From positions 1-64,000 of the forward strand of contig WRLY01000001.1 in NCBI GenBank assembly GCA_009776305.1: a stretch of DNA of 64,000 nucleotides, given 5' to 3'. This stretch comes from Oscillospiraceae bacterium. GTDB taxonomy: Bacteria; Bacillota; Clostridia; Oscillospirales; Ruminococcaceae. The position numbers and the translations under genes were made by a program. Below, in pieces: positions 1 through 64,000 of this stretch (the stretch's first letter is position 1; each line of letters begins with the position of its first letter). The notes beneath the pieces were generated by a model. That model was not told the DNA's origin and searched no databases. It saw nothing but the letters and a program-made list of their open reading frames with translations.

Positions 1-645
<645 letters not shown>

Positions 646-949
646 TGTATAATCTCGTCATAGTTTGCGAGCAAACACGAAATTTGCCCCTACAACGCCA
701 TTACCTTTTGCTCAAATAAACGCTAACTTTTGCAGTTTTCTTAAAAACTGCCTAAATCAGTTTGCTTATCCGAAATTATTTTGTACCGACAGCCTTAACT
801 GCCGCTACTCTTTTGGAATTTTCAGGTTTGCAAATCTTTCTTCAAGATTTGCTATAGTTCGTTATTGTTCAATTTTCAAGGTGCTATGTGCTCCTCTGCG
901 AAGCTACGATTTCGTGATTAAAATCGCTGTCCTTAGCGACAGCTTTTTA
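646..949 (-). other. rRNA operon leader, no gene
   Basis: This stretch lies between the rRNA promoter and the 16S 5' end. On the minus strand it contains CACCTTGAAAATTGAACAAT (865-884), the sequence commonly found near 16S processing stems in Firmicutes. I see no believable protein gene; the open frame across it on the plus strand runs into the promoter and has no ribosome site. Confidence 0.7.
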
Positions 950-978
950 ATCATATCATATATTTTAACCACTGTCAA
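950..978 (-). promoter_or_regulatory. rRNA operon promoter
   Basis: On the minus strand TTGACA (973-978) and TATGAT (950-955) are separated by 17 bp, with an AT-rich upstream tract. It sits about 305 bp before the 16S 5' end. Confidence 0.88.
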
Positions 979-1113
979 GCAAATTTTTAAAAAAAATAAA
1001 AAAACGCCGATAAATTCCACGGTTTTTCTGTGTTTTTCCCGTTATAATCGCGTTTTTCAACAATAAATTTGAACACACGGCAACGTGTAATAATCTGCGC
1101 CAATACCGCTGTT

Positions 1114-1134
1114 CCGTCGGCGAATAACCGACGG
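1114..1134 (-). terminator. Weak hairpin after nrdR
   Basis: CCGTCGG and CCGACGG pair around a 7-nt loop just downstream of nrdR. There is no T-run after it on the minus strand, so it is a poor candidate for an intrinsic terminator and may only protect the transcript end. Confidence 0.35.
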
Positions 1135-1149
1135 AGTTAATTTCCCTTA

Positions 1150-1602
1150 TTATTTATTCTCTTTTGACAGCTCCGAGATAAAACTCATAAAACTCTCAAC
1201 ATCGCTGAAGTCCCTGTAAACCGACGCAAAACGAATATACGCCACATGGTCGGCATCCTTTAACTTGTGCAACACTAACTCGCCTATTTTTTCAGAAGTA
1301 ACCTCACGCTGAAATTTGTTTTTCAGCTCGGTAACAATGTCCTCAACCATATTTTCCAGTTCTTCAAGCTTGACCGGTCTCTTTATTGTCGCCCGCAACA
1401 GTCTGTCAATCAACTTCTGCCTGTCGAACGGCTCGATTCCGCCGCTGTTTTTTATAACCATCAAGGGAATGTTTTCCACTATTTCGTAAGTAGTAAACCT
1501 GCTTTTACAAGAAAGACACTCACGCCTCCTGCGGATTTTATTATCCGTAGGACGCGAGTCTATAACCCTGCTGTCTTCATAACCGCAATCTGGACATCTC
1601 AT
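1150..1602 (-). CDS. nrdR: Transcriptional repressor NrdR
   Basis: NrdR senses ATP/dATP and represses ribonucleotide reductase genes by binding NrdR boxes. The 150-residue product has the full family length: an N-terminal zinc ribbon with CPDC (residues 3-6) and CLSC (31-34), the basic stretch IRRRREC, and an ATP-cone domain over about residues 45-135. The ribosome site GAAAGGA precedes the ATG and lies at the end of the upstream TIM-barrel gene, whose stop is only 2 nt away, so the two are co-transcribed. It is the last gene of the minus-strand ylxM-ffh-sec operon. No nrd genes are in the window. Confidence 0.96.
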   Translation of the reverse strand: MRCPDCGYEDSRVIDSRPTDNKIRRRRECLSCKSRFTTYEIVENIPLMVIKNSGGIEPFDRQKLIDRLLRATIKRPVKLEELENMVEDIVTELKNKFQREVTSEKIGELVLHKLKDADHVAYIRFASVYRDFSDVESFMSFISELSKENK

Positions 1603-1604
1603 AA

Positions 1605-2411
1605 TTAATCAATCCTTTCGTTTTTACTGTCTGTATAATATTGATTTAATTTTACAATGCTGTGGTCTATTTCCGAATAATCCGAATAATTTTCACGGTA
1701 TAATTCCAAAACCATGCCTTTTTCATAATTAATTTCCGAAAGTTTTTTAAAAAAGCCGGGGAAATCAAAATTCCCGCGTCCTATGGGCAGACAGTCGCCG
1801 ACTTGTTCACAACTGTCGCTGGCGTGAACATGAACAATGCTTTCCGAAAGTTTCTCCAAAATATCAAACGCCGAACATCCTGCGCGGAGTGCCTGTTTTA
1901 AATCAAGGGTAAACTTAGCCCTGTCCCCCAACTCTTTTTTCATCTTCACCAAAAAGTCAAGGTCGCCGCTTTTACAATAAGAAACATTTTCCTGCGCTAC
2001 CGTTATACCGAATTTTTCCGCAAGCTCAAGAAGTCCCGCGTATCTTTCAAGGTATAACTCATCACTGCGGTTTACGGTCTGCTTGCTACCGCCGTGAAAA
2101 ACCATGACTTTAATGCCCCACTCGTTCATACGCTCAAAATAAAGGCGGTACGCCTCCATACACTGCTCCACCCTGCGCCGGTAGGTGGAAAAAAGGAAAA
2201 AGATTTCCCACCACGGCATGGGGTGCAAAGAAAGAATATTGAGCGAATAATCGCGGATTATCCTGCCTATATCCGACCGCACGGGGTTTTGCAGTTCGGT
2301 GTCACAGTTAGCAAAGATTTCTATATTCCGAAACCCCCGCTCCGCCAGTAAAAGCAGAGCCTCTTCCGTAAGCATAGGATAAAGAGTAGCAGTGGAAACA
2401 CCGATATACAT
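1605..2411 (-). CDS. Sugar phosphate isomerase/epimerase-like TIM-barrel protein
   Basis: The 268-residue product begins with MYIGVSTATLYP and has the alternating strand-helix pattern of the xylose isomerase-like/AP endonuclease 2 superfamily. Metal-ligand type motifs seen are VAQENVSY (Glu, about residue 150), TLDLKQAL (Asp, about 173) and HVHASDS (His, about 195-200), with a final MVLELYRENYSD Glu near residue 243. Substrate cannot be assigned. It has no clear ribosome site before the ATG, and 115 bp separate it from secF; an inverted repeat ATTGCAACGC/GCGTTGCAAT (2420-2429, 2508-2517) brackets that gap. It shares the operon with nrdR. Confidence 0.82.
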   Translation of the reverse strand: MYIGVSTATLYPMLTEEALLLLAERGFRNIEIFANCDTELQNPVRSDIGRIIRDYSLNILSLHPMPWWEIFFLFSTYRRRVEQCMEAYRLYFERMNEWGIKVMVFHGGSKQTVNRSDELYLERYAGLLELAEKFGITVAQENVSYCKSGDLDFLVKMKKELGDRAKFTLDLKQALRAGCSAFDILEKLSESIVHVHASDSCEQVGDCLPIGRGNFDFPGFFKKLSEINYEKGMVLELYRENYSDYSEIDHSIVKLNQYYTDSKNERID

Positions 2412-2526
2412 AGTATTTTATTGCAACGCCGCACATAGTTAAGTTAAATCCAAAACGCTAAATCTTTTCGCTATTTTGAATTCAAACGACTACAGCCGTT
2501 CTGTACAGCGTTGCAATCCTTTCTTT

Positions 2527-3468
2527 TTATGCCTTGCGCTTACCCTTGTTCTTATGCTCCTGCCACATAACCCAAAACGTGCCCGAAAGACAAAGCGAAG
2601 TGAAAACGCCGAAAAGCATTCCGACTAACATGGGAAACGCAAAGTTCAAAATGGTGCTTACCCCGAAAATAACCGCCACAATACTAAGCACAACCAACGC
2701 CGCCGCCGTTGAAACCGTGGTATTTACGGCACGGGACAGGGATTGCCTTACGCTCTTGTTCAAAAGTTCGCGGCTGTTAAGTTTTGTGCCGTGAAGGGAT
2801 TTGTTCTCGCGTATGCGGTCATAAATAATCAGCGTATTATTAATAGAGTAACCCATTATGGTTAAAACTACCGCCATAAAAATCGAATCAATCGGCAGAC
2901 GGAAGAACATGAAAGTCGCAACCACCGCAAGCACGTCAACCGAAAGCCCTAAAAGTGCGAACACACCGGTTGACCAACCGCCTAACTTTTTAAATCTGAT
3001 TGCTATATAAATAATAAAGAGTATAAACGAGAACACAAACGCCACAAGGCATTTCAGGAAGAAACGCAGACCCGTGCTTGCGCTTACGTTCTTGTTGCTT
3101 TCAAGCTCAATGTTGTTTTCCGGAAATTTTTCTAAAAGCGTCGCCGTTACCGTTTCCTGCTCTTCCTGTGCTAATCCCTCGCTTGTTGAAAACGAAACGT
3201 TAATAAGCCTGAGGTCGGAGCCGAACGCCTCACCTGACGTAACTGTTGCAACGCCGTAATTAAGTGCGTTTATTTCTGCCGACACCTGTTCTATATCTAC
3301 ATCCCCGCTGTGGGAATAGGTCAGAATTGTACCGCCCTTAAACTCAATTGAAATCTCCGCGCCGAAGATAATTCCCACTAACAGCGTAACTGCCAAAAGC
3401 ACTAAGGGAATAGCGATAAATATTTTTTTCTTGGAGACTATATCAAAGTCTTTTTTCTTTTCAGTCAT
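2527..3468 (-). CDS. secF: Protein translocase subunit SecF
   Basis: SecF works with SecD at the SecYEG channel and uses the proton motive force to complete protein export. The product (about 313 residues) has a first membrane helix (about 15-38), the periplasmic P1-type segment with IEFKGGTILTYSH, and five more membrane helices with the GYSINNTLIIYDRIREN motif typical of SecF. I place the start at ATG 3468, 9 nt after GGGAGGG, rather than the upstream GTG, which would overlap the ribosome site. Its start overlaps the stop of a micro-ORF carried by an intercistronic repeat. secD lies directly upstream. Confidence 0.96.
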   Translation of the reverse strand: MTEKKKDFDIVSKKKIFIAIPLVLLAVTLLVGIIFGAEISIEFKGGTILTYSHSGDVDIEQVSAEINALNYGVATVTSGEAFGSDLRLINVSFSTSEGLAQEEQETVTATLLEKFPENNIELESNKNVSASTGLRFFLKCLVAFVFSFILFIIYIAIRFKKLGGWSTGVFALLGLSVDVLAVVATFMFFRLPIDSIFMAVVLTIMGYSINNTLIIYDRIRENKSLHGTKLNSRELLNKSVRQSLSRAVNTTVSTAAALVVLSIVAVIFGVSTILNFAFPMLVGMLFGVFTSLCLSGTFWVMWQEHKNKGKRKA

Positions 3469-3542
3469 ATTATACACCCTCCCTGCCCGGCATCAATCTG
3501 CCGTGAAATAATTTTTCCTCTGATACTTGTTTTCTTTTTCAA
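3465..3542 (-). CDS. Micro-ORF of intercistronic repeat, copy C (25 aa)
   Basis: A TTG codon lies 1 nt after the secD stop and is preceded by GGGGGTGG. The frame reads MKKKTSIRGKIIS..., 25 residues, and its TGA overlaps the ATG of secF (ATGA). The same start, peptide beginning and stop/start junction appear in copies A, B and D in this window. Function unknown; it may serve translational coupling rather than make a stable peptide. Confidence 0.5.
   Translation of the reverse strand: MKKKTSIRGKIISRQIDAGQGGCII
3466..3542 (-). repeat. Intercistronic repeat, copy C (secD-secF)
   Basis: About 75 bp shared with copies at 5179-5262, 11290-11362, 11363-11435 and 29342-29400. Read on the minus strand it is TTTGAAAAAG, then ACAAGTATCAGAGG, AAAAATTATTTCA, a hairpin with arms CGGCA/TGCCG (3488-3503), and GGCAGGGAGGGTGTATAATATG with the secF ribosome site. 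Confidence 0.8.
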
Positions 3543-3543
3543 A

Positions 3544-4929
3544 TTATTCCACCCCCCGCGCATAAAGCTTGGTTTTTCTCATCGGTTTGAATTTTGAAAT
3601 GGAATAAGTCATAAGTCTTGAAGCAAAAACTCCGAAAATGAAGTTTAATATTGCACCCACCGTCAGCGTAAATCCGAAAGAATAGATTGCGCCCGCCGCG
3701 CCCGGTCCGAACATGAAGAAGATTGGCGTAAGCACTTTCGCGGCGAAACTGTCAGGAGTGCCGAACGCACCCATTAAGACAAATGAAATAATCAAAAGGG
3801 TTATATTACAGTCGAAAATAACAGAGAACGCTCTTTTATATCCCGCCTGCAACGAACCGTCCAGCGTCTTTCCGATTCTTAATTCTTCTTTTATACGCTC
3901 GCTGGTAATCACGTTTGCGTCAACGCCCATTCCGACTGAAAGAATAATACCCGCTATACCCGGAATGGTCAGGGTGAAACTGTCAGTTCCGGGGAAAAAT
4001 CCGGTTATTACCGCCAGTGTACCCATAGCCTGTCCCAAAAGCCCGAAAGTGGCTATTACCCCCAAAAGCCTGTAACGCGAAATCATAAAAATTGCAATAA
4101 CTGCAAATGCAATAACCCCCGCTATTACCATAGCGTCGAGTGCGCTCATACCGAGCGTGGGGGAAATCCTGCTGAAACTGTCGATTTCAAGCCTGAAAGG
4201 CAACGCACCGCCGTTGATTCTGTTTGCTAACGACTGCACTTCCTCTACGGTAAAATTCCCTGATATTGAAGCGCTTCCATCGGAAATCCGTTCGTTTACC
4301 ATAGGATATGAGAAACAATAATCGTCAAGCCATATAGAAATAGGAACGCCTGTTCCCGCCAATCTGCCCGTAGCGTCGGCGAACGCCTCTTTTCCGCTGT
4401 CTTTAAGCTCAAGGCTTACCTGATACTCGCGGGTATCGGGGTTATAATTCGGCGAGGCTCTTTCAACATCGGCGCCGGTAATAACTATGGGCAAATCCTC
4501 ATAGTCCTCAGCGTCCCACGGCGCACCTTCTCGGAAAGTAAGCATGGCAGTCTCGCCAAGCTCGTTTACCGCCTGTTCAGGGTCAAAAGATTCATCACCC
4601 GACTGCCACGGAAAACGCACAATAATTCTCTCGGTGGAATAGTCCACATATATTTCGTAGTCCGTGATATTTCTTGTAACCATACGGGTTTCTATAATAG
4701 ACCTTGCCGCGTCCATCTCTGTGCGGGTAGCGCTGTAACCTTCGGGCGAAGTGAATATTACGTCCACGCCTCCACGTATGTCTATGCCCCACCTAATGTC
4801 CTTAACGCCGCGTATTATGGTGGTTTCAATATCCCCGTATTGCGTATAAACGCCGAAAAGCGTCAGATACGTCAGCCCGAGAATCAACGCCACAACTACA
4901 AAGAACACGGGTTTTTTTACACTTTTCAA
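3544..4929 (-). CDS. secD: Protein translocase subunit SecD
   Basis: SecD pairs with SecF to pull exported proteins out of the SecYEG channel. The 461-residue product has an N-terminal membrane helix (about 7-28), the P1 head with DIRGGVDVIF near residue 51, and a C-terminal block of five helices beginning near residue 275 with the motifs GIAGIILSVGMGVDANVI and SERIKEEL. It starts at TTG (4929) behind GGAAGG with 8 nt spacing. The length is at the short end of SecD proteins. It lies 19 bp after khpA and is followed by the repeat copy C and secF. Confidence 0.96.
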   Translation of the reverse strand: MKSVKKPVFFVVVALILGLTYLTLFGVYTQYGDIETTIIRGVKDIRWGIDIRGGVDVIFTSPEGYSATRTEMDAARSIIETRMVTRNITDYEIYVDYSTERIIVRFPWQSGDESFDPEQAVNELGETAMLTFREGAPWDAEDYEDLPIVITGADVERASPNYNPDTREYQVSLELKDSGKEAFADATGRLAGTGVPISIWLDDYCFSYPMVNERISDGSASISGNFTVEEVQSLANRINGGALPFRLEIDSFSRISPTLGMSALDAMVIAGVIAFAVIAIFMISRYRLLGVIATFGLLGQAMGTLAVITGFFPGTDSFTLTIPGIAGIILSVGMGVDANVITSERIKEELRIGKTLDGSLQAGYKRAFSVIFDCNITLLIISFVLMGAFGTPDSFAAKVLTPIFFMFGPGAAGAIYSFGFTLTVGAILNFIFGVFASRLMTYSISKFKPMRKTKLYARGVE

Positions 4930-4948
4930 ATTTTCTTACCTTCCGTTT

Positions 4949-5182
4949 CTAATCTATTTCCACCATAACCTTTTGGTTATTGCGAACCGCGCCCGCGCGC
5001 ATTATAGCGCGAATAGCCTTGGCTATTCTGCCCTGCTTTCCGATAACTCTGCCCATATCGTCGGGCGCGACATGCAGATGATAAACGACAACGCCTTCGG
5101 CGTTAGGTTCGTCCGCTTTTATTTCAATCGCGTCCTTATCCTCAACAAGCTCGCTTACAATCGTGTACAAAAGCTCTTTCAT
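4949..5182 (-). CDS. khpA: KH-domain RNA-binding protein KhpA (YlqC)
   Basis: A 77-residue single KH domain with the GXXG loop as GKQG in MGRVIGKQGRIAKAIR (about residues 44-58). KhpA binds RNA with KhpB and affects cell division and elongation in Firmicutes. Its place between rpsP and secD is unusual only in that rimM and trmD, often found here, are missing. Its ATG overlaps the stop of the micro-ORF in repeat copy D. Confidence 0.93.
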   Translation of the reverse strand: MKELLYTIVSELVEDKDAIEIKADEPNAEGVVVYHLHVAPDDMGRVIGKQGRIAKAIRAIMRAGAVRNNQKVMVEID

Positions 5183-5253
5183 ATTAAAATACCGTCCCTG
5201 CCCGGCGCCAACGCGCCGTAAAATATTTTTCCGCTAATGCTTGATTCCTTCAT
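5179..5253 (-). CDS. Micro-ORF of intercistronic repeat, copy D (24 aa)
   Basis: Starts at ATG 5253 and reads MKESSISGKIFYGALAP..., ending in a TGA that overlaps the khpA ATG. A shorter frame TTG-AAA-AAT-CTT-GAA-AAA-TGA ends across this ATG as well, following AAGGAAG at the end of rpsP. The peptide start matches copies A-C (MKK..SIRGKIF). Evidence for translation is only the conserved stop/start junction and frame. Confidence 0.5.
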   Translation of the reverse strand: MKESSISGKIFYGALAPGRDGILI

Positions 5254-5262
5254 TTTTCAAGA
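5180..5262 (-). repeat. Intercistronic repeat, copy D (rpsP-khpA)
   Basis: Same unit as copy C: on the minus strand ATCAAGCATTAGCGG, AAAAATATTTTA, a hairpin with arms CGGCG/CGCCG (5203-5218), then GGCAGGGACGGTATTTTAATATG leading into khpA. Both arms of the hairpin differ from copy C in a pair-preserving way. Confidence 0.8.
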
Positions 5263-5271
5263 TTTTTCAAG

Positions 5272-5514
5272 CTATATGACTTCCTTTATTTTCAGGATTT
5301 TCCTGACCGTATCAGTCGGTTGCGCGCCGTCTTTAATCCATTTGCGCGCTTTGTCCGCGTCAACGCTGATAACCGACGGGTTTTTAGTCGGGTCATAATA
5401 TCCTATCTCCTCAATAAACCGCCCGTCTCTCGGATAACGCGAATCTGCAACCACTATTCTATAAAATGGTGCCTTTTTCGCTCCCATACGTTTCAGCCTG
5501 ATTTTTACTGCCAT
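5272..5514 (-). CDS. rpsP: 30S ribosomal protein S16
   Basis: S16 helps assemble the 30S subunit. The product begins [20 protein letters not shown], the family signature, and is about 80 residues long. I choose ATG 5514 because AAAGGCGG lies just before it; the longer frame adds MKGGKI, which covers this ribosome site. It lies in the ffh operon, 66 bp downstream of ffh. Confidence 0.97.
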
Positions 5515-5580
5515 GATTTTACCGCCTTTCATGTAAAATGTATTTTTTATATATTTAATCGTATGATTAAATTAACGTTA

Positions 5581-6945
5581 TTAAAATTGCGGAAACCCGC
5601 CCATATCCCCCATATTCGGGAATTTGGGGAATCTTTTTTTCTTACCGCCTTTTCCCGTCATCTGCCCCATCATTTTCCTCATCATCTCGTATTGTCGCAA
5701 AAGCTCGTTTACCTCTTCAACCTTAGTCCCGCTCCCCGCCGCTATTCTGCGCTTTCTCTTAGCGTCGATTAAACTCGGGCGGACGCGCTCTTTCTTTGTC
5801 ATGGACGAAATTATTGCTTTCATGCGCGGCATTTTGCGCTCATCTATATCTTCTTCTTTTACTTTATTGCCCATTCCGGGGAGCATTTTTAAAACCGAGC
5901 TGATACTTCCCATTTTTTCAATCTGCTGAAACTGGGCGTACAGGTCGTTCATGTCGAATTTATTTTCCTGTAATCTACGGGCAAGCTTTTCCTGTTCCTT
6001 TTCGTCCACGGTGGTCTTGGCTTTTTCAATCAGGCTCAACATATCCCCCATGCCGAGAATCCGCGAAGCCATTCTGTCGGGATGAAACTGCTCCAAGTCG
6101 TCAAGCTTTTCGCCTACTCCCGCGAACTTCACAGGTCTGCCGGTGACCGCAAGCACAGACAAAGCCGCACCGCCTCTTGAGTCGCCGTCTAATTTTGTCA
6201 ATATAACGCCGGTTATACCGAGCGCGTCATTGAAACTCCCCGCTACATTTACCGCGTCCTGACCGGTCATGGAATCTATAGTTAAAAGAATTTCGTTAGG
6301 TTCAACCTTTTCCTTAATCTTTCTGAGCTCGTTCATCAGCTCTTCATCAATATGAAGTCGCCCCGCCGTGTCTAATATTAAAACGTCAAAACCGTTGTCC
6401 CTTGCAAACTTAACGCTTTCCGTCGCTATTTTAACGGGATTTTCCCGTCCCATTTCAAATACTTTAGCGCCGGCTTTTTCCCCCACGACTTTAAGCTGGT
6501 CAATCGCCGCAGGGCGGTAAATATCGCAGGCAACTAATAAAGGTCTGCGGTTCATGCCTTTCAGGTGCTTGGCAAGCTTGGCGGCGTGGGTAGTTTTACC
6601 CGCCCCCTGCAAACCGCAAAGCATTATAACACAGGGCGGCTTGGCGGGAAAATCAAGCTTTGAGAGTTTTCCGTCCGCGCCTCCCATAAGCTTTATCATC
6701 TCGTCGTTGACTATATCAATAACCTGTTGGGCGGGGGTAAGGCTGTTCATAACTTCCGAGCCGATTGCCCGCTCGGTTATTTTCCCGACGAAATCCCGCG
6801 TAACCTTAAAGTTGACGTCGGCTTCAATCAGTGCAAGCTTTACCTCGCGCATAGCGTCGCGCACATCTTTTTCGCTTAGTTTCCCTTTACCTCTAAGCCC
6901 TTTGAATACCCTGCCTAATTTATCGGATAAACCTTCAAATGCCAT
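5581..6945 (-). CDS. ffh: Signal recognition particle protein Ffh
   Basis: Ffh binds 4.5S/SRP RNA and signal sequences and delivers ribosomes to the membrane through FtsY. The 454-residue product has the N domain (1-90), G domain with GLQGAGKTTHAAK (about 110), DTAGR (about 193) and TKLDGDSRGG (about 249), and an M domain ending in a methionine-rich tail MMRKMMGQMTGKGGKKK (about 422-438). It lies 8 bp after ylxM, the usual partner. Confidence 0.98.
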   Translation of the reverse strand: MAFEGLSDKLGRVFKGLRGKGKLSEKDVRDAMREVKLALIEADVNFKVTRDFVGKITERAIGSEVMNSLTPAQQVIDIVNDEMIKLMGGADGKLSKLDFPAKPPCVIMLCGLQGAGKTTHAAKLAKHLKGMNRRPLLVACDIYRPAAIDQLKVVGEKAGAKVFEMGRENPVKIATESVKFARDNGFDVLILDTAGRLHIDEELMNELRKIKEKVEPNEILLTIDSMTGQDAVNVAGSFNDALGITGVILTKLDGDSRGGAALSVLAVTGRPVKFAGVGEKLDDLEQFHPDRMASRILGMGDMLSLIEKAKTTVDEKEQEKLARRLQENKFDMNDLYAQFQQIEKMGSISSVLKMLPGMGNKVKEEDIDERKMPRMKAIISSMTKKERVRPSLIDAKRKRRIAAGSGTKVEEVNELLRQYEMMRKMMGQMTGKGGKKKRFPKFPNMGDMGGFPQF

Positions 6946-6953
6946 AAAAACTC

Positions 6954-7304
6954 CTAAAGTTTCTTCTTGACCGCCACTAACAAATCGTCAATATCCGCCA
7001 TAACCGCTTCATTTTTCATTTCCGAGTGCATGAGCAGTCTTTCTAATTCCTCAATATCGGATTCAAGCTCGCGAAGCTTGCGGACAAGCCCTAATTTTAA
7101 CTCAAGTTCTTTTAAGTGTGCCTCACTTTTTTTAAGACAGTTCATAACCCCTTGTCTGGTTATTCCGGTAATCTCCGCAATTTCGCCCAAAGAAAGGTCT
7201 TCATCATAATAAAGCTCCATCGTGTCGCGCTGACGTTCGGTAAGCATTACCCCGTAGACGTCAAGAAGTACCGTAACCGCGAAATCCTTAGACACGGAAA
7301 TCAC
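6954..7304 (-). CDS. ylxM: YlxM/p13-family SRP-associated DNA-binding-like protein
   Basis: The 116-residue product has a sigma-factor-like helix-turn-helix (LSLGEIAEITGITRQGVMNC, about residues 34-53) and a C-terminal coiled coil. YlxM proteins stand directly before ffh in many Firmicutes and modulate SRP activity. It is the first gene of the operon, behind the promoter at 7374-7401. Confidence 0.92.
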   Translation of the reverse strand: MISVSKDFAVTVLLDVYGVMLTERQRDTMELYYDEDLSLGEIAEITGITRQGVMNCLKKSEAHLKELELKLGLVRKLRELESDIEELERLLMHSEMKNEAVMADIDDLLVAVKKKL

Positions 7305-7373
7305 CTCTTTTGCAACGCGTCATTACCATGCGCGTCCGAATCATGTAAACCCCGTTTCGTTTACACTTTATAA

Positions 7374-7401
7374 ATTATAACATATTTTTTTAAAATGTCA
7401 A
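7374..7401 (-). promoter_or_regulatory. Promoter of the ylxM-ffh-rpsP-khpA-secDF-nrdR operon
   Basis: On the minus strand TTGACA (7396-7401) and TATAAT (7374-7379) are 16 bp apart. It lies 70 bp before ylxM in the divergent gap to the EF-G-like gene. Confidence 0.82.
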
Positions 7402-7499
7402 TATGTATTGAAAATATTTTTTTCGCATAAATTTTTAATTTTTGTAGATATTATACAAAACGCGGTAGCAAAATTTTACGTCGGGATTTAAAAAACTTA

Positions 7500-7528
7500 T
7501 AGCTTTTTTGTTCAAAATATAGTATAAT
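7500..7528 (+). promoter_or_regulatory. Possible promoter of the EF-G-like gene
   Basis: TATAAT at 7523-7528 preceded by AGTA, but the -35 at the right distance (TAGCTT) is poor. It is the only good -10 in the gap upstream of 7609. Confidence 0.45.
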
Positions 7529-7608
7529 GTTCTTTGACGTGTGAAAATATATAGCTATTTAACACATTAAACATATCACGTACAGCAATTAGGAAGGAAG
7601 AATAATTT

Positions 7609-9660
7609 ATGAAAGCCTATAAATGCAAAGAAATAAGAAACATCGCCATCGCAGGTCACGGAGGAAGCGGAAAAACTTCATTAGCCGAAGCGCTTATGTT
7701 TAAGAGCGGCGCAATCGACAGAATGGGGCGCTCTTCCGACGGTAACACCGTATGCGACTACGACCCGGAAGAAATAAAGAGAAATATTTCGCTAAACGCC
7801 TCTCTCGCTTATGCCGAGTGGAAAAATACTAAAATCAATATAGTAGACACCCCCGGGCAATTCGACTTTATAGGCGGTATGTACGAGGGCGTCCGCGCCG
7901 CCGAAACGGTAGTAATTACTGTCGCCGCCAAAGACGGCGCAAAAGTCGGAACCGTAAAAGCATTTAAAGAATCCTCTAAGCAAGGCAAAGCCCACGTCTT
8001 TGCAGTCACCAAAATTGACGAGGAAAACGCCGATTTTAACAAATCTCTTGATAGCCTTAAAGCAAAGTTCGGAAACTCGGTCTGCCCCGTAATCGTCCCT
8101 GCCGGCGATGTCTTTGTTAATTTAGTAACCATGAAAGCCTATAAATACGATAAATCGGGGAAAGCCTCCGAAAGCGAATTGCCCGCCGGCGACTTTGATT
8201 TAATGCGCCTGACCCTTGCCGAAGCCATAGCCGAAACCGACGAGGCGCTTATGGAAAAATTCTTTGAAAGCGCGGGCGAGGACTTCACAGACGAAGAATT
8301 TTCAAAAGGTCTGCACAACGGATTGGTTCAGGGTGTGATCTCCCCCGTGGTCGCCTGTTCAGCTGAAACTCTTTCGGGAATCGAAATGATTCTTGATTTA
8401 ATAGTCGGCTCTTTCCCCTCTCCGGAAGAATCCGCAGGGGAAATTTCGGAAAGCGGTGAAAAAGTCAAGTATGACCAAACAGCGCCTTTAGCCGCTTATG
8501 TATTTAAAACTCTTGCCGACCCTTTTGTAGGAAAATTAAGCTTTGTTAAAATAATCACAGGTTCTTTAAGCGCCAAAACCGAGCCGACCAACTCCCGTAC
8601 GGGAGAAGTCGAGCGTTTCGGAAAAATACTTGCGCTCAGGGGTAAAAAGCAGGAGGAATTAACCGAGGCACATGCAGGGGACATAATCGCGATTACCAAG
8701 CTTGATGCTACAACCGGTGATACATTATGCAAGGCAGGGAAAACCTCAAACTTCAAGCCTACCGAATTCCCGACGGCGTGTTTTTTCCAGGCTGTCACCG
8801 CAAAAGGCAAAGGTGACGAGGCTAAAATTTCAAGTGCGATTCACCGTATAATAGAAGAGGACAAAACTCTATCTTATGTAAACAACACCGAAACCCGTCA
8901 GCGGGTACTCGGCGGTTTGGGCGAACAGCATCTTGACGTAGCCGTACAAAAGATGAAAGCTAAATTCGGCGTGGAAGTGGAGCTTTCCGCCCCTATTATA
9001 GCCTACCGCGAAACCGTTCGTAAAAAGGTCACAAATATAGAAGGTAAGCATAAAAAGCAATCGGGCGGCGCGGGACAGTACGGCGTTGTTGTAATGGAAT
9101 TCGAGCCTCACCCCGAAGACGAGTTACTCTTCGAGGAACGGGTATTCGGCGGCAGTGTACCCAAGCAGTTCTTCCCCGCCGTTGAAAAAGGATTAAGAGA
9201 AAGCGTAGAGCATGGTATTTTAGCCGGCTATCCCGTGGTAAGGCTTAAAGCAACCTTGGTAGACGGCAAGTATCACCCGGTTGACAGTAAGGAAATAGCT
9301 TTCGTAATGGCGGCGCGGTTAGCGTTCAAGGACGGCATGAAAGCGGCTTCCCCTTGTCTTTTAGAGCCTATTCTTTCTATGAAAATCTTTGTAGGCGATG
9401 ATAAAACAGGCGATGTTATGGGCGTGGTCAACAAGCGCCGCGGCTCTGTTATAAGCACCAGCCCCATAGGCGACGGCATGACCCAAATAGAGGTGGAAAT
9501 ACCCCAGGCTGAAACCTCCGACTTCGCCCTTGTAATCCGTCAAATGACCAAAGGGCTCGGCAGTTTTACCTTTGAATTCGCACGGTATCAGGAACTGCCC
9601 CAACAGCTTGAAGCTGAGGTTATTGCCAACGCACCTAAGTTTAATAAGTATGAAGGCTAA
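7609..9660 (+). CDS. Elongation factor G-like protein (EF-G II type)
   Basis: A 683-residue translational GTPase with the five-domain EF-G plan. The P-loop is GHGGSGKTS (about residue 17) instead of the GHVDHGKTT of canonical EF-G, G3 is DTPGQ (about 81) and G4 is TKID (about 135) in place of NKMD. Domain II, III, IV (near YRETVRKKV, about 465) and V are all present. These changes are those of the EF-G-like paralogue group found in Clostridia and Actinobacteria, whose role in elongation or recycling is not settled. The start follows AGGAAGGAAG. A strong terminator follows. It should not be called the sole EF-G of the cell. Confidence 0.9.
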   Translation: MKAYKCKEIRNIAIAGHGGSGKTSLAEALMFKSGAIDRMGRSSDGNTVCDYDPEEIKRNISLNASLAYAEWKNTKINIVDTPGQFDFIGGMYEGVRAAETVVITVAAKDGAKVGTVKAFKESSKQGKAHVFAVTKIDEENADFNKSLDSLKAKFGNSVCPVIVPAGDVFVNLVTMKAYKYDKSGKASESELPAGDFDLMRLTLAEAIAETDEALMEKFFESAGEDFTDEEFSKGLHNGLVQGVISPVVACSAETLSGIEMILDLIVGSFPSPEESAGEISESGEKVKYDQTAPLAAYVFKTLADPFVGKLSFVKIITGSLSAKTEPTNSRTGEVERFGKILALRGKKQEELTEAHAGDIIAITKLDATTGDTLCKAGKTSNFKPTEFPTACFFQAVTAKGKGDEAKISSAIHRIIEEDKTLSYVNNTETRQRVLGGLGEQHLDVAVQKMKAKFGVEVELSAPIIAYRETVRKKVTNIEGKHKKQSGGAGQYGVVVMEFEPHPEDELLFEERVFGGSVPKQFFPAVEKGLRESVEHGILAGYPVVRLKATLVDGKYHPVDSKEIAFVMAARLAFKDGMKAASPCLLEPILSMKIFVGDDKTGDVMGVVNKRRGSVISTSPIGDGMTQIEVEIPQAETSDFALVIRQMTKGLGSFTFEFARYQELPQQLEAEVIANAPKFNKYEG

Positions 9661-9671
9661 ACATAAATTAT

Positions 9672-9715
9672 AAAAATAAGAAATCGGCTGTTTTTACAGC
9701 CGATTTCTTATTTTT
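9672..9715. terminator. Intrinsic terminator after the EF-G-like gene
   Basis: A 20-bp perfect stem (9672-9691 with 9696-9715) around a 4-nt loop with A- and T-rich ends; works in either direction. Confidence 0.92.
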
Positions 9716-10067
9716 GGAGTGAGCAAATATATTTATTGAAAAGCTATGTACTAAATGCTGATTTTAAATTAGCTTTCAGTACGTGACGCATATTTAAATA
9801 CGTCATTGCTTAATTCTTAGGCGCAGAACCCCCCGCCCATGATTGCTTCACGGAAAAGGCGCTCCGCTTTTCTTTACATTTAATTATATATGACGATTAT
9901 GAAGATTATATGAAAACAATATTATGTTTTGGAGAATTTTGTTACCGTTTTGTAATATTTTAAAGCCTCAAAAGTAAAACGGCGAAAGAGTTTTAAAGAG
10001 AAAAAGAGATATTACGAGCGTTCAGCAGAGATTAAGCGATATATTTCATTTTTTTTTAAAAAAACTG
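9716..10067. other. Intergenic stretch, no gene seen
   Basis: AT-rich spacer between the EF-G-like gene and the rplM promoter. It has a small imperfect hairpin (9852-9876, GAAAAGGCG/CGCTTTTC) followed by TTT. I see no coding region. Confidence 0.6.
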
Positions 10068-10096
10068 TTGACAGGTAATTTCTTTTACGGTATAAT
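10068..10096 (+). promoter_or_regulatory. Promoter of rplM-rpsI
   Basis: TTGACA (10068-10073), 17 bp, TATAAT (10091-10096): a consensus match, 68 bp before rplM. Confidence 0.93.
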
Positions 10097-10164
10097 GAAC
10101 TTTGTCACGTTTACAATAATTTCATATTGCAAATTCATGCAAAATCAGGAGGAGGCAAGCAAAA

Positions 10165-10593
10165 ATGTCAACCACTATGCCAAAAGTTGAAAAAATCGAA
10201 CGCAAATGGTATATACTGGACGCCAAAGGCAGACCGCTCGGACGTGTGGCGACCCACGCAGCAACATTACTTCGCGGTAAGCATAAACCTATTTTCGCTC
10301 CGCACTGCGACTGCGGCGACCATGTAATCATCATCAACTGCGCCGACGCCGTTTTAACCGGCGACAAACTTAAAAAGAAATTCTACAGATGGCACACAGG
10401 CTGGATAGGTCATCTGAGAGAAATCAGCTATGAAAAGCTCATGTCGGAAAAGCCCGATAAGGCTATGACCTTAGCTGTAAAGGGTATGTTACCCGATACC
10501 ACACTCGGACGTAAATCACTCACAAGACTTCGCGTTTATCGCGGAGCGGAGCATAAGAATCAGGCTCAAAAGCCCGAAGAATTTCAGTTTTAG
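10165..10593 (+). CDS. rplM: 50S ribosomal protein L13
   Basis: An early-assembly 23S rRNA-binding protein. The 142-residue product has WYILDAKGRPLGRVAT near residue 14 and the conserved MLPDTTLGRKSLTRLRVY (about 109-126). AGGAGGAGG precedes the ATG. It is followed 87 bp later by rpsI, the universal pair. Confidence 0.98.
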   Translation: MSTTMPKVEKIERKWYILDAKGRPLGRVATHAATLLRGKHKPIFAPHCDCGDHVIIINCADAVLTGDKLKKKFYRWHTGWIGHLREISYEKLMSEKPDKAMTLAVKGMLPDTTLGRKSLTRLRVYRGAEHKNQAQKPEEFQF

Positions 10594-10680
10594 CCGGCGC
10601 TTTTAAGTATTGGGAACTTCTACGAGGCGGCTCGTTTAAAATGCCGTTTCTATTCATAAGTAACAGGAGGCAGTCATTAA

Positions 10681-11079
10681 ATGTACGATTCAAAACCTTA
10701 TTATTACGGCACAGGCAGAAGAAAGCACTCGGTAGCCAGAGTAAGGGTTTATCCCGGAAACGGTTCAATAAACGTCAACAACCGCGACATAGACGACTAT
10801 TTCGGGCTTGATACCTTAAAGCTGATTACTCGTCAGCCCTTGGCTTTAACCGGCACATCGGATAAATTTGATATTATCTGCACGGTTCGCGGCGGCGGCG
10901 TAACGGGACAGGCGGGGGCGATTCGTCACGGCTTGTCGAGAGCTTTATTGCAATACAGCGAAGAGCTTCGCCCGGTGCTGAAAAAGGCAGGGTTCTTAAC
11001 CCGTGACCCCAGAATGAAAGAGCGCAAAAAGTACGGACTCAAGGCAGCGAGACGCGCGCCGCAATTTAGTAAGCGCTAA
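10681..11079 (+). CDS. rpsI: 30S ribosomal protein S9
   Basis: S9 reaches the P-site tRNA with its C-terminal tail. The 132-residue product carries [15 protein letters not shown] near the start and ends [14 protein letters not shown], the conserved tail. AACAGGAGG lies before the ATG. A terminator follows at 11111. Confidence 0.98.
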
Positions 11080-11110
11080 TTTCTTTAATCTCCTTTAATA
11101 AATTTGTTGC

Positions 11111-11144
11111 AAAAAACGCACCGTAGTTTTTCGGTGCGTTTTTT
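11111..11144 (+). terminator. Intrinsic terminator after rpsI
   Basis: Thirteen-bp stem AAAAAACGCACCG / CGGTGCGTTTTTT with an 8-nt loop and T-run. Confidence 0.93.
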
Positions 11145-11289
11145 GTATAATCATGTAGACATTATACGTTTCGTATAAACCGCAACCGCAAGTTGACAAA
11201 AAGCAAGCAAAAGTTGGTAGTTTTTCATAATGAAAAAAGTTAAAATCTAAACAGGGATTAATTCCAAATATATTTTCACAGGAGCTAAT

Positions 11290-11435
11290 AGTTTGAAAAA
11301 AAGAACAAGTACAAGAAGAGAAATATTTCACCACTCGTTGGTGTTTGGAGAGGATGGTAATTAGTTTGAAAAAAAGCTCAAGTATTAGAGGAAAATATTT
11401 CACCACTCGTTTGGTGCTTGGAGAGGATGGTAATT
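11290..11435 (+). repeat. Intercistronic repeat, tandem copies A and B
   Basis: Two head-to-tail 73-bp units (11290-11362 and 11363-11435) with few differences, including two small indels that cancel each other in frame. Each has TTTGAAAAAAAG, an AAATATTTCA block, a hairpin with arms CACCA/TGGTG (11329-11343 and 11401-11416), and GGAGAGGATGGTAATT. The second provides the ribosome site for the HTH gene. Related single copies lie upstream of secF, khpA and rsmH. Confidence 0.9.
11293..11364 (+). CDS. Micro-ORF of intercistronic repeat, copy A (23 aa)
   Basis: TTG start 8 nt after AGGAG; reads MKKRTSTRREIF...LVFGEDGN and stops at TAG, 1 nt before the TTG of copy B. Translation is inferred from the ribosome site and the conserved frame. 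Confidence 0.5.
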   Translation: MKKRTSTRREIFHHSLVFGEDGN

Positions 11436-11437
11436 AA
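11366..11437 (+). CDS. Micro-ORF of intercistronic repeat, copy B (23 aa)
   Basis: TTG start after GAGAGGA; reads MKKSSSIRGKYF...LVLGEDGN and stops at TAA, 1 nt before the ATG of the HTH gene. The frame is kept relative to copy A despite an insertion and a deletion between them. Confidence 0.5.
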   Translation: MKKSSSIRGKYFTTRLVLGEDGN

Positions 11438-11438
11438 T

Positions 11439-12239
11439 ATGAAATTTAATGAAAAATTACAAAAACTCAGAAAAGAAAAAGGTTTGTCGCAAGAAAACTT
11501 AGCGGAGGCTCTCGACGTTTCAAGGCAGGCTATTTCAAAATGGGAGTCGGGACAAAGCTATCCTGAAACCGATAAGTTAATTGCTTTGTCGGATATGTTC
11601 GGCATAACCCTTGATAATCTTGTAAAAGATGGCGAAATACGTTCAGTCGAAAGCGATTCGGGCAATTCTGAAAAAACGATTATACTGCACATGCGCGGAA
11701 ACTACGAGTACAAGAGCAAAAAGAGCCTGTTCGGTCTGCCGCTTGTCCACATCAATGTCGGTTGGGGAGCATATAAGGCGAAAGGCATAATCGCAATAGG
11801 AAATATCTCAAGCGGGTTCATTTCTATTGGGCTTGCTTCATTCGGTATTGTTTCAATCGGACTTGTCGGCGCGGGCATTATCGGAATCGGTACATTTTGC
11901 ATAGGGCTTTTGCTTGCGATAGGGGCTATTTCAGTGGGAACATTTTCAATCGGCGCGGTTGCTTTTGGCATTTTTACACTTGGCGCAGTGTCAATAGGCA
12001 TGTTCTCCTACGGGGCGGCTTCATTCGCCAGTCACGTCGCCATAGGCGACTATGCACGGGGGCATATCGCAATAGGCAGAATTGTGCACGGCGTAAAAAC
12101 CATTGAGGTTGAAAACATAATCAACAATGACAATGTTTTCAAAGAAGTAAGCCGCGAGCAAATCAAAAGCCTACTCGATTCCGAATTCCCGAATATGTGG
12201 CAGTGGGTTAAAAATTTTATAACGGGATTTTTCAGATAA
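11439..12239 (+). CDS. XRE-family HTH protein with hydrophobic Ile-Gly repeat domain
   Basis: About 266 residues. Residues 1-62 form a Cro/XRE helix-turn-helix (LSQENLAEALDVSRQAISKWESG). Residues of about 100-205 are a run of short, glycine-spaced hydrophobic repeats of the type (S/A)IG-x-(hydrophobic)-G, e.g. ISIGLASFGIVSIGL, giving either a membrane bundle or a beta-solenoid. The tail (about 220-266) is soluble and ends MWQWVKNFITGFF. HTH proteins of this build occur in Clostridia but their signal is unknown to me. I use ATG 11439 because GGAGAGGA lies before it; a TTG further upstream would cover this site. It lies behind the tandem micro-ORF repeats. Confidence 0.8.
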   Translation: MKFNEKLQKLRKEKGLSQENLAEALDVSRQAISKWESGQSYPETDKLIALSDMFGITLDNLVKDGEIRSVESDSGNSEKTIILHMRGNYEYKSKKSLFGLPLVHINVGWGAYKAKGIIAIGNISSGFISIGLASFGIVSIGLVGAGIIGIGTFCIGLLLAIGAISVGTFSIGAVAFGIFTLGAVSIGMFSYGAASFASHVAIGDYARGHIAIGRIVHGVKTIEVENIINNDNVFKEVSREQIKSLLDSEFPNMWQWVKNFITGFFR

Positions 12240-12255
12240 CATATAACAGATAACT

Positions 12256-12283
12256 GCTAACCCGCCCTTACGGGCGGGTTAGC
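12256..12283. terminator. Terminator between convergent genes
   Basis: Twelve-bp perfect stem GCTAACCCGCCC / GGGCGGGTTAGC with TTAC loop, between the HTH gene and the convergent 812-aa gene. T-runs are short. Confidence 0.8.
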
Positions 12284-12302
12284 TTATACGTTAAGAATGA
12301 TA

Positions 12303-14741
12303 TTATTCTTCATTGGGTGAATTAATAAAAAGATTCGACTTCGGCTGTTTAAAAATAGCGTCCATAACCCTTTTGGTCTTATGCGAAAGCGGCACGCCCT
12401 CTGCATCGGTCGGTATGCTTTCATCGGTGAAACCGTCTTTACGCTCCAGTCCCCTTAATATATCAGTGAACCCGATTTCCTGAGTTTCCTCGGCTTTTTG
12501 AGAAGCGTAGACTTTAGAAGAAAACGAATCTTCAGGCTCACCGGAATAGTCGCCGTCAGCTTGCCTGTCACGAAGTTTCGGAATATTCAGTGAAAGTGCG
12601 GGCGCGGAATTATATTCCTCCTCAAAGGAATTATCCCCCCCAAAGGTTACGCCTCTTGTTGACGGTTTAGCATGGTTCTGCGACGGAGTAATATCCCTCA
12701 AAAGTGAATTTCCCCTTGGAATGTCCCTTAAAATCGGATTTTCTCTCGGGACTTCTCTCGGACTTTCCTTTGAACCCTCTTTTGCCGCCGAAATATCTGA
12801 AAAGGCGGGTATATGCCTGTTATTCCGTCTTTCGGGTACGCTTTCTGATACGGCGGGAGGAATATTCAGCGGTTTCACGGGATAGACGGGAGATAATTGC
12901 GGCTCGTTTGACGGTTGCGGCGGTTGAGCCGAATGTGCCGTCACCTGTGAAGCATACAACAATTGCGCCTCATAAGACGGGTGTGAACCATGCACCGTGC
13001 GCGAAGCTTTTTTGGGTTTGAAAACCTTTACATATTCATCTTGTTTTACAGGCTCTATGCTCTTGGCTCTGACGTTATATATTTTTACGTCTTCCTCGTC
13101 AATTTGCGGCGACGCACTTTCGTGAATTAAGCCATGCGGCATATTCCCGCTGGCGTAAGGAATAGTAACGTCAGAAGAAAACGTTTCGGGGTGCACGCCT
13201 CTGATTACACGAGACGACACCCTTGACGGAATCGTCGTGGACATATCGTCGTCATCGTCGGGGGCGTAATGCTGAACAGGTAATTCGGGGATTTCAACAT
13301 CTCTCCTTTCAACCCGTTCAAACACAAAAGGCTTTACGGTTCTGCCCCGGCTGTCCTTTTCGGGGTTAAGCCTCGTCAGGTCGGGCTCACTGCGGGAGCG
13401 CCTTTTTGCGGCTGAGTCTTGCCCTCTTACGGAATTTTCAGAACCTGCCGCATCTGCCGAATTTCCGGATAAAAACGACATAGAGCGTGAATATTCGGCA
13501 AAGTTCTCAAAATCAAGCAATGTCGCCTGTCCGCTTAAAACGTTTTCGCGAATGGCATTCATATATCTGCACCAGTCGGAAAAGTCCCGCTGGGTGAATT
13601 CCACATTGATTCTCGCCGACATTTCTTTATAGAGGCGGTCGCACCTTTCGTTTAACAGGGCGGCATCTATACTGTCGTTATGGGAAACTATTTTCCCTGA
13701 TTTTGCATTTTGGCTGTTTTTGGCGTTTTGGGCATTAATTTTGCTTGCCATAAGCTCATAGCAGGTTCTGCCGTTTTTGGTAATTGTATCGCAATAATCA
13801 AAATCGTAGTCCTCCGAGCGCAGATAAAAATCCTTACAAAGCTCACAGCGCTGTAAGTACTCGCCGCTTTCTATAATAACGTCGATTTCCAAATCCACAG
13901 CCGCTTTAAGACCGGCAGGCATATAAACCTTCATAGGCGCTTCAGACAGCGATTTTATCATGGTTTCGACTATATTATCACCCCGTGCGGGCAATAAAGC
14001 TTTCATTGAAGCAAAAGCGTCCATAGCCGTCTGGTCGGAAACAATCTCGCCTTTCTTTAGCTTGCCCTTATCATCGGCGTATTTCATGTCGGCAAGCAGA
14101 TTCCGTACTATTTCACGGCTGACACTGCTCATAACAAAGGGCGAATTAGGCGTTCTGCCTAATGTAAAAACCTTATTCTCCGCTACCGAATTAAGGTCAT
14201 AGCCCTGCTCATTGGCAACGACATTGAACATCAAATCGAAATAATTAGCGCGGGCGGCGGCTTCGGCAGAACCTTTAAGCTTGCCCCCGAATATAAAATC
14301 GGTTTTTATATTGGCGTATTCCTGTATTTTGAGCAGATTAACCCACTGGTTAATCGCGTAACCGTTCCTGTATTCGGAAAGCCGCGTAAACACCGCTTTT
14401 TCAAAATCGTTCCTACAGGGTATATAATTATTCCAAAGGGTAATCACTCCTATTTCGTTTTGTCTGCAAATATATTCTACCCAGCAGTCAATAACTATTT
14501 TCTCAAAAGCACCGCGTATATTCTGCTCATAATACTTGTGACAGCCGCTTATGGAATTACGGATTTCCGCCGTTTCTTCCTGGCGGTATTCGCCTGTTTT
14601 CATATAAAGTTTACACAAATCCACGCATCTTTCCATAAAAAGGTTAAAATCGTATTTCATAAAATACAACAAATTTTTAGGATAAGAAACGGTATATATA
14701 TCGTTTGAACTCTTTCCGGTAAGATTGATTCGTCCGCTCAA
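12303..14741 (-). CDS. Unrecognised 812-aa protein with Cys cluster and disordered tail
   Basis: I do not recognise a named family. The N-terminal 400 residues look folded and mostly helical and contain a possible zinc site, CELCKDFYLRSEDYDFDYCD...RTCYE (about residues 296-325; CxxC, then two more Cys), which resembles the zinc-knuckle motif of CGNR-type proteins. Residues of about 430-780 are low-complexity, rich in Pro, Ser, Arg and acidic residues, probably disordered. The start is TTG behind GAGGGAAG. No signal peptide or membrane helix. It follows the membrane protein gene at 14856-15701 by 114 bp and probably shares its promoter. Confidence 0.75.
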   Translation of the reverse strand: MSGRINLTGKSSNDIYTVSYPKNLLYFMKYDFNLFMERCVDLCKLYMKTGEYRQEETAEIRNSISGCHKYYEQNIRGAFEKIVIDCWVEYICRQNEIGVITLWNNYIPCRNDFEKAVFTRLSEYRNGYAINQWVNLLKIQEYANIKTDFIFGGKLKGSAEAAARANYFDLMFNVVANEQGYDLNSVAENKVFTLGRTPNSPFVMSSVSREIVRNLLADMKYADDKGKLKKGEIVSDQTAMDAFASMKALLPARGDNIVETMIKSLSEAPMKVYMPAGLKAAVDLEIDVIIESGEYLQRCELCKDFYLRSEDYDFDYCDTITKNGRTCYELMASKINAQNAKNSQNAKSGKIVSHNDSIDAALLNERCDRLYKEMSARINVEFTQRDFSDWCRYMNAIRENVLSGQATLLDFENFAEYSRSMSFLSGNSADAAGSENSVRGQDSAAKRRSRSEPDLTRLNPEKDSRGRTVKPFVFERVERRDVEIPELPVQHYAPDDDDDMSTTIPSRVSSRVIRGVHPETFSSDVTIPYASGNMPHGLIHESASPQIDEEDVKIYNVRAKSIEPVKQDEYVKVFKPKKASRTVHGSHPSYEAQLLYASQVTAHSAQPPQPSNEPQLSPVYPVKPLNIPPAVSESVPERRNNRHIPAFSDISAAKEGSKESPREVPRENPILRDIPRGNSLLRDITPSQNHAKPSTRGVTFGGDNSFEEEYNSAPALSLNIPKLRDRQADGDYSGEPEDSFSSKVYASQKAEETQEIGFTDILRGLERKDGFTDESIPTDAEGVPLSHKTKRVMDAIFKQPKSNLFINSPNEE

Positions 14742-14832
14742 AGTATCTCACTTCCCTCTCGGCATTTAGCCGGTTAAAAATCCATCGCCACAGGCGATAC
14801 CAAAATTATTCATTGTCAATTGTTATAACTCG

Positions 14833-14865
14833 ATTAACTTAAAATCCAATAGATTTTAAGTTAAT
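14833..14865. repeat. AT-rich perfect inverted repeat
   Basis: ATTAACTTAAAATC and its exact complement flank 5 nt (14-bp arms), overlapping the stop codon of the membrane protein gene. There is no T-run, so it may cause partial termination or stabilise the upstream message. Confidence 0.6.
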
Positions 14866-15701
14866 AATTGTTCGTCGGGCGGCGGGGTTTCGGCTCTCGT
14901 CATCTGCGGGGGCTGGGTGAAAACCTCGGTTTCACCTGAGAAAAAATCTTCGCCGTTTCTGCTTTCCCCATCGTTTACGCTGACGTCCTTTACCCTGCCG
15001 TCAATTAAAAGCTGGCTGTCTGACAACCACTCGACCTCGGTTTTGTTTGACAAACGCTGCTGTAAAATTCTCCTGCTGTTACTATGCCTTTCGCCCTCTA
15101 AAAAGGGCAGTTTTATATCATCGGCGGTAAATTCAACAAAATAGCTTACAGTACGGTTTTCCTTATTTTCCCTGTCTATGTACATAACCAATCTGTAAGT
15201 ACCCTCAGTCGAATAAAGATAATCCTCCTGCGGACAGCGCAAATCCAAGTCCACCAATGTTGGAATTCCGATTGAAAAGATTTGCATGGTAAGATAGCCG
15301 AGAGTTACTATAACGAAAAGGATTAGGTAAATTGTGCCGAGGACGGTTTTCAGCGATTCGGGAGAGCCTGCGGCAAAAAACACCACGGTTGACACCACAA
15401 ATACCGGAACAAGCAAAAACCAGTTCCCAAACGCGAACACCAGCATTACTAAAATGCAGGGGTGCAACAGACAGGCGGTAATTTGTGTGGCGATTTCCTT
15501 TCGGGTGTAAATCATCACAATACCGAATAATACATTGATTAGCAAATAAAGCGAGAAGAGTGAAACCGGATTGGTCGGCACTAAGAAAAACGAAAACGAA
15601 AGCCAAGCCAACCATATCATAAAAAAGCCGTATCCAAGAGAAAGAGCTGAAAACCCTAATCTCGTCCACTTGTTTTTGAAAAAAGCAATAACATGGTCCA
15701 T
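14856..15701 (-). CDS. Membrane protein of unknown function
   Basis: The 281-residue product has about five membrane helices in its first 150 residues (about 14-38, 45-65, 75-90, 92-110, 120-145) and a soluble C-terminal part that contains a strand-rich segment (GTYRLVMYIDRENKENRTVSY...) and ends in a Pro/Glu-rich tail. I cannot assign a family. ATG 15701 follows GAGGG. It is the first gene of a likely two-gene unit with the 812-aa protein; both sit between the ribosomal protein genes and ftsZ. Confidence 0.75.
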   Translation of the reverse strand: MDHVIAFFKNKWTRLGFSALSLGYGFFMIWLAWLSFSFFLVPTNPVSLFSLYLLINVLFGIVMIYTRKEIATQITACLLHPCILVMLVFAFGNWFLLVPVFVVSTVVFFAAGSPESLKTVLGTIYLILFVIVTLGYLTMQIFSIGIPTLVDLDLRCPQEDYLYSTEGTYRLVMYIDRENKENRTVSYFVEFTADDIKLPFLEGERHSNSRRILQQRLSNKTEVEWLSDSQLLIDGRVKDVSVNDGESRNGEDFFSGETEVFTQPPQMTRAETPPPDEQLLT

Positions 15702-15846
15702 TTTGTCAGTCCCTCATTTTAAAAAAGCAATATAATGTCCTCGCCTTTGCCAAGCAAAGGCAGACCTTCTGCAGGCGGTCGGGCTCATTTTCCCGAACAG
15801 ACGGCGAGCATATCTCCCGCCCCGTTAAAACATTCCCGCTTTTTAT

Positions 15847-15875
15847 ATTTTATAACAAATTTAATTTTTTTTCAA
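15847..15875 (-). promoter_or_regulatory. Possible promoter for the 14856-15701 gene pair
   Basis: On the minus strand TTGAAA (15870-15875), 17 bp, TAAAAT (15847-15852). The rest of the gap 15702-16039 holds no gene; near 15931-15984 there are two ATATACAGG direct repeats around an imperfect GTTG/CAAC hairpin. Confidence 0.55.
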
Positions 15876-16039
15876 GCTTAAAAGGGGAATTTTTCGTTTT
15901 TTTTCAATTTTTGGAATTTATAAAATATTTACGCCCATATACAGGGTGTTGGGCAACGACAACCCCCAATATACAGGCGGAATTTTATGCTTATTGTCAT
16001 TTATTGTAGAATTACGCTGAACAGGCGCGATTTTTTAGT

Positions 16040-17242
16040 TTATCTCTTTTTAAAAATCTCGTCCAAATCGCGGAAAGGGTCGTCTTCAAAGCTTTCGGAC
16101 AGGTTAGCGGTGATGAACTGGTCTAAGGATTTAAGCTTAGTGGTTTGAATTACATCATCTTCATCGTCAAGCTCCATAGTAAAATCTTTAGAGCCGCCGC
16201 GAGCCTCTGTTTCACCGTTACTATTACCGACAGCGTCTTCGCTTACGTTAAAGCAGGTGGCAATAATTGTAACTACCATTTCGTCTTTCAGACCCGGGCT
16301 GTAATCCGCACCGTAAATCACCTTTACGTCGGGGTGAGCCACTCCGGTAATCTTGTTCATAACCTCATCAACTTCATGCAGTAAGGTATCTTCCGACATA
16401 ACAACATTTACCAAAACCTTGCCCGCGTTTGCGATTGAGGTTTCCAAAAGCGGCGAATTGACAATCTTCTGAACTGCCTCGTCAACCTTATTATCGCCTG
16501 TGCCTATTCCAATCGCGATATGGGCGTCGCCCGCCTCTTCAAGGGTAGACTTCAGGTCGGCAAAGTCTATGTTCATCACGGCGGTGTTGTTCAAAAGCTC
16601 AGATATGCCGCTGACAACCTTATACAAAACGTCGTCCACCATAGCAAACGCCTGTCTGAAGTTCAGGGCACGTTCGTTTAACTTTAACAATCTTTGGTTG
16701 GGTATAATTACCAAGGCGTCAACGTATTTACGCATCTCGGCAATCCCTTTAAGCGCGAGGTTCATTTTATGCTCGCGTTCAAAGTCGAAAGGCTTTGTGA
16801 CAATTCCCACCGTGAGGATTCCCATATCCCTTGCTATATCAGCTATAACGGGAGCAGCTCCTGTACCGGTTCCGCCGCCCATTCCAGCCGAAATGAAAAC
16901 CATGGAAGAACCTTTCAGGACTTTTTCAATTTCTTCCCTGTCCTCACGCGCCGATTCCGCCGCGATTTCGGGGTCGCCACCCGCGCCGCGTCCTTTTGTG
17001 GTTTTTCTGCCTATTTGCAGACGGGTCATGAGATTTTTGTCCTTGGTACGCAAAGCGGGAACATCGGTATTTACCGCTATGTACTCAACCCCCGGCACGC
17101 CCTGTTTTGCCATGTGTTCCAAAGCGTTGCCACCGCCGCCGCCTATACCGAAAACCTTTATTTTTACGTCGTAAACCGAATTGGTGTCAAGCTCGTCACT
17201 TAATTCTTCCAAGAAACCTTCTTCATCATAGAAAATTGCCAT
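16040..17242 (-). CDS. ftsZ: Cell division protein FtsZ
   Basis: The tubulin-like GTPase of the division ring. About 400 residues, with the nucleotide loop GIGGGGGNALEHM near residue 32 and the tubulin signature GGGTGTGAAPVIA near residue 120, then the T7 region NIDFADLKSTL. The C-terminal peptide is DDPFRDLDEIFKKR, which departs from the usual (D/I)PxFLR-like tail used by FtsA/SepF. ATG 17242 is chosen, 5 nt after GGAGG; the upstream GTG overlaps that ribosome site. It has its own promoter and closes the dcw cluster, with no ftsA beside it. Confidence 0.97.
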   Translation of the reverse strand: MAIFYDEEGFLEELSDELDTNSVYDVKIKVFGIGGGGGNALEHMAKQGVPGVEYIAVNTDVPALRTKDKNLMTRLQIGRKTTKGRGAGGDPEIAAESAREDREEIEKVLKGSSMVFISAGMGGGTGTGAAPVIADIARDMGILTVGIVTKPFDFEREHKMNLALKGIAEMRKYVDALVIIPNQRLLKLNERALNFRQAFAMVDDVLYKVVSGISELLNNTAVMNIDFADLKSTLEEAGDAHIAIGIGTGDNKVDEAVQKIVNSPLLETSIANAGKVLVNVVMSEDTLLHEVDEVMNKITGVAHPDVKVIYGADYSPGLKDEMVVTIIATCFNVSEDAVGNSNGETEARGGSKDFTMELDDEDDVIQTTKLKSLDQFITANLSESFEDDPFRDLDEIFKKR

Positions 17243-17280
17243 TTTTACCTCCACAAGGTTTTTTCTGTATTCTCTAATTT

Positions 17281-17309
17281 ATTGTATCAGATTTTGAAAA
17301 GAAATTCAA
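17281..17309 (-). promoter_or_regulatory. ftsZ promoter
   Basis: TTGAAT (17304-17309), 17 bp, TACAAT (17281-17286) on the minus strand, 39 bp before the ftsZ start. Confidence 0.75.
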
Positions 17310-17390
17310 TAGTTTTTCATTAAAAAGTATTTATTTTGTGTTTTTATTAATTCGATACCCGATATATGCCTGTTTTTGTAGCGGTATGCC

Positions 17391-18362
17391 TTATTCAGAC
17401 GGAGTTTCGGGGTTCTGTTCCTGTCCGGGAACAAATGAAAGTTGCTCCGCCACTGCCGCAATTTCAGGTCTTTCTAAGGTTTCGGGCTTAAACACTACTT
17501 TCAACGGGTCAATCAAGCGAAGCGTCCCGTATTCGTTTTTGTCAATTTCTTTTTCTAAAAGCTCGGCAGAAGCCCGAAATTTCTGTTCAAGCTCGGTACT
17601 CGCCCCTATGTGGAGCTCGATTCTGTTCATATAATTCATGCTTATGTTGAGATAATCGCTTATATCTATATCCACGATACCTGTCAATCCGACATTTTCC
17701 GCCGTGTTCATAAGCTTGTAGACCAAATCGGTTTTCCTGTCCGAGATTGATTTTATACGAGCACCGATTACAGGCTCGTCCGCTTCGTAGCCGTAAATTA
17801 CCGTGTTTTCGGAATTCTTATCCGCAAGCCCCAAAATCCTGCCGTTTTTCGATATAATATAATAATTCCCCTCATGCTCAATATTTGCCATTTCTTCAGC
17901 ACCAACCACGTTGATGACAAGCTTTCCGGGTAAATTTTTCTTAATGTGAACGCTGTCTATGTAAACAAGGCTTTCGGCAATCCGCGCTTCACATTCGCCG
18001 GAGTTGAATCTAATCAGATTTACCCCCGGTTTTATATCTGCCGCCGCGATAATTTCCTCGTGAGTATAGATACTCTCGCCAACCGCCGTGACTTCCTCCA
18101 AATTAAAAAGCACCGTCGCCGACAAAACCGAAAAAACCACCGCCGATACAAGCAAAAACATCATGTAATAGATTGACATATTCTGTTTGCGCCGCTGTTT
18201 GTTTCGTGCGGAGCTTGAGGATTTTTGCGAATAGCTTGATTTTTGCGTATTATTGGCTTTTTTCGGTTTCGCCGCGGTTTTCTGCGCGGGTTTAGACCGC
18301 GGCGGAGCTTGGTTATATGAAGCTGACGTTTTTCTTTTTTTAGGTGTACTGAACTCCGGCAT
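17391..18362 (-). CDS. divIB: Cell division protein DivIB/FtsQ
   Basis: FtsQ/DivIB is a bitopic division protein that works with FtsL and DivIC. The product (about 323 residues) has a basic, Ser/Lys-rich cytoplasmic N-terminus (1-60), one membrane helix (about 65-88), a POTRA domain beginning VTAVGESIYTHEEI, and a beta domain, then a proline-rich end. I start it at ATG 18362 behind AAGGAGG; the longer frame covers that site. It lies between murA and ftsZ as in many Firmicutes. Confidence 0.92.
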   Translation of the reverse strand: MPEFSTPKKRKTSASYNQAPPRSKPAQKTAAKPKKANNTQKSSYSQKSSSSARNKQRRKQNMSIYYMMFLLVSAVVFSVLSATVLFNLEEVTAVGESIYTHEEIIAAADIKPGVNLIRFNSGECEARIAESLVYIDSVHIKKNLPGKLVINVVGAEEMANIEHEGNYYIISKNGRILGLADKNSENTVIYGYEADEPVIGARIKSISDRKTDLVYKLMNTAENVGLTGIVDIDISDYLNISMNYMNRIELHIGASTELEQKFRASAELLEKEIDKNEYGTLRLIDPLKVVFKPETLERPEIAAVAEQLSFVPGQEQNPETPSE

Positions 18363-18425
18363 TTTTACCTCCTTGCAAACAGTTTCAAGCATTTAAATCA
18401 GAAACAGATAATTTAAATGCGTCTT

Positions 18426-19754
18426 TTAATTGTTCATTATTTCCGCGCCTATTTTCCTTAAATTACCTACTAAATTATCATAACCCCTGTCAATGTGAGA
18501 AATTCCTGTGATTTTACTTGTACCTTCGGCGTAAAGGGCGGCTGTAACCAATGCCGCGCCGCCTCTAAGGTCAGTTGCTTCAAGTTCAGCGCCGGAAAGC
18601 TTTTCTACCCCCTCCACAACCGCCACGCGGTTGTCAACGCTGATTTTCGCTCCGAGGCGAGTTAGCTCCTGGGCGTGGCGGAATCTGTTGTCGAAAATCG
18701 TCTCAACAAAAACCGTAGTGCCTTTTAAGGTTGAGGCAAGCGCCATAAACATAGGCTGGGCGTCAGTCGGAAACCCCGGGTGAGCTGAAGTCCTGATTTT
18801 ATGCGGGGCGCGCAGGGATTTTGCCGCGTTTATATAAATCTTGCCCTCGCCCGAATGAGCGTAACTTCCATAGGTATAGATATTACAGCCTATTTGTTCT
18901 AAAACGGGAATCATCGCGCCGACATGGCTGTAATCGGCGTTTTTTAGTATAAGCTCGCCCCTTGTAATTGCCGCGCAACATAAATAGGTAGCCGCAACTA
19001 TTCTGTCGGGAATGACCCTGTGTTCAGCTCCGCCGAGTTTGGGAACGCCCTCTATTACAATTGTTCCTGTACCCGCGCCCGAAACCTTAGCCCCGCACTT
19101 ATTCAGAAAAGCCGCCAAATCGACTATTTCCGGCTCTCGTGCCGCATTGTTTATTTCGGTCATGCCTTTTGCCGTTGCCGCCGCTAAAATAATATTCTCG
19201 GTCGCGCCCACCGACGGTAGCGAAAGGGAAATACGGGCTCCGTAAATACCTTTAGGCGCACTGCAATTTAAGTAACCATGTTCTTCTTTTATATCTACGC
19301 CCATTTTTTTCAGAGCTAAAATATGCAAATCTATGGGGCGCGGACCAAGCTCGCACCCGCCGGGGAAGGAAAGTCTGCACTGCCGCGTTCTACCTAAGAT
19401 TGCGCCTAAAAAGACGATTGAGGAGCGCATCTCACGCATTAGCTCTGCCGGCACGTCGGTATTTAAAATCTGCTCGGAATTAACCGTTACCCTGTTCCCC
19501 TCTCTGCCGCATTTGCACCCGAGACAATTTAATATTCTGCACGCGGCGTCGGCGTCTGATAAATTCGGGCAATTATGTAAGACAGATTCTCCCTGACACA
19601 GCACCGTGCCGGACAGCAGGGGGAGAATACTGTTTTTTGCTCCCTGTACTTCAAGCTCCCCTTCAAGCTTTTTGCCGCCCCCGACCACAATCTTTCGGAC
19701 TCCCGTTAAAGCCGCCAATCCCAACACACCTTTCAAAATAGCATTATTTTCCAT
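18426..19754 (-). CDS. murA: UDP-N-acetylglucosamine 1-carboxyvinyltransferase
   Basis: MurA transfers enolpyruvate from PEP to UDP-GlcNAc, the first committed step of peptidoglycan synthesis, and is the fosfomycin target. The 442-residue product has the active-site loop FPGGCELGPRPIDLHI with the catalytic Cys (about residue 139) and the early Lys-Asn pair in GAKNSILPLL (about 40). The N-terminus is about 18-20 residues longer than usual and the ATG at 19754 lacks a good ribosome site; an internal GTG/ATT near residue 21 behind CGGGAG could be the real start. Confidence 0.95.
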   Translation of the reverse strand: MENNAILKGVLGLAALTGVRKIVVGGGKKLEGELEVQGAKNSILPLLSGTVLCQGESVLHNCPNLSDADAACRILNCLGCKCGREGNRVTVNSEQILNTDVPAELMREMRSSIVFLGAILGRTRQCRLSFPGGCELGPRPIDLHILALKKMGVDIKEEHGYLNCSAPKGIYGARISLSLPSVGATENIILAAATAKGMTEINNAAREPEIVDLAAFLNKCGAKVSGAGTGTIVIEGVPKLGGAEHRVIPDRIVAATYLCCAAITRGELILKNADYSHVGAMIPVLEQIGCNIYTYGSYAHSGEGKIYINAAKSLRAPHKIRTSAHPGFPTDAQPMFMALASTLKGTTVFVETIFDNRFRHAQELTRLGAKISVDNRVAVVEGVEKLSGAELEATDLRGGAALVTAALYAEGTSKITGISHIDRGYDNLVGNLRKIGAEIMNN

Positions 19755-19792
19755 ATTATGCTATTTGAAAGGGTTTTGACATTACCGCGCCA

Positions 19793-20911
19793 CTAAGCGT
19801 TTATTAAGTCCAAAATCTCGCCGAGAATCTTATCTGCCGCGTTTTCCGCCGACATTTCCTTTGCCTTGATTTCCATTTCGCGTAATTTTTGCGGGTTTTT
19901 GCACAATTTTGACGTTACTTCGACAAGTTTTTTCGGGCTCAGGTCTTTGTCGGTAATCATCACAGCCGCTCCGCTATTTTCCATAGCCAAGGCGTTGTAA
20001 TACTGATGATTTTCAGCCGCGCCCGCCCACGGAATCTGTACCGAAGCCCGTCCAGCCGCCTTTATTTCGGTCTGGCTCATTGCGCCCGAGCGAGAAATTA
20101 CCAAATCCGCCGCCGAAAGGCAGGTGTACATATTATTTATGTATTCTTTTATAACAGTACGCTCAGGGTCGGGCTTTATGCCGCTTTTTTCAAGCATTTT
20201 CTCAAATACGGCTTTCCCGTTGCGCCCGTAGGAATGAATGTGATTAATGCCGCCCGCTCTGTTTTCATATTCTAAAAGCGCCATTACCGCTTCGGTTATT
20301 TTATTCGAGCCGTTGCTCCCCCCTGATGATAATATCGTCAGCCCTTCGGGAAGTCCGAGCTTCTTTCTTGCGGTTTCCCGGTCTTCCATTTGCAGGTTAC
20401 TGCGTAAGGGGTTTCCCGTAACCACGCATTTTTCAGGGTACGGAATACGCTTCGCCGCATCAAGGTCGGCTACAAAAACCTTATCGACATATTTTGACAA
20501 TAACTTAATTGCAACGCCCGGAAAGGAATCACTGCCGTGGGTGGCGGTTTTTATTCCCATTTTGGCGGCGGTTTTAACCGCCGGTACAGAAATATACGCC
20601 CCCATGCCTATAACAATATCGGGTTTAAATTTTCTTATAATTTCTTTGGCTTTACCGTTCGCTCCAAGGTATAAATAAGCCGCTTTTGCGTTTCTTATAA
20701 GGTTTTTGGGGGTAATTTTACGCTGTAAGCCCGCCATTTTAACCGCCGCAAAGTCATAGCCCGCCTCTCTTACAAGCCGCGCCTCCATTCCCTCCGGCGT
20801 TCCTATAAAAAGGATTTGGCTTTCTTTAAAAACTTCCGTTATTCTGTCGGCAATTGCAAGTCCCGGATTTACATGCCCTGCCGAGCCGCCGGCGGCAATG
20901 ATTGCTCTCAT
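19793..20911 (-). CDS. murG: UDP-GlcNAc--lipid I N-acetylglucosaminyltransferase MurG
   Basis: MurG makes lipid II from lipid I at the inner face of the membrane. The 372-residue GT-B enzyme has the glycine-rich loops AAGGSAGHVNPGLA (residues 5-18) and SSGGSNGSNKI (about 192), and the donor site with SRSGAMSQTEIKAAGRASVQIP (shown in part, about 274-294). ATG follows AAGGAG. It lies between a STAS-domain gene and murA. Confidence 0.97.
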   Translation of the reverse strand: MRAIIAAGGSAGHVNPGLAIADRITEVFKESQILFIGTPEGMEARLVREAGYDFAAVKMAGLQRKITPKNLIRNAKAAYLYLGANGKAKEIIRKFKPDIVIGMGAYISVPAVKTAAKMGIKTATHGSDSFPGVAIKLLSKYVDKVFVADLDAAKRIPYPEKCVVTGNPLRSNLQMEDRETARKKLGLPEGLTILSSGGSNGSNKITEAVMALLEYENRAGGINHIHSYGRNGKAVFEKMLEKSGIKPDPERTVIKEYINNMYTCLSAADLVISRSGAMSQTEIKAAGRASVQIPWAGAAENHQYYNALAMENSGAAVMITDKDLSPKKLVEVTSKLCKNPQKLREMEIKAKEMSAENAADKILGEILDLINA

Positions 20912-20986
20912 GTGCTCTCCTTGCTTAATGTGGAAATGCTTATAATAATGTGATGTACCTTTTATATAAATTTACCCTGCTTGGGT

Positions 20987-21283
20987 TCAAAAAGTTATAA
21001 TCCTGCCTATTCCCGCCGTTCGTACCGCATTCTTTACAATGTTATTGGCGCTTCTTAACTCAAAAGTCCCGCGATTCCCTGAAGCCGCTTTCATTCCGGC
21101 TTGTAAAACAACGATTCCCGCGTCATCAATGGTTTCTACTTCTTTAAAATCAAGCACGATATTTTTATTGACTTTAAGCGCCCTGAAAATTTCGCTCTGT
21201 AGCTGAGTACTTACAGCTTGATTAACAACTCCCGAAACAAATAAAATAATCCTTTGCTTTTCCCTGCTTTCAGTAATTCTCAT
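20987..21283 (-). CDS. STAS-domain protein (anti-sigma factor antagonist-like)
   Basis: A 98-residue single STAS domain (INTERNAL strand IVLDFKEVETIDDAGIVVL). SpoIIAA-type proteins have a phosphorylated Ser in DSSG; here the position reads DDAG, so the usual kinase switch residue is absent. It stands between ftsW and murG without a kinase or sigma factor gene nearby, so a role in cell wall control rather than sporulation sigma control is possible but unproven. Confidence 0.85.
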   Translation of the reverse strand: MRITESREKQRIILFVSGVVNQAVSTQLQSEIFRALKVNKNIVLDFKEVETIDDAGIVVLQAGMKAASGNRGTFELRSANNIVKNAVRTAGIGRIITF

Positions 21284-21326
21284 TTTTTATTTTTCCTTAT
21301 TTTTTTACAATATTTTTTCGATACAG

Positions 21327-22706
21327 TTATTCTATCGCCGCTTTTCGTGAAATATTCAACACAACCCCGATTTCAGCAAGTTGCATGACTAACGCTGAAC
21401 CGCCGTAGCTGAAAAACGGTAGCGAAATTCCAGTGTTTGGCAAACTGTTTGTAACAACGCCGATATTTAAAAGCGCTTGGATTCCGAGATGTGATGTAAT
21501 CCCCACCGCAAGCATCATACCGAATTTATCTCTCGCCCGCACAGCTATATAAAACCCCCTGAAAACAAAGAGTACAAATAGCAGTATTACCAAAACCGCC
21601 CCCACAAAGCCAAGCTCCTCACATATTATTGAGAATATAAAGTCGTTGTGAGATTCAGGCAGGTAGGAGTATTTCTGTCTTGAGTTCCCGAGACCCAAGC
21701 CGAAAAAGCCCCCCGAGCCTATTGTTATAAGTGACTGATAGGTCTGAAAGGTGAACCCTCTTATGTCCGCCTCGGGGTTCTGCCAACCTATTATTCTTTC
21801 GGTAAAATAATCATAGCCGATAGCTTTCATAGCCATAAGCCCCAAAGCCCCTAATACCGCGAAAGATAGCACCATAACCACTATATGCGAAACCTTACAA
21901 TCTCCCACAAACATCATTATCAGCCCGATGGCGAAAATTATTATTGTTCCCGACAAGTGCCTCTGAGCAAACATAAGACCGCAAGCCGTAAGCAAAACAA
22001 CCATAAATGGCAGAAAACCGTGCTTAAATTCCTTAATCCGAGCGTGTTTCGTATGCGCCAAATAGGCGAAAATCACAATCAACGCAAACTTCAGAATTTC
22101 GGATGGCTGTATTGAAATACCGCCGAATTCAAGCCAGCGTCCCGCGCCCGCCTGTCCGGTACCCGCAAACGTCACCAAAAGCATCAGCGCCGCCAAAATA
22201 ATCACGCCTATTTTTATGATGTGCTTATTTAGCATAACGTGATAATCGGTCACCGACAAAATAAGCATAGCGACTAATCCCAAGCCGATAAACGCAAGCT
22301 GTCTGTAAACATAATAATAGCTGTCACCGAATCTTCTGAAAGAGGTGGCGTAGCTTGCCGAGAACATCATTACGATTCCGAACGCCATTAAAACTATAAC
22401 GATTGTGAAAAATGGATAATCGAACTTAGCAAGGCGTTCTCGTTGCTTTTTAACCTTCACGGGTTTTGCAGCTCTTGGTTTGACTGCCGCGGACTTTCTC
22501 ACAGCCGAACCTGCCACAGCAACGCCAACCCCGCCCGCGTTTGTAAAGTCCGGTGTGGGGCGTTGCGGAATTGACGGATTGACGCTGTAGCCTACCGGTT
22601 TCGCAGTTTTTGCGGGCGAAACCGGAGGCATCGAACGCGCCTTGGCTGAGGATGTTCCTCTTGGAGAGGACGTTCCTCTTTCATTTTTTCTCTTATCTTT
22701 TTGCAT
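21327..22706 (-). CDS. ftsW: Peptidoglycan glycosyltransferase FtsW (SEDS family)
   Basis: A SEDS polymerase for septal peptidoglycan. After a basic, Pro/Ser/Ala-rich cytoplasmic extension of about 95 residues come ten membrane helices. Conserved SEDS features include GAGRWLEFGGISIQPSEILK (about 195-215), the central PESHNDFIFSIICEELG (about 350), and the end motif LPFFSYGGSALVMQL (about 436). The ribosome site AAAGGGA precedes the ATG. The long N-terminal extension is unusual. Confidence 0.95.
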   Translation of the reverse strand: MQKDKRKNERGTSSPRGTSSAKARSMPPVSPAKTAKPVGYSVNPSIPQRPTPDFTNAGGVGVAVAGSAVRKSAAVKPRAAKPVKVKKQRERLAKFDYPFFTIVIVLMAFGIVMMFSASYATSFRRFGDSYYYVYRQLAFIGLGLVAMLILSVTDYHVMLNKHIIKIGVIILAALMLLVTFAGTGQAGAGRWLEFGGISIQPSEILKFALIVIFAYLAHTKHARIKEFKHGFLPFMVVLLTACGLMFAQRHLSGTIIIFAIGLIMMFVGDCKVSHIVVMVLSFAVLGALGLMAMKAIGYDYFTERIIGWQNPEADIRGFTFQTYQSLITIGSGGFFGLGLGNSRQKYSYLPESHNDFIFSIICEELGFVGAVLVILLFVLFVFRGFYIAVRARDKFGMMLAVGITSHLGIQALLNIGVVTNSLPNTGISLPFFSYGGSALVMQLAEIGVVLNISRKAAIE

Positions 22707-22746
22707 TATCTCAATCCCTTTTTATAGGATTTATCTTGCCGTGTTG

Positions 22747-23769
22747 TTACGCTATAAGGCTGTTGGTTAAATAAATAGCAAGCGCTCCCGCTACTGCCGC
22801 CAATATTGAAAACACCAATACAATTTTTACTTCTTTCCAGCCACGTAATTCAAAGCTATGATGAATCGGGGTCATTCTGAAAAGTCTTTTACCGTTGGTG
22901 GCTTTAAAATAAGCTACTTGTATAAGCACGGTCAAGGCTTCCCAAATATAAACCGCCGCCGCGATTAGCATAATAACCTCTGTTCCCGCGCCTATTCCTA
23001 GCGCACAGACAATTCCGCCTAAAAACATCGAACCGGTGTCGCCCATAAAAACCTTAGCGGGGTAAAAATTCCAAATCAGGAAACCCAAGCACCCGCCCGC
23101 GACTGCGACCGAAAGCACCGATAATTCGGAAAAGCCCAAAATTGAGCAAATAACCATAAACGCCGTGCAGTAAATCAGGGTTACACTGCCGCAAAGCCCG
23201 TCAATCCCGTCGGTAAAATTCACAGCGTTCACAAGGTAAAGTATAACCAACCCCATGATTACATAATAAAAATACCATAAGTCAAGCTGCCCCAAAAACG
23301 GAAACACTATAATTGTGGAGGTATCGCCCGAAATTACCCGCGCCGTAAAATAAGCGGCTATTATCATAATCTGAAAGATTATTTTCTGATTAGAGGTAAG
23401 CCCTTCGTTACGTTTTTTCCTGACCTTTATATAATCGTCCAAAAAGCCCACGAACGCAAAACTGATTGCCATAATCATACCTGAAACGCTATTGAAAAAA
23501 TTAACCGAGTGGGGCGGCTCAAAGTTTAAAAGCCCTTTCCCCCATAACAGCAACAGCCCCGCTCCGAACGCTGTTACAGACCCCGCTATAAACATAATTC
23601 CACCCATGGTCGGCGTGCCTTGTTTGGTTTCCTTGTGCCAGCGGGGACCTATTTCAAGAATTGTCTGTCCGTATTTAAGGCGGCGCAGGACGGGAATAAT
23701 GAAAAATCCCAACATAGCGGTCACAATCAGCGAAATTGCCGCAACGGCAATGTTTGTAGTTAAATCCAT
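22747..23769 (-). CDS. mraY: Phospho-N-acetylmuramoyl-pentapeptide transferase
   Basis: MraY makes lipid I in the membrane. About 340 residues and ten membrane helices, with GFLDDYIKVRKKRNEGL (Asp-Asp magnesium site), NFTDGIDGL, FMGDTGSMFLGG and PIHHSFELRGWKE. I start it at ATG 23769 behind GATGAGG; the longer frame adds an 11-residue segment lacking a ribosome site. It lies between murE and ftsW; murF, murD and murC are not in this cluster. Confidence 0.97.
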   Translation of the reverse strand: MDLTTNIAVAAISLIVTAMLGFFIIPVLRRLKYGQTILEIGPRWHKETKQGTPTMGGIMFIAGSVTAFGAGLLLLWGKGLLNFEPPHSVNFFNSVSGMIMAISFAFVGFLDDYIKVRKKRNEGLTSNQKIIFQIMIIAAYFTARVISGDTSTIIVFPFLGQLDLWYFYYVIMGLVILYLVNAVNFTDGIDGLCGSVTLIYCTAFMVICSILGFSELSVLSVAVAGGCLGFLIWNFYPAKVFMGDTGSMFLGGIVCALGIGAGTEVIMLIAAAVYIWEALTVLIQVAYFKATNGKRLFRMTPIHHSFELRGWKEVKIVLVFSILAAVAGALAIYLTNSLIA

Positions 23770-23851
23770 GTTTACCTCATCGGGCGGACGCCGCCCCCGC
23801 AATCGCGATTTTATCGCTTATAACCCAAAGCAGATAACGCAATCCCGTTTC

Positions 23852-25324
23852 TTACTGACCTTGTTTCAGTGTTTCGATTGCTTTTAATGTTATTTCTCTC
23901 TCGTCAAAAGGAATATGTTGGTCGCCAATCACCTGATAGCTCTCGTGACCTTTTCCACAGAGTACTATAATATCGCCTTTTCCGGCTGTTTTTACAGCCG
24001 CCGTAATGGCATCCTCACGTTCCGTAAAGGTCTCGTAAGGCGTATTTTTTATTCCCTTGCAAACATCTTTTATAATCGTCACAGGCTCTTCAAAGCGAGG
24101 GTTATCCGAAGTTACGAAGATATAGTCGGAATATTTATCCGCCGCCGCTCCCATAAGGGGGCGCTTTTTCACATCGCGCTCACCGGGCGCACCGAAAACG
24201 CAGATTACCCGCTCGCGCAGGCGGATTCCGTCCTTTTTAGGGGCAAAGTCCTGCACTTCCGACAAAAACTTCACTAACGCGTCGGGCGTATGTGCGTAAT
24301 CGCATATAACCGTAAATTCACCATCGTATATAACCTCGCACCGCCCCTTTACCCCTTTAAAGTCGCAAAGCGCCTCGACAGCGTCGTCAATTTTTATTCC
24401 AAGCAAGGTGCAGGCGCTGACGGCAGCTATGGAATTCGCTACATTGTACAGCCCCGGAAGCGACAGCTTTACAGGGAAAGATTTTTCTTCTTTCATAGAA
24501 GACAGCCAGTAGGAAACACCCGCGCTTCCTGATTTTATATTAACCGCGTAATTATCCGCAAAGTCCTTGGCTGAATAGGTCATAAGCGGCATTTTCCGCT
24601 TTGATTCAATATATTTGATTAGCTTTTTGCCGTATTTATCATCAATGCAGACCGCCGCGCTTTTAGCCATATCAAACAGGGAGCGTTTGGAAAGAAAATA
24701 CTTCTCCATAGTCTTGTGCCAGTCCAAATGGTCTTGCGTAAGGTTAGTAAAAACCGCGCAATCGAATATTTCATCAGCGAAACGGTCTTGCGAAAGCGCC
24801 TGGGAAGAAGCCTCAACCACACAGTATTTCGCGCCGTTATCAACGGTTTCTCTGAAAAGCCTATATAGCTCCATCTGGCGAGGTACGGTCAGCTTGGCTT
24901 CATAAATTTTTCCCGCCGTATCATAGCAGACTGTCCCGATTGAACCGCATTTATGTCCCTGTTTTTCAATTATATGCTTAATCAGTGCAATTACGGTGCT
25001 TTTGCCGTTAGTGCCTGTAGCGGCGACAATTTTCAGTTTTTCGGTAGGATTTCCGTAAAACGCCGAGGCAAGCGTGGCATAATATTTTCGGGAATTCGGA
25101 ACGGTTATTTGATTTTGAAGTTTTAAATCAGTTTCGGTAACCACCGCCGCCGCGCCTTTTTCAAGCATTTCCCGAGCCAATTTATGTCCGTCGAAGTTCT
25201 CACCCTTGATACAGACGAAAACGTCCCCCGACTTAAACTCATGTGAATTATCGGTAACACCGCTTATTTCCGCGTCGGCAATTCCCGCCGCCTGCGCTTC
25301 CCGACTGATTTCATAAAGTTTCAA
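23852..25324 (-). CDS. murE: UDP-MurNAc-tripeptide synthetase MurE (meso-DAP type)
   Basis: MurE adds the third peptide residue to UDP-MurNAc-L-Ala-D-Glu. The 490-residue ligase has the P-loop ATGTNGKSTVIALI (about 103-116), the TxxSQAL region VEASSQALSQDR, and the DNPRFEEP motif (about 407) that marks meso-diaminopimelate enzymes. The start codon is TTG behind GGGGTGG. This supports DAP-type peptidoglycan in the host. Confidence 0.96.
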   Translation of the reverse strand: MKLYEISREAQAAGIADAEISGVTDNSHEFKSGDVFVCIKGENFDGHKLAREMLEKGAAAVVTETDLKLQNQITVPNSRKYYATLASAFYGNPTEKLKIVAATGTNGKSTVIALIKHIIEKQGHKCGSIGTVCYDTAGKIYEAKLTVPRQMELYRLFRETVDNGAKYCVVEASSQALSQDRFADEIFDCAVFTNLTQDHLDWHKTMEKYFLSKRSLFDMAKSAAVCIDDKYGKKLIKYIESKRKMPLMTYSAKDFADNYAVNIKSGSAGVSYWLSSMKEEKSFPVKLSLPGLYNVANSIAAVSACTLLGIKIDDAVEALCDFKGVKGRCEVIYDGEFTVICDYAHTPDALVKFLSEVQDFAPKKDGIRLRERVICVFGAPGERDVKKRPLMGAAADKYSDYIFVTSDNPRFEEPVTIIKDVCKGIKNTPYETFTEREDAITAAVKTAGKGDIIVLCGKGHESYQVIGDQHIPFDEREITLKAIETLKQGQ

Positions 25325-25371
25325 AATCCCACCCCAAAATCCGTCCGCGAAACGGACTCAATAATTACTGA

Positions 25372-27804
25372 TTATCCTATATATCCGTCAACAAACATAA
25401 ACTCAACCTCTACCACTGTCCCCGACGGTACAACCTCCCACGGCTCTATGCTCTGTGAGTAAGCGGTCGCGCTGTCGTTCAGTACAGGACCGGAGAGCTT
25501 TATATTAAGCCCCGCGTTGGTCATGATTTCGTTTACCTTAGCGGCGCTGAGACCTCGAACATCTGGAACAGTGCTGTATCTGTAGTCGGTTTCCTCCGAC
25601 ATATAAACAACCACTAATCCGCCCTTTGAGATAGGCTGACCCGCCTGCGGAACGGTATAAACAACCCTGTCGCCACTGTCCTCGCCTACAAATTTATATT
25701 CAAGCCCGATTGAATTAAGCCTTGTTACAACCTCGTGCCTTGACATGCCCTTTACCGCCGGCACAAAAGTGTTCTGCAGCGCTAATTCAGCTTCGCTTAA
25801 CTGCAGGGGATAGATTTCAAGGTAGGGCAGGGTTTCTTTAAACACCGCCGAAACCACAGGAGCCGCCACCGCACTTCCGTAATACATACCGCCCCGAGGG
25901 TCGTCAACCATGACAAGCATTATTATTTCGGGGTCGTTAGCGGGGGTGAAAGCGGCGAAAGATGAAACGTAGCGGTCGCCTTCGGGGAATTCGTCGATTT
26001 TCTGACTGGTTCCGCTCTTCCCGCCTATTCTGTAACCCGCGATATAGGCATTGGTGCCTTGGTTGTATTCCACCACGTCTTCAAGAATTTCACGCATAAG
26101 TGCTGAAGTTTCCGCGCTTATGACCTGACGCTTAATGTTCGGCTCGGTGCTTTGGATAATATTTCCGTCGTTGTCGATTATTTTTTCCACTACGTAAGGA
26201 GTTACTAAATTTCCGCCGTTGACCGTCGCGGCATAAGCCGTAATCATCTGTAAGGGCGTAACTTTATTAGTCTGTCCGAAAGAAGAGCTGGCAAGCTCAA
26301 CCGGTCCCATGTTCTCCTGTTTCATGTAAAGGGAATTAACCTCTCCCGGTAAATCTATGCCCGTTCTTTTGGTAAAGCCGAAAGCCTCAAAATACTCGCT
26401 GAATTTCGCCACTCCGAGTCGTCTGCCTATTTCGATAAACGCGGGGTTGCATGATTTGGTGATTGCTACCGTAAGGTTGTCAATTGTGCCGTGTCCACCT
26501 AAATTCCAGCAATTAAATCTTGTATCAGCTACAGTAGAGTGACCCGGACAGTAAAACGGTGTATCCTTGCTTATTAAATGCTCTTCTAAGGCACTCGCCA
26601 TGGTTATAACCTTAAAGACCGAGCCGGGAAAATAAAGTTCGCTGATTGCCTTATTCTTCCACTGCGTTTCGCGCATTACGCCACGCATTTCTTCCATTTC
26701 ACGATTTATTTTTTCAATCTGCTCAGGCTCAAGGTCGTCCTCAGTGCCGAACGCGTAGCCGTTTAATATCAGGGTGTCATTTACCTTCTGCCGTCTAATT
26801 TCATCAAGCAAAGCGTAATCGTCATCAGAAAGGGTTGACGGCTCGTTCAGGTCGAAGCTCGGATAGGTTGCCATAGCAAGAATCGCGCCGGTTTTTGCGT
26901 TCATGATTATTCCCGTTGCGCGGTCCTCGGGCTTATGCTGTGAAACTGCGATTTCAAGGTTCTTTTCGAGATAATGCTGTAAAACTTCGTCTATTGTTAA
27001 AATTAAACTGTTGCCGTTTTGTGCTTCATAACGCATTTCATAATCATAAGGCATTGCCTGATTGTTGGCGTCTCTCGCCATGACAAAAAGTCCGTCTACA
27101 CCCTGAAGATACTCGTCATAATATGCCTCAATGCCGTAAACGCCGATGTTATCATAATTGGTAAAACCTATAACGTTTGACGCCAGTGCGCCGTTGGGAT
27201 ACAACCTTTTGGTATCCTCCATTGTATAAACGCAGTTTTCGCCTATGCCTTTTTCTTTTTTAAATTCATTAAGCTTATCCACTTCAGGTTTCTCGGCTTT
27301 TTTCTTAACTATTTCAAAGCCAAGTTCTGATTCGTTACATTTTTTTAATAGCTCGTCATAATCCAAATCAAATATTTCCGCAAGAGCACGGCAAATTTCT
27401 TCCGCCTCATCGTAAACCGTCTCCGATACGGGTAAAACAGCCGGTAACCCTTCTTCCAGGTTGTTTTTGTATTCCCTGATTGCGGCTCTTTCGCGCTGTT
27501 CCTGATAGACGGATATATTATCACGGATTGTAGTGGGCGAAATGATAATCGACCATACGGTTTTGCTCTGGGCTAAAATTTTACCGTTACGGTCATAAAT
27601 TGTACCCCTGTTTGCAGGTATCGGAAAAGGTCTTAACTGTTGAGCGTTCGCCCGTGCGCGGTAATATTCGGCGTTGATTACTGCAGTATCGAAAAGCTGT
27701 GTACAGATATATCCCGTCATAGCTAAAATAAGTATAAATACCACACCGAAAAGCTTTTTCCTCATGGTATTGGTTGGCGAGGGGTTAATCTCTGACCTTA
27801 CCAT
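25372..27804 (-). CDS. PASTA-domain penicillin-binding protein (PBP2B/SpoVD class)
   Basis: A class B transpeptidase. One N-terminal membrane helix (about 14-33), a dimerisation domain, then the transpeptidase domain with GSVFKVI (SxxK, about residue 393), KSCNPA (SxN, about 451) and GGKSGTSQK (about 596), and two C-terminal PASTA domains (about 675-740 and 742-805). ATG follows AAAGGAG. It stands after ftsL in the dcw cluster, the place of pbpB/spoVD; domain content does not decide between a vegetative and a sporulation role. Confidence 0.94.
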   Translation of the reverse strand: MVRSEINPSPTNTMRKKLFGVVFILILAMTGYICTQLFDTAVINAEYYRARANAQQLRPFPIPANRGTIYDRNGKILAQSKTVWSIIISPTTIRDNISVYQEQRERAAIREYKNNLEEGLPAVLPVSETVYDEAEEICRALAEIFDLDYDELLKKCNESELGFEIVKKKAEKPEVDKLNEFKKEKGIGENCVYTMEDTKRLYPNGALASNVIGFTNYDNIGVYGIEAYYDEYLQGVDGLFVMARDANNQAMPYDYEMRYEAQNGNSLILTIDEVLQHYLEKNLEIAVSQHKPEDRATGIIMNAKTGAILAMATYPSFDLNEPSTLSDDDYALLDEIRRQKVNDTLILNGYAFGTEDDLEPEQIEKINREMEEMRGVMRETQWKNKAISELYFPGSVFKVITMASALEEHLISKDTPFYCPGHSTVADTRFNCWNLGGHGTIDNLTVAITKSCNPAFIEIGRRLGVAKFSEYFEAFGFTKRTGIDLPGEVNSLYMKQENMGPVELASSSFGQTNKVTPLQMITAYAATVNGGNLVTPYVVEKIIDNDGNIIQSTEPNIKRQVISAETSALMREILEDVVEYNQGTNAYIAGYRIGGKSGTSQKIDEFPEGDRYVSSFAAFTPANDPEIIMLVMVDDPRGGMYYGSAVAAPVVSAVFKETLPYLEIYPLQLSEAELALQNTFVPAVKGMSRHEVVTRLNSIGLEYKFVGEDSGDRVVYTVPQAGQPISKGGLVVVYMSEETDYRYSTVPDVRGLSAAKVNEIMTNAGLNIKLSGPVLNDSATAYSQSIEPWEVVPSGTVVEVEFMFVDGYIG

Positions 27805-27860
27805 TTTTTCTCCTTTATTAATGAAAGCCTGTCTGTTTATCTAATACTCAATATATTTGA

Positions 27861-28349
27861 TTAGAAGCCTAAATATTCCAACACGCCCGAAAACCAATTG
27901 GATATGGAAGTAGCGGCGTCATCGGCGATTTCAGCAATTTCGGTGGTTTTCCCTGTGTCAAGGGAAATATGCTTACCCTGTGCCGTCATTATTTTCTGCA
28001 TACCAAGCTCGTTTTTAGCATATTCCTCAACCCGGGCAAGCGTTACAATATTATCAAGCTCGGACTGCAACCTTAAATTCTCGCTCTGCGCCTGCTCTAA
28101 CAAAATCAGCCCATCACTTATTTTCCCCGAAAGCTCCGAAAGCTGAACCTTGCTCGAAAGAAAATAAATAGGAAGCGCCACAGCGCAAACCGCCGCTAAG
28201 AGAACCTTTAAGATACTGCCGCTTTTCGCCGCGGAATGTGAACCGACCTTTATTTTTATTTCCGCCTCTGCCTCTTTCTCTTTTTCTTTTGTATTCGTTT
28301 CAAACAGCGCGAAATCATAAGCCGCACTGGTTCTATTTGGTATCAACAT
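27861..28349 (-). CDS. ftsL: FtsL-like cell division protein
   Basis: The 162-residue product has a cytoplasmic N-terminus rich in Lys and Glu, one membrane helix (about 47-67), and an extracellular leucine-zipper-like coiled coil (LSGKISDGLILLEQAQ..., about 72-110) ending ELGMQKI, the typical FtsL/DivIC end. Sequence similarity in this family is low; position between rsmH and the PBP gene makes the call. A tail of about 35 residues is extra. Confidence 0.82.
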   Translation of the reverse strand: MLIPNRTSAAYDFALFETNTKEKEKEAEAEIKIKVGSHSAAKSGSILKVLLAAVCAVALPIYFLSSKVQLSELSGKISDGLILLEQAQSENLRLQSELDNIVTLARVEEYAKNELGMQKIMTAQGKHISLDTGKTTEIAEIADDAATSISNWFSGVLEYLGF

Positions 28350-28399
28350 TTTAAATCCCCCGTAAGTTTTTTCTTCTTTTATTTTTTATAATTTTCTGT

Positions 28400-29341
28400 T
28401 TATAATTTTTCTATAACTCTGAGCTTTGCACTTCGGCTTCGGCTGTTAGCCGAAAGCTCGGTTTCGGCTGCCGTTACAGGTTTTTTCGTGACAAGCCTTC
28501 CTTTCGGTTTGTTTTGGCAGACACAAACGGGAAACTCGGGAGGGCAAATACAACCTGTACAAAACCCGTTAAATATTGTTTTTACGATTCTGTCCTCAAG
28601 GGAGTGAAAAGAAATTACCGCTAACCTGCCGCCTTTTTCAAGTAATTCAAATGCGTCGGGTAACGCTGTTTTAAGGCTTTCAATCTCCCCATTGACCTCA
28701 ATCCTGATTGCCTGAAACGTCTTCCTGCAAGGGTTTTTCTCCCGCCGTACTTTTAAAGGCACGTTGTTTTTTATGATTTCGGCAAGCTGATTCGTGGTTG
28801 CTATAGGGGTTTCCCCCCGTGCTTTTATAATTCCGTTTACTATTCCTTTGGCGAATTTTTCCTCGCCGTACAGGAATAAAATTTTTGTTAAATCCTCGGG
28901 CGTGTATGAATTTACAACGTCGTAGGCACTTATTCCCTCATCACCCATTCTCATATCAAGCGGCGCGTCCTCATGAAACGAAAACCCGCGTTCCGCACTG
29001 TCAAGCTGATGCGATGAAACGCCCAAATCCATTAAAATTCCGTTTGCGCCTGTGATTTCAAGCCTTGCGGTCTGTTCTTTTATATTAGCAAAATTATCAT
29101 TTACAAAAATTATCGGAAATTCCGATAATTTTTCTCCTGCCGCTTTGAGAGCCTGCTTGTCCCTGTCGAGACAGAGGAGGCGCGCTTGTCCGCTTTCACC
29201 TGAGAAGCAAAGCCTCTTTGCAATCTCAAGGCTATGCCCCCCGCCCCCGACAGTGCAGTCTATATAAACCCCGTCCGCCTTTATGTCAAGCGCGTCTATA
29301 GTTTCGTTAAGCAATACGGGAATGTGAATAAAATCCGGCAT
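28400..29341 (-). CDS. rsmH: 16S rRNA (cytosine1402-N4)-methyltransferase
   Basis: RsmH methylates C1402 in the ribosomal P site. About 313 residues, with HIPVLLNETIDAL at the start, the SAM loop DCTVGGGGHSLEIA (about 32-45), and GILMDLGVSSHQLD (about 100). ATG 29341 is preferred over the TTG 27 nt upstream, since AGGA stands 12 nt before the ATG and the family starts here. The gap to mraZ holds a degenerate copy of the intercistronic repeat. Confidence 0.96.
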   Translation of the reverse strand: MPDFIHIPVLLNETIDALDIKADGVYIDCTVGGGGHSLEIAKRLCFSGESGQARLLCLDRDKQALKAAGEKLSEFPIIFVNDNFANIKEQTARLEITGANGILMDLGVSSHQLDSAERGFSFHEDAPLDMRMGDEGISAYDVVNSYTPEDLTKILFLYGEEKFAKGIVNGIIKARGETPIATTNQLAEIIKNNVPLKVRREKNPCRKTFQAIRIEVNGEIESLKTALPDAFELLEKGGRLAVISFHSLEDRIVKTIFNGFCTGCICPPEFPVCVCQNKPKGRLVTKKPVTAAETELSANSRSRSAKLRVIEKL

Positions 29342-29400
29342 TTCATATACCAATCCTGCAAGGCGCAAAACACGCCACGAAATATTTTTCCTCTTACTAT
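29342..29400 (-). repeat. Intercistronic repeat, copy E (mraZ-rsmH), degenerate
   Basis: On the minus strand AGTAAGAGGAAAAATATTTCG, a hairpin with arms GGCG/CGCC (29362-29376), and GCAGGATTGGTATATG before rsmH. The nucleotide pattern matches copies A-D, but there is no normal start codon for a micro-ORF and its frame does not end at the rsmH start. Confidence 0.7.
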
Positions 29401-29406
29401 TTTAAA

Positions 29407-29835
29407 CTACAGCCCTAATTGCACCGCTATATCCACAAGTTTTTCCATGTTTTCAGGACTTGTAGCTTCTTCCCAGTTAGCCTTATTCCAAATTTCTGCC
29501 CGCCCCTCAAGTCCTATAACAACGGCTTCGCTCTCAATTTCTGCGTATTCACGCAAGGGAGCGGGTAAAATAATTCTCCCCTGCTTGTCCGGTTCGGCTT
29601 CCTGTGCGCTCCCGAACAGAAAACGCTGAATATCGGCGGTTTGGGTCTGGGGCATTTCCCTTATTTTTTCTACTAAGGCTTTCCAGTCTTCTTTTGAATA
29701 TACCTTAATACATTTCGCGCCCAAAGTTTTGGCGATGATGAAAGCTTCTCCCAATTCTTCGCGCAGTTTGGACGGAAAATTCATTCTGCCCTTGACGTCA
29801 ACTGCAGATTTATGTTGTCCGAGAATAGCTTTCAC
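29407..29835 (-). CDS. mraZ: Transcriptional regulator MraZ
   Basis: MraZ represses the dcw operon it heads. The product (about 142 residues) has two SpoVT/AbrB-like folds with the paired signatures VDVKGRMNFPSKLR (about 13-26) and PDKQGRIILPAPLR (about 83-96). The start is uncertain: GTG 29835 is overlapped by the ribosome site AGGGAGG, while an ATT codon 9 nt further lies at ideal distance and fits the family N-terminus nearly as well. Operator boxes lie upstream. Confidence 0.94.
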   Translation of the reverse strand: MKAILGQHKSAVDVKGRMNFPSKLREELGEAFIIAKTLGAKCIKVYSKEDWKALVEKIREMPQTQTADIQRFLFGSAQEAEPDKQGRIILPAPLREYAEIESEAVVIGLEGRAEIWNKANWEEATSPENMEKLVDIAVQLGL

Positions 29836-29959
29836 CTCCCTCTGCCGTGCCGGCAGACAAACCTCGCCTGCGACGCGGCAAGCCGTTTGTTTATTATGAT
29901 TTCGGCTACGCGCTTTACCGCGATAAAGTAGTTTTCAACATTTTCCACGAAGTTTTCCA

Positions 29960-29994
29960 CCACTTTGAGCCACTTCAAACCACTTTTCACCACT
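29960..29994 (-). promoter_or_regulatory. MraZ operator, four boxes with 10-bp period
   Basis: On the minus strand AGTGG occurs four times exactly 10 bp apart (ends at 29964, 29974, 29984 and 29994), with further GTGG copies at 29944-29960. MraZ is known to bind short direct repeats of this kind upstream of its own gene. The boxes lie just downstream of the -10 element. Confidence 0.85.
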
Positions 29995-30004
29995 TGTTAA
30001 GAAT

Positions 30005-30033
30005 ATTATACACTTTTCAGCTCCAAAAAGCAA
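30005..30033 (-). promoter_or_regulatory. Promoter of the dcw cluster
   Basis: TTGCTT (30028-30033), 17 bp, TATAAT (30005-30010) on the minus strand, immediately before the MraZ boxes. Confidence 0.8.
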
Positions 30034-30090
30034 TTACTATTTTTTAATTCTTTATAGAATTTTAACACCTTTTTTTGTAACTATTGCACA

Positions 30091-30119
30091 AAAAAAGAAC
30101 CCTCGTTTTGAGGGTTCTT
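30091..30119 (-). terminator. Terminator after the GHKL ATPase gene
   Basis: Stem AAGAACCCTC/GAGGGTTCTT (30095-30104 and 30110-30119) with a T-run on the minus strand. It separates the GHKL/helicase pair from the dcw promoter. Confidence 0.9.
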
Positions 30120-30165
30120 CACAAAAACAATCCTACATATTGTGCTTACAATGTCGAGTTTGATA

Positions 30166-33100
30166 CTACATATTGTTGTTTTTCAGTATATTTATGTTTT
30201 CTTCGACCCAATTCGCCGCCATCAGCGGAGTTAAGACTATGTCGGTATTTTTCCGTTGTGCCGACATGATTGCTTTTCTTTCATCACCTTCAGTTTTTGA
30301 CATATCGTAGGTGATTTGTTCACGATAGACAAGGGTGCAGAGCAGATGTTTAGTGGAAACCGACGCCGCGCGGGTGATTTCCTCCAACCATACAAACGGG
30401 GAATCTCCGCCAATTCTCAAATCATCTATAACCCAACTGTCGCAAACCACAGCATCGTTAGCGCAAAGGTAAAGGGAAAACTTGAAAGTTTGCTCGACGT
30501 CGCCGTTCATGAGATTAGCCTCGAAGCTCTTAATTGAAAAACCGTTTAGCGCGTCGGTTTCATAACGGCAGAGCGAGCAAACAGCACCGTAGCCGAACAA
30601 TTTAAAATTCACATCCTTGGCGTAAAAGTTCCTTGAACCAAGACTGTTGTCCTTTATTTCGCGCACAACGCCGCGCAGGAAGTTTAGTTCCTCCTGATTG
30701 AGGTTGGGCATGGGTTTCATGTAGAAAGGCAGTTGGTCAGGGATTACGATTTTTGCCGCCTTTGCACCCATGTAACGTCTGCGTATAAGGTTTCTCACCT
30801 GCCCTGTGACAATCGCCTCGATTTTATCCGCAAATTCTTCCTTGGTATCATCATCGCGCAGGACAATATATTTTTTTGTGAGTGCCCGCCCGCCAGCATC
30901 TATACCGTTGCGGTGGTCAATTATTTCAATTAAAACATCGTCTTCACCCAAAAGCGCGATTTTATCTGTTTTGAGATTGCATACATAAACCCTGCCGGCT
31001 AAATCGGCGATTTGCTCTTTCGGGAGATTTTCCGAAACAAGCGCGTCCGCAACCTTTTGCGGCTCAAAGCTGTAACGACTAAGTCCGTGGTCAAAGTCAA
31101 ACCGCTTGCCTTCCAATACGCCGTGCTTTATAAGGACGTTTAAGTCTCCGACTATTTCAATCAAATCGGTAAATGTAACCTTTGAATTAATCGGAAATTC
31201 TGCGTCGTAAGCCATAAAGAAGTATTCGCGATTCGCGCCCTGTTTCAGAACCACTTCCCCACCCTGCTTCTTAATTTCGAGCAGGAATTCAATAGGCTCG
31301 CGTCCGTTGGCAAAAATTTCGAGGAATTTTTTCACCGTATCGCAGTAGTCCTGATAGGTCAAAAACAGTTTTTTATGCTGTTCGAGGCAATTCATGAGCT
31401 TTATAATATTTCCGATTTTCATGCCGGAAATCTCAATGGGGCATTGCTCGCCCGCAGGCTCAATGTAGAATTTATTGTCTTTCAGGGCGACGCGGTATTC
31501 TTCGCCGTAGACGTCGCCGAGTTCAGCGAACATCTTTTCAAGCCGTTCCTCGTCTAAAATCCGATAACACCCAAGCGCCTGCTCCAAAAGTCGCTTGGTA
31601 AGACTTGTAAACCCGTCATACATGTCATAATCTGTCCCGACAGGGTTATTTTCGGAACTCATAGCCATTACGTTTCCGTTTTTATGGAATTCATAAACAT
31701 ACGCGGTTTCGCTTTTTCCTGAAGTTTCGCTTTTCCATTCATACCCGACGTAAAGGATTCTGTCTTTTATATCCGACAGCTTTTGGTTCATTTTAATTAG
31801 TTTGTTGACCAATAACTCTTCATTCGCCGAGCCGTTCAGACGGCGCTCCTCCGAAACGTCTTTAACGGTACTGTAAAAGGCGTTTTTTTGTATTTCGGAG
31901 TAATGCAAAGGAGTTTCTTCCCTTGCGTAACGTAAGGAAATACTACGCAGAAAGTCTTTCTTAATATCGCTGTTTATGTGTCCCGACAGAATAAAGTTCT
32001 TGATGAACTCAAAGGCGTATGATTCGGGGCGGAGGTGATACAGCCCGCTTTCGTCGGGATTTTCAGTCAGCTCAAGTACAAAGAACCTTCCGAAATCCTC
32101 AATAATCTTGAGAACGCTTTTTTCAACATGGGAAAGAACCTCCTGCTCCTTGTCGGGACGCACTCCCGTGCGGAAGGTTGTAATGTTACGATTCGGCACG
32201 CTTATGAAAAACGCCGAAAGTTTTTGATTGGCAAAGGAGCTCTGGGTATCCTTTATAAGCCCCGTCAGCTCATAAGTGGAAAAATAATTGTACTTGTCGG
32301 TCAGCAGTCTTACAAGACCCTCCCGCTTGCTCATAGCCACCGCAAACGGAATAAGGTAGACAAAGCCGTCGTCCTCGTGACATATAAAGTCAACCGCGCT
32401 TTTTCCGCCTTGGGTAAAGCGTATTACATTTACATTCACAGCCTTGTTTGTGTGATTATAAACCTTGTAAAAGTCAATAAGCTTGCCTTCCTCCATTACA
32501 GCTATGTTGAAAGTGCGCTTATCGCTGATTTTATCAGGCTCTTTACTGCTCAAAACCTTTTTCCTGTTGAAAGCAAAGCAAAGCTCCATGAGGCTTATAT
32601 ACTCGCTCTTCTTTTCGGTAAGGCTGATGAAGTTATCCTTTATTTTGGCGTATTGTTCGGCGTTCACCTTTATCACCATTTCGGTACCTTTGAAAACCGG
32701 ACGCCTTAAACTTATGTCGGCTATTTTCAGCAAGCCCTGATTATTGGTTATGCAAAAACTGAAATTGTTCGAGCGCATGGAAAGCCACTCAACGTTCATG
32801 AACACACTCTTAGCACCAACGCCAAAACGCCCCTCGCGCAACTCGTTTCCGGTATTGCGCCCGAAACTTAAATAAAACATAAACTGCTCTAAGGTGAATC
32901 CCGCCTCATTGTAGGATATGGAGATGGTGTCATCGCTTTTGAAATTCACGGCGATTTTAACGTCCTCTTCTTCATAATCACAGTCGAACGCGTTTTGAAA
33001 AAGCTCTCTTATTACGCTTTCCACGGGATAATCCTTGACGTTGAGCAATGTGTTAAAAGCAGTACGCCCGCTGAACAGCTCGTTGAAATATTCCATGAAT

Positions 33101-33243
33101 TCCACGTGCGCCGTTTCTCCCGATGCGAGCTGCTTGTCAATGCGCTCAAGGGAAGAAGACATTTTGTAATAATCTCGGTCGGCGTGACCCTCATAAAAAT
33201 CGCCAATCAGCGCCGTTACAGACTTTTCAATAATATCGGACAC
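30166..33243 (-). CDS. Large GHKL (Hsp90-like) ATPase
   Basis: The 1025-residue product starts with a GHKL ATP-binding domain: N-box VIRELFQNAFDCDYEEED (about 75-92), the second motif NEAGFTLEQF (where DxGxG is expected), and the G-box GRFGVGAKSVF (about 137-147). The rest is long and unrecognised, without a histidine phospho-acceptor, nuclease or MutL C-terminal motif that I can see. The GTG start uses a ribosome site within the last codons of the helicase-like gene 2 bp upstream, so both proteins are made together. Function unknown; ATP-driven clamp or chaperone activity would fit the fold. Confidence 0.8.
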   Translation of the reverse strand: MSDIIEKSVTALIGDFYEGHADRDYYKMSSSLERIDKQLASGETAHVEFMEYFNELFSGRTAFNTLLNVKDYPVESVIRELFQNAFDCDYEEEDVKIAVNFKSDDTISISYNEAGFTLEQFMFYLSFGRNTGNELREGRFGVGAKSVFMNVEWLSMRSNNFSFCITNNQGLLKIADISLRRPVFKGTEMVIKVNAEQYAKIKDNFISLTEKKSEYISLMELCFAFNRKKVLSSKEPDKISDKRTFNIAVMEEGKLIDFYKVYNHTNKAVNVNVIRFTQGGKSAVDFICHEDDGFVYLIPFAVAMSKREGLVRLLTDKYNYFSTYELTGLIKDTQSSFANQKLSAFFISVPNRNITTFRTGVRPDKEQEVLSHVEKSVLKIIEDFGRFFVLELTENPDESGLYHLRPESYAFEFIKNFILSGHINSDIKKDFLRSISLRYAREETPLHYSEIQKNAFYSTVKDVSEERRLNGSANEELLVNKLIKMNQKLSDIKDRILYVGYEWKSETSGKSETAYVYEFHKNGNVMAMSSENNPVGTDYDMYDGFTSLTKRLLEQALGCYRILDEERLEKMFAELGDVYGEEYRVALKDNKFYIEPAGEQCPIEISGMKIGNIIKLMNCLEQHKKLFLTYQDYCDTVKKFLEIFANGREPIEFLLEIKKQGGEVVLKQGANREYFFMAYDAEFPINSKVTFTDLIEIVGDLNVLIKHGVLEGKRFDFDHGLSRYSFEPQKVADALVSENLPKEQIADLAGRVYVCNLKTDKIALLGEDDVLIEIIDHRNGIDAGGRALTKKYIVLRDDDTKEEFADKIEAIVTGQVRNLIRRRYMGAKAAKIVIPDQLPFYMKPMPNLNQEELNFLRGVVREIKDNSLGSRNFYAKDVNFKLFGYGAVCSLCRYETDALNGFSIKSFEANLMNGDVEQTFKFSLYLCANDAVVCDSWVIDDLRIGGDSPFVWLEEITRAASVSTKHLLCTLVYREQITYDMSKTEGDERKAIMSAQRKNTDIVLTPLMAANWVEENINILKNNNM

Positions 33244-33245
33244 TC

Positions 33246-35189
33246 TTAAATCCCCCCTTTATTGTAGAGTTTTATAAACTCTTTATACGACCTTGGGATT
33301 TTCATTTCATATTTATAATGCTTCCATATACTGATAAGGGCTGAAAACTTCAGGTTATCCGATAGCTGCCCCGTTTCCTTTTTTATAAACAGGTAGTCGC
33401 CCGAGTCCCCGGTAAGTTTCTCGGCGAACTGAGCCGCTTTTTGAACCTCAGCAGGAGGTTCAATACTTTCAACATGCGGTAACGGCGCTGTTTTTTCATC
33501 TGCCACACGTATAACCGTGCGCTTGTCAAGGTAAACCCGCTGAGAACGGAAAGCCTCAATTTTTTTCGTAACCTCGGCGAAAAGCTGTTCACCCTCTATT
33601 TCCGACTGCTCTAAAATATAGCCTATGTCAAACATAACAGCTAATCTTTTAAGCATCATTTCGGATATTTCGTTGGTTTTGGCGGCTGTATCGGCTTCGG
33701 GTATGTCGTACTCGACACGGAAATTTTCAACCGTTTCTAAAGAAGCGCCGCCCCCAGCCGTGTTTTCGCAGGTAAATTTTAAATCGAGAATAAGCGCAGT
33801 TATATGCTCTTCTATGTTGTTAATACTGAAAAGCAGACACTTATCTGGGATTCTGCCGCAAAAAGCCTTATTCAGATTAGCTAAAACGATTTTTAAAAGT
33901 ATTCTGCCGTCATACCGGTATTTGTCGTCACAGAAGATATAAAATACCGGATTCCCTTGTTTTCTTCCCCCTCGGGTGTAACGCTGTTCCAAAATAGCGG
34001 CATTTTCGGGGTACTCGTAGTTTATAATGTGGGTGACTTCACCCACACTTATGAATTTATTACCCGCCGTATCGTCGGTAATAATCACCCTCGGCTCGTT
34101 ATCGGGACTTCCGCTGAATTCCCCGATTATAAATTCAGAATCGGAGGCGTTGCCGTCATAAACACAAACAACGTTTTTCTCGCCGTAACGCGTCCTTAAA
34201 ACCTTACCGATATAATTCACGGTGTTAGGGGTCATGCAGTAAACCACCACGCGGTTTTTCGGGTTGGAGAAAAGCACGCTTAATTCTTTTAAGAAAGCCT
34301 TTAATTTCCCGTCCGCCGTAATCAGCGCGTTAAGCTGTTTTTCGGAATATTTTTCATTCAGGTAAATCTTTCTTTCCTCAAAACTATATTCCTCAAATAT
34401 ATTTCCGCCATACTTATAAAGCGGAATATCCGAACGTGCGCCGTCTATGCGCTTTGCCTTGGCAATCAGCCCGTCGTCAATGGAGTAGTCAATAGTTTTT
34501 ACGTTATAATTTCCTGACATGTTCCTGCCCGCGATAACCACCTGGTCGGCGTCTTTAGCGGCGAAGTCAGGAAAGCGAAATTTCTTTGTCTTTTTGTCAC
34601 CGACATAAAGCAGGTTTTTAACAAGCTCGGACAGAGCCTCATACTTTCGGTCAAAATCATCAGGACGGGAATACTCCTCAGTCATGTGCGCGTTTATCAG
34701 TACTTTTTTGGATTTGGTTTTTACGGCGTCCAAGTAGGTTTTAATATGAAACGCCTCGGGGCATGAAATCGGAATGTCAATGACCATCAAATCCCAGACA
34801 TGGTTCATATTTTCGGCTGTCGCCAACAGCGAATTCTCACCGTCCCTTGCTAACGACTCAACCGTAACAAGACAACAGTTGGATATTGTTTCCGAGAAAA
34901 GGTTCAGCGACTTTTCACCCACTCCGAAATACTTAAATTCTGCACCCATGTCCCAAAGCAGGGAGGTATACCAGCTTTTAATCAGGTATTCGGGACATAT
35001 AATCACAATATTCGGTTTGGCGTTTTGAATAAGTACGTCGTGGATACAAAGCTCCGCCGCCTGCGCCTTTCCCGCCTCCATACGGTTCAGAATAAGCGCG
35101 TAACCATGTTTGGAAAGCTTTTCGGGGACAGACAGGGCATACGGGTCAAACCCGAAATCTTTAAACCAAAGCCATTCTATGTTGCTCAT
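33246..35189 (-). CDS. Degenerate SNF2/DEAD-like helicase protein
   Basis: About 647 residues from ATG 35189 (behind AAGGAGCG; the longer frame lacks a site). The two-lobed helicase plan is visible: motif I region YALILNRMEAGKAQAAEL (about 30-47) without the GKT/GKS, motif II replaced by LMVIDIP where DEAH is expected, and a C-terminal lobe with VVVYCMTPNTVNYIGKVL, an ITDDTAG segment and motif VI-like EQRYTRGGRKQGNPVFYIF. It probably binds nucleic acid or a partner without normal ATP hydrolysis. The last part (about 500-647) is unassigned. Confidence 0.75.
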   Translation of the reverse strand: MSNIEWLWFKDFGFDPYALSVPEKLSKHGYALILNRMEAGKAQAAELCIHDVLIQNAKPNIVIICPEYLIKSWYTSLLWDMGAEFKYFGVGEKSLNLFSETISNCCLVTVESLARDGENSLLATAENMNHVWDLMVIDIPISCPEAFHIKTYLDAVKTKSKKVLINAHMTEEYSRPDDFDRKYEALSELVKNLLYVGDKKTKKFRFPDFAAKDADQVVIAGRNMSGNYNVKTIDYSIDDGLIAKAKRIDGARSDIPLYKYGGNIFEEYSFEERKIYLNEKYSEKQLNALITADGKLKAFLKELSVLFSNPKNRVVVYCMTPNTVNYIGKVLRTRYGEKNVVCVYDGNASDSEFIIGEFSGSPDNEPRVIITDDTAGNKFISVGEVTHIINYEYPENAAILEQRYTRGGRKQGNPVFYIFCDDKYRYDGRILLKIVLANLNKAFCGRIPDKCLLFSINNIEEHITALILDLKFTCENTAGGGASLETVENFRVEYDIPEADTAAKTNEISEMMLKRLAVMFDIGYILEQSEIEGEQLFAEVTKKIEAFRSQRVYLDKRTVIRVADEKTAPLPHVESIEPPAEVQKAAQFAEKLTGDSGDYLFIKKETGQLSDNLKFSALISIWKHYKYEMKIPRSYKEFIKLYNKGGI

Positions 35190-35281
35190 AAATACGCTCC
35201 TTATAAATAATGAATAATGCGAATGGGGAAAATGCTTGTATACTGTGAATATATTAACGTAACGCGCAGGTTTCGTAAGCC

Positions 35282-36154
35282 TCACCGCTGCTTTGTATAT
35301 GCTATAAAACTGGTTTGGTTGAAAATTTGAGTTCTGTCATTAGTGATAGTCCAACCGCGACCCTCTACGCGCATCTCGCCGCCGATTTCAGCACTCGAGT
35401 ATATGATAAGGTCGTTGCCATTGACGGTATATGTGAAGTTGTATTTAGTTTCAGTTACAGGTCTTGTACCTTCTCCTGTCCCGTCCGCATAGAAAGTCAT
35501 GCTACCGCCGCGGGTGTGGTTAGACACATAAGTCGTCATAATCCATTTTCCAACTATAAAGTCGGGGACAACCGGTTTGTCTTTTGACGGAGCAGTAACC
35601 GTTACATTAAAGGTTGTTTTTACGCCGTTATAAAGCGTCAGGGTGACTGTAGTCGTTCCTTCGCCTAACCCCATAAGAACGCCGTTACTAACCTGTGCGA
35701 CTTTGTTGTCCTTGCTTACAAATAGCCCGCCCATGCTTCTCGCTGTTCCGCGTGGATAAAAAATTCTTAATCTTTGAGTTTCCCCCGCCGCAATGGTTAT
35801 GTCTTCCACCCTGACCCTTTCCGGAGCAGGTCTAACAGTTACCCTAACGCTCGCTACTGCAACGCCGTCGATATATTCCGTGACTGTCGCCGTTCCTTCG
35901 GCTACTGCAGTAATCATCAGACCCCCATCGCTGACGGTTACAACTTTGGGGTCGCTTGAACGCCGCGTGGGTCTTTGTGTCATATTTTCAGGGCGTTGAA
36001 TCAGCCAAAGATAGAATTTTTCACCCACGCCGAGGGTTACGGCTGAAACATTGAACCTCGCTGTCGATTGCGTCGCTTGTGCCGAAACGGGTAGTGCAAA
36101 TAACGGTAATATAACCGCCAAAACCAAAATAATACTTATAACTTTCTTTTTCAT
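35282..36154 (-). CDS. Secreted protein with bacterial Ig-like (Big_2) domains
   Basis: About 290 residues from ATG 36154 behind AAAGGGG. A Sec signal peptide (MKKKVISIILVLAV...ALPVSAQA, cut near residue 25) is followed by two Ig-like repeats (about 30-110 and 112-190) with the PKVVTVSDGGLMITAVAEGTATVT type pattern, then a lipocalin-like region (IVGKWIMTTYVSNHTRG..., about 200-290). No anchor is visible. Probably extracellular; role unknown. Confidence 0.85.
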   Translation of the reverse strand: MKKKVISIILVLAVILPLFALPVSAQATQSTARFNVSAVTLGVGEKFYLWLIQRPENMTQRPTRRSSDPKVVTVSDGGLMITAVAEGTATVTEYIDGVAVASVRVTVRPAPERVRVEDITIAAGETQRLRIFYPRGTARSMGGLFVSKDNKVAQVSNGVLMGLGEGTTTVTLTLYNGVKTTFNVTVTAPSKDKPVVPDFIVGKWIMTTYVSNHTRGGSMTFYADGTGEGTRPVTETKYNFTYTVNGNDLIIYSSAEIGGEMRVEGRGWTITNDRTQIFNQTSFIAYTKQR

Positions 36155-36195
36155 TGTATTACCCCTTTCAAATATAAATTCCCTTTTCCAACCTG

Positions 36196-37770
36196 CTAAA
36201 TCATAGATTTCTCCCAACTCGCGGGCGGCGTCAAACCGAACATTTTTGCTACCGTGGGCGCAACATTGGCAAGCCCATAATCGCCGTCTATGATTTTATA
36301 ATCAATTTCCTCGTCGTATATAATAAAAGGTACTTTGTTAAGAGAATGTGCCGTGCGGACGGCAATATTGCCTTTTTTATCCTTTTCGAGCATTTCGTCT
36401 GCGTTGCCGTGGTCGGCGGTAACAATCAGGGTAACGCCGTTTTCCTTACAGACAGCAACTAACTTTTCAAGGGAGGCGTCTACCGATTCAACACCGACAA
36501 TCGCCGCCTCAAGATTTCCCGTATGCCCCACCATGTCGCCGTTAGGGAAATTACAGCGTATGAAATCATATTTACCCGACTTTATAACCTCAATTAAATC
36601 TTCGGTGATTTCCTTGGATTTCATTTCGGGCTTTTTGTCGAATCGGATTTTATCCGATGGGATTTCCTTGTAGGTTTCAAGCTCCTCACTGAATTTACCG
36701 CTTTTATTTCCATTCCAGAAATAGGTCACATGCCCGAACTTTTGAGTTTCGGAAATGGCGTACTGGTTAATATTATTTGCAACCAAAAGTTCTGAAAGAG
36801 TTTCTTTAATTTCGGGCGGGTTTACCAAATACCGCACGGGAAGTTCGAGGTCGCCGTCGTACTGTAACATTCCCGCATAGCAGACATCCGGTTTTTTCCC
36901 TCTTTCAAAATAATCGAACTCGTCATAATCAAATGCCATTGAAATTTCAATAGCCCTGTCACCCCTGAAATTAAATAATATAACGCTGTCGCCGTCTGTT
37001 ATTTTGCCAATCGGCGCATCATTTTCCCCTATAACAAAGGCGGGTAAATCCTGGTCTATGATGCCCTCTTTTTCACCTCTGTAAGTTTCAATGGCTTGTT
37101 TGACCGAGCCGAAAATTCTCCCCTCGCCCCAAACATGGGTTTTCCAGCCGCGCTCTACCATTGCCCAGTCGGCTTGGTATCTGTCCATTGTGACCTTCAT
37201 TCTGCCGCCGCCCGATGCGATTCTGCCGTCAAAATTACCGTCGTTAAGCTCCACTAAAACATTTTCGAGCTTTTCCACATAATCCAGGGCACTGGTCGCA
37301 GGCACGTCACGACCGTCCAGCAATATATGAATCCGCGCCTTTTTCACGCCGCCGTGCTTTGCCTGTTTTAACATATCAAATAAATGGGCAATATTCGAGT
37401 GAACGTTACCGTCCGACAAAAGCCCGATAAAATGCAGGGTGTTTTGAGCCTTGCAGTTGTCAACAAGCTCGTTCCAAGCCGCGCCTTTGAACATTTTTCC
37501 GCTTTCAATGGCTTCGTTTACAAGCTTTGCCCCCTGTGAATAAACCTGCCCGCAACCAAGGGCGTTATGCCCGACCTCGCTGTTGCCCATATCATCGTCG
37601 CTCGGAAGTCCGACTGCCGCCCCGTGTGCTTTTAGCTGTCCATTCGGACAATTCGCCAACAGATAATCCAAGGTCGGCGTTTTTGCCATTTCCACAGCAT
37701 CGCCTATTCCGGTCTGACTGAAACCTATCCCATCCATTACTACGAGTAAAATCGGTTTGATTTTTGCCAT
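36196..37770 (-). CDS. gpmI: 2,3-bisphosphoglycerate-independent phosphoglycerate mutase
   Basis: GpmI interconverts 3- and 2-phosphoglycerate using manganese. The 524-residue product has the alkaline phosphatase fold with the catalytic serine in MGNSEVGHNALG (about residue 63) and metal ligands in VVMDGIG (start), FPNGDMVGHTG and TADHGNADEM (about 455). ATG follows AAGGAG. It is the last glycolytic gene of the pgk-tpiA-gpmI group; gap and eno are not in the window. Confidence 0.97.
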   Translation of the reverse strand: MAKIKPILLVVMDGIGFSQTGIGDAVEMAKTPTLDYLLANCPNGQLKAHGAAVGLPSDDDMGNSEVGHNALGCGQVYSQGAKLVNEAIESGKMFKGAAWNELVDNCKAQNTLHFIGLLSDGNVHSNIAHLFDMLKQAKHGGVKKARIHILLDGRDVPATSALDYVEKLENVLVELNDGNFDGRIASGGGRMKVTMDRYQADWAMVERGWKTHVWGEGRIFGSVKQAIETYRGEKEGIIDQDLPAFVIGENDAPIGKITDGDSVILFNFRGDRAIEISMAFDYDEFDYFERGKKPDVCYAGMLQYDGDLELPVRYLVNPPEIKETLSELLVANNINQYAISETQKFGHVTYFWNGNKSGKFSEELETYKEIPSDKIRFDKKPEMKSKEITEDLIEVIKSGKYDFIRCNFPNGDMVGHTGNLEAAIVGVESVDASLEKLVAVCKENGVTLIVTADHGNADEMLEKDKKGNIAVRTAHSLNKVPFIIYDEEIDYKIIDGDYGLANVAPTVAKMFGLTPPASWEKSMI

Positions 37771-37900
37771 TGTGTTATATCTCCTTAGAAGTTTTATTTA
37801 TTAAGTTAAATAAGAACCGCAACCGTTACCCGCTCCTCGCATCGCAGGCGTCCCGGCGAAGTGGTACCGCCGCCTAAGTGAGAAAGGATATAATTGTTGG

Positions 37901-39247
37901 TTATAATCCCCGTAATTTTAAGCCGTTTACCAAATCCACATAAAACTCGCAAACATCGAATCCGTCTATATTCTTCCGCGTCAAGTCAATCATATCGCCG
38001 TGAGAAATGCCTTTTTTACCTTTAGGGGTCACAAGACCTAAAAATTCTCCCCATTTCATAGAACTCACGGCAACCAAGCCGTCATTGTCGCCCTCGCACT
38101 TTTTTATAATAACATGCCCCACCGAAAGCGGAAAAATCGCACTCAATGGCGTCGCCATCATAGAGCCTGCGCTTTGGTATAAGACATTCGGGTCATTTGT
38201 CATTATATGGTTAAGATTGGCGCAATTTTCATCAGTAAGCAACGCCAGACTATCGTAAAATCCGGGGTTTTCATCTCCTAATTTCAAAAACAGCTTTTCA
38301 TATTTGTCGCCGATTGCCGAAATGGCTTTTTCAGGGGTCATATCAAGAATCCGCCTGACGAAATTACAACCTCTGTGCGGGGTATTAATAGTGGTCAGTG
38401 ACGCCACATACCGCCCCATTCCGAGCAGGCTTATAGCGTAGCGGGAGTCGATTCCACCTTTTGAGTGGGCTATTATATTAACTTTTTCGCAATTTGTTTC
38501 CTCTATGATTTTTAATATGCTTTGTTTAAGCTCTTCGGCGCTCTGCTCTACTGCCGCCGCCGACTGATGATTCCCGTAATAAACCACAGCGCCGTTGCCG
38601 ACAAGCTCCTCCGGAATCCGTCCCCAGTAATTAAAATTCTCCCAGTCCCTGAAAAACACCCCGTGAACCAAAAGGAGCGGATACCTTGTACTACATAGAT
38701 TTCGTTCTTTTCTGTTTTGGTTAAGGTTATACCTGTAAACTGAAAACTCAAATTCCTTACTTGCTTTTTCGGATATTTTGAAGAGCAGAATTAAATTCAA
38801 TACAGGAAACCACCAAAAAGCAATCAGCAAAATCTTCAACGCTAAACCGACCTGTTTTGAACTGAATATTACACGCGCCGAACCGTTTACTGTAGTAATA
38901 AACAGTAATAAAGCGCAGTGCAGCGCGTTCAAAAACAAAAGCCAAAACCAACCCACGCCGTAATTTATAAAAAATAACGCGTAAGCCAACATTTCCGCCG
39001 TAAAACAAACAAAGCCCGCCAATATAAGCTCGAAACCTTTGGACAAGGCTGAAAGCCGATAATGATGCCGATTGTTCGGCGATTTTTTATTAATTGGAAA
39101 GACATTGGATAATATGTAAAGGTTATACAGCGAAAAATAAAGGAGTATTGTCAGAAACAGATTCAGTTTCAGCGAACTTATTATCAACGGAGCATTGGCT
39201 GGAAGAAAAAGAATTAAACAAAAAATAACCCTTTTTAAATGAAACAT
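37901..39247 (-). CDS. Membrane-bound lipase/esterase (alpha/beta hydrolase)
   Basis: The 448-residue product has four to five membrane helices in its first 175 residues and a hydrolase domain beginning PLLLVHGVFFRDWENFNYWG (about 192), with the nucleophile elbow AHSKGGIDSRYA (about 265) and a late GDNDGLVAVSS (about 392) and HGDMIDL His (about 422) completing a Ser-Asp-His triad. It resembles triacylglycerol lipases of the LipA/EstA type. It sits between tpiA and gpmI, an odd neighbour for glycolytic genes. Confidence 0.82.
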   Translation of the reverse strand: MFHLKRVIFCLILFLPANAPLIISSLKLNLFLTILLYFSLYNLYILSNVFPINKKSPNNRHHYRLSALSKGFELILAGFVCFTAEMLAYALFFINYGVGWFWLLFLNALHCALLLFITTVNGSARVIFSSKQVGLALKILLIAFWWFPVLNLILLFKISEKASKEFEFSVYRYNLNQNRKERNLCSTRYPLLLVHGVFFRDWENFNYWGRIPEELVGNGAVVYYGNHQSAAAVEQSAEELKQSILKIIEETNCEKVNIIAHSKGGIDSRYAISLLGMGRYVASLTTINTPHRGCNFVRRILDMTPEKAISAIGDKYEKLFLKLGDENPGFYDSLALLTDENCANLNHIMTNDPNVLYQSAGSMMATPLSAIFPLSVGHVIIKKCEGDNDGLVAVSSMKWGEFLGLVTPKGKKGISHGDMIDLTRKNIDGFDVCEFYVDLVNGLKLRGL

Positions 39248-39257
39248 TTTGTTTTAC

Positions 39258-40031
39258 CTATTTAGACGCCGCCTTAATAATCTCACCGAAGTCAGCGGCT
39301 TTCAGTGATGCGCCGCCGATTAATCCGCCGTCTACGTCTTCTTTGGCAACAAGCTCTGCCGCATTACCCGCGTTCATAGAGCCGCCGTATTGAATGGTAA
39401 CAGAATCGGCAGTCTTTCTGCCATAAAGCGCCGCTAACCTGTCGCGTATAAGCTTACAGGCTTCCTGCGCCTGTTCCGAAGTCGCGGTTTTTCCTGTTCC
39501 AATCGCCCAAACAGGCTCGTAAGCTACTACTATTTTAGATGCGTCGGCGGCGCTGATTCCCGCGAAATCAAGCTTAATCTGCCTTGACACCACCTCGTCG
39601 GTAATATCAGCCTCACGCTCCCACAAAAGCTCGCCCACACAAACAATAGGGGTCAAGCCCGCCTCCAGTGCCGCTTTGGTTCTTTTATTAACCGTTTCAT
39701 CGGTTTCCCCGAAGTATTGTCTTCTTTCAGAGTGACCGATAATGACATATTCAGCGCCCGCTTCTTTAAGCATAGCCGCCGATATTTCACCCGTGAACGC
39801 GCCGCTTGCCTCAAAATGCACATTTTGCGCACCTACCTTGACCGGCGAGCTTTTTACGCTCTCCGCAGCAACGGCGATTGACGTAAACGGCACGCAGACT
39901 ACGACTGTACAATCGGCGTTCATCGCCAAGGGTATAATTTCCTTTATTAACGCCCCTGTTTCGCCCGGCGTTTTATTCATTTTCCAGTTTCCCGCTATAA
40001 TTGCTTTTCTTAATTCTTTTTTCATAATCAT
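39258..40031 (-). CDS. tpiA: Triosephosphate isomerase
   Basis: Interconverts DHAP and glyceraldehyde 3-phosphate. The 257-residue TIM barrel has GNWKMNKT (about 15), the catalytic His in YVIIGHSERRQYFGE (about 100) and Glu in VVAYEPVWAIGTG (about 170-182). The ATG at 40031 follows directly after the upstream stop codon (TAAATG); a second ATG two codons later is possible. Confidence 0.98.
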   Translation of the reverse strand: MIMKKELRKAIIAGNWKMNKTPGETGALIKEIIPLAMNADCTVVVCVPFTSIAVAAESVKSSPVKVGAQNVHFEASGAFTGEISAAMLKEAGAEYVIIGHSERRQYFGETDETVNKRTKAALEAGLTPIVCVGELLWEREADITDEVVSRQIKLDFAGISAADASKIVVAYEPVWAIGTGKTATSEQAQEACKLIRDRLAALYGRKTADSVTIQYGGSMNAGNAAELVAKEDVDGGLIGGASLKAADFGEIIKAASK

Positions 40032-40343
40032 TTAATCGGCGAAAAAGCTTTTCAGCTTTTCGTCATACTCCTCCTTGGTAATTTTTCCACTTTCGAGTAA
40101 AATTTTAGACTTAAAAAGTTCGTCGGCGTCTTTTATAAGCTTTGCATAAACCGCATCGTTATCCTTTCCATCGGCGTCGTATTTTTGGGTAATGCCGGTT
40201 TTTATATCCGTCCACGAAGACTTATACTCGCCCTCTTTCAGGCAGTCAAGGCAGAGCCATTTATGGTCGCTTATTTTGTACAAATAGGCATTAGCTCCAC
40301 AACGCGCACATGCTGATTTTAAAAATCCGAATAAACCGTCCAT
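40032..40343 (-). CDS. Small zinc-ribbon protein with SHOCT-like end
   Basis: About 103 residues. Near the start it has CARCGANAY and LCLDCLKEG (CxxC...CxxC), a treble-clef or ribbon zinc site, and ends in KILLESGKITKEEYDEKLKSFF, the short helical pattern of SHOCT-type C-termini. Start ATG 40343 lies 11 nt after GGAGG. It overlaps into tpiA by stop/start contact. Role unknown. Confidence 0.75.
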   Translation of the reverse strand: MDGLFGFLKSACARCGANAYLYKISDHKWLCLDCLKEGEYKSSWTDIKTGITQKYDADGKDNDAVYAKLIKDADELFKSKILLESGKITKEEYDEKLKSFFAD

Positions 40344-40389
40344 ATAAATCAAAGCCTCCACCAGCATATTTTCATTTTCAGCAGAAAGA

Positions 40390-40755
40390 CTAATCCTTGA
40401 AACTCTCTTTTCGTCTTTGAATCCGGTTTCTGAGATTTATGTTTTCGTCTATTCCGATGCGGACGTCGTCGCTTACATCCACGAAAGCAACCCCGTAGAA
40501 AAACTTGCCTTCCTCGTGTTCCACACGGTTTATTTCACCTCTGAGTCGAACCTCGTTATTAGACAAAAATTCGGGTATGGTAAGGTCAAACCATAAAGTC
40601 TCTCCTACATCAAAAATAATATTGGATTGAAAACCAAGCCCCCCCGCTGAAATATCAAAAACCAAAACGTCATGCCAAATGTTACCGTCAAGGCTGACTT
40701 TGGTATCCGAGCAAAAGTAAGCGTCGCGCTTATAAAAACGTTTGTCATCAATCAT
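40390..40755 (-). CDS. PilZ-domain protein (c-di-GMP binding)
   Basis: The 121-residue product is a single PilZ domain with both ligand motifs: RFYKR (RxxxR, residues 6-10) and DISAGGLGF (D/NxSxxG, about 35). PilZ proteins bind cyclic di-GMP and pass the signal to motility or surface functions. ATG follows CAGGAG. It lies between pgk and a small zinc-ribbon gene. Confidence 0.88.
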   Translation of the reverse strand: MIDDKRFYKRDAYFCSDTKVSLDGNIWHDVLVFDISAGGLGFQSNIIFDVGETLWFDLTIPEFLSNNEVRLRGEINRVEHEEGKFFYGVAFVDVSDDVRIGIDENINLRNRIQRRKESFKD

Positions 40756-40809
40756 GGCATTTCTCCTGTTTCCGCAAAGGCGGCTTTAGTTTTGAGTTAA
40801 AATGTTTGT

Positions 40810-42015
40810 CTACTTATCCTGAATTGCCTGTATTCCGGGTAGAACCTTACCCTCAAGGTATTCGAGAGACGCGCCGCCGCCCGTGGAAATATGGCTCATC
40901 TTTTCGGCAAAGCCAAGCTGAGTTACAGCCGCCACACTGTCGCCGCCACCTATAACCGTGATTGCGTCTATTTGAGCTAAAGCCTTGGCAACCTCTAAAG
41001 TCCCTTCTGCAAGCTGCGGGTTTTCAAACACCCCCATAGGTCCGTTCCAGACCACGGTTTTAGCCGATTTAACAGCTTCAACAAATAATTTCCTCGATTC
41101 CACGCCTATGTCAAGACCCATGCAGTCGGCGGGAATGTCGTCAACAGAAACGTTTTTCGCATCTACAACCGCGTCTATAGGATTCGGGAAGTTTTCGGTA
41201 ACTATATCATCAACGGGTAAAAGCAGGTTTTTCCCGAGCTTTTCCGCTTTTTCAAGCATTTGTCTGCAATAATCAATTTTTTCGTCGTCAACTAAAGATT
41301 TCCCGACTTCCTTACCCTGCGCTTTCAGGAAAGTGTATGCCATACCGCCGCCTATTACTAAGGTATCGCATTTTTCAAGTAGGTTAGAAATAACGTTGAG
41401 CTTATCCGCAACCTTTGCACCGCCCAAAATCGCCACGAAAGGTCTTTCGGGCTTTTCAACAGCGTTGCCCAAAAATTCAATTTCCTTTTCCATAAGATAC
41501 CCTACGGCTGTTTTGCCCCCTACATACTCGGTAACACCGACCGTTGAGCAATGGGCGCGGTGAGCCGAGCCGAACGCATCGTTTACATAATCGTCGCAAA
41601 GCGCCGCTAAATCCTTGCTGAATTCGGGAAGGTTTTTGGTCTCCTCGGCGCGGAAACGGGTGTTTTCAAGCAAAATCACATCGCCGTCGTTCATTTTAGA
41701 AACCGCCGCTTTAGCAGTTTCCCCCGCGACTTTTTCATCACTGACAAAAGAAACTTCCTTACCTAAAAACTCTGAAAGGCGCTTTGCCACAGGCGCAAGC
41801 GAGAATTTTTCTTCAAAGCCGTTTTTAGGCTTGCCGAGATGCGAGCAGAGAATAATCCTGCCGCCGCCCTCAATCAGCTTGTTTATTGTCGGGAGCGCGG
41901 CAACTATTCTTTTATCGCTTGTGATTACGCCGTCCTTTAACGGCACGTTAAAATCACAGCGTACCAGTACCTTTCTGCCTTTTACGTTTAAATCGTTTAC
42001 ATTTTTCTTTTGCAT
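40810..42015 (-). CDS. pgk: Phosphoglycerate kinase
   Basis: Makes ATP and 3-phosphoglycerate from 1,3-bisphosphoglycerate. The 401-residue product has [14 protein letters not shown] (about 17-30), the substrate site HLGKPK, and the nucleotide region [15 protein letters not shown] and [10 protein letters not shown] near the C-terminus. It is the first gene after the promoter at 42076-42104. Confidence 0.98.
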
Positions 42016-42075
42016 ATTCTTTTTCCTTTTCGTTTATATTTTAATACTTTTTAATATTTTAGGGCTTTCTTTACT

Positions 42076-42104
42076 ATTTTACCACTTTACAGAAATAATT
42101 TCAA
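42076..42104 (-). promoter_or_regulatory. Promoter of the pgk-tpiA-gpmI cluster
   Basis: TTGAAA (42099-42104), 17 bp, TAAAAT (42076-42081) on the minus strand, 61 bp before pgk. Confidence 0.72.
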
Positions 42105-42135
42105 GTACTTTTTGGTAAATATTTATAAAAATTAG

Positions 42136-43023
42136 TTATCGCCTCGGCTGACCGCGAATAATCAGCCCCATGAATTTTACTCCGGCGTTAGAAGCCACCG
42201 CCGCGCCGCATACGGTTTCCATGACAGGGGGCATACCCGACTTTTTGGTCATTTCGCTTATCGCATATTCCTCTAATTCGGTACAGGTGGAACGAACTAT
42301 GCAATACGGCGTTTCTGGAATTCTGCGTTCCAAAGCTAAAGCCACGGCTTCATCAATGGCTGGTTTTTCACCTCTTGATTTTTTTACAATGGTGGTTTTT
42401 TCATCAATCATGGAAATAATCGGCTTAATCCCCATCATCTCGCCCAAAAATCCCGCCGCCGCAGTGATTCTTCCCGATTTTCGTGCGTGGCGCAGGTCAA
42501 ATGCCAGCAGATAAATTTCAACGCAGGAAAACCAGTCTTCAAGATATGCCGCAACACTTTCGGCGCTTTGCCCCGCGTTTATTTTCTTTGAAGCCTCCAC
42601 AATAGGGTATCCGTAGCCTATCGAATAGCAATGGCTGTCAATAATATGCACCTTCATACCGCCGAGCCTGCCCGATTCGGTTAAGTTTTTCCTTGCCAAC
42701 ACAGCGTTTTCGTGCGTTTTTGAACCGGCAGAGTTGATTGAAACAAAAATCACATCAGTGACGCCCTCACCGAGACATTCAAGGAACTTCTCCTCGAAAC
42801 GGCTGACCGTAATCTGATTTGTTTTGGGTATGCCGGGAGAATTTCTTGCCAATTCATAAAACAGCTCGGGTTTTAATTCCACCCGCTCCCAGTACTCCTT
42901 GTCGTCAATCATAATGCTGAACGGCATTATGTCAATATTATATTTTTGCTCCCACCCCTCGGGAATATCACAACCGCTGTCGGTTATAAGCCATATTTTT
43001 TTCTGATTGCCGATATTGCTCAT
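42136..43023 (-). CDS. DegV family fatty-acid-binding protein
   Basis: About 295 residues from ATG 43023 behind AAGGAG. DegV (FakB-like) proteins hold a fatty acid for phosphorylation by FakA. Seen are WLITDSGCDIP near the start, TNQITVSRFEEKFLECL (about 70-90) with the Thr-Asn-Gln fatty-acid site, VIFVSINSAGSKTHENA (about 98) and DSHCYSIGYG. It follows trmL by 23 bp. Confidence 0.92.
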   Translation of the reverse strand: MSNIGNQKKIWLITDSGCDIPEGWEQKYNIDIMPFSIMIDDKEYWERVELKPELFYELARNSPGIPKTNQITVSRFEEKFLECLGEGVTDVIFVSINSAGSKTHENAVLARKNLTESGRLGGMKVHIIDSHCYSIGYGYPIVEASKKINAGQSAESVAAYLEDWFSCVEIYLLAFDLRHARKSGRITAAAGFLGEMMGIKPIISMIDEKTTIVKKSRGEKPAIDEAVALALERRIPETPYCIVRSTCTELEEYAISEMTKKSGMPPVMETVCGAAVASNAGVKFMGLIIRGQPRR

Positions 43024-43046
43024 AGGTTTATCTTTCTCCTTTGTTT

Positions 43047-43538
43047 TCAAAATTTAAATTTACCGAAATTTTGCAATTCGGGGTAATCCCACTGTCTTAA
43101 AACCTCATAAACTCCCACGGCGACGCTGTTTGAAAGGTTGAGGCTTCTGGCTTGGCTAATCATGGGAATTCTCACGCATGAATCCAAGTTCCCGCACAAA
43201 AGGCTTTCGGGAAGCCCTTTATCCTCCCTGCCGAAAACGATGTAAGAGTTATCCGGATATTTTACCTCTGTATGAGGCTTCGGTGACTTGGTTGAAAAGT
43301 AAAAGCAATTACCTTCCGTGCTTTTTACCTTTGCCAAGAAGTCCTCCAGCCCGTTGTAATAAGTAATGTCTAATAAATCCCAGTAATCCAACCCCGCGCG
43401 CTTTAGTTTCGCGTTGTCAATCACAAAGCCGAGCGGCTTTACAAGATGAAGCCTTGCACCTGTCGCCGCGCAGGTTCGGGCAATGTTTCCGGTATTTTGC
43501 GGAATTTGCGGCTCTACAAGAACAATGTTTAAAGTGAT
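43047..43538 (-). CDS. trmL: tRNA (cytidine/uridine-34 2'-O)-methyltransferase TrmL
   Basis: A SPOUT methyltransferase acting on the wobble base. The product has LNIVLVEPQIPQNTGNIART, IVFGREDKGLP and RIPMISQARSLNLSNSVAVGVYE, the full family pattern, about 163 residues from the codon chosen. No ATG, GTG or TTG stands at the expected start; the ATC at 43538 is 7 nt after AGGGG and aligns with the family's Met1 (M-x-L-x-I/V-V-L). Upstream ATG codons lack ribosome sites. Confidence 0.93.
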   Translation of the reverse strand: MTLNIVLVEPQIPQNTGNIARTCAATGARLHLVKPLGFVIDNAKLKRAGLDYWDLLDITYYNGLEDFLAKVKSTEGNCFYFSTKSPKPHTEVKYPDNSYIVFGREDKGLPESLLCGNLDSCVRIPMISQARSLNLSNSVAVGVYEVLRQWDYPELQNFGKFKF

Positions 43539-43627
43539 TTGACCACCCCTGACGACACAATTGACCATTGACAACTGCATTAAAATTATCACTACATATT
43601 GTATCATATTATTAAAAAAATTACAAG

Positions 43628-44485
43628 CTAAAATTTTCCGTGGGCAGAAAAAATACTGTCCGAAACTAAAAGATGCAGAATTTCTTCAAAAGCAACCCCG
43701 TTTCGGGGCGTTGTTCGGCACTCAAAAGTAGTCTTAACCGCCGTTTGGGTGAATGCAGTGGCACGACTTACCGCAACGGAAAGGCTGTCTTTTTTAAGTA
43801 GCCCTCCGGTTAAAACAGCCGTGAATAGGTCGCCCGTACCGGGATAATGTTCCGGTACGTAATCACATTCGGCGCGCCAAAAGCCGTCCTTGCCGGCGCT
43901 TATATTAACTAAAATGCCGTCTGGCTCGTCTGATAAAGTAACGCCTGTCAAAACCACCGTATCGGCAAATTCTCTAAGACGCGAAAGCCATTCCCGCGCC
44001 TTATCTACGGATACCACCGGCGCATACTCTTCGCCAAGCAAAATAGCCGCTTCGGTCAAATTCGGCGTGATTACGTCCGCCGCGCCCGCCAGTTCGCCCA
44101 TTCTCCTGCAAAGCTCTTCGGTATAGGTACTGTAAATTCTACCGTGGTCGCCCATAACAGGGTCTACAATTTTAAGAGCGTTTTTATAATTCCCGAAAAA
44201 ATCAAGGCAGTGGTCGATTTGACTCTCGGACGCCAAAAAACCGCTGTAAACCGCGTCGAAACTTATTCCCAACGCCTTATACCTTTCAAGGCAGTCGGGA
44301 ATAAAATCGGTTAAATCCCGCATTATAACCTTACCGAAGCCGCCCGTATGGGTAGCCAAAACCGCCGTCGGCACAGGACAAACCTGTATCCCCATTGCCG
44401 AAAGCACAGGTATAATCACCGTCAGGGAGCATCTCCCGAAACCCGAAAGGTCATGAATCGCGGCTATTTTTTTTTGTTCGGACAT
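43628..44485 (-). CDS. Pyridoxal/pyridoxamine kinase
   Basis: About 285 residues of the ribokinase fold. The start IHDLSGFGRCSLTVIIPVLS and TAVLATHTGGF are typical of the pyridoxine kinase (PdxY-like) group; DPVMGDHGRIYS (about 118) and the anion hole HYPGTGDLFTAVL (about 222-234) are present. ATG 44485 follows AAGGAG; the longer frame covers it. It salvages vitamin B6. Confidence 0.9.
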   Translation of the reverse strand: MSEQKKIAAIHDLSGFGRCSLTVIIPVLSAMGIQVCPVPTAVLATHTGGFGKVIMRDLTDFIPDCLERYKALGISFDAVYSGFLASESQIDHCLDFFGNYKNALKIVDPVMGDHGRIYSTYTEELCRRMGELAGAADVITPNLTEAAILLGEEYAPVVSVDKAREWLSRLREFADTVVLTGVTLSDEPDGILVNISAGKDGFWRAECDYVPEHYPGTGDLFTAVLTGGLLKKDSLSVAVSRATAFTQTAVKTTFECRTTPRNGVAFEEILHLLVSDSIFSAHGKF

Positions 44486-44582
44486 TTTTTTCTCCTTGAA
44501 TTTTCCGTTGTTCATCCTGCTGTGCGGTTTGCCCGCCGTCCCCAACGGAGCATTGGGTTTACTTTTTGAGTATACTTTAAAT

Positions 44583-44612
44583 AATATAGCATGAATCAGT
44601 CTAGTTTGTCAA
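44583..44612 (-). promoter_or_regulatory. Promoter of the pyridoxal kinase gene
   Basis: TTGACA (44607-44612), 18 bp, TATATT (44583-44588) on the minus strand. Confidence 0.7.
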
Positions 44613-44713
44613 GTTTTTAACAGCTTTACGCACCTTTTCAAACGCCTTTTAATTTATTGCCGAGAGCGTGCCGTCCCTGAAAAAATCAAAAAAATTTTCA
44701 ACGACCCTATCAC

Positions 44714-44742
44714 TTGACAAAAGTTTTTTTTTATGTTAAAAT
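44714..44742 (+). promoter_or_regulatory. Promoter of tRNA-Trp
   Basis: TTGACA (44714-44719), 17 bp, TAAAAT (44737-44742), 30 bp before the tRNA. Confidence 0.82.
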
Positions 44743-44771
44743 ATTTAATGCGAATGTGTTTGTTCGTAAAT

Positions 44772-44844
<73 letters not shown>

Positions 44845-44852
44845 TTCCTCAT

Positions 44853-44900
44853 AAAACTTGTAAAGTCACAATGATAATGCGGCTTTACAAGTTTTTATTT
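44853..44900 (+). terminator. Terminator after tRNA-Trp
   Basis: Thirteen-bp stem AAAACTTGTAAAG/CTTTACAAGTTTT around a 17-nt loop, followed by TATTTTT. Confidence 0.9.
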
Positions 44901-45066
44901 TTGGAGCTTTTTCTTTTTGGGGTTTATTGGGGGGGGATTTTGAAATTTTAGGTTCTACACCACCCGCGCCTGTATTTTCGAGAAGATTTACCGTTATCCA
45001 CTATTTGCACAGAACCTGCTGTTTAAACGGGGTTTCTATATGTTTTAAATTTAATATAAATTTTAG

Positions 45067-45117
45067 TTGACAAAAAATAAAAAGCGTGCTATAATAGTAA
45101 ATATAATTTACTATTAT
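45067..45117 (+). promoter_or_regulatory. Promoter with overlapping palindromic operator
   Basis: TTGACA (45067-45072), 17 bp, TATAAT (45090-45095). A perfect inverted repeat ATAATAGTAAAT-ATA-ATTTACTATTAT (45091-45117, 12-bp arms) starts inside the -10 and covers the start of transcription, as expected for a repressor site. No regulator gene is adjacent. Confidence 0.9.
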
Positions 45118-45136
45118 AAAAAGGAGCTTTTAAAGA

Positions 45137-46513
45137 ATGAAATTAAAGAAAATCATCGCATTGACTCTGGCGGCAATTTTTATATTGTCGGCGGTTTTAG
45201 GTTGCGACAGCAACAGCGCAGATAATCAGTCCGATTCCGAAATAAGCGTTATAGAGCCGAATAATCAAAACATAGAACGCGCCGAACAGTTTGTCATGGC
45301 ACTTATAAACGGCGATTACGCTACAGCGGCGGAAAGCTTTGACGAAACTATGAGCGAGGCGCTCGGCGTTGACGAGCTTAAAAAAGCTTGGGAAGACATG
45401 ATAAAAGTAGCGGGGGAATCTATTGACTACATAGAGGTTGAAGCTGAGGCGCATGACGAATACGATATTTACAACATAGTTTCATACCACGAAAATTCGG
45501 GAATAAATTCACGAATAGTTTTCTCGCAGGATAATTTAATAGCGGGGCTGTTTTTCACTTTTGTTGATATTGACAGTAGCCACGCGGGTCAAGTTGTTCA
45601 TACCGACAGCGTAACCCCCGCGGAGGGCGTTGACGGATATTCTGATACTCCGGTAATAATAGGCGAGGGCACAGATTATCCCTTGAACGGGATTTTATCC
45701 GTACCCGATAATAAAAATATAGAAAAGTTCCCCGCCGTCGTGCTTGTCCACGGCTCAGGTCCACAGGATATGAACAGCACGGTTTTCGGCATTTCTGTTT
45801 TTAAAAATATTGCGGATTATTTAGTGCTGAACAACGTAGCTGTTTTGCGCTATGATAAGCGGACGTTAGCCCACGGTCAAAAATTCATCGCCGAATTCGG
45901 CGATGAGGTCACCGTATGGGAAGAAACTATAGAAGACGCAATTTTAGCCAAAGAACTGCTTTTACAAAACGAGCAAATAGACCCCGAGCGTATTTATGTT
46001 TTAGGTCACAGTCTCGGCGGTATGTTAGCGCCGCGCATTGTCAGCGAGGGCGGTTTCGCAGGCGGGATTATTATGGCGGGCAGTCCGAGGAGTTTACTTG
46101 ACATTATCTATGACCAAAACATGTATCTTATCCCCTTAATGGACATAAACGACGACGAGCGCGATGAATTATACAAGCAAGTTGAGGAAGCACGTGAAAT
46201 TTACTTCACCCTGCCTGAAGTTTATATTCTTGAAATGGACGCTCACCCTGCCGCCGACTATCTTTTGGAAACAGATAAGCCGTTTTTGATTTTGCACGGC
46301 GATAAAGATTTTCAGGTTTATACCGAGGCTGATTTTAACCTGTATAAGGAAATAACGTCGGGGCGCAGTAATTTTGAATTCAGGCTTTATGATAATCTTA
46401 ATCATCTGTTCACCATTTCCACAATGGAAAACCCCACTACAGAGGATTATATAGCCGGTTCAAGCGTGTCATATAAGCCGCTTGCCGATATTGTTGAATG
46501 GCTTAACGGATAA
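45137..46513 (+). CDS. Lipoprotein with DUF3887 and alpha/beta hydrolase domain
   Basis: The 458-residue product has a lipoprotein signal ending LSAVLGC (Cys at about residue 23), a DUF3887-type domain (about 45-145, with ALINGDYATAAESFDETM), and a hydrolase of the BAAT/prolyl-oligopeptidase type: VVLVHGSGPQDMN (about 202), nucleophile GHSLGGMLAP (about 292), and late LHGDKDFQVYTEADF (Asp) and LNHLF (His). It probably acts on an ester or peptide at the cell surface. AAGGAG lies before ATG. The operator upstream suggests induced expression. Confidence 0.88.
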   Translation: MKLKKIIALTLAAIFILSAVLGCDSNSADNQSDSEISVIEPNNQNIERAEQFVMALINGDYATAAESFDETMSEALGVDELKKAWEDMIKVAGESIDYIEVEAEAHDEYDIYNIVSYHENSGINSRIVFSQDNLIAGLFFTFVDIDSSHAGQVVHTDSVTPAEGVDGYSDTPVIIGEGTDYPLNGILSVPDNKNIEKFPAVVLVHGSGPQDMNSTVFGISVFKNIADYLVLNNVAVLRYDKRTLAHGQKFIAEFGDEVTVWEETIEDAILAKELLLQNEQIDPERIYVLGHSLGGMLAPRIVSEGGFAGGIIMAGSPRSLLDIIYDQNMYLIPLMDINDDERDELYKQVEEAREIYFTLPEVYILEMDAHPAADYLLETDKPFLILHGDKDFQVYTEADFNLYKEITSGRSNFEFRLYDNLNHLFTISTMENPTTEDYIAGSSVSYKPLADIVEWLNG

Positions 46514-46518
46514 AAAAT

Positions 46519-46550
46519 AAAAGGGCGGCAAGACCAGATGCCGTCCTTTT
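46519..46550. terminator. Bidirectional terminator between hydrolase and ABC genes
   Basis: Stem AAAAGGGCGGCA/TGCCGTCCTTTT (one G-T pair) with 8-nt loop; T-rich on the minus side (CTTTTATTTTTTA). Confidence 0.85.
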
Positions 46551-46591
46551 ACTACGGGGATTATAACGCCCTTTCGCAGGGTTTATGTGGT

Positions 46592-47428
46592 TTATCCTTT
46601 TACCGCGCCTGCGGCAACGCCTTCGATAATGTGCTTTTGGGCGCACAAGTAAAACACAATCATAGGAATAACCGCCATTACCAAGCAAGCCATAATCGCA
46701 CCCATATCCACACGACCATAGCTACCTCTCATGCTTTGTATAATCATTGAAATTGTTCTGTATCTTCTCTGGTCCAAGACAAGGTAAGGCAGAAGAAAAT
46801 CGTTCCATATCCACATGGTTTGCAGTATTCCTATGGATATGTAGGTGGGCTGCATTATGGGTAGCACTATTCTGAAAAAGATGACGGGTGGACTGCAACC
46901 GTCTATTGTTGCGGCTTCTTCTATTTCGAGAGGTATGCCTTTAACAAATCCGCTGAACAAAAACACCGCCAGTCCGGTGCCGAATCCCAGATAGATTATG
47001 ATAATTCCCCAAGGGGTGTTCAGTTTAAGTGTATCTGCCGTTTTGGACAGAGTGAACATAACCATTTGAAAAGGGACCACCATAGAGAAAACGCAAAGAA
47101 TGTAGAGAATTTTTGAAAAAACCGAATTAACTCTGGTTATAAACCACGCGAACATTGAACAGAAAAGCAGTATGACAATAACCGAGCCTATGGTAATCAT
47201 AAGCGTCCAGCCAACACCCGAAAGCAGACCGTAGTTGTCAATACCGGACTGATAGTTTTCAACGCCTACCCAGGTATTTTCGTTGGGAAACTTAAAAGGC
47301 TCAAGGTTTATAAAAGTTTTTAACTTAAAGGAGTTAATCAGAATGATGAAAAGCGGGTAGACATAAACCAGGCTGAGAACAGCCAGAAAAACCGACGCGA
47401 CTCCGCGTGTTATTTTTTTACCGCTCAT
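46592..47428 (-). CDS. Carbohydrate ABC transporter permease (MalG type)
   Basis: The 278-residue product has six membrane helices and the EAA loop EIEEAATIDGCSPPVIFFRIVLP (quoted in part; about residues 188-208), which contacts the ATPase. It is the second permease of a CUT1 importer. It overlaps the other permease gene by 1 nt. No ATP-binding protein gene is present; a shared MsmX-like ATPase elsewhere is the usual solution in Firmicutes. Confidence 0.94.
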   Translation of the reverse strand: MSGKKITRGVASVFLAVLSLVYVYPLFIILINSFKLKTFINLEPFKFPNENTWVGVENYQSGIDNYGLLSGVGWTLMITIGSVIVILLFCSMFAWFITRVNSVFSKILYILCVFSMVVPFQMVMFTLSKTADTLKLNTPWGIIIIYLGFGTGLAVFLFSGFVKGIPLEIEEAATIDGCSPPVIFFRIVLPIMQPTYISIGILQTMWIWNDFLLPYLVLDQRRYRTISMIIQSMRGSYGRVDMGAIMACLVMAVIPMIVFYLCAQKHIIEGVAAGAVKG

Positions 47429-48267
47429 TATCGAGCCTCCTTTCCACGTGTGACGCGAAGTTGTATTAAACCGATGCTCACTACAAGAATAAAGAACATT
47501 ACCGCTTTTGCCTGTCCAACGCCTTCAAAGCCTACTCGTCCGTAAAAAGTGTTAAATATGTTCAGCGCGAGCATTTCCGTAGCGCGGGCGGGTTCTCCGG
47601 CAGTGAGGGCAAGGTTTTGGTCAAACAGCTTAAAGCCGTTAATAATTGTTAAGAATGTGCAAATGGTGATTGAAGGCTTCATCATCGGAATTGTAATGCT
47701 GAATAGACGCTGACGACCGGTAGCACCGTCAATATCAGCCGCCTCATTCAGTTCACCGGGTATGGTTTGCAGGCCTGCAATATAGATTACCATCATATAA
47801 CCGATTTGTTGCCAGCAGGTTAGGACGATAAGTCCCCAAAATCCGTATTTAGCGCTAAGGTTAAGAGCGACGTTAAAGTTAATGAGGATACCATTAAGAA
47901 TAAGTTGCCAGATATAACCTAAAACAATGCCGCCAATCAGGTTTGGCATGAAAAAAATTGTACGGAAAATATTAGTTCCTTTAAGCTTTCTGGTTAGAAC
48001 AGTAGCCAGCGCGAAAGCGGCTATGTTGATAATTACCAGGCTGGTGACGGCAAACAGGGCGGTAAAACCCAAAGAGTATAGAAAAGTCGGGTCTGAAAAG
48101 GCACGGGCATAGTTTTTAAAGCCCACAAATGTAGCGTTCTGCACAGTGGTGAATTCGCAAAAGGAAAGCCACAAACCCATAATAAACGGGGCGATAAAGC
48201 CTATAATAAAAGCTGCCAGTGTCGGTAAAATAAACAGCGGGAAATATCGTTTCAGAGCCTTATTCAT
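47428..48267 (-). CDS. Carbohydrate ABC transporter permease (MalF type)
   Basis: The 279-residue product has six membrane helices and the EAA loop ELNEAADIDGATGRQRLFSI (about 181-200). First permease of the CUT1 importer with the gene at 46592. Between it and the solute-binding protein gene lie two hairpins that may lower downstream expression relative to the binding protein. Confidence 0.94.
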   Translation of the reverse strand: MNKALKRYFPLFILPTLAAFIIGFIAPFIMGLWLSFCEFTTVQNATFVGFKNYARAFSDPTFLYSLGFTALFAVTSLVIINIAAFALATVLTRKLKGTNIFRTIFFMPNLIGGIVLGYIWQLILNGILINFNVALNLSAKYGFWGLIVLTCWQQIGYMMVIYIAGLQTIPGELNEAADIDGATGRQRLFSITIPMMKPSITICTFLTIINGFKLFDQNLALTAGEPARATEMLALNIFNTFYGRVGFEGVGQAKAVMFFILVVSIGLIQLRVTRGKEAR

Positions 48268-48292
48268 ATAAATTACCTCTTAATTATTGTGT

Positions 48293-48316
48293 GGGCGGTG
48301 GGTAAAACCACCGCCC
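48293..48316 (-). other. Hairpin between binding-protein and permease genes
   Basis: Nine-bp stem GGGCGGTGG/CCACCGCCC with 6-nt loop, GC-rich, no T-run. Such stems often stabilise the upstream message. Confidence 0.65.
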
Positions 48317-48408
48317 AACTAAAATTTAATAGCAAGTTTAACTACAGTTATTTAAATTTAGATTGGAATGAATCCAGCTACGCGGCGGGACGTGACCCCG
48401 TCACATCC

Positions 48409-48429
48409 ATAGTCGTTAAAAACGACTAT
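48409..48429 (-). other. Hairpin directly after the solute-binding protein gene
   Basis: Nine-bp perfect stem ATAGTCGTT/AACGACTAT with AAA loop, starting 2 nt after the stop codon. Confidence 0.65.
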
Positions 48430-48430
48430 A

Positions 48431-49756
48431 TTAACCGGCATTGACCGCGGCGTATTCTTTCGCCCAACCATCAACGAAAGCGGTTACTACATCGTCCCAG
48501 CTACCCGTATCGGCGGCGTAAGCCGTGAGCGCAGAGCCAAGGTCATTTTTCCATGCCTCTGAAGGCATTGTCGGGAAGTTCCACGAAACGGGCTTATAGC
48601 CGTTTGCTACATAATCGTTTGCAATATTCACCAATGGGTTTGCGGCGGGGAGATTTCCTTTAAAGGGAATTACAAAGCCCATGTCTTCACATAAAGCTTT
48701 AACGCCTTCATCGGAGGTTACGCACCAGTACAAGAAATCAAGTGTCGCCTGTATATCTTCAGGAGAAGCGTTTTTGTTTACACACCAGTAATTCTCAGTA
48801 CCTGTGCAAAGTCCTTGCTGTTCTTCGCCCGGCGCACCTATGTAAATAGGTAACATGCCCAGATTTTCATCACCTAAAACCGAAACATCGCCATAAGCCC
48901 AGGTACCGTTCTGATAGAAGACAGCCTGTTCGGTCACGAATTCCGCTACCGAGTCGTCGCCGGTTTTTGTGCCCAACAGAGCGGGGCTGGTGGTGGAGTT
49001 GTTAATGTACAAATCCCAAATCATCTTATAATTATCTAAGAAAGTGCCTTTTATCGCGTCGGTTGAGCCTATGCCGTCGGCTTTGTATTCATAATAGATG
49101 GGAATGTTAGCTAAGTGGGTCTTGAAACGCCAGTCGGAAGAAGGATCCATTCCCGCTGAAGTAAATGCAGAAAATCCTAACTCGTCCGAGCGGGCTGTAA
49201 TATCTTCGGCAACAGTTTTCAAGTCTTCAAAATTTTTGATGTCGTCTTGAGTGTAGCCGGCTTTTTCGAGCAGAGCTTTGTTATAGATAATTCCGTAGGT
49301 TTCAACAACGTAAGCGATACCCATAACCTCAGAGCCGCTCATCAGAGCGAATTCATTGCTACTTAATTCGCCGTAAACCGCACTGCCGGACAAATCATAG
49401 CAATATTCCTGCCAACTTGCCAGACCTACAGGTCCATTGACCTGAAAGAGGGTAGGCGGTTCTCTTTTTGCCATTTCTGACTTCAAAGTGGTTTCATACT
49501 GACCGGAAGCGGCGGTGATAACGTCAACCTTAACTCCGGTAAGCTCGGTATATTTCTTTGCCAAAGCTTGCCATTCTGCGTCCTGTTCGGGCTTGAAGTT
49601 CAGGTAAAACACCGTACCGTCGCCGGAAACCGTGGTGTCTTCGGTTTCGGAATCCGCAGTGGCGGCGGGTTCAGAAGTATTGCTGTCACAAGCTGTTGCC
49701 AAGCCCAACACAAGCATGAAAGAAAGCAATACTGCAAAAAATCTTTTTGATAACAT
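48431..49756 (-). CDS. Extracellular sugar-binding lipoprotein (CUT1 family)
   Basis: The 441-residue product has a lipoprotein signal ending LGLATAC (Cys about 23), an acidic Ser/Thr-rich linker, and a cluster-1 solute-binding fold (KPEQDAEWQALAKKYTELTG near residue 53; late AVFYQNGTWAYGD near residue 280). It delivers a sugar or oligosaccharide to the MalF/MalG-type permeases downstream. The specific substrate is not visible. Ribosome site AAGGGG. Confidence 0.93.
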   Translation of the reverse strand: MLSKRFFAVLLSFMLVLGLATACDSNTSEPAATADSETEDTTVSGDGTVFYLNFKPEQDAEWQALAKKYTELTGVKVDVITAASGQYETTLKSEMAKREPPTLFQVNGPVGLASWQEYCYDLSGSAVYGELSSNEFALMSGSEVMGIAYVVETYGIIYNKALLEKAGYTQDDIKNFEDLKTVAEDITARSDELGFSAFTSAGMDPSSDWRFKTHLANIPIYYEYKADGIGSTDAIKGTFLDNYKMIWDLYINNSTTSPALLGTKTGDDSVAEFVTEQAVFYQNGTWAYGDVSVLGDENLGMLPIYIGAPGEEQQGLCTGTENYWCVNKNASPEDIQATLDFLYWCVTSDEGVKALCEDMGFVIPFKGNLPAANPLVNIANDYVANGYKPVSWNFPTMPSEAWKNDLGSALTAYAADTGSWDDVVTAFVDGWAKEYAAVNAG

Positions 49757-49781
49757 ATTAATTTTACCCCTTATTTAAAGT

Positions 49782-49820
49782 ATTTGTGTTTATTTTAACA
49801 CAAATGTCATAAAATGTCAA
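49782..49820 (-). promoter_or_regulatory. Promoter of the ABC importer with overlapping palindrome
   Basis: TTGACA (49815-49820), 17 bp, TAAAAT (49792-49797) on the minus strand. A perfect inverted repeat ATTTGTGTT-TATTTT-AACACAAAT (49782-49805) covers the -10 and probable start site, a likely repressor operator. Confidence 0.85.
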
Positions 49821-49906
49821 CCGTTGATTTTGCGGGTACGGCTACGCCTTGATCCTGCAACTTATGCAACCGATTTCGAGTTGACAAATACACCCAATGC
49901 CCGCCC

Positions 49907-49942
49907 GAAAATTCCCCCCGCAATAAACATTACGGAGGGAAT
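49907..49942 (-). terminator. Terminator after cotJC
   Basis: On the minus strand ATTCCCTCCG and CGGGGGGAAT (49933-49942, 49911-49920; one T-G pair) with a 12-nt loop and a short T-run, just after the cotJC stop codon. Confidence 0.7.
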
Positions 49943-49958
49943 AAAATGGAGGTTTAAA

Positions 49959-50134
49959 TTAATTATCACATTCACTGTGTCTTGGAATCATTTCCTGATA
50001 ATAGTTTAAGAGTTCGCCGAAACGCTGAAAATGCACAACCTCCCGTGCGCGGAGAAACTTAATGATTTTGTTGACGTCAGGGTCGTCGGAAAGTCGAAGT
50101 ATGTTGTCGTAGGTGGCACGGGCTTTTTGTTCTG
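49959..50134 (-). pseudogene. cotJC: cotJC 3' segment (manganese-catalase-like spore coat protein)
   Basis: From the crossover near 50131-50134 the frame reads EQKARATYDNILRL, then DDPDVNKIIKFLRAREVVHF and QRFGELL, the C-terminal third of CotJC/Mn catalase, including the His ligand in EVVHF. It ends with a normal stop. The frame upstream of 50134 is element DNA (PPFGCSYPVAP), unrelated to CotJC. The matching middle segment is at 56126. Interrupted rather than decayed: no stop or frameshift within it. Confidence 0.9.
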
Positions 50135-50150
50135 GTGCTACAGGGTAAGA
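50118..50150. other. Attachment site of element A, left end
   Basis: Plus strand GGCTTTTTGT-TCTG-GTGCTACAGGG: cotJC sequence up to TCTG (50131-50134), element to the right. TCTG is shared with the other end at 56126-56129. GTGCTAC is one arm of the proposed attP inverted repeat. Confidence 0.8.
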
Positions 50151-50218
50151 ACAACCAAACGGGGGGGCGGCGGCTTTGCACAAGGCTTGAAAATTCAGTA
50201 ATAATAAGCTTTTATCTG

Positions 50219-50258
50219 AATACGGTATGTTTTACGGCATACCGTATTTTATTTTTTT
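50219..50258 (+). terminator. Terminator just inside element A left end
   Basis: Eleven-bp stem AATACGGTATG/CATACCGTATT, 8-nt loop, then TTATTTTTTTT. No plus-strand gene precedes it in the integrated form; in a circular form it would follow the recombinase gene across attP. Confidence 0.9.
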
Positions 50259-50324
50259 TAGCAAAGTGTTATATGCCTTCGAGATATTAAAGTATATAGA
50301 AAAATTCAAAGGGGGATTAGGAAT

Positions 50325-50963
50325 ATGGCAAAAAAAGTAACTACTCCATTATTGTATGGTGCGAAGCATTTAAACAACCCGTGCGCCTACAGACCGACAA
50401 ATCTAAAAGAGCATAATTCTTTTATCTGTGCACCACGCAGGGGTACGGTTTTGAAAAATCATTTAACCGGTGAGAAGAGCGTAATAGGAGAAGGCAAAGA
50501 AATCGTTTTGAGTGGCACGGTAGGCGAGATAAGCGTATTGTCTTTGCGGAAAGTTTTATCAGCCTACGCCATGACAGACGGAACTTCGTTATATAATTAC
50601 TTAACGCGCACCTTCAAGAACAAGCCGCTTATTTTCGATTGGTTGCCCGTAAAATTCGTTCCTCCCGTTGCGAGATACCACGTCTTGTTTATACCGGAAA
50701 GAGAGAAGTTCAATTTTATTGGCACAGACGGCAAGGTGTGTTTTGTAAATCAGCCGCATTGCTCTCATGGTGGCGGTGATTTTATTGTGTGTTCAGACCT
50801 AAACGGCAGACCAAATTTGGCTGATAGACGCGTAGTGAACGGGGCTATTTTCAGAAATATTTTTACGCTTCGAGGGAAGCTTTCGGTTTTAGCGGGGGAA
50901 AAGCAAGCAAAACAAAGTACGCCTAAAAGCTTTTTTGCTGTGCCTGTGGTTATTGAATATTAA
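50325..50963 (+). CDS. Unrecognised 212-aa protein
   Basis: Soluble, no signal or membrane helix, basic near the start; features include CAYRPTNLKEHNSFICAPRRG and a Cys/His pair in NQPHCSHGGGDF. I do not recognise a family. AAAGGGGG precedes ATG. It is followed 30 bp later by the SprT-like gene, so the two are probably co-expressed. Base composition is like the rest of element A. Confidence 0.7.
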   Translation: MAKKVTTPLLYGAKHLNNPCAYRPTNLKEHNSFICAPRRGTVLKNHLTGEKSVIGEGKEIVLSGTVGEISVLSLRKVLSAYAMTDGTSLYNYLTRTFKNKPLIFDWLPVKFVPPVARYHVLFIPEREKFNFIGTDGKVCFVNQPHCSHGGGDFIVCSDLNGRPNLADRRVVNGAIFRNIFTLRGKLSVLAGEKQAKQSTPKSFFAVPVVIEY

Positions 50964-50993
50964 TATTCAACATTGAAAGGACGGTATTTATTT

Positions 50994-51611
50994 ATGGGAA
51001 AATCAAAAGTTATGGGTCTGCAAGTGGTTTTAGGCAAATTAGAGCAGTTATTTAAAACATTCAATGCTCATATTTTTAATGGCGAACTCGAAACCCCTGT
51101 TATAACTATTGCACCCGACACAACTCGCGGTGCCTATGGTTGGTGTACGAGTTGGAAAGCTTGGAAAGACACGGACGGTAGCGGTTTCTTTGAGATTAAC
51201 GTGTGTGCCGAATATCTGACCAGACCCTTTGAGCAAGTTTGCGGTACGCTGTTGCATGAAATGGTTCACCTTAAAAACCTACAGGGCAATGTTCAAGATA
51301 CAAGCCGAAACGGCTATTTCCACAACAAAAAATTTAAACTAATGGCCGAAACACACGGGTTGACGGTTGAAAAAACTAAAAACGGTTGGAGCAAAACCAC
51401 ATTGACGCCCGAAACTGCAGAATGGTTAAAGTGCGAGTTTCCTAATGATACCGGCTTTACACTTTATAGGGAGAAGAAAATCAAAGCAACCGCTACCCAA
51501 AGAGTCAAGTCGTATAGGTATATCTGTCATAACTGTGATATAATTGTACGGGCGACAAAAGAGGTGTGTTTGATATGCGGGATATGTAACGCAATTCTCG
51601 AAAAAAGCTAA
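50994..51611 (+). CDS. SprT-like zinc metalloprotease domain protein
   Basis: About 205 residues. The zinc motif HEMVHLKN (HExxH) is near residue 86 with a third ligand His in GYFHNKKFK (about 107), and two CxxC pairs near the C-terminus (YICHNCD, VCLICGIC) form a zinc ribbon, the layout of SprT/Spartan-like proteins. These act on DNA-protein contacts in other systems; here target unknown. ATG 50994 (after GAAAGGACGG) is preferred to the TTG 21 nt upstream. Confidence 0.85.
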   Translation: MGKSKVMGLQVVLGKLEQLFKTFNAHIFNGELETPVITIAPDTTRGAYGWCTSWKAWKDTDGSGFFEINVCAEYLTRPFEQVCGTLLHEMVHLKNLQGNVQDTSRNGYFHNKKFKLMAETHGLTVEKTKNGWSKTTLTPETAEWLKCEFPNDTGFTLYREKKIKATATQRVKSYRYICHNCDIIVRATKEVCLICGICNAILEKS

Positions 51612-51746
51612 ATACAAACATAGGTGTGTCTTTCTATAAATATGATATGAGAGGTATAAAAAGACAGATTTTAGGGTTGGGGGTTTAGAGTGCGGACGAA
51701 GCGGCGGAGGGCTTGCGGCAAAAATAAGTTTAAGGGGTTTAATGTG

Positions 51747-51780
51747 AAGAGCGTCAGGGTCGAAAGACCCTGACGCTCTT
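51747..51780. terminator. Bidirectional terminator
   Basis: Perfect 15-bp stem with GAAA tetraloop between the SprT-like gene and the convergent XRE gene. Confidence 0.93.
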
Positions 51781-51787
51781 CTATGTT

Positions 51788-52021
51788 TTAATCAAACTTT
51801 AAGAATTTCCACGCAGGAGTGTTAAGTATAGCCGCAATTCTAAACAGAGTCGTTAAACTGATAGGTTTATCCATGTTGGGCGCTTCAATAGCTCCTATAT
51901 AGCTTGTAGACACTTCCAACAATTCAGCTAATTTCTCTTGCGTTAATCCATTTAATTTACGATAATAGGCTATTTTTAGCCCTAACTTCTTAAAATCTAA
52001 CGACAGATTATTGTTATCCAC
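51788..52021 (-). CDS. XRE-family transcriptional regulator
   Basis: A 77-residue single helix-turn-helix domain (LTQEKLAELLEVSTSYIGAIE, in part, about residues 25-44). It is divergent from the small lipoprotein operon and an inverted repeat at 52092-52110 lies over that operon's start, so it likely controls it and itself. Confidence 0.92.
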   Translation of the reverse strand: MDNNNLSLDFKKLGLKIAYYRKLNGLTQEKLAELLEVSTSYIGAIEAPNMDKPISLTTLFRIAAILNTPAWKFLKFD

Positions 52022-52053
52022 GGCATTTTCACCCCCTATTTAATTATAAAGGG

Positions 52054-52082
52054 TTGACATTAAAATCAGTATCGTATATAAT
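52054..52082 (+). promoter_or_regulatory. Promoter of the small lipoprotein operon
   Basis: TTGACA (52054-52059), 17 bp, TATAAT (52077-52082). A weaker divergent TATAAT for the XRE gene is at 52043-52048 on the minus strand. Confidence 0.92.
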
Positions 52083-52091
52083 AAGTATATA

Positions 52092-52110
52092 TATAACCTC
52101 ATAGGTTATA
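52092..52110. promoter_or_regulatory. Probable operator for the XRE regulator
   Basis: Perfect inverted repeat TATAACCT-CAT-AGGTTATA, 10 bp downstream of the -10 element. Confidence 0.8.
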
Positions 52111-52157
52111 ATAATATGCCCTGCGATTACAAGCAGGAAAATGAAGGAGGTTGTGAC

Positions 52158-52367
52158 ATGAAGAAACGAGTTGTATTTATCGTAACGGGGTTGATTTTTA
52201 TTATGACCCTGTTATCGGGCTGTACAAAGGAATGTGAGTTTTTCGGTTGCAAGGAAAATGCGGCACTATTCAAAGACTATTGCAAATCACACCAAAAGAC
52301 TATGGACACCGTGGACGGGATAAAAGACGGTGCCAATAGTATTATTGACGGAATTTTCGGGGGGTAA
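52158..52367 (+). CDS. Small lipoprotein with Cys/His knuckle
   Basis: About 69 residues. A lipoprotein signal (MKKRVVFIVTGLIF...LLSGC) is followed at once by CEFFGCKENAALFKDYCKSHQK, a CxxxxC...CxxH metal-site pattern. The start ATG 52158 lies after AAGGAGG; the longer frame covers that site. The same pattern recurs in the next gene's C-terminus (DLCVNCREVA...PWCLEHY), suggesting a shared binding module. Function unknown. Confidence 0.75.
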   Translation: MKKRVVFIVTGLIFIMTLLSGCTKECEFFGCKENAALFKDYCKSHQKTMDTVDGIKDGANSIIDGIFGG

Positions 52368-52372
52368 AGATT

Positions 52373-52810
52373 ATGAAAATTTGTTTTAATTGTGGGCATG
52401 ATTTGTCCGAACATGTAGAAGGGGCAACCGTTTGCCAAAAGTGTGGGGTAAACCTCAATCAAAATTCGCAGGAACAGGGAATTGTTCCACATACGTCAAC
52501 GCAACCATCGGGGCAGGCAGTTGCTTTATCCTCTAACAGAAAAAAGGCTATAATAGTCGTTTCGGTTATTTTTAGTTTAGTTGTAATTGTCATTTTAATT
52601 ATCGCTTTACTCGGCGGCGGCGACAGTAGCACAAGCAATGCTTCAATTCAGGTTCCCGACCTTTGTGTTAATTGCAGAGAAGTAGCGACAGAGTCGTTTG
52701 AAGGGAAGCCGTGGTGCCTTGAACATTACAATCAGCGTAAACGGATTGTTGATTCAATTGAAAAAGGTGATGGTTGGAATGCGGTTTTTGACTATTGGGG
52801 AGTTAATTAA
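52373..52810 (+). CDS. Zinc-ribbon membrane protein with second Cys/His knuckle
   Basis: The 145-residue product begins with a zinc ribbon (CFNCGHD...CQKCGVN, residues 3-25), has one membrane helix (about 62-84), and after a linker ends with LCVNCREVATESFEGKPWCLEHY (given in part), similar in layout to the small lipoprotein upstream, 5 bp away. With the lipoprotein it may form a pair at the outer face of the membrane. Function unknown. Confidence 0.78.
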   Translation: MKICFNCGHDLSEHVEGATVCQKCGVNLNQNSQEQGIVPHTSTQPSGQAVALSSNRKKAIIVVSVIFSLVVIVILIIALLGGGDSSTSNASIQVPDLCVNCREVATESFEGKPWCLEHYNQRKRIVDSIEKGDGWNAVFDYWGVN

Positions 52811-53109
52811 AAATTGATTATTAATAAAAAAGGAAGGTAACAAACAATGAAAAACGTATTATATTATTAATTCTTGCACTACACCTATTTTGATTTGCTT
52901 TGTTATAATAGTGCCAAAAGCACGTTCGCAAAATTACAACATACTGGTGAACAATTCAGAAATAAACCAAACCGCCCCTTCGAGATTCGAGGGGGCGGTT
53001 TTATGTGAAACCTGTGCCTTACCTAAATATTTTATGGTGGGGAGGTTTGGGAGTTGGGTTTTCGGCGAATTGGAGTTGGAGTTTATGGGAGTACGAACGG
53101 AAAAACGCT
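52811..53109 (+). other. Intergenic stretch with tiny broken ORF and terminator
   Basis: A good ribosome site (AGGAAGG) precedes ATG 52847, but the frame stops after 7 codons (MKNVLYY); the next frame continues with hydrophobic residues (CFVIIVPKARSQ), so this may be the remnant of a third small secreted or membrane protein after a frameshift. A terminator stem AAACCGCCCCTTCGA/TCGAGGGGGCGGTTT (one T-G pair) lies at 52969-53001. Nothing else is visible. Confidence 0.5.
52969..53001 (+). terminator. Terminator of the small lipoprotein operon
   Basis: Fifteen-bp stem with GAT loop followed by a short T stretch. Confidence 0.8.
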
Positions 53110-54108
53110 TTATTCGTAGTTGTTTGTGAGCGTTTCCTCAACCCTCTGCTTTGACTTGCGTACGCAAACGGGGTCAATATCTGTGCCTAAAAAGCGGCGC
53201 GTGCCGAGCTGCGCCGCCGCGACAGCGGAGCTACCGCCGCCGAGGAAACAGTCTAAAACGAGTTCGCCCGGGTCGGAAAATTTTTCGATTAGCGTTTTTT
53301 GAACCGCCACGTTTTGCCCCCATACATGATAGGTTTTATCGCCGCTTTTATCGCCGGGGGCGCGTATATAGTCGCTCTGCCAATCGCCACGATATTCGCC
53401 TTTTGTGAACCATAAGAAGTATTTCACAAAAGGCGAAACCCTTTTCCATTCAAGCATCGGCGCGCTTGCGGGCGTGTGGTAGGCTATGAGCCAATGCCAT
53501 TTGAGCCTGTCGTTTTTTTGTAGTGCCTGTATGACTTCGGGTAGGTGACTGCTCCCTGTCATGCAAAGCAGACTGCCGCCTTCACGCAAAACCCTGCCTG
53601 CAACCATGCCGAGGCTTTTATATAGAGACAGAGCGGATTTTTGATAAGGTGGGTCGGTTATTAGAAGTGTCACGCTTTCGCTCTCAACTTCCGGCAAGCC
53701 GTTATGTATATCGGCTTTAAAGATTTTTATATTTTCCGCAACACGTCCTATGGGCGTGTTTTTGCGTGCCTGTTTGGCTTCCTGTCTAAGTTTGCGTTGG
53801 GCGTAGACAGGGGAAGTCAAGTTTTCACGCATCATTTTATCTAAGACACCGGGAGTTTTAAGTGCCTGTAAGTTTTTTACGTTGTAGGCACTTAAATCTA
53901 TAACGCCGCCTTTTATTAAAGGGTGATTTAACCAGTTGCTTTCTGTTGTGTCCCCGTGGCAAAGTTTGCCGCTTTCTTCTAAAATTCGCCTCATAGCGGC
54001 TACGCTTGTATGACTACAGCCTACGGCGCGGGCGAGTTCTCTATTTGATAAATTCGGAGCGGCGAGAAGCCGCTCTTTTATTTTTTCTCTTTTTTCAGCA
54101 TTTGTCAT
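53110..54108 (-). CDS. DNA methyltransferase with N-terminal HTH (orphan)
   Basis: The 332-residue product has a helix-turn-helix region (LSNRELARAVGCSHTSVAAM, about residues 20-39) like ParB/KorB or Xre-associated sensors, and a methyltransferase with LLITDPPYQKS (motif IV DPPY, about 150) followed by VLDCFLGGGSSAVAAA (motif I FxGxG type, about 283), the order of beta-class N4-cytosine/N6-adenine enzymes. No restriction endonuclease is beside it, so it may protect the element or act as a regulator. Confidence 0.9.
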   Translation of the reverse strand: MTNAEKREKIKERLLAAPNLSNRELARAVGCSHTSVAAMRRILEESGKLCHGDTTESNWLNHPLIKGGVIDLSAYNVKNLQALKTPGVLDKMMRENLTSPVYAQRKLRQEAKQARKNTPIGRVAENIKIFKADIHNGLPEVESESVTLLITDPPYQKSALSLYKSLGMVAGRVLREGGSLLCMTGSSHLPEVIQALQKNDRLKWHWLIAYHTPASAPMLEWKRVSPFVKYFLWFTKGEYRGDWQSDYIRAPGDKSGDKTYHVWGQNVAVQKTLIEKFSDPGELVLDCFLGGGSSAVAAAQLGTRRFLGTDIDPVCVRKSKQRVEETLTNNYE

Positions 54109-54229
54109 TTCTGTTTAAGTCTTTCTTCATATCATTTTATTAACTTTCTCTATTATATCAAATAAAAATCTTAAAATCAAATATGTGCCTATGCAGAAAT
54201 CTACCAAAACAAAACGGGAAGGTAGAGAT

Positions 54230-54535
54230 ATGAGCGAGGCAAAAATTACCACAAAAGGCATAGGACAAGGTTTCAACGCCATAAGCATTGCTAATGAGAG
54301 CGTGCAAGGGGGCGGAGGCGTGGGCAAAGGGAAAATTAAGAGCGTGGAGTGCAGGAACATTTTTAAGGGCGAGGGGAATATCAAAGCTTCATTTAATGCT
54401 TTATGGGCTGATATAATAAACTTTAAGGTTTATAAAAATTTTAATGCTGAAAGTCTTGAAATTTGCGATAATACCGGGTATAATAAAGACGTGCAAAGCT
54501 GTCCAAACCCCGTGGAAGGGGTGAGACAGCCATGA
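54230..54535 (+). CDS. Small protein coupled to recombinase A
   Basis: About 101 residues from ATG 54230 behind GGAAGG. Glycine-rich middle (VQGGGGVGKGKIK) and three Cys (VECRN, EICDN, VQSCPN). No family recognised. Its stop overlaps the recombinase start (ATGA). Small genes next to large serine recombinases often code for directionality factors, but that is inference. Confidence 0.6.
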   Translation: MSEAKITTKGIGQGFNAISIANESVQGGGGVGKGKIKSVECRNIFKGEGNIKASFNALWADIINFKVYKNFNAESLEICDNTGYNKDVQSCPNPVEGVRQP

Positions 54536-56088
54536 AAAAAACAGCAATTTATTGCAGATTAAGCGAGGAGGATAGAAACAAAAAGAACCGCACCGACGAA
54601 AGCGAAAGCATACAAAATCAGAAATCCATGTTGTTACAGTACGCTATGGAAAAAGGTTTTGAGGTCTACGGCATTTACAGCGACGATGATTTTGCGGGGG
54701 CTGACCGAAACCGCCCGGAATGGAACAAGCTTTTATCCGATGCCGAGCAGAAAAAATTCGATGTAATTTTATGCAAAAGCCAGTCTCGCTTTACCCGTGA
54801 AATGGAAATGGTGGAAAAGTACATACATTACTTGCTCCCATTGTGGGGGATTCGCTTTATTGGGCTTATTGACTATGCCGATTCCGACGATAAGGGCAAT
54901 AAGAAATCACGGCAAATAAACGGTCTGGTAAATGAATGGTATATCGAGGATATGTCCGACAATATCAAGAAAACGCTGACTAACCGCCGTGAGCAGGGGT
55001 ATCACATAGGTTCATTCGCCCTTTACGGTTATTTAAAAGACCCCCAAAATAAAGGGCGGCTGATAGTTGACGAGGAGGCGGCGGCGGTGGTTAGAGAGGT
55101 TTTCGCCCTATTTGTCAGCGGCTACGGGCGTACCGCCATTGCTAAGGCTCTTAATGCTAAAGGCGTTCCAAATCCCACGGAATACAAGCGCATTAAAGGG
55201 ATAACCTACAAGCCGTCTAAGAGTAAAATAGGCACTCTTTGGCGCGATTATACTATTTCCGATATGCTGAAGAATGAAATGTATGTCGGTACAATGGTGC
55301 AGGGGCGGTACGGCTCGGTGTCTTATAAGTCCAAAATAAACAAGCCTAAGCCAAAAGGTAACTGGATTCGAGTTCAAAACACACACGAGCCTATAATCAG
55401 CACGGCAATGTGGGAGCAGTCGCAAGAGCTGATAAGACAGAGGGCGAAACCTTTCAGCACGGGCGAAATCGGTCTGTTTGCCAAAAAAGCAAAGTGTATG
55501 TATTGTAATTATACCTTACGTTCTTCAAAAAATCGTGACCGCTATTACTTGAAATGTGCCACAAAGCACACGGCGAAGGATGCTTGCGAAGGCTCTTTTA
55601 TCCCCGTTACACAGTTGGAGCAAGCTGTTTTATCGGAGCTTAAAAGCTTGTTTGAAAAATATTTTGACAAGGCTAAAGTCGAAGAGCGTTTAATGCCTAC
55701 GCAAGATTTTGCCGACAGAATAGCAAAATTGAAATCGTCAAAGGAAGCCTACGAAAAAGAAATTGCAGGGTTTTCAAAGTCGAGGCAAGAGCTTTACAAG
55801 GACAAGGTTAAGGGGCTTATTGACGAGAGCGAATTTATTGAGCTTTCCCGTGATTTCACCAAAGACAAGGAAAAACTTGAGGCACTTGTCAACGGAATAG
55901 AGCGTGACATTAACAACCTTGAGCTTAAAGCCGTGCGGGCAAAAGATAGGAAGCAAATAATAGCAGAATACAGCAGGGTAGAACGCCTTGACCGTGTAAT
56001 GGTGGAGCGGCTAATAGACTTCATCTCTGTCGGCAAGCGAGACCCGGAAACTAAGCAAGTACCTATAGACATATACTGGAATTTTTAA
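54532..56088 (+). CDS. Large serine recombinase A
   Basis: A 518-residue site-specific recombinase. The catalytic domain has TAIYCRLSEEDR with the nucleophile Ser near residue 10, the ILCKSQSRFTRE motif (about 79) and the E-helix; a recombinase domain starts near residue 160 (GYHIGSFALYGY); a zinc ribbon has CMYCNYTLRS and LKCATKHTAKDAC (about 323-352); a coiled coil (about 405-480) follows. It sits 37 bp from the right end of element A, as expected for the integrase, and should carry out both insertion into and excision from cotJC. Confidence 0.95.
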   Translation: MKKTAIYCRLSEEDRNKKNRTDESESIQNQKSMLLQYAMEKGFEVYGIYSDDDFAGADRNRPEWNKLLSDAEQKKFDVILCKSQSRFTREMEMVEKYIHYLLPLWGIRFIGLIDYADSDDKGNKKSRQINGLVNEWYIEDMSDNIKKTLTNRREQGYHIGSFALYGYLKDPQNKGRLIVDEEAAAVVREVFALFVSGYGRTAIAKALNAKGVPNPTEYKRIKGITYKPSKSKIGTLWRDYTISDMLKNEMYVGTMVQGRYGSVSYKSKINKPKPKGNWIRVQNTHEPIISTAMWEQSQELIRQRAKPFSTGEIGLFAKKAKCMYCNYTLRSSKNRDRYYLKCATKHTAKDACEGSFIPVTQLEQAVLSELKSLFEKYFDKAKVEERLMPTQDFADRIAKLKSSKEAYEKEIAGFSKSRQELYKDKVKGLIDESEFIELSRDFTKDKEKLEALVNGIERDINNLELKAVRAKDRKQIIAEYSRVERLDRVMVERLIDFISVGKRDPETKQVPIDIYWNF

Positions 56089-56109
56089 GCAGAAGTTAAA
56101 ATGTTGTTC

Positions 56110-56140
56110 TTAGGCGGTAGCCCCCTCTGCCGCCATATCC
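56110..56140. other. Attachment site of element A, right end
   Basis: Plus strand TAGGCGGTAGCCCCC-TCTG-CCGCCATATCC: element on the left, cotJC on the right from TCTG (56126-56129). Joined with the left end, the element circle would read GTAGCCCCCTCTGGTGCTAC, an inverted repeat with one mismatch around CTCT, the build of serine integrase attP sites. Confidence 0.8.
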
Positions 56141-56462
56141 TCCATTATATCCGCGATCGGATCGCCCTTGCTTTGAATCCCAGCCGCCGTCCACGGTACG
56201 CCGCTTGCCGAAGCGGGAAAAACCGCGTTTGAGTGGTCTACATAATAATCGCCGCGACCCCACTTATCAAAAGACTTTGCACCCTCACCCTTGGTAAGCT
56301 GAGTGACAATTGAGCCTACCATTTCAAGATGTCCGAGTTCTTCGGTTCCTATATCCGTCAGCAACCCCATCCCCCTCTTATCCGGCATTGTAAACCTCTG
56401 CGAGAGGTAGCGTAGCGAAGCTCCAAGTTCTCCGTCCGGACCGCCATATGCCATTTTGTGAT
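56126..56462 (-). pseudogene. cotJC: cotJC middle segment
   Basis: Reads YGGPDGELGASLRYLSQRF, then DIGTEELGHLEMV (Glu and His metal ligands) and SKGDPIADIMEDMAAE, ending where element A begins (the stop, after GATA, is element DNA). The N-terminal part of CotJC (about 30 residues before YGGPDGEL) is missing: upstream of about 56462 the sequence becomes that of element B, ending in its recombinase gene. The segment has no internal stop. The exact 5' boundary is uncertain by perhaps 15 bp. Confidence 0.88.
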
Positions 56463-56476
56463 AGTTAGACTTAAAA

Positions 56477-57910
56477 TTACAGGTAGTAAATTGATATTTC
56501 GTTCTTCCCTCTGTTAAAAATAATCTTTTCAACTATTTGCCGAAGCAGTAGGTTTTTTTCTGTTTCAGAGATTTTGGGGTTGGTTAGGATTTTGAGGCTT
56601 GCCGAAACGCTGTTTTTTCTCGCTTGCGCTCCAATATCCGCAGAGGTTGCGAAATTAGGTTTAGCTCTTTCTTCCATTTTTTTCATTTCGATTTCTATTT
56701 TTGTTTTTCGCTCTTTAAATTCCTCGATTCCATACACACCATTTTCATAAGCGTCCATTACTCGACTCAACTTTCCCCGAAGCCTTTCAGTTAGTTCTTT
56801 ACTGTCGTCTTTGTCGGAGGTTGATTTTTGAACAGGGCTTACCAAAAACGTGCCGATACCTACGTCCTTTCGGATTTGCTCAATAACCGTTTCGGTTATT
56901 AAATGGATTACTACGCTATGCGAAACAGGGCATTTACCGTGAGCGTAGGCGTGGCATTGTAAACTGACGCCTTTTACAGCTTGGACCAATGTCGCACCGC
57001 AATTACTACATTTAACTAAACCGCGAAGCATAAAATCCGACTGGAGAACACCTTGGTGTTCTCCTTTTTTGTGCGCCGCCTTTATTTTGGCGAGCCTTTT
57101 CTGTGCTTCGTTAAATATGTGTTCGTCGATAATCGGTTCGTGACTACCCTGCGCTATCATAATATCTTTGTCGTCGTAATTTCGCCGTGTCTTGCGCTCC
57201 GGATTCCAGCGTATTTTGCCGATATAGACGGGGTTACGCAAAATATATTCAACAGTTCGATTTTCCCAAACGCCGCCGCGAGATGTTAAAATGCCCTTTT
57301 CATTAAGCCTTACAGCAAGCTCCCTAACACCAACACCTTTTAAATATTCGTCAAAAAGAAAACGGATTATTCGGCTTTTTTCTTCATCAGTAACGTAATT
57401 TCCATTCTCAATTTTATAACCGAATGCGGGAATGGATACAACTCCCCCGCGTTCGGCTTTTTCTTTCATTCCTCGCTTAACCTCTCCGCTTAAATTTATG
57501 CTGTAATACTCATCCATCGCTTCGATAAGAGCTTCAATTAAGATTGACGTTTTATCATCTCCGAGAGATTCACTTATTGAAATGACCTCTATTCCGTCTT
57601 TTCGTAGCATTGATTTATAGACAATGCTATCCTCCCGATTTCTCGCAAATCGGGAAAATTTCCAAAGAAGAATTACATCAAAGGGTTTAGGGGTTGATTT
57701 TGCCGCGCCTATCATTTTGTTGAATTCGGGGCGCTTTACAGTGCTTCTGCCGCTGATTCCTGCGTCTATATATATGTGTTCATCAAGCAACTCTATGTTA
57801 TTTTGTTTTGCATATTTACGAATTTCTTTCAATTGACTGTCGGGGCTAAGCTCGGTCTGCTCCTCGGTAGATACCCGGATATAAGCGCTACCGGTTTTTT
57901 CTAAAATCAT
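56477..57910 (-). CDS. Large serine recombinase B
   Basis: A 477-residue site-specific recombinase with GSAYIRVSTEEQTELSPDSQ (nucleophile Ser near residue 14), LLWKFSRFARNRED (about 80), a recombinase domain from about 155 (GVVSIPAFGYKIENG), a zinc ribbon KCSNCGATLVQ...LQCHAYAHGKC (about 302-327) and a C-terminal coiled coil. It differs from recombinase A along its length, so the two elements are independent. Its stop lies about 15 bp from the cotJC middle segment. Confidence 0.95.
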   Translation of the reverse strand: MILEKTGSAYIRVSTEEQTELSPDSQLKEIRKYAKQNNIELLDEHIYIDAGISGRSTVKRPEFNKMIGAAKSTPKPFDVILLWKFSRFARNREDSIVYKSMLRKDGIEVISISESLGDDKTSILIEALIEAMDEYYSINLSGEVKRGMKEKAERGGVVSIPAFGYKIENGNYVTDEEKSRIIRFLFDEYLKGVGVRELAVRLNEKGILTSRGGVWENRTVEYILRNPVYIGKIRWNPERKTRRNYDDKDIMIAQGSHEPIIDEHIFNEAQKRLAKIKAAHKKGEHQGVLQSDFMLRGLVKCSNCGATLVQAVKGVSLQCHAYAHGKCPVSHSVVIHLITETVIEQIRKDVGIGTFLVSPVQKSTSDKDDSKELTERLRGKLSRVMDAYENGVYGIEEFKERKTKIEIEMKKMEERAKPNFATSADIGAQARKNSVSASLKILTNPKISETEKNLLLRQIVEKIIFNRGKNEISIYYL

Positions 57911-58066
57911 TATTTAACCTCTTATTTTTGCAATCAATATCATATAATTTTACCATATAACAAAATAAAAGTCAATGACGAATATTGGAGAATATTGAGG
58001 AGGGCTGAAACCATGAATAATAAAATAAAAAAAAGGGATATTGATTATTAACATAGCAGAGTCGTG

Positions 58067-58153
58067 GTTAAACGCCTTAAGGCTTTAACAAGCGCATAGA
58101 CAAGAGTAGCTCTCTTGAGGACGGTGATGTTAGCCCGCCGTCCTTTTCTATGC
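58067..58153 (+). ncRNA. Structured leader with three-way junction before parA
   Basis: A hairpin GTTAAA(c)GCC-TTAA-GGCTTTAAC (58067-58089) is followed by a closed three-way junction: P1 GCATAGA/TCTATGC (58094-58100, 58147-58153), P2 CAAGAG/CTCTTG (58101-58106, 58112-58117), P3 AGGACGG/CCGTCCT (58118-58124, 58138-58144), with only two unpaired junction bases. P3 is followed by TTTT. It lies 35 bp before parA and may be a regulatory leader, attenuator or small RNA. No known family recognised. Confidence 0.6.
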
Positions 58154-58188
58154 AATAAATTAATCAGGCTAACAGAAAGAGGCTAACA

Positions 58189-58995
58189 ATGAAAAGTACA
58201 GTAATTTACACCATAGCAAATCAAAAAGGCGGCGTTGGTAAATCATCAACAGTTTTGAATTTAGGCTATGCTCTAAGTCGTAACGGCGCGAAAGTCTTAC
58301 TTATCGACCTTGACCCGCAAGCTTCACTTTCAGTTTGTTTCGGGGTGGTAAACCATGAAAAAGAAAAAAATACGGCAGTCAGGCTTTTTGAAAATGTTTT
58401 AAGCGAAAAGTTAGAACAGGAAGATATTTTCAGTTGTATTCATTCCCATGCAACCAACGAAAATATAAACATTATACCCTGCAATATCGGACTTGCCCAA
58501 ATTGAAGACAGACTCAGAAACGAAGTCGGCTCTGAAATGACCTTGTCGGAAATTTTGCGACCTTTAATCGGTAAATACGATTACATCATATACGACACAT
58601 CTCCATCTTTGGGTTTGCTTTTAATAAACGCGCTATCCACGAGCGACGGCGTAATAATCACCGTCAGTCCTCAATTTTTATCGGCGTTAGGACTGGAGGC
58701 GCTTATAAAAACCATTAATAAAACCCGAAAGCGTGTAAACGCCAGACTCGAAATACTTGGGATTTTATTAACCATGTGCGACCCGCGCACAAATTTATAT
58801 AAAGATATACGAGAGGCGTTGGAGGTTTTTTACAGCGAACATCTTTCTATTTTTAAAACGTATATTCCCTACTCCACAAAAGTCGGCGAAGCGAATCTTA
58901 ATAAACAAAGCATAATTGAGTTTAGTCCGGACAACAAAGCCGGACAAGCATATATGGCGTTGGCGTTGGAATTGAAAAACAAACTGCACAGGTAG
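58189..58995 (+). CDS. parA: ParA-family partition ATPase
   Basis: A 268-residue deviant Walker ATPase with NQKGGVGKSSTVLNLGYAL (about residues 10-28), DLDPQASLS (about 41) and the YDTSPSLGLLL switch (about 125). Works with ParB downstream to segregate or stabilise the circular form of the element. Direct repeats AGGCTAACA flank its ribosome site. Confidence 0.95.
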   Translation: MKSTVIYTIANQKGGVGKSSTVLNLGYALSRNGAKVLLIDLDPQASLSVCFGVVNHEKEKNTAVRLFENVLSEKLEQEDIFSCIHSHATNENINIIPCNIGLAQIEDRLRNEVGSEMTLSEILRPLIGKYDYIIYDTSPSLGLLLINALSTSDGVIITVSPQFLSALGLEALIKTINKTRKRVNARLEILGILLTMCDPRTNLYKDIREALEVFYSEHLSIFKTYIPYSTKVGEANLNKQSIIEFSPDNKAGQAYMALALELKNKLHR

Positions 58996-59016
58996 AGGAA
59001 GGAACTATATTATATT

Positions 59017-60063
59017 ATGAATTATGAAGAACTTACCAAACTTTCCGCGCAGGAGAAAAAACTAGAAAAAGCACAAGAACAAGAAAAAAACGTGAAAAAT
59101 AAAGGCGCCGCACAAGCCAAAAGCGCATTAGCGAGCTATATCCAGACTGACGATGAACAACTTACACTACCAATAGAGCGTTTACAGCCCTATCGCGACC
59201 ACCCCTTTAAACTATACACCGGGGAAAGGTTTGACGCTCTTGTCGAAAGTATCAAGGCTTTGGGCGTCGTCATGCCTGTTATTGTAAGAGCGCTTGGAAA
59301 TTCCAAGTACGAAATTTTAAGCGGACACAACCGTGTTAACGCCGCTAAAACCGCCGGACTTGATGAAGTGCCGGCGGTTTTAAAAGAGGATTTAAACGAC
59401 GAGGACGCGGCGCTGATTGTCACCGAAACGAATTTAATTCAGCGTTCATTTTCGGATTTATCGCACAGCGAAAGGGCGGTTGCGCTTAAAACGCACATGA
59501 GCGCGATTAAAGCGCAGGGCAAAAGAAGCGATATAATTAACGAGGTAAACTCGCTCTTAAATGTCGATGAAAACAGGGGATATCCAACTTCAGGACTATT
59601 AGTCCCGAAGTTGGAATCAAGAGATAAAGCGGCTGAAAAATACGGTTTAGACGCGCGGAGCGTAAGCAGATATTTAAGGCTTGCAGAACTTGAAGAACAT
59701 ATTTTAAAGCGTGTTGATAACGGCGAAATCGGACTTTACCCTGCTGTTTCCCTCTCGTATCTCACCGCCGAAGAACAAAAAGAGCTTGATTCGTTTTTCG
59801 GCAATGCCGCGTATAAAAAAATCGACATGAAAAAAGCGGAATTATTACGCGAGCTTTCCGCCAATAAAAAACTGACTGCAGATAAAATGGTGGCAGTTTT
59901 GTCGGGCAAATACAACAAAAAACCTAAACCCAAGACTCCTCCGCCCCTAAAAATCAAGCATACGGTTTATTCAAAGTATTTTGATGACAGCGTTTCCGCA
60001 GAGGAGCGGGAGAATATTATTGATAAGGCGTTGGAGCTTTATTTTTCACAAACGGGAGAATAA
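59017..60063 (+). CDS. parB: ParB-family partition protein
   Basis: The 348-residue product has the ParB/Srx N-terminal domain (LPIERLQPYRDHPFKLY and SGHNRVNAA, about 50-110), a HTH domain near residue 200 (KYGLDARSVSRYLRLAEL), and a C-terminal region to 348. A 31-bp palindrome in the gene codes for GYPTSGLLVPKLES (about residues 188-201), which looks like an insertion in the linker before the HTH. It follows parA by 21 bp. Confidence 0.93.
   Translation: MNYEELTKLSAQEKKLEKAQEQEKNVKNKGAAQAKSALASYIQTDDEQLTLPIERLQPYRDHPFKLYTGERFDALVESIKALGVVMPVIVRALGNSKYEILSGHNRVNAAKTAGLDEVPAVLKEDLNDEDAALIVTETNLIQRSFSDLSHSERAVALKTHMSAIKAQGKRSDIINEVNSLLNVDENRGYPTSGLLVPKLESRDKAAEKYGLDARSVSRYLRLAELEEHILKRVDNGEIGLYPAVSLSYLTAEEQKELDSFFGNAAYKKIDMKKAELLRELSANKKLTADKMVAVLSGKYNKKPKPKTPPPLKIKHTVYSKYFDDSVSAEERENIIDKALELYFSQTGE
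59584..59614. repeat. 31-bp palindrome in parB, candidate centromere site
   Basis: CCAACTTC-A-GGACTA-T-TAGTCC-C-GAAGTTGG: 15-nt arms with one mismatch. Its reverse complement shares 21 consecutive bases with the palindrome at 61717-61743. Confidence 0.8.
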
Positions 60064-60066
60064 GCA

Positions 60067-61131
60067 ATGGGTAAATACACCGACGAGCAATGGAAAGTAA
60101 TCACAAACGCAAATTGCGTCAATACTGCTTTAGCGTTAGGATTTCAAATTGATGAAAACTGTAAGGATAAGAAAGCGTTTCACATTAAAGACAATGGCGG
60201 GTTTTATGTTTGGAAAAACGGTAGCGGATTTTTACAATTCAGCTCCGGAGATAAAGGCAGAGCGGTTGACCTTGTTATGAAAACGCTGGGAATCAAATAC
60301 GGCGAGGCGCTTGACTGGATTAACGGCAATGTTTTAAATGGCGAATTCAAGACGCAACAGCAAACTTATTTCACAGATTCGCATAAAACGCAGGAAAAAG
60401 CGGATTTCAAATTACCGGAAAAGACAAGACCCTCTAACGCTTACGCCTATCTGCTTCAGCGTCGCGGTTTGGATAAAGAAATAGTGTCCGCTCTTTTTAA
60501 CGAAGGCAGTATTTTTCAGGATTCAAAAAACCGAAATGTCTGTTTTGTTGGTTTTGATAAGCAAGGCGAAGCAAAATATTGCGCTATGCGCGGCACGGGT
60601 GACGCCCAATATCGTGGAGAGGCGAGCGGCTCCGATAAGAGATTCGGCTTTGCAATCAACGGTAATTCAAGTGTTTTGAAAATATTTGAAAGCCCAATAG
60701 AAGCTCTAAGTCACGCTACACTTGCGAAAATGTCAGGTAAAGATTGGAAAGCAGACACCCGCCTAAGCTTAGGCGGGTGCGTTACTTTGGCGCTTGAGCA
60801 ACATTTGGCAGACCGCCCCGGGTATAGTGAAATTTGGATTTGCCTCAACAACGATGAAGCAGGGATAAAAACCGCAAACCGAATCAAAGAGATGTTTGGC
60901 GATGAATACAATTTAAAAATAAAGCTTCCGCGCAATAAGGATTTTAACGATGACCTTATCGAAGCCAAAAGCTTGATGAACGAGCGCGGTTGTGCGTTTC
61001 AAGTCGTTTTAAACTCTTGGAAAACAGGTGAACCTATCGGGAGCAATAATCAACTGTCGGCGAAATGCGTAGAGTTGACAGCAGAACAAACTTTTTCACG
61101 AAGATTCAAAAACTACTCCTCCTGTCTCTAA
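60067..61131 (+). CDS. DUF3991/TOPRIM-domain protein
   Basis: The 354-residue product has the DUF3991-type N-terminus with GSGFLQFSSGDKGRAVDLVMK (given in part, about 55-75), and a TOPRIM-like domain with LKIFESPIEALSH (Glu, about 200) and EIWICLNNDEAGIKTANRI (DxD-like NND, about 255). Such primase-like proteins are common on mobilisable elements and plasmids beside relaxases. Starts 3 bp after parB, so it is in the same operon. Confidence 0.88.
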   Translation: MGKYTDEQWKVITNANCVNTALALGFQIDENCKDKKAFHIKDNGGFYVWKNGSGFLQFSSGDKGRAVDLVMKTLGIKYGEALDWINGNVLNGEFKTQQQTYFTDSHKTQEKADFKLPEKTRPSNAYAYLLQRRGLDKEIVSALFNEGSIFQDSKNRNVCFVGFDKQGEAKYCAMRGTGDAQYRGEASGSDKRFGFAINGNSSVLKIFESPIEALSHATLAKMSGKDWKADTRLSLGGCVTLALEQHLADRPGYSEIWICLNNDEAGIKTANRIKEMFGDEYNLKIKLPRNKDFNDDLIEAKSLMNERGCAFQVVLNSWKTGEPIGSNNQLSAKCVELTAEQTFSRRFKNYSSCL

Positions 61132-61480
61132 AAGCCGAGGAAAACTCTGCGGAGTTTTCTCCCGTCTTTTCTTTCCTTGGTGAAACTTTTTAACTCGTTC
61201 TTCTGCTCCGTCTGCCCGTCACGCCGAGAAAAACAAAAAATTTCGCCATTGCTAATTATAAATATAAGAACTGTTTTTAAGAAGTGTTCTTAAAAGACGC
61301 ATATTTTTCCGAAATTTTTGTTTTTTCCCGTCTGACTTCCTATTCAACTGTAATAGATTGCAACAGGACTATATTTTATTTTATAAATAAAAGGATGTAA
61401 TTCATTTTTAAAACTGCAGAGGACATCTCCCTCGATTTTTCTTTCGTTATTCCAGAAGGGTGTTTTAGGGGATTCCGAAT

Positions 61481-61625
61481 CCGCGAGCGTAGCGAGCGGG
61501 GTGCTGAGGGCAAGAATAGAGGGGTGACCCCCTCTACAAAACAGCTTGAAGCCAAAGGCTTCAACGGGGGTTCTCGGAAGCACCGCTTCCGCAAACGGGG
61601 TTCTCTCCGCGCTCAGCGCGTTTTT
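61481..61625. repeat. Array of five hairpins
   Basis: In order: CGCGAGCGTAGCGAGCG palindrome-like (61482-61498); AGAGGGG/CCCCTCT (61518-61535); TTGAAGCC/GGCTTCAA (61546-61564); CGGAAGC/GCTTCCG (61575-61591); CGCGCT/AGCGCG with TTTTT after it (61608-61625). CGGGGTTCTC-like direct repeats lie between them. Confidence 0.75.
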
Positions 61626-61716
61626 ACGGCGGAAACGCGATAAAAAGAGGCACAGAAATTTGAATTTATAACGGCAAAAAATCGCTCTCAAACTCCGATA
61701 AATACAAGGATAGTTC

Positions 61717-61743
61717 AACTTCGGGACTAATAGTCCATAAGTT
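61717..61743. repeat. 27-bp palindrome before mobilisation genes, candidate centromere site
   Basis: AACTT-CG-GGACTA-A-TAGTCC-AT-AAGTT. Shares CAACTTCGGGACTAATAGTCC with the reverse complement of the palindrome in parB; 52 bp before the relaxosome gene. Confidence 0.8.
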
Positions 61744-61794
61744 AAATTAAAGGTAAAACCAGCGGTAATTTAAATTACAAGGTAGGTATAAATT

Positions 61795-62253
61795 ATGGAT
61801 AAGAAAACTACTCACAAATTTTCTGTAACATTATCAGACAGAACGTTTGAAAACCTTAAAAAACTTGCGGCGAGCAAACATATTACTCAGTCCGAGCTTA
61901 TACGCAGGTTGGTAAATAAAGGACTATCGCTTGAGTCTTATGCAAATGAACAGGATTTAATACAAGGGTATATCCGCGAAGCAGTAGATGCCTCTATAGG
62001 CAATTCTACGGACAGATTAATCAGATTGCAATTAAAGGCAACGCAATCAGCGGCGATATGTATGTATGCCTGTATCAGCGTTTTATCGGACTCTTGCGCT
62101 GATGAAGCGGATTTTGAAAACCTTCTTGCTAATGCTATAAGGCAGGCGCACATTTACATGAAACAAAAAGAACTTCCATTTGAAGACTATGTTTCCCAAG
62201 CGAAAAAATTTCACGGTTTTGCAAGAGAGATAAAAAATATAAATGATATGTAG
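61795..62253 (+). CDS. Relaxosome protein with ribbon-helix-helix domain (MobC-like)
   Basis: The 152-residue product has an N-terminal ribbon-helix-helix motif (KFSVTLSDRTFENLKKLAA then ITQSELIRRLVNKGL, about 8-43) and a helical C-terminal part. It lies 8 bp before the relaxase gene, the place of MobC-type accessory proteins that open oriT. Confidence 0.82.
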   Translation: MDKKTTHKFSVTLSDRTFENLKKLAASKHITQSELIRRLVNKGLSLESYANEQDLIQGYIREAVDASIGNSTDRLIRLQLKATQSAAICMYACISVLSDSCADEADFENLLANAIRQAHIYMKQKELPFEDYVSQAKKFHGFAREIKNINDM

Positions 62254-62261
62254 GTTAATTT

Positions 62262-63482
62262 ATGGCACTTTTAATTTACAAGCAGTGGCACAGACAGCCG
62301 AATATTAAAAATACACCAGCAAGTAACGCGGCGCATGTTAAATATATAGGCGAACGCTCCCATGTAATGAAATCCGAAAATTGTGAAAACGGGCTTTTCG
62401 GCGTGTTTGATGAACAAAGATTCGGTTATAAAATTGACATGGACAGGGCGATGAAATATGTCCGAAAGCTTTCCGAAAACGGACATACGATTTTCAGAAG
62501 CATGGTATCGTTTACACCGGAAATCGCGCAAACATTACATCTTGAGGATAAACGTAGCTTTGAGTATTATATTAAATCCCACATATACAGCATGTCAAAA
62601 CATAACGGAATAGAAACAAAAAATTTTGAATATTTGGCGGCTGTGCATGACAAAGAGGGGCAACCGCACTTTCATGTTGTATTTTGGGATAAAGCACAGG
62701 AAGTCGGCAAGAATTTCGTAAACCCTCTTATCGGCGACAAAATCAGAAACGAATTGGAGGAACGCGCCGCCAAAGAAATTATATCGGAGTTCCCCGAAGG
62801 CTATTTTCAGAATTGGGAAACAAACGATAATGTCCGACGCACTTTAATCAAGAATTCATTTAAAAACGCATTTAGCGAGGAATATAAAATCCAAAAGTCT
62901 TCAGCGGAAAACATATCTGACATTTTAGGAAAAAATTTAACCGGAGAAACCAATTTCCCCGCTTTAATAGCGGAACAATTTAATTTGTTACTTAAAAACC
63001 GACCGCGAACAGGCAGAAATTATTATTCATTTATGTCTCGAGAATACAAATTGAAATTAAATAAATTTACGAATATATTAATTGAAAGCAATCCGTCCTT
63101 AAAAGCGGAATATGACCGAATGATGTCAAGCCATGAAACAATCGCGTTTGCACTTAACAGTGGTAGTACTAATTACGGCAAGTTGAACATAGCCACATAT
63201 TTAGGAAAAATGCAGGACAAGTTTTACGCAAAAGCGGGGAATAAAATATTGCGCGAATTAAAAAATACTTCACAGGTCAAGGATAAGAATTGTAAAAATC
63301 ACGCTAAGTTTGATGAAAACAAAATGGCAAATCAAATTTTAAGATTATTAAAATCTCTTACCCCGCGTGAAGATACGCCCCATCTGCCCGAAACCGACGC
63401 CTATCTGAAAAACGCTGATTTATCAAAAACGGCGCTGAAAGACGCCATACAAGAAAAACAGGATAAGGGACATGAAATGTAA
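62262..63482 (+). CDS. Relaxase, MobL/MobP type
   Basis: The 406-residue product has MALLIYKQWHRQPN at the start, a candidate catalytic Tyr early in the domain, and the metal triad region HDKEGQPHFHVVFWDKAQEVG (given in part, about residues 127-146; HxH), as in MobL/MobP3 relaxases of Firmicutes elements. It should nick oriT, perhaps in the hairpin-rich region upstream. It ends in a basic tail. Confidence 0.88.
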   Translation: MALLIYKQWHRQPNIKNTPASNAAHVKYIGERSHVMKSENCENGLFGVFDEQRFGYKIDMDRAMKYVRKLSENGHTIFRSMVSFTPEIAQTLHLEDKRSFEYYIKSHIYSMSKHNGIETKNFEYLAAVHDKEGQPHFHVVFWDKAQEVGKNFVNPLIGDKIRNELEERAAKEIISEFPEGYFQNWETNDNVRRTLIKNSFKNAFSEEYKIQKSSAENISDILGKNLTGETNFPALIAEQFNLLLKNRPRTGRNYYSFMSREYKLKLNKFTNILIESNPSLKAEYDRMMSSHETIAFALNSGSTNYGKLNIATYLGKMQDKFYAKAGNKILRELKNTSQVKDKNCKNHAKFDENKMANQILRLLKSLTPREDTPHLPETDAYLKNADLSKTALKDAIQEKQDKGHEM

Positions 63483-63505
63483 AAAAGGACGGAGGAATTA
63501 AAAAT

Positions 63506-64000
63506 TTGAGTTTCAGCGATAACTTAAATGCATACATATTAAATCCCCAAAACAGGCATAGCCCGATAGACGTTTGCGAAACGCCTAACGCCCTGCTCAC
63601 GATTGGAGCAAAGCCGCTCCCCGTGGTTATGAATCCAAACGATATTGATAAGTGCCTTGCGGGGCAGACGGCGAACAAAAATAAAAACTCCCATGACTTG
63701 ACAACTAAGGAGTTGGGAACGTTGCCTGAATTGCTTGAAAATCCTGCAATGGTTTTGAAAGACCCGAAAACCAATAATATAACGGTAGTTACCGATATGT
63801 TTGATAAAATCGGTAATCCATTTGTTATCGGTGTAGAATTAAATCGAGCGCAAGACGAATATTTCGTAAACCGCGTTGCGACAATGCACGGTAGAGAGCG
63901 GGCATTTGAAAGCTTTATAGCTAAGAACGGAAAAAAAGTGCAGGGCTTTGTTCCAAGAATGATAACAGAGGGAAACTTACTCGCAATAAACATAGAAAAA
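63506..64000 (+). CDS. MuF-C-like domain protein (partial, runs off window)
   Basis: Starts at TTG 63506, 10 nt after GGAGG; 165 codons are visible and open at the right edge. The segment from about residue 60 (LTTKELGTLPELLENPAMVLK, in part; ITVVTDMFDKIGNPFVIGVEL; YFVNRVATMHGRER) matches the pattern of the C-terminal domain of phage MuF proteins, a BECR-fold group with predicted RNase toxins. In front of it are about 50 residues without a recognised domain. Confidence 0.75.
   Translation, partial: MSFSDNLNAYILNPQNRHSPIDVCETPNALLTIGAKPLPVVMNPNDIDKCLAGQTANKNKNSHDLTTKELGTLPELLENPAMVLKDPKTNNITVVTDMFDKIGNPFVIGVELNRAQDEYFVNRVATMHGRERAFESFIAKNGKKVQGFVPRMITEGNLLAINIEK

Follow-up and report, generated by a model that had tools for sequence, protein, structure and literature searches.

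The coat gene cotJC is split by two serine-recombinase elements in an Oscillospiraceae genome and is interrupted at fixed sites across the order

The cotJC locus and its two elements

In the Oscillospiraceae MAG studied here, from an uncultured gut bacterium, the sporulation (spore-coat) gene cotJC is interrupted within its coding sequence behind cotJA-cotJB, and the order along the gene is 5′ piece, element B, middle piece, element A and 3′ piece (Table 1; the window is the whole stretch analysed, the first 64,000 nucleotides of contig C1). A sequence-only reading of the window had claimed that cotJC is cut into at least three pieces by two different serine-recombinase elements, and had advised a search past position 64,000 for the missing 5′ piece. 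The PF05067 search of the MAG matched three pieces, with one distinct recombinase in each gap, and the 5′ piece was found beyond element B at ∼91.7 kb, adjoining the CotJB gene, with CotJA upstream. The match of the 5′ piece to Pfam alone is weak (E 0.018), and its score with a CotJC model is 40.9 bits. The 3′ and middle pieces are open and in frame with matches to Pfam Mn_catalase, which bears out the earlier view that neither shows decay; for the middle piece the start at 56126 holds, while its end lies nearer 56442 than the 56462 first given. A second complete cotJC, which would have spoken against this arrangement, was not found by the PF05067 search of the MAG, which is 71% complete.

Joining the pieces in silico at the common cores gave a stop-free CotJC of 192 residues, with a full-length family match and residues aligned to the five metal ligands of manganese catalase, and these residues are distributed across all of the pieces. 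Judged by sequence, the joined product would be a normal CotJC. Both elements interrupt the gene and two excisions would be needed for CotJC, as had been proposed.

Table 1. Features of the split cotJC locus; positions are those of the window unless prefixed with C1
Feature	Position	Strand	Basis and remarks
cotJC 3′ piece	49959..50132	-	codon 136 to stop; Pfam Mn_catalase match over positions 148-195; meets middle piece at CAGA
Element A	50132..56127		5,995 bp between crossovers, core CAGA; site 3 (codon 135/136); junction cores, Pfam
Sigma-E-like site GCATA-N17-CATA, before element A small ORF	54258..54287	+	weak; requires an ORF start at 54320
Small ORF, candidate directionality factor, site-3 small-ORF family	54320..54535	+	overlaps recombinase start; ORF start uncertain, 54230 also possible
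Large serine recombinase, element A (site-3 clade)	54532..56088	+	Pfam Resolvase, Recombinase, Zn_ribbon_recom; tree
cotJC middle piece	about 56126..56442	-	codons 32-136, bounded by both cores; Pfam Mn_catalase match over 28-151
Element B, in-window part	56442..64000		whole element 35,287 bp between crossovers, core GGCGGTC, runs on to C1:91729; site 1 (codon 31/32)
Large serine recombinase, element B (site-1 clade)	56477..57910	-	Pfam Resolvase, Recombinase; tree
ParA-type ATPase, element B	58189..58995	+	Pfam AAA_31
ParB, element B	59017..60063	+	Pfam ParB_N
MobL relaxase, element B	62262..63482	+	Pfam MobL
cotJC 5′ piece	C1:91709-91819	-	CotJC model
CotJB gene	C1:91988-92206		adjoins 5′ piece

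The recombinases of the two elements are both full-length and are 25% identical over 340 aligned positions. Element A also carries genes for an SprT-like protein, an HTH protein, an N4/N6 DNA methylase and unknowns (Pfam). Element B holds an integrase, a relaxase, a coupling protein and T4SS genes within its defined ends, and on this gene content it is a complete-looking integrative conjugative element (ICE).

Split cotJC genes across the order

Besides this MAG, all pieces of a split cotJC were counted by hand in 82 of 394 genomes of the order and some pieces only in a further 29, the latter including G225 (a 43-position piece) and G270 (two contig ends). The repeat search left out the seven genomes G068, G123, G129, G175, G215, G247 and G248, whose best scores were weak. 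The split points are fixed sites, elements being accepted at six places in the gene. At least two elements are present in 14 of the 82 genomes with complete splits, and G231 has at least four, one of its cotJC pieces being a micro-piece some 13 bases long. Stops in G705 and G272 had made them candidates for decay, which was ruled out, both being further splits. In a tree of 55 rows, in which one place appears twice, the serine recombinases cluster by insertion site and not by host, and 73 of the best 80 site-1 relatives adjoin a cotJC piece. Isolates with site-1 splits include Marasmitruncus massiliensis P3646, Ruminococcus flavefaciens SAb67 and Agathobaculum sp. P7918. At each of the 47 junctions compared by eye in this and other genomes the central dinucleotide of the core is shared in the same frame, and 38 joined genes read through with neither a frameshift nor a stop inside the pieces.

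The elements differ in kind. Of 68 viral contigs that carry site-1-type recombinases, 23 contain a whole attP (0.1 in shuffles), and minimal elements of 3.1-4.6 kb have kept the recombinase, with no phage or conjugation genes recognised by ORF reading. In G136 the site-2 recombinase frame continues into the CotJC piece (728 codons). The cotJC pieces of G108 do not follow their normal order and are separated by 675 kb, those of G188 are on opposite strands, and simple excision would therefore be unable to rejoin cotJC in these two genomes. Chromosomal genes follow the 5′ piece in G108 and G377, yet both pieces are constrained.

Purifying selection acts on cotJC in split relatives. Values of dN/dS for close pairs were 0.023 (G108-G377), 0.024 (G708-G705) and 0.016 (G136-G693), and the median pN/pS was 0.307 for split-split against 0.327 for intact-intact comparisons. 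That many relatives have cotJC split at the same few points and still in working order suggests that the elements are removed when the cell makes a spore. G136 and G693 have one common site-1 insertion, their recombinases being 91% identical. Vertical inheritance as a rule was rejected, for site-3 recombinases cross host families; hence many insertions may be recent and the selection may predate them.

Small ORFs and promoters

A conserved small ORF precedes the site-2 and site-3 recombinases and is a candidate directionality factor; for that of element A, family searches gave no known family. Directly before the recombinases no enrichment of sigma-E or sigma-K sites was seen in the 43 of 55 rows that were scored, the other 12 being left out because the start motif missed them. 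The sigma-E signal turned positive when the scan was moved to the preceding small ORF. Sigma-E-like sites stand before 15 of 33 site-2 and site-3 small ORFs compared with 6 among 265 control genes (shuffling gave at most 3 and 2), a count whose P value is too small, because the exact pattern was set after an earlier small-ORF scoring had been seen and the 33 sequences include some that are closely related to one another. Element A is scored as negative in this count; its fitting site needs a chosen downstream start. No enrichment of sigma-K sites was found before the small ORFs.

At site 1, Sigma-E-like sites on the recombinase strand numbered 5 of 69 against 3.4 expected, and those on the divergent strand 15 of 69 against 3.5 (maximum 9), at scattered positions. 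Nine sites in element B have the Sigma-E pattern, none of them followed by an ORF that has a ribosome site, and neither a candidate small ORF nor a fitting Sigma-E-like site was found there. SpoIVA was not found in this 71% complete MAG, and it is present in 27 of 31 genomes of the genus and in 19 of the 20 better ones; we tentatively ascribe its absence to incompleteness of the MAG.

Proposed explanation and alternatives

The reading that we consider probable is that cotJC is a tolerated target of elements that are excised in the mother cell, the gene being rejoined in sporulation. Mobile elements of several unrelated families would use the gene as a ‘safe harbour’, each family having a large serine recombinase of its own that is directed at a single conserved stretch of cotJC. 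The gene would remain cut during growth and, in sporulation, in the forespore. The sporulating mother cell, which builds the coat and then dies, would express each recombinase and its small partner, each element would leave at its own core with cotJC rejoined in frame, and the spore would retain the elements. In the present host, both the excision of A (6.0 kb, site 3) and that of B (35.3 kb, site 1) would be needed. We infer mother-cell excision, the part played by the small ORFs and the activity of A and B in this host. Regulated excision draws indirect support from the low dN/dS of close split relatives (near 0.02), the conserved small ORF before site-2 and site-3 recombinases and the Sigma-E-like sites.

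We advance more tentatively a stronger version, in which cotJC would be a multi-site landing pad for at least six recombinase classes that mostly read the DNA around metal-ligand codons. Elements would stack there (four or more in a single gene, two of them separated by the ∼13-base micro-piece), each would bring its own sigma-E-type mother-cell directionality factor, and the coat enzyme would be rebuilt by several orderly deletions per mother cell.

The earlier reading had offered the two elements as a possible two-lock developmental switch, and as a selected device this is not supported. The site pairs S1+S2, S2+S3 and S1+S3 were counted by hand in 6, 7 and 1 genomes against 3.1, 3.7 and 2.1 if independent, that is within about twofold of independence, and there are six insertion places. 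The counts agree better with elements that stack independently on a tolerated target.

Excision might instead be ordinary activation of a phage or ICE, by stress or spontaneously and with no tie to sporulation, such that those cells, a minority, in which cotJC is joined would suffice to keep the sequence. We hold this to be unlikely, although element B is itself a complete-looking ICE, viral contigs carry the whole attP of site-1-type elements, site 1 lacks a sigma-E sign and site-3 recombinases move between families; the Sigma-E-like sites before the site-2 and site-3 small ORFs (15 of 33), and the recombinase kept by 3.1-4.6-kb elements with no recognised phage or conjugation genes, argue against it. 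Less probable still are neutral or mildly harmful insertions in a conserved but dispensable gene, present as young copies that are bound to decay. The 38 joined genes free of frameshifts and stops, the further splits of G705 and G272 and the dN/dS of 0.016 across the common insertion of G136 and G693 all count against such decay, and 82 of 394 genomes would be too many for a short-lived state. The horizontal movement of site-3 recombinases and the rearranged pieces of G108 and G188 agree with it, as does the statement, in the part of the source cited, that B. subtilis has no apparent defect on loss of CotJC (PMC12122855). That each piece acts as a polypeptide on its own, with no rejoining at any time, is very improbable given the spread of the residues aligned with the metal ligands over all pieces and the ∼13-base micro-piece of G231, despite the G136 recombinase frame that runs into a CotJC piece (728 codons) and the constraint on both pieces in G108 and G377, where chromosomal genes follow the 5′ piece.

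In annotation, a split cotJC gene should not be taken for a pseudogene as a matter of course. Across a large gut order, conjugative, phage-like and minimal elements interrupt this short coat gene at six fixed places, often at several at once, yet it remains under selection. These dozens of natural replicates bear on the question of whether a host pays nothing for an element that occupies a gene needed only in a cell about to die and that departs in that cell. They also provide serine recombinases, attB, attP and candidate directionality factors as matched sets.

Comparison with known intervening elements

Sporulation genes known to hold intervening elements include, in the portions of the reports cited, sigK, spsM, spoVFB, gerE and yabG (PMC5595907, PMC10747680, PMC6957869), and the reports found treat developmental rearrangement in spore formers one gene at a time, each gene with a single element. 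Among open-licence papers, searches for interruption of cotJC turned up no such case. The skin element in sigK of B. subtilis and C. difficile likewise lies in a mother-cell sporulation gene, with a serine recombinase by one junction and a frame-restoring core (PMC10747680, PMC6957869, as far as these passages go); it differs in the gene, in being one element per gene and in that sporulation-specific excision is demonstrated for skin and predicted for cotJC. SP-beta in spsM of B. subtilis likewise places an entire mobile element inside a gene for the spore envelope (PMC4191935), but it is a single prophage, whereas cotJC holds an ICE and a small element with predicted excision. The gin element, which lies in the sporulation gene gerE of B. 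cereus, is likewise not a phage and encodes serine recombinases, but is described in the passage cited as one element with three recombinases (PMC5595907), in contrast to the two elements of cotJC, each with one end-located recombinase. In yabG of Clostridium, yin has a recombinase and a small candidate directionality factor, as element A does, though the excerpt cited describes one element and excision seen by PCR (PMC10747680). A phage, phi027, adjoins a gene of the same family, the CotJC-like cotG of C. difficile; in the relevant parts of these papers the gene is said to be downstream of attR and no interruption is reported (PMC11222575, PMC12122855).

Compared with skin, SP-beta, vfbin, gin and yin, the cotJC elements share the position inside the gene, the serine recombinase and, in silico, the frame-restoring core. 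A candidate directionality factor was found for element A and none for B. As to expression in sporulation, Sigma-E-like sites precede 15 of the 33 site-2 and site-3 small ORFs, the site being weak for A and none being found for B. We regard the cotJC elements as a variant of the skin/gin/yin kind.

A split cotJC in the source genome

The spore-coat gene cotJC (manganese-catalase family) had been read from the sequence alone as cut into at least three pieces by two elements, and this is borne out: there are three pieces, and each gap holds its own serine recombinase. In the 1.54-Mb metagenome-assembled genome (MAG; 7 contigs, 71% complete), of which the window is C1:1–64000, the middle and 3′ pieces match Pfam Mn_catalase at positions 28–151 and 148–195, respectively. 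The 5′ piece, which the sequence-only reading expected past position 64000 together with cotJA and cotJB, was found in a whole-MAG search at family positions 1–37, with CotJB and CotJA just upstream; it is weak with Pfam alone (E 0.018) and scores 40.9 bits with a CotJC model. The complete second cotJC that would have spoken against that reading did not turn up either, as a Pfam search of the whole, 71% complete MAG returned no complete copy. All pieces and both elements lie on a single 743-kb contig, and joining the pieces in silico at their shared cores gives a 192-residue CotJC in which the joints restore QYGGPDGEL and AAEQKARATY. Two near-identical tandem copies of ∼60 bases stand between cotJB and the cotJC start.

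Element A (5,995 bp; between the middle and 3′ pieces, site 3) encodes an SprT-like protein, an HTH protein, an N4/N6 DNA methylase and unknowns. Element B (35,287 bp; between the 5′ and middle pieces, site 1) encodes ParA, ParB, a MobL relaxase, a T4SS coupling protein, TrbL, a TraG-type ATPase, a T2SSE ATPase, an M23 peptidase and a ParE toxin, and judged by this gene content is an integrative conjugative element. The recombinase is full-length in both, with its stop codon towards a junction, and the two share 25% identity across 340 aligned positions.

Coordinates of cotJC pieces and neighbouring features (contig labels are those of each genome; L-numbers are fetched stretches)
Feature	Genome	Coordinates	Stretch
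5′ piece of cotJC, same strand as the other pieces	source MAG	C1:91709–91819	
Tandem copies	source MAG	C1:91820–91950	L013:11820–11950
CotJB	source MAG	C1:91988–92206	
Site-2 recombinase frame continuous with CotJC piece	G136		L061:3714–5897
cotJC pieces	G108	C1:198620 and 873266	L097, L098, L305, L306, L307, L096 (G108 and G377 together)
cotJC pieces	G377	C7:56721 and C1:3050	
Additional CotJC 3′ piece	G693	C22:483–674	L314
Full cotJC and second copy from site 1	G494		L296
Full cotJC and second copy from site 1	G672		L297
Full cotJC and second copy from site 1	G563		L298–L299
Full cotJC and second 3′ piece from site 3	G698		L312

Frequency and position of the splits

PF05067 (Mn_catalase) was matched in 327 of 394 genomes of the order, and the 117 with weak or multiple matches were searched again and the outcome counted by hand: 82 hold every piece of a split cotJC, 29 some and 6 none. 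The figure of 82, to which the source MAG (sites 1 and 3) is additional, is a lower bound, as seven weak-score genomes and those with any full-length family member lay outside the second search. Insertions fall into six classes, namely site 1 (codons 31/32), 2a (62/63), 2b (65/66), 3 (135/136), 4 (173–174) and 51/52, the last a single case (G705). Complete splits occur at site 1 (n=18), site 2 (n=30) or site 3 (n=22) alone, or at sites 1+2 (n=5), 2+3 (n=6) and 1+2+3 (n=1). Site 4 was recognized from tail pieces downstream (13 kb in G189, 7.6 kb in G035) and from recombinases of one clade that in G035, G136 and G232 lie 15–119 bases past the truncated end; tail pieces looked for in G136 and G232 were not found. 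At least two elements are present in 14 of the 82 (site 4 of G189 and G232 counted), and in G231, where at least four are inserted (1, 2a, 2b, 3), the micro-piece GGTACAGAAGAAC separates 2a from 2b on the correct strand.

Within the genus, family matches were obtained in 24 of 31 genomes, 10 with full-length CotJC, 7 with all split pieces (source MAG included) and 7 with some; the additional 3′ piece of G693 has a tail unlike the genus and is perhaps MAG contamination. Further splits are found in other parts of the phylum, e.g. in G571 and G638, where a recombinase adjoins the piece. The split first noticed, correctly, in the source MAG is one instance of a widespread pattern.

Junctions and recombinase families

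In 47 junctions compared by eye (13 site 1, 21 site 2a, 13 site 3), the core dinucleotide GG (sites 1 and 2a) or GA (site 3) is common to both sides and in the same frame; two more, lacking the motif, belong to site 2b. In the 38 split genomes for which every piece was fetched, the joined gene is open at least to QRFG (G050 is incomplete). Joints were placed at conserved motifs, and the in-frame claim comes from the shared-core comparison; lack of stops or frameshifts inside the pieces is independent of joint placement. In G136, a site-2 recombinase frame runs into a CotJC piece with no stop for 728 codons.

A FastTree tree of 55 recombinase rows (one place entered twice; support values not printed) groups by site, with one clade each for sites 1, 3 and 4, a main 2a clade, which takes in two rows without a site label, and a small 2b clade. 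Between families, site-3 recombinases are 82–86% identical and CotJC 63–71%; the elements therefore move between hosts. Among the best 80 of 563 site-1 recombinase relatives in GTDB genomes, 73 adjoin a cotJC piece, and 20 of these pieces, read by hand, end again at another site (site 2, 15; site 3, 1; site 4, 4). Named isolates with such relatives are Ruminococcus flavefaciens SAb67, Marasmitruncus massiliensis P3646 and Agathobaculum sp. P7918. On three viral contigs (L204, L205, L207) a site-3-type recombinase stands beside a CotJC piece starting near site 2b, so double splits also occur there.

Constraint on the divided gene

Close pairs of joined genes gave dN 0.027 and dS 1.19 (G108–G377), 0.033 and 1.36 (G708–G705, 135 codons) and 0.013 and 0.81 (G136–G693), compared with 0.016 and 0.57 for the intact pair L015–L017; distant pairs, split and intact alike, reached 0.1–0.3. 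Median pN/pS was 0.307 for split–split (160 pairs), 0.323 for mixed (126) and 0.327 for intact pairs (21). Because G136 and G693 have the site-1 insertion in common, alignable from cotJB through the recombinase (91% identical, dS 0.41), cotJC would have been constrained while cut, unless the element later passed between the two.

Several observations stand against the proposed excision during sporulation. No joined cotJC was seen, and SpoIVA, which 27 of the 31 genomes of the genus encode, was not found in the 71% complete source MAG. G108 is a one-contig genome in which 675 kb separates the pieces and their order is wrong, such that recombination between them would divide the chromosome into two; in G188 they are on opposite strands. 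Conserved chromosomal genes come directly after the 5′ piece in both G108 and G377, and nonetheless dN/dS is 0.023 and the recombinase full-length.

Elsewhere, elements possibly bring a spare 3′ part and thereby restore cotJC: a full gene lies 9–50 kb from a second copy beginning at site 1 in G494, G672 and G563, and in G698 the distance from the full gene to a second 3′ piece, this one beginning at site 3, is 4.5 kb. This is only a lead, because the recombinase model matched in G563 alone, and in none of the fully fetched G494, G672 and G698 stretches.

Possible regulation, free forms and choice of site

A conserved small ORF, a candidate directionality factor, lies immediately 5′ of most site-2 and site-3 recombinases and fits no Pfam or NCBIfam family. 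The site-2 model (4 sequences) gave 17 matches and the site-3 model 24, of which 3 repeat one place and 8 are viral contigs outside the model-building set. The pattern [GT]nATA-N16/17-CATA, sigma-E-like when judged by the B. subtilis consensus, occurs between −47 and −70 relative to 10 of 17 site-3 and 5 of 16 site-2 ORFs, against 0.32 and 0.23 in 1000 shuffles (maximum 3 and 2) and 6 of 265 other genes (Fisher P 5.6e-12, inflated by relatedness). No enrichment of a sigma-K pattern was found before the small ORFs, nor any sigma-E-like sign on the recombinase strand at site 1; element A counts as negative, and is positive only if a later ORF start is taken. Elements of 3.1–4.6 kb (G242, G199, G355, G322, G232, G379) retain the recombinase and few other long ORFs; by eye, the longest other ORF of three tiny site-2 elements (L080, L077 and L079, from G242, G322 and G379) is metabolic or transport-like.

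A cotJC piece is present on 21 of 80 viral contigs that encode a site-1-type recombinase. At least 70 bases past the recombinase are available in 68, and 23 of these, none with a cotJC piece, contain a complete attP-like repeat around GGnGG (0.1 in shuffles, maximum 1). Such repeats show unintegrated forms, not developmental timing.

Aligned to manganese catalase 1JKU, joined CotJC places E35, E65, H68, E136 and H169 opposite the metal ligands E35, E66, H69, E148 and H181. Sites 1, 2a, 2b, 3 and 4 each lie within 5 codons of such a residue, the 51/52 site farther. The 25-base windows at these five sites are conserved above random sets in 12 intact genes (3/20,000 reach it) and in all 50 (10/20,000), with the 2b window alone at just the 76th percentile.

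Relation to known intervening elements

That cotJC is a multi-site landing pad for stacked elements, each with its own sigma-E-type mother-cell directionality factor, is a plausible reading that we place slightly short of probable, because gene-restoring elements and the control of element B are less well supported. No report of a split cotJC was found among open-licence PMC papers. By anatomy, the insertions in cotJC belong among the elements that interrupt sigK, spsM, spoVFB, gerE and yabG (PMC5595907, PMC10747680, PMC6957869); they differ from those described there in the gene targeted, in being stacked and in the kinds of element involved.
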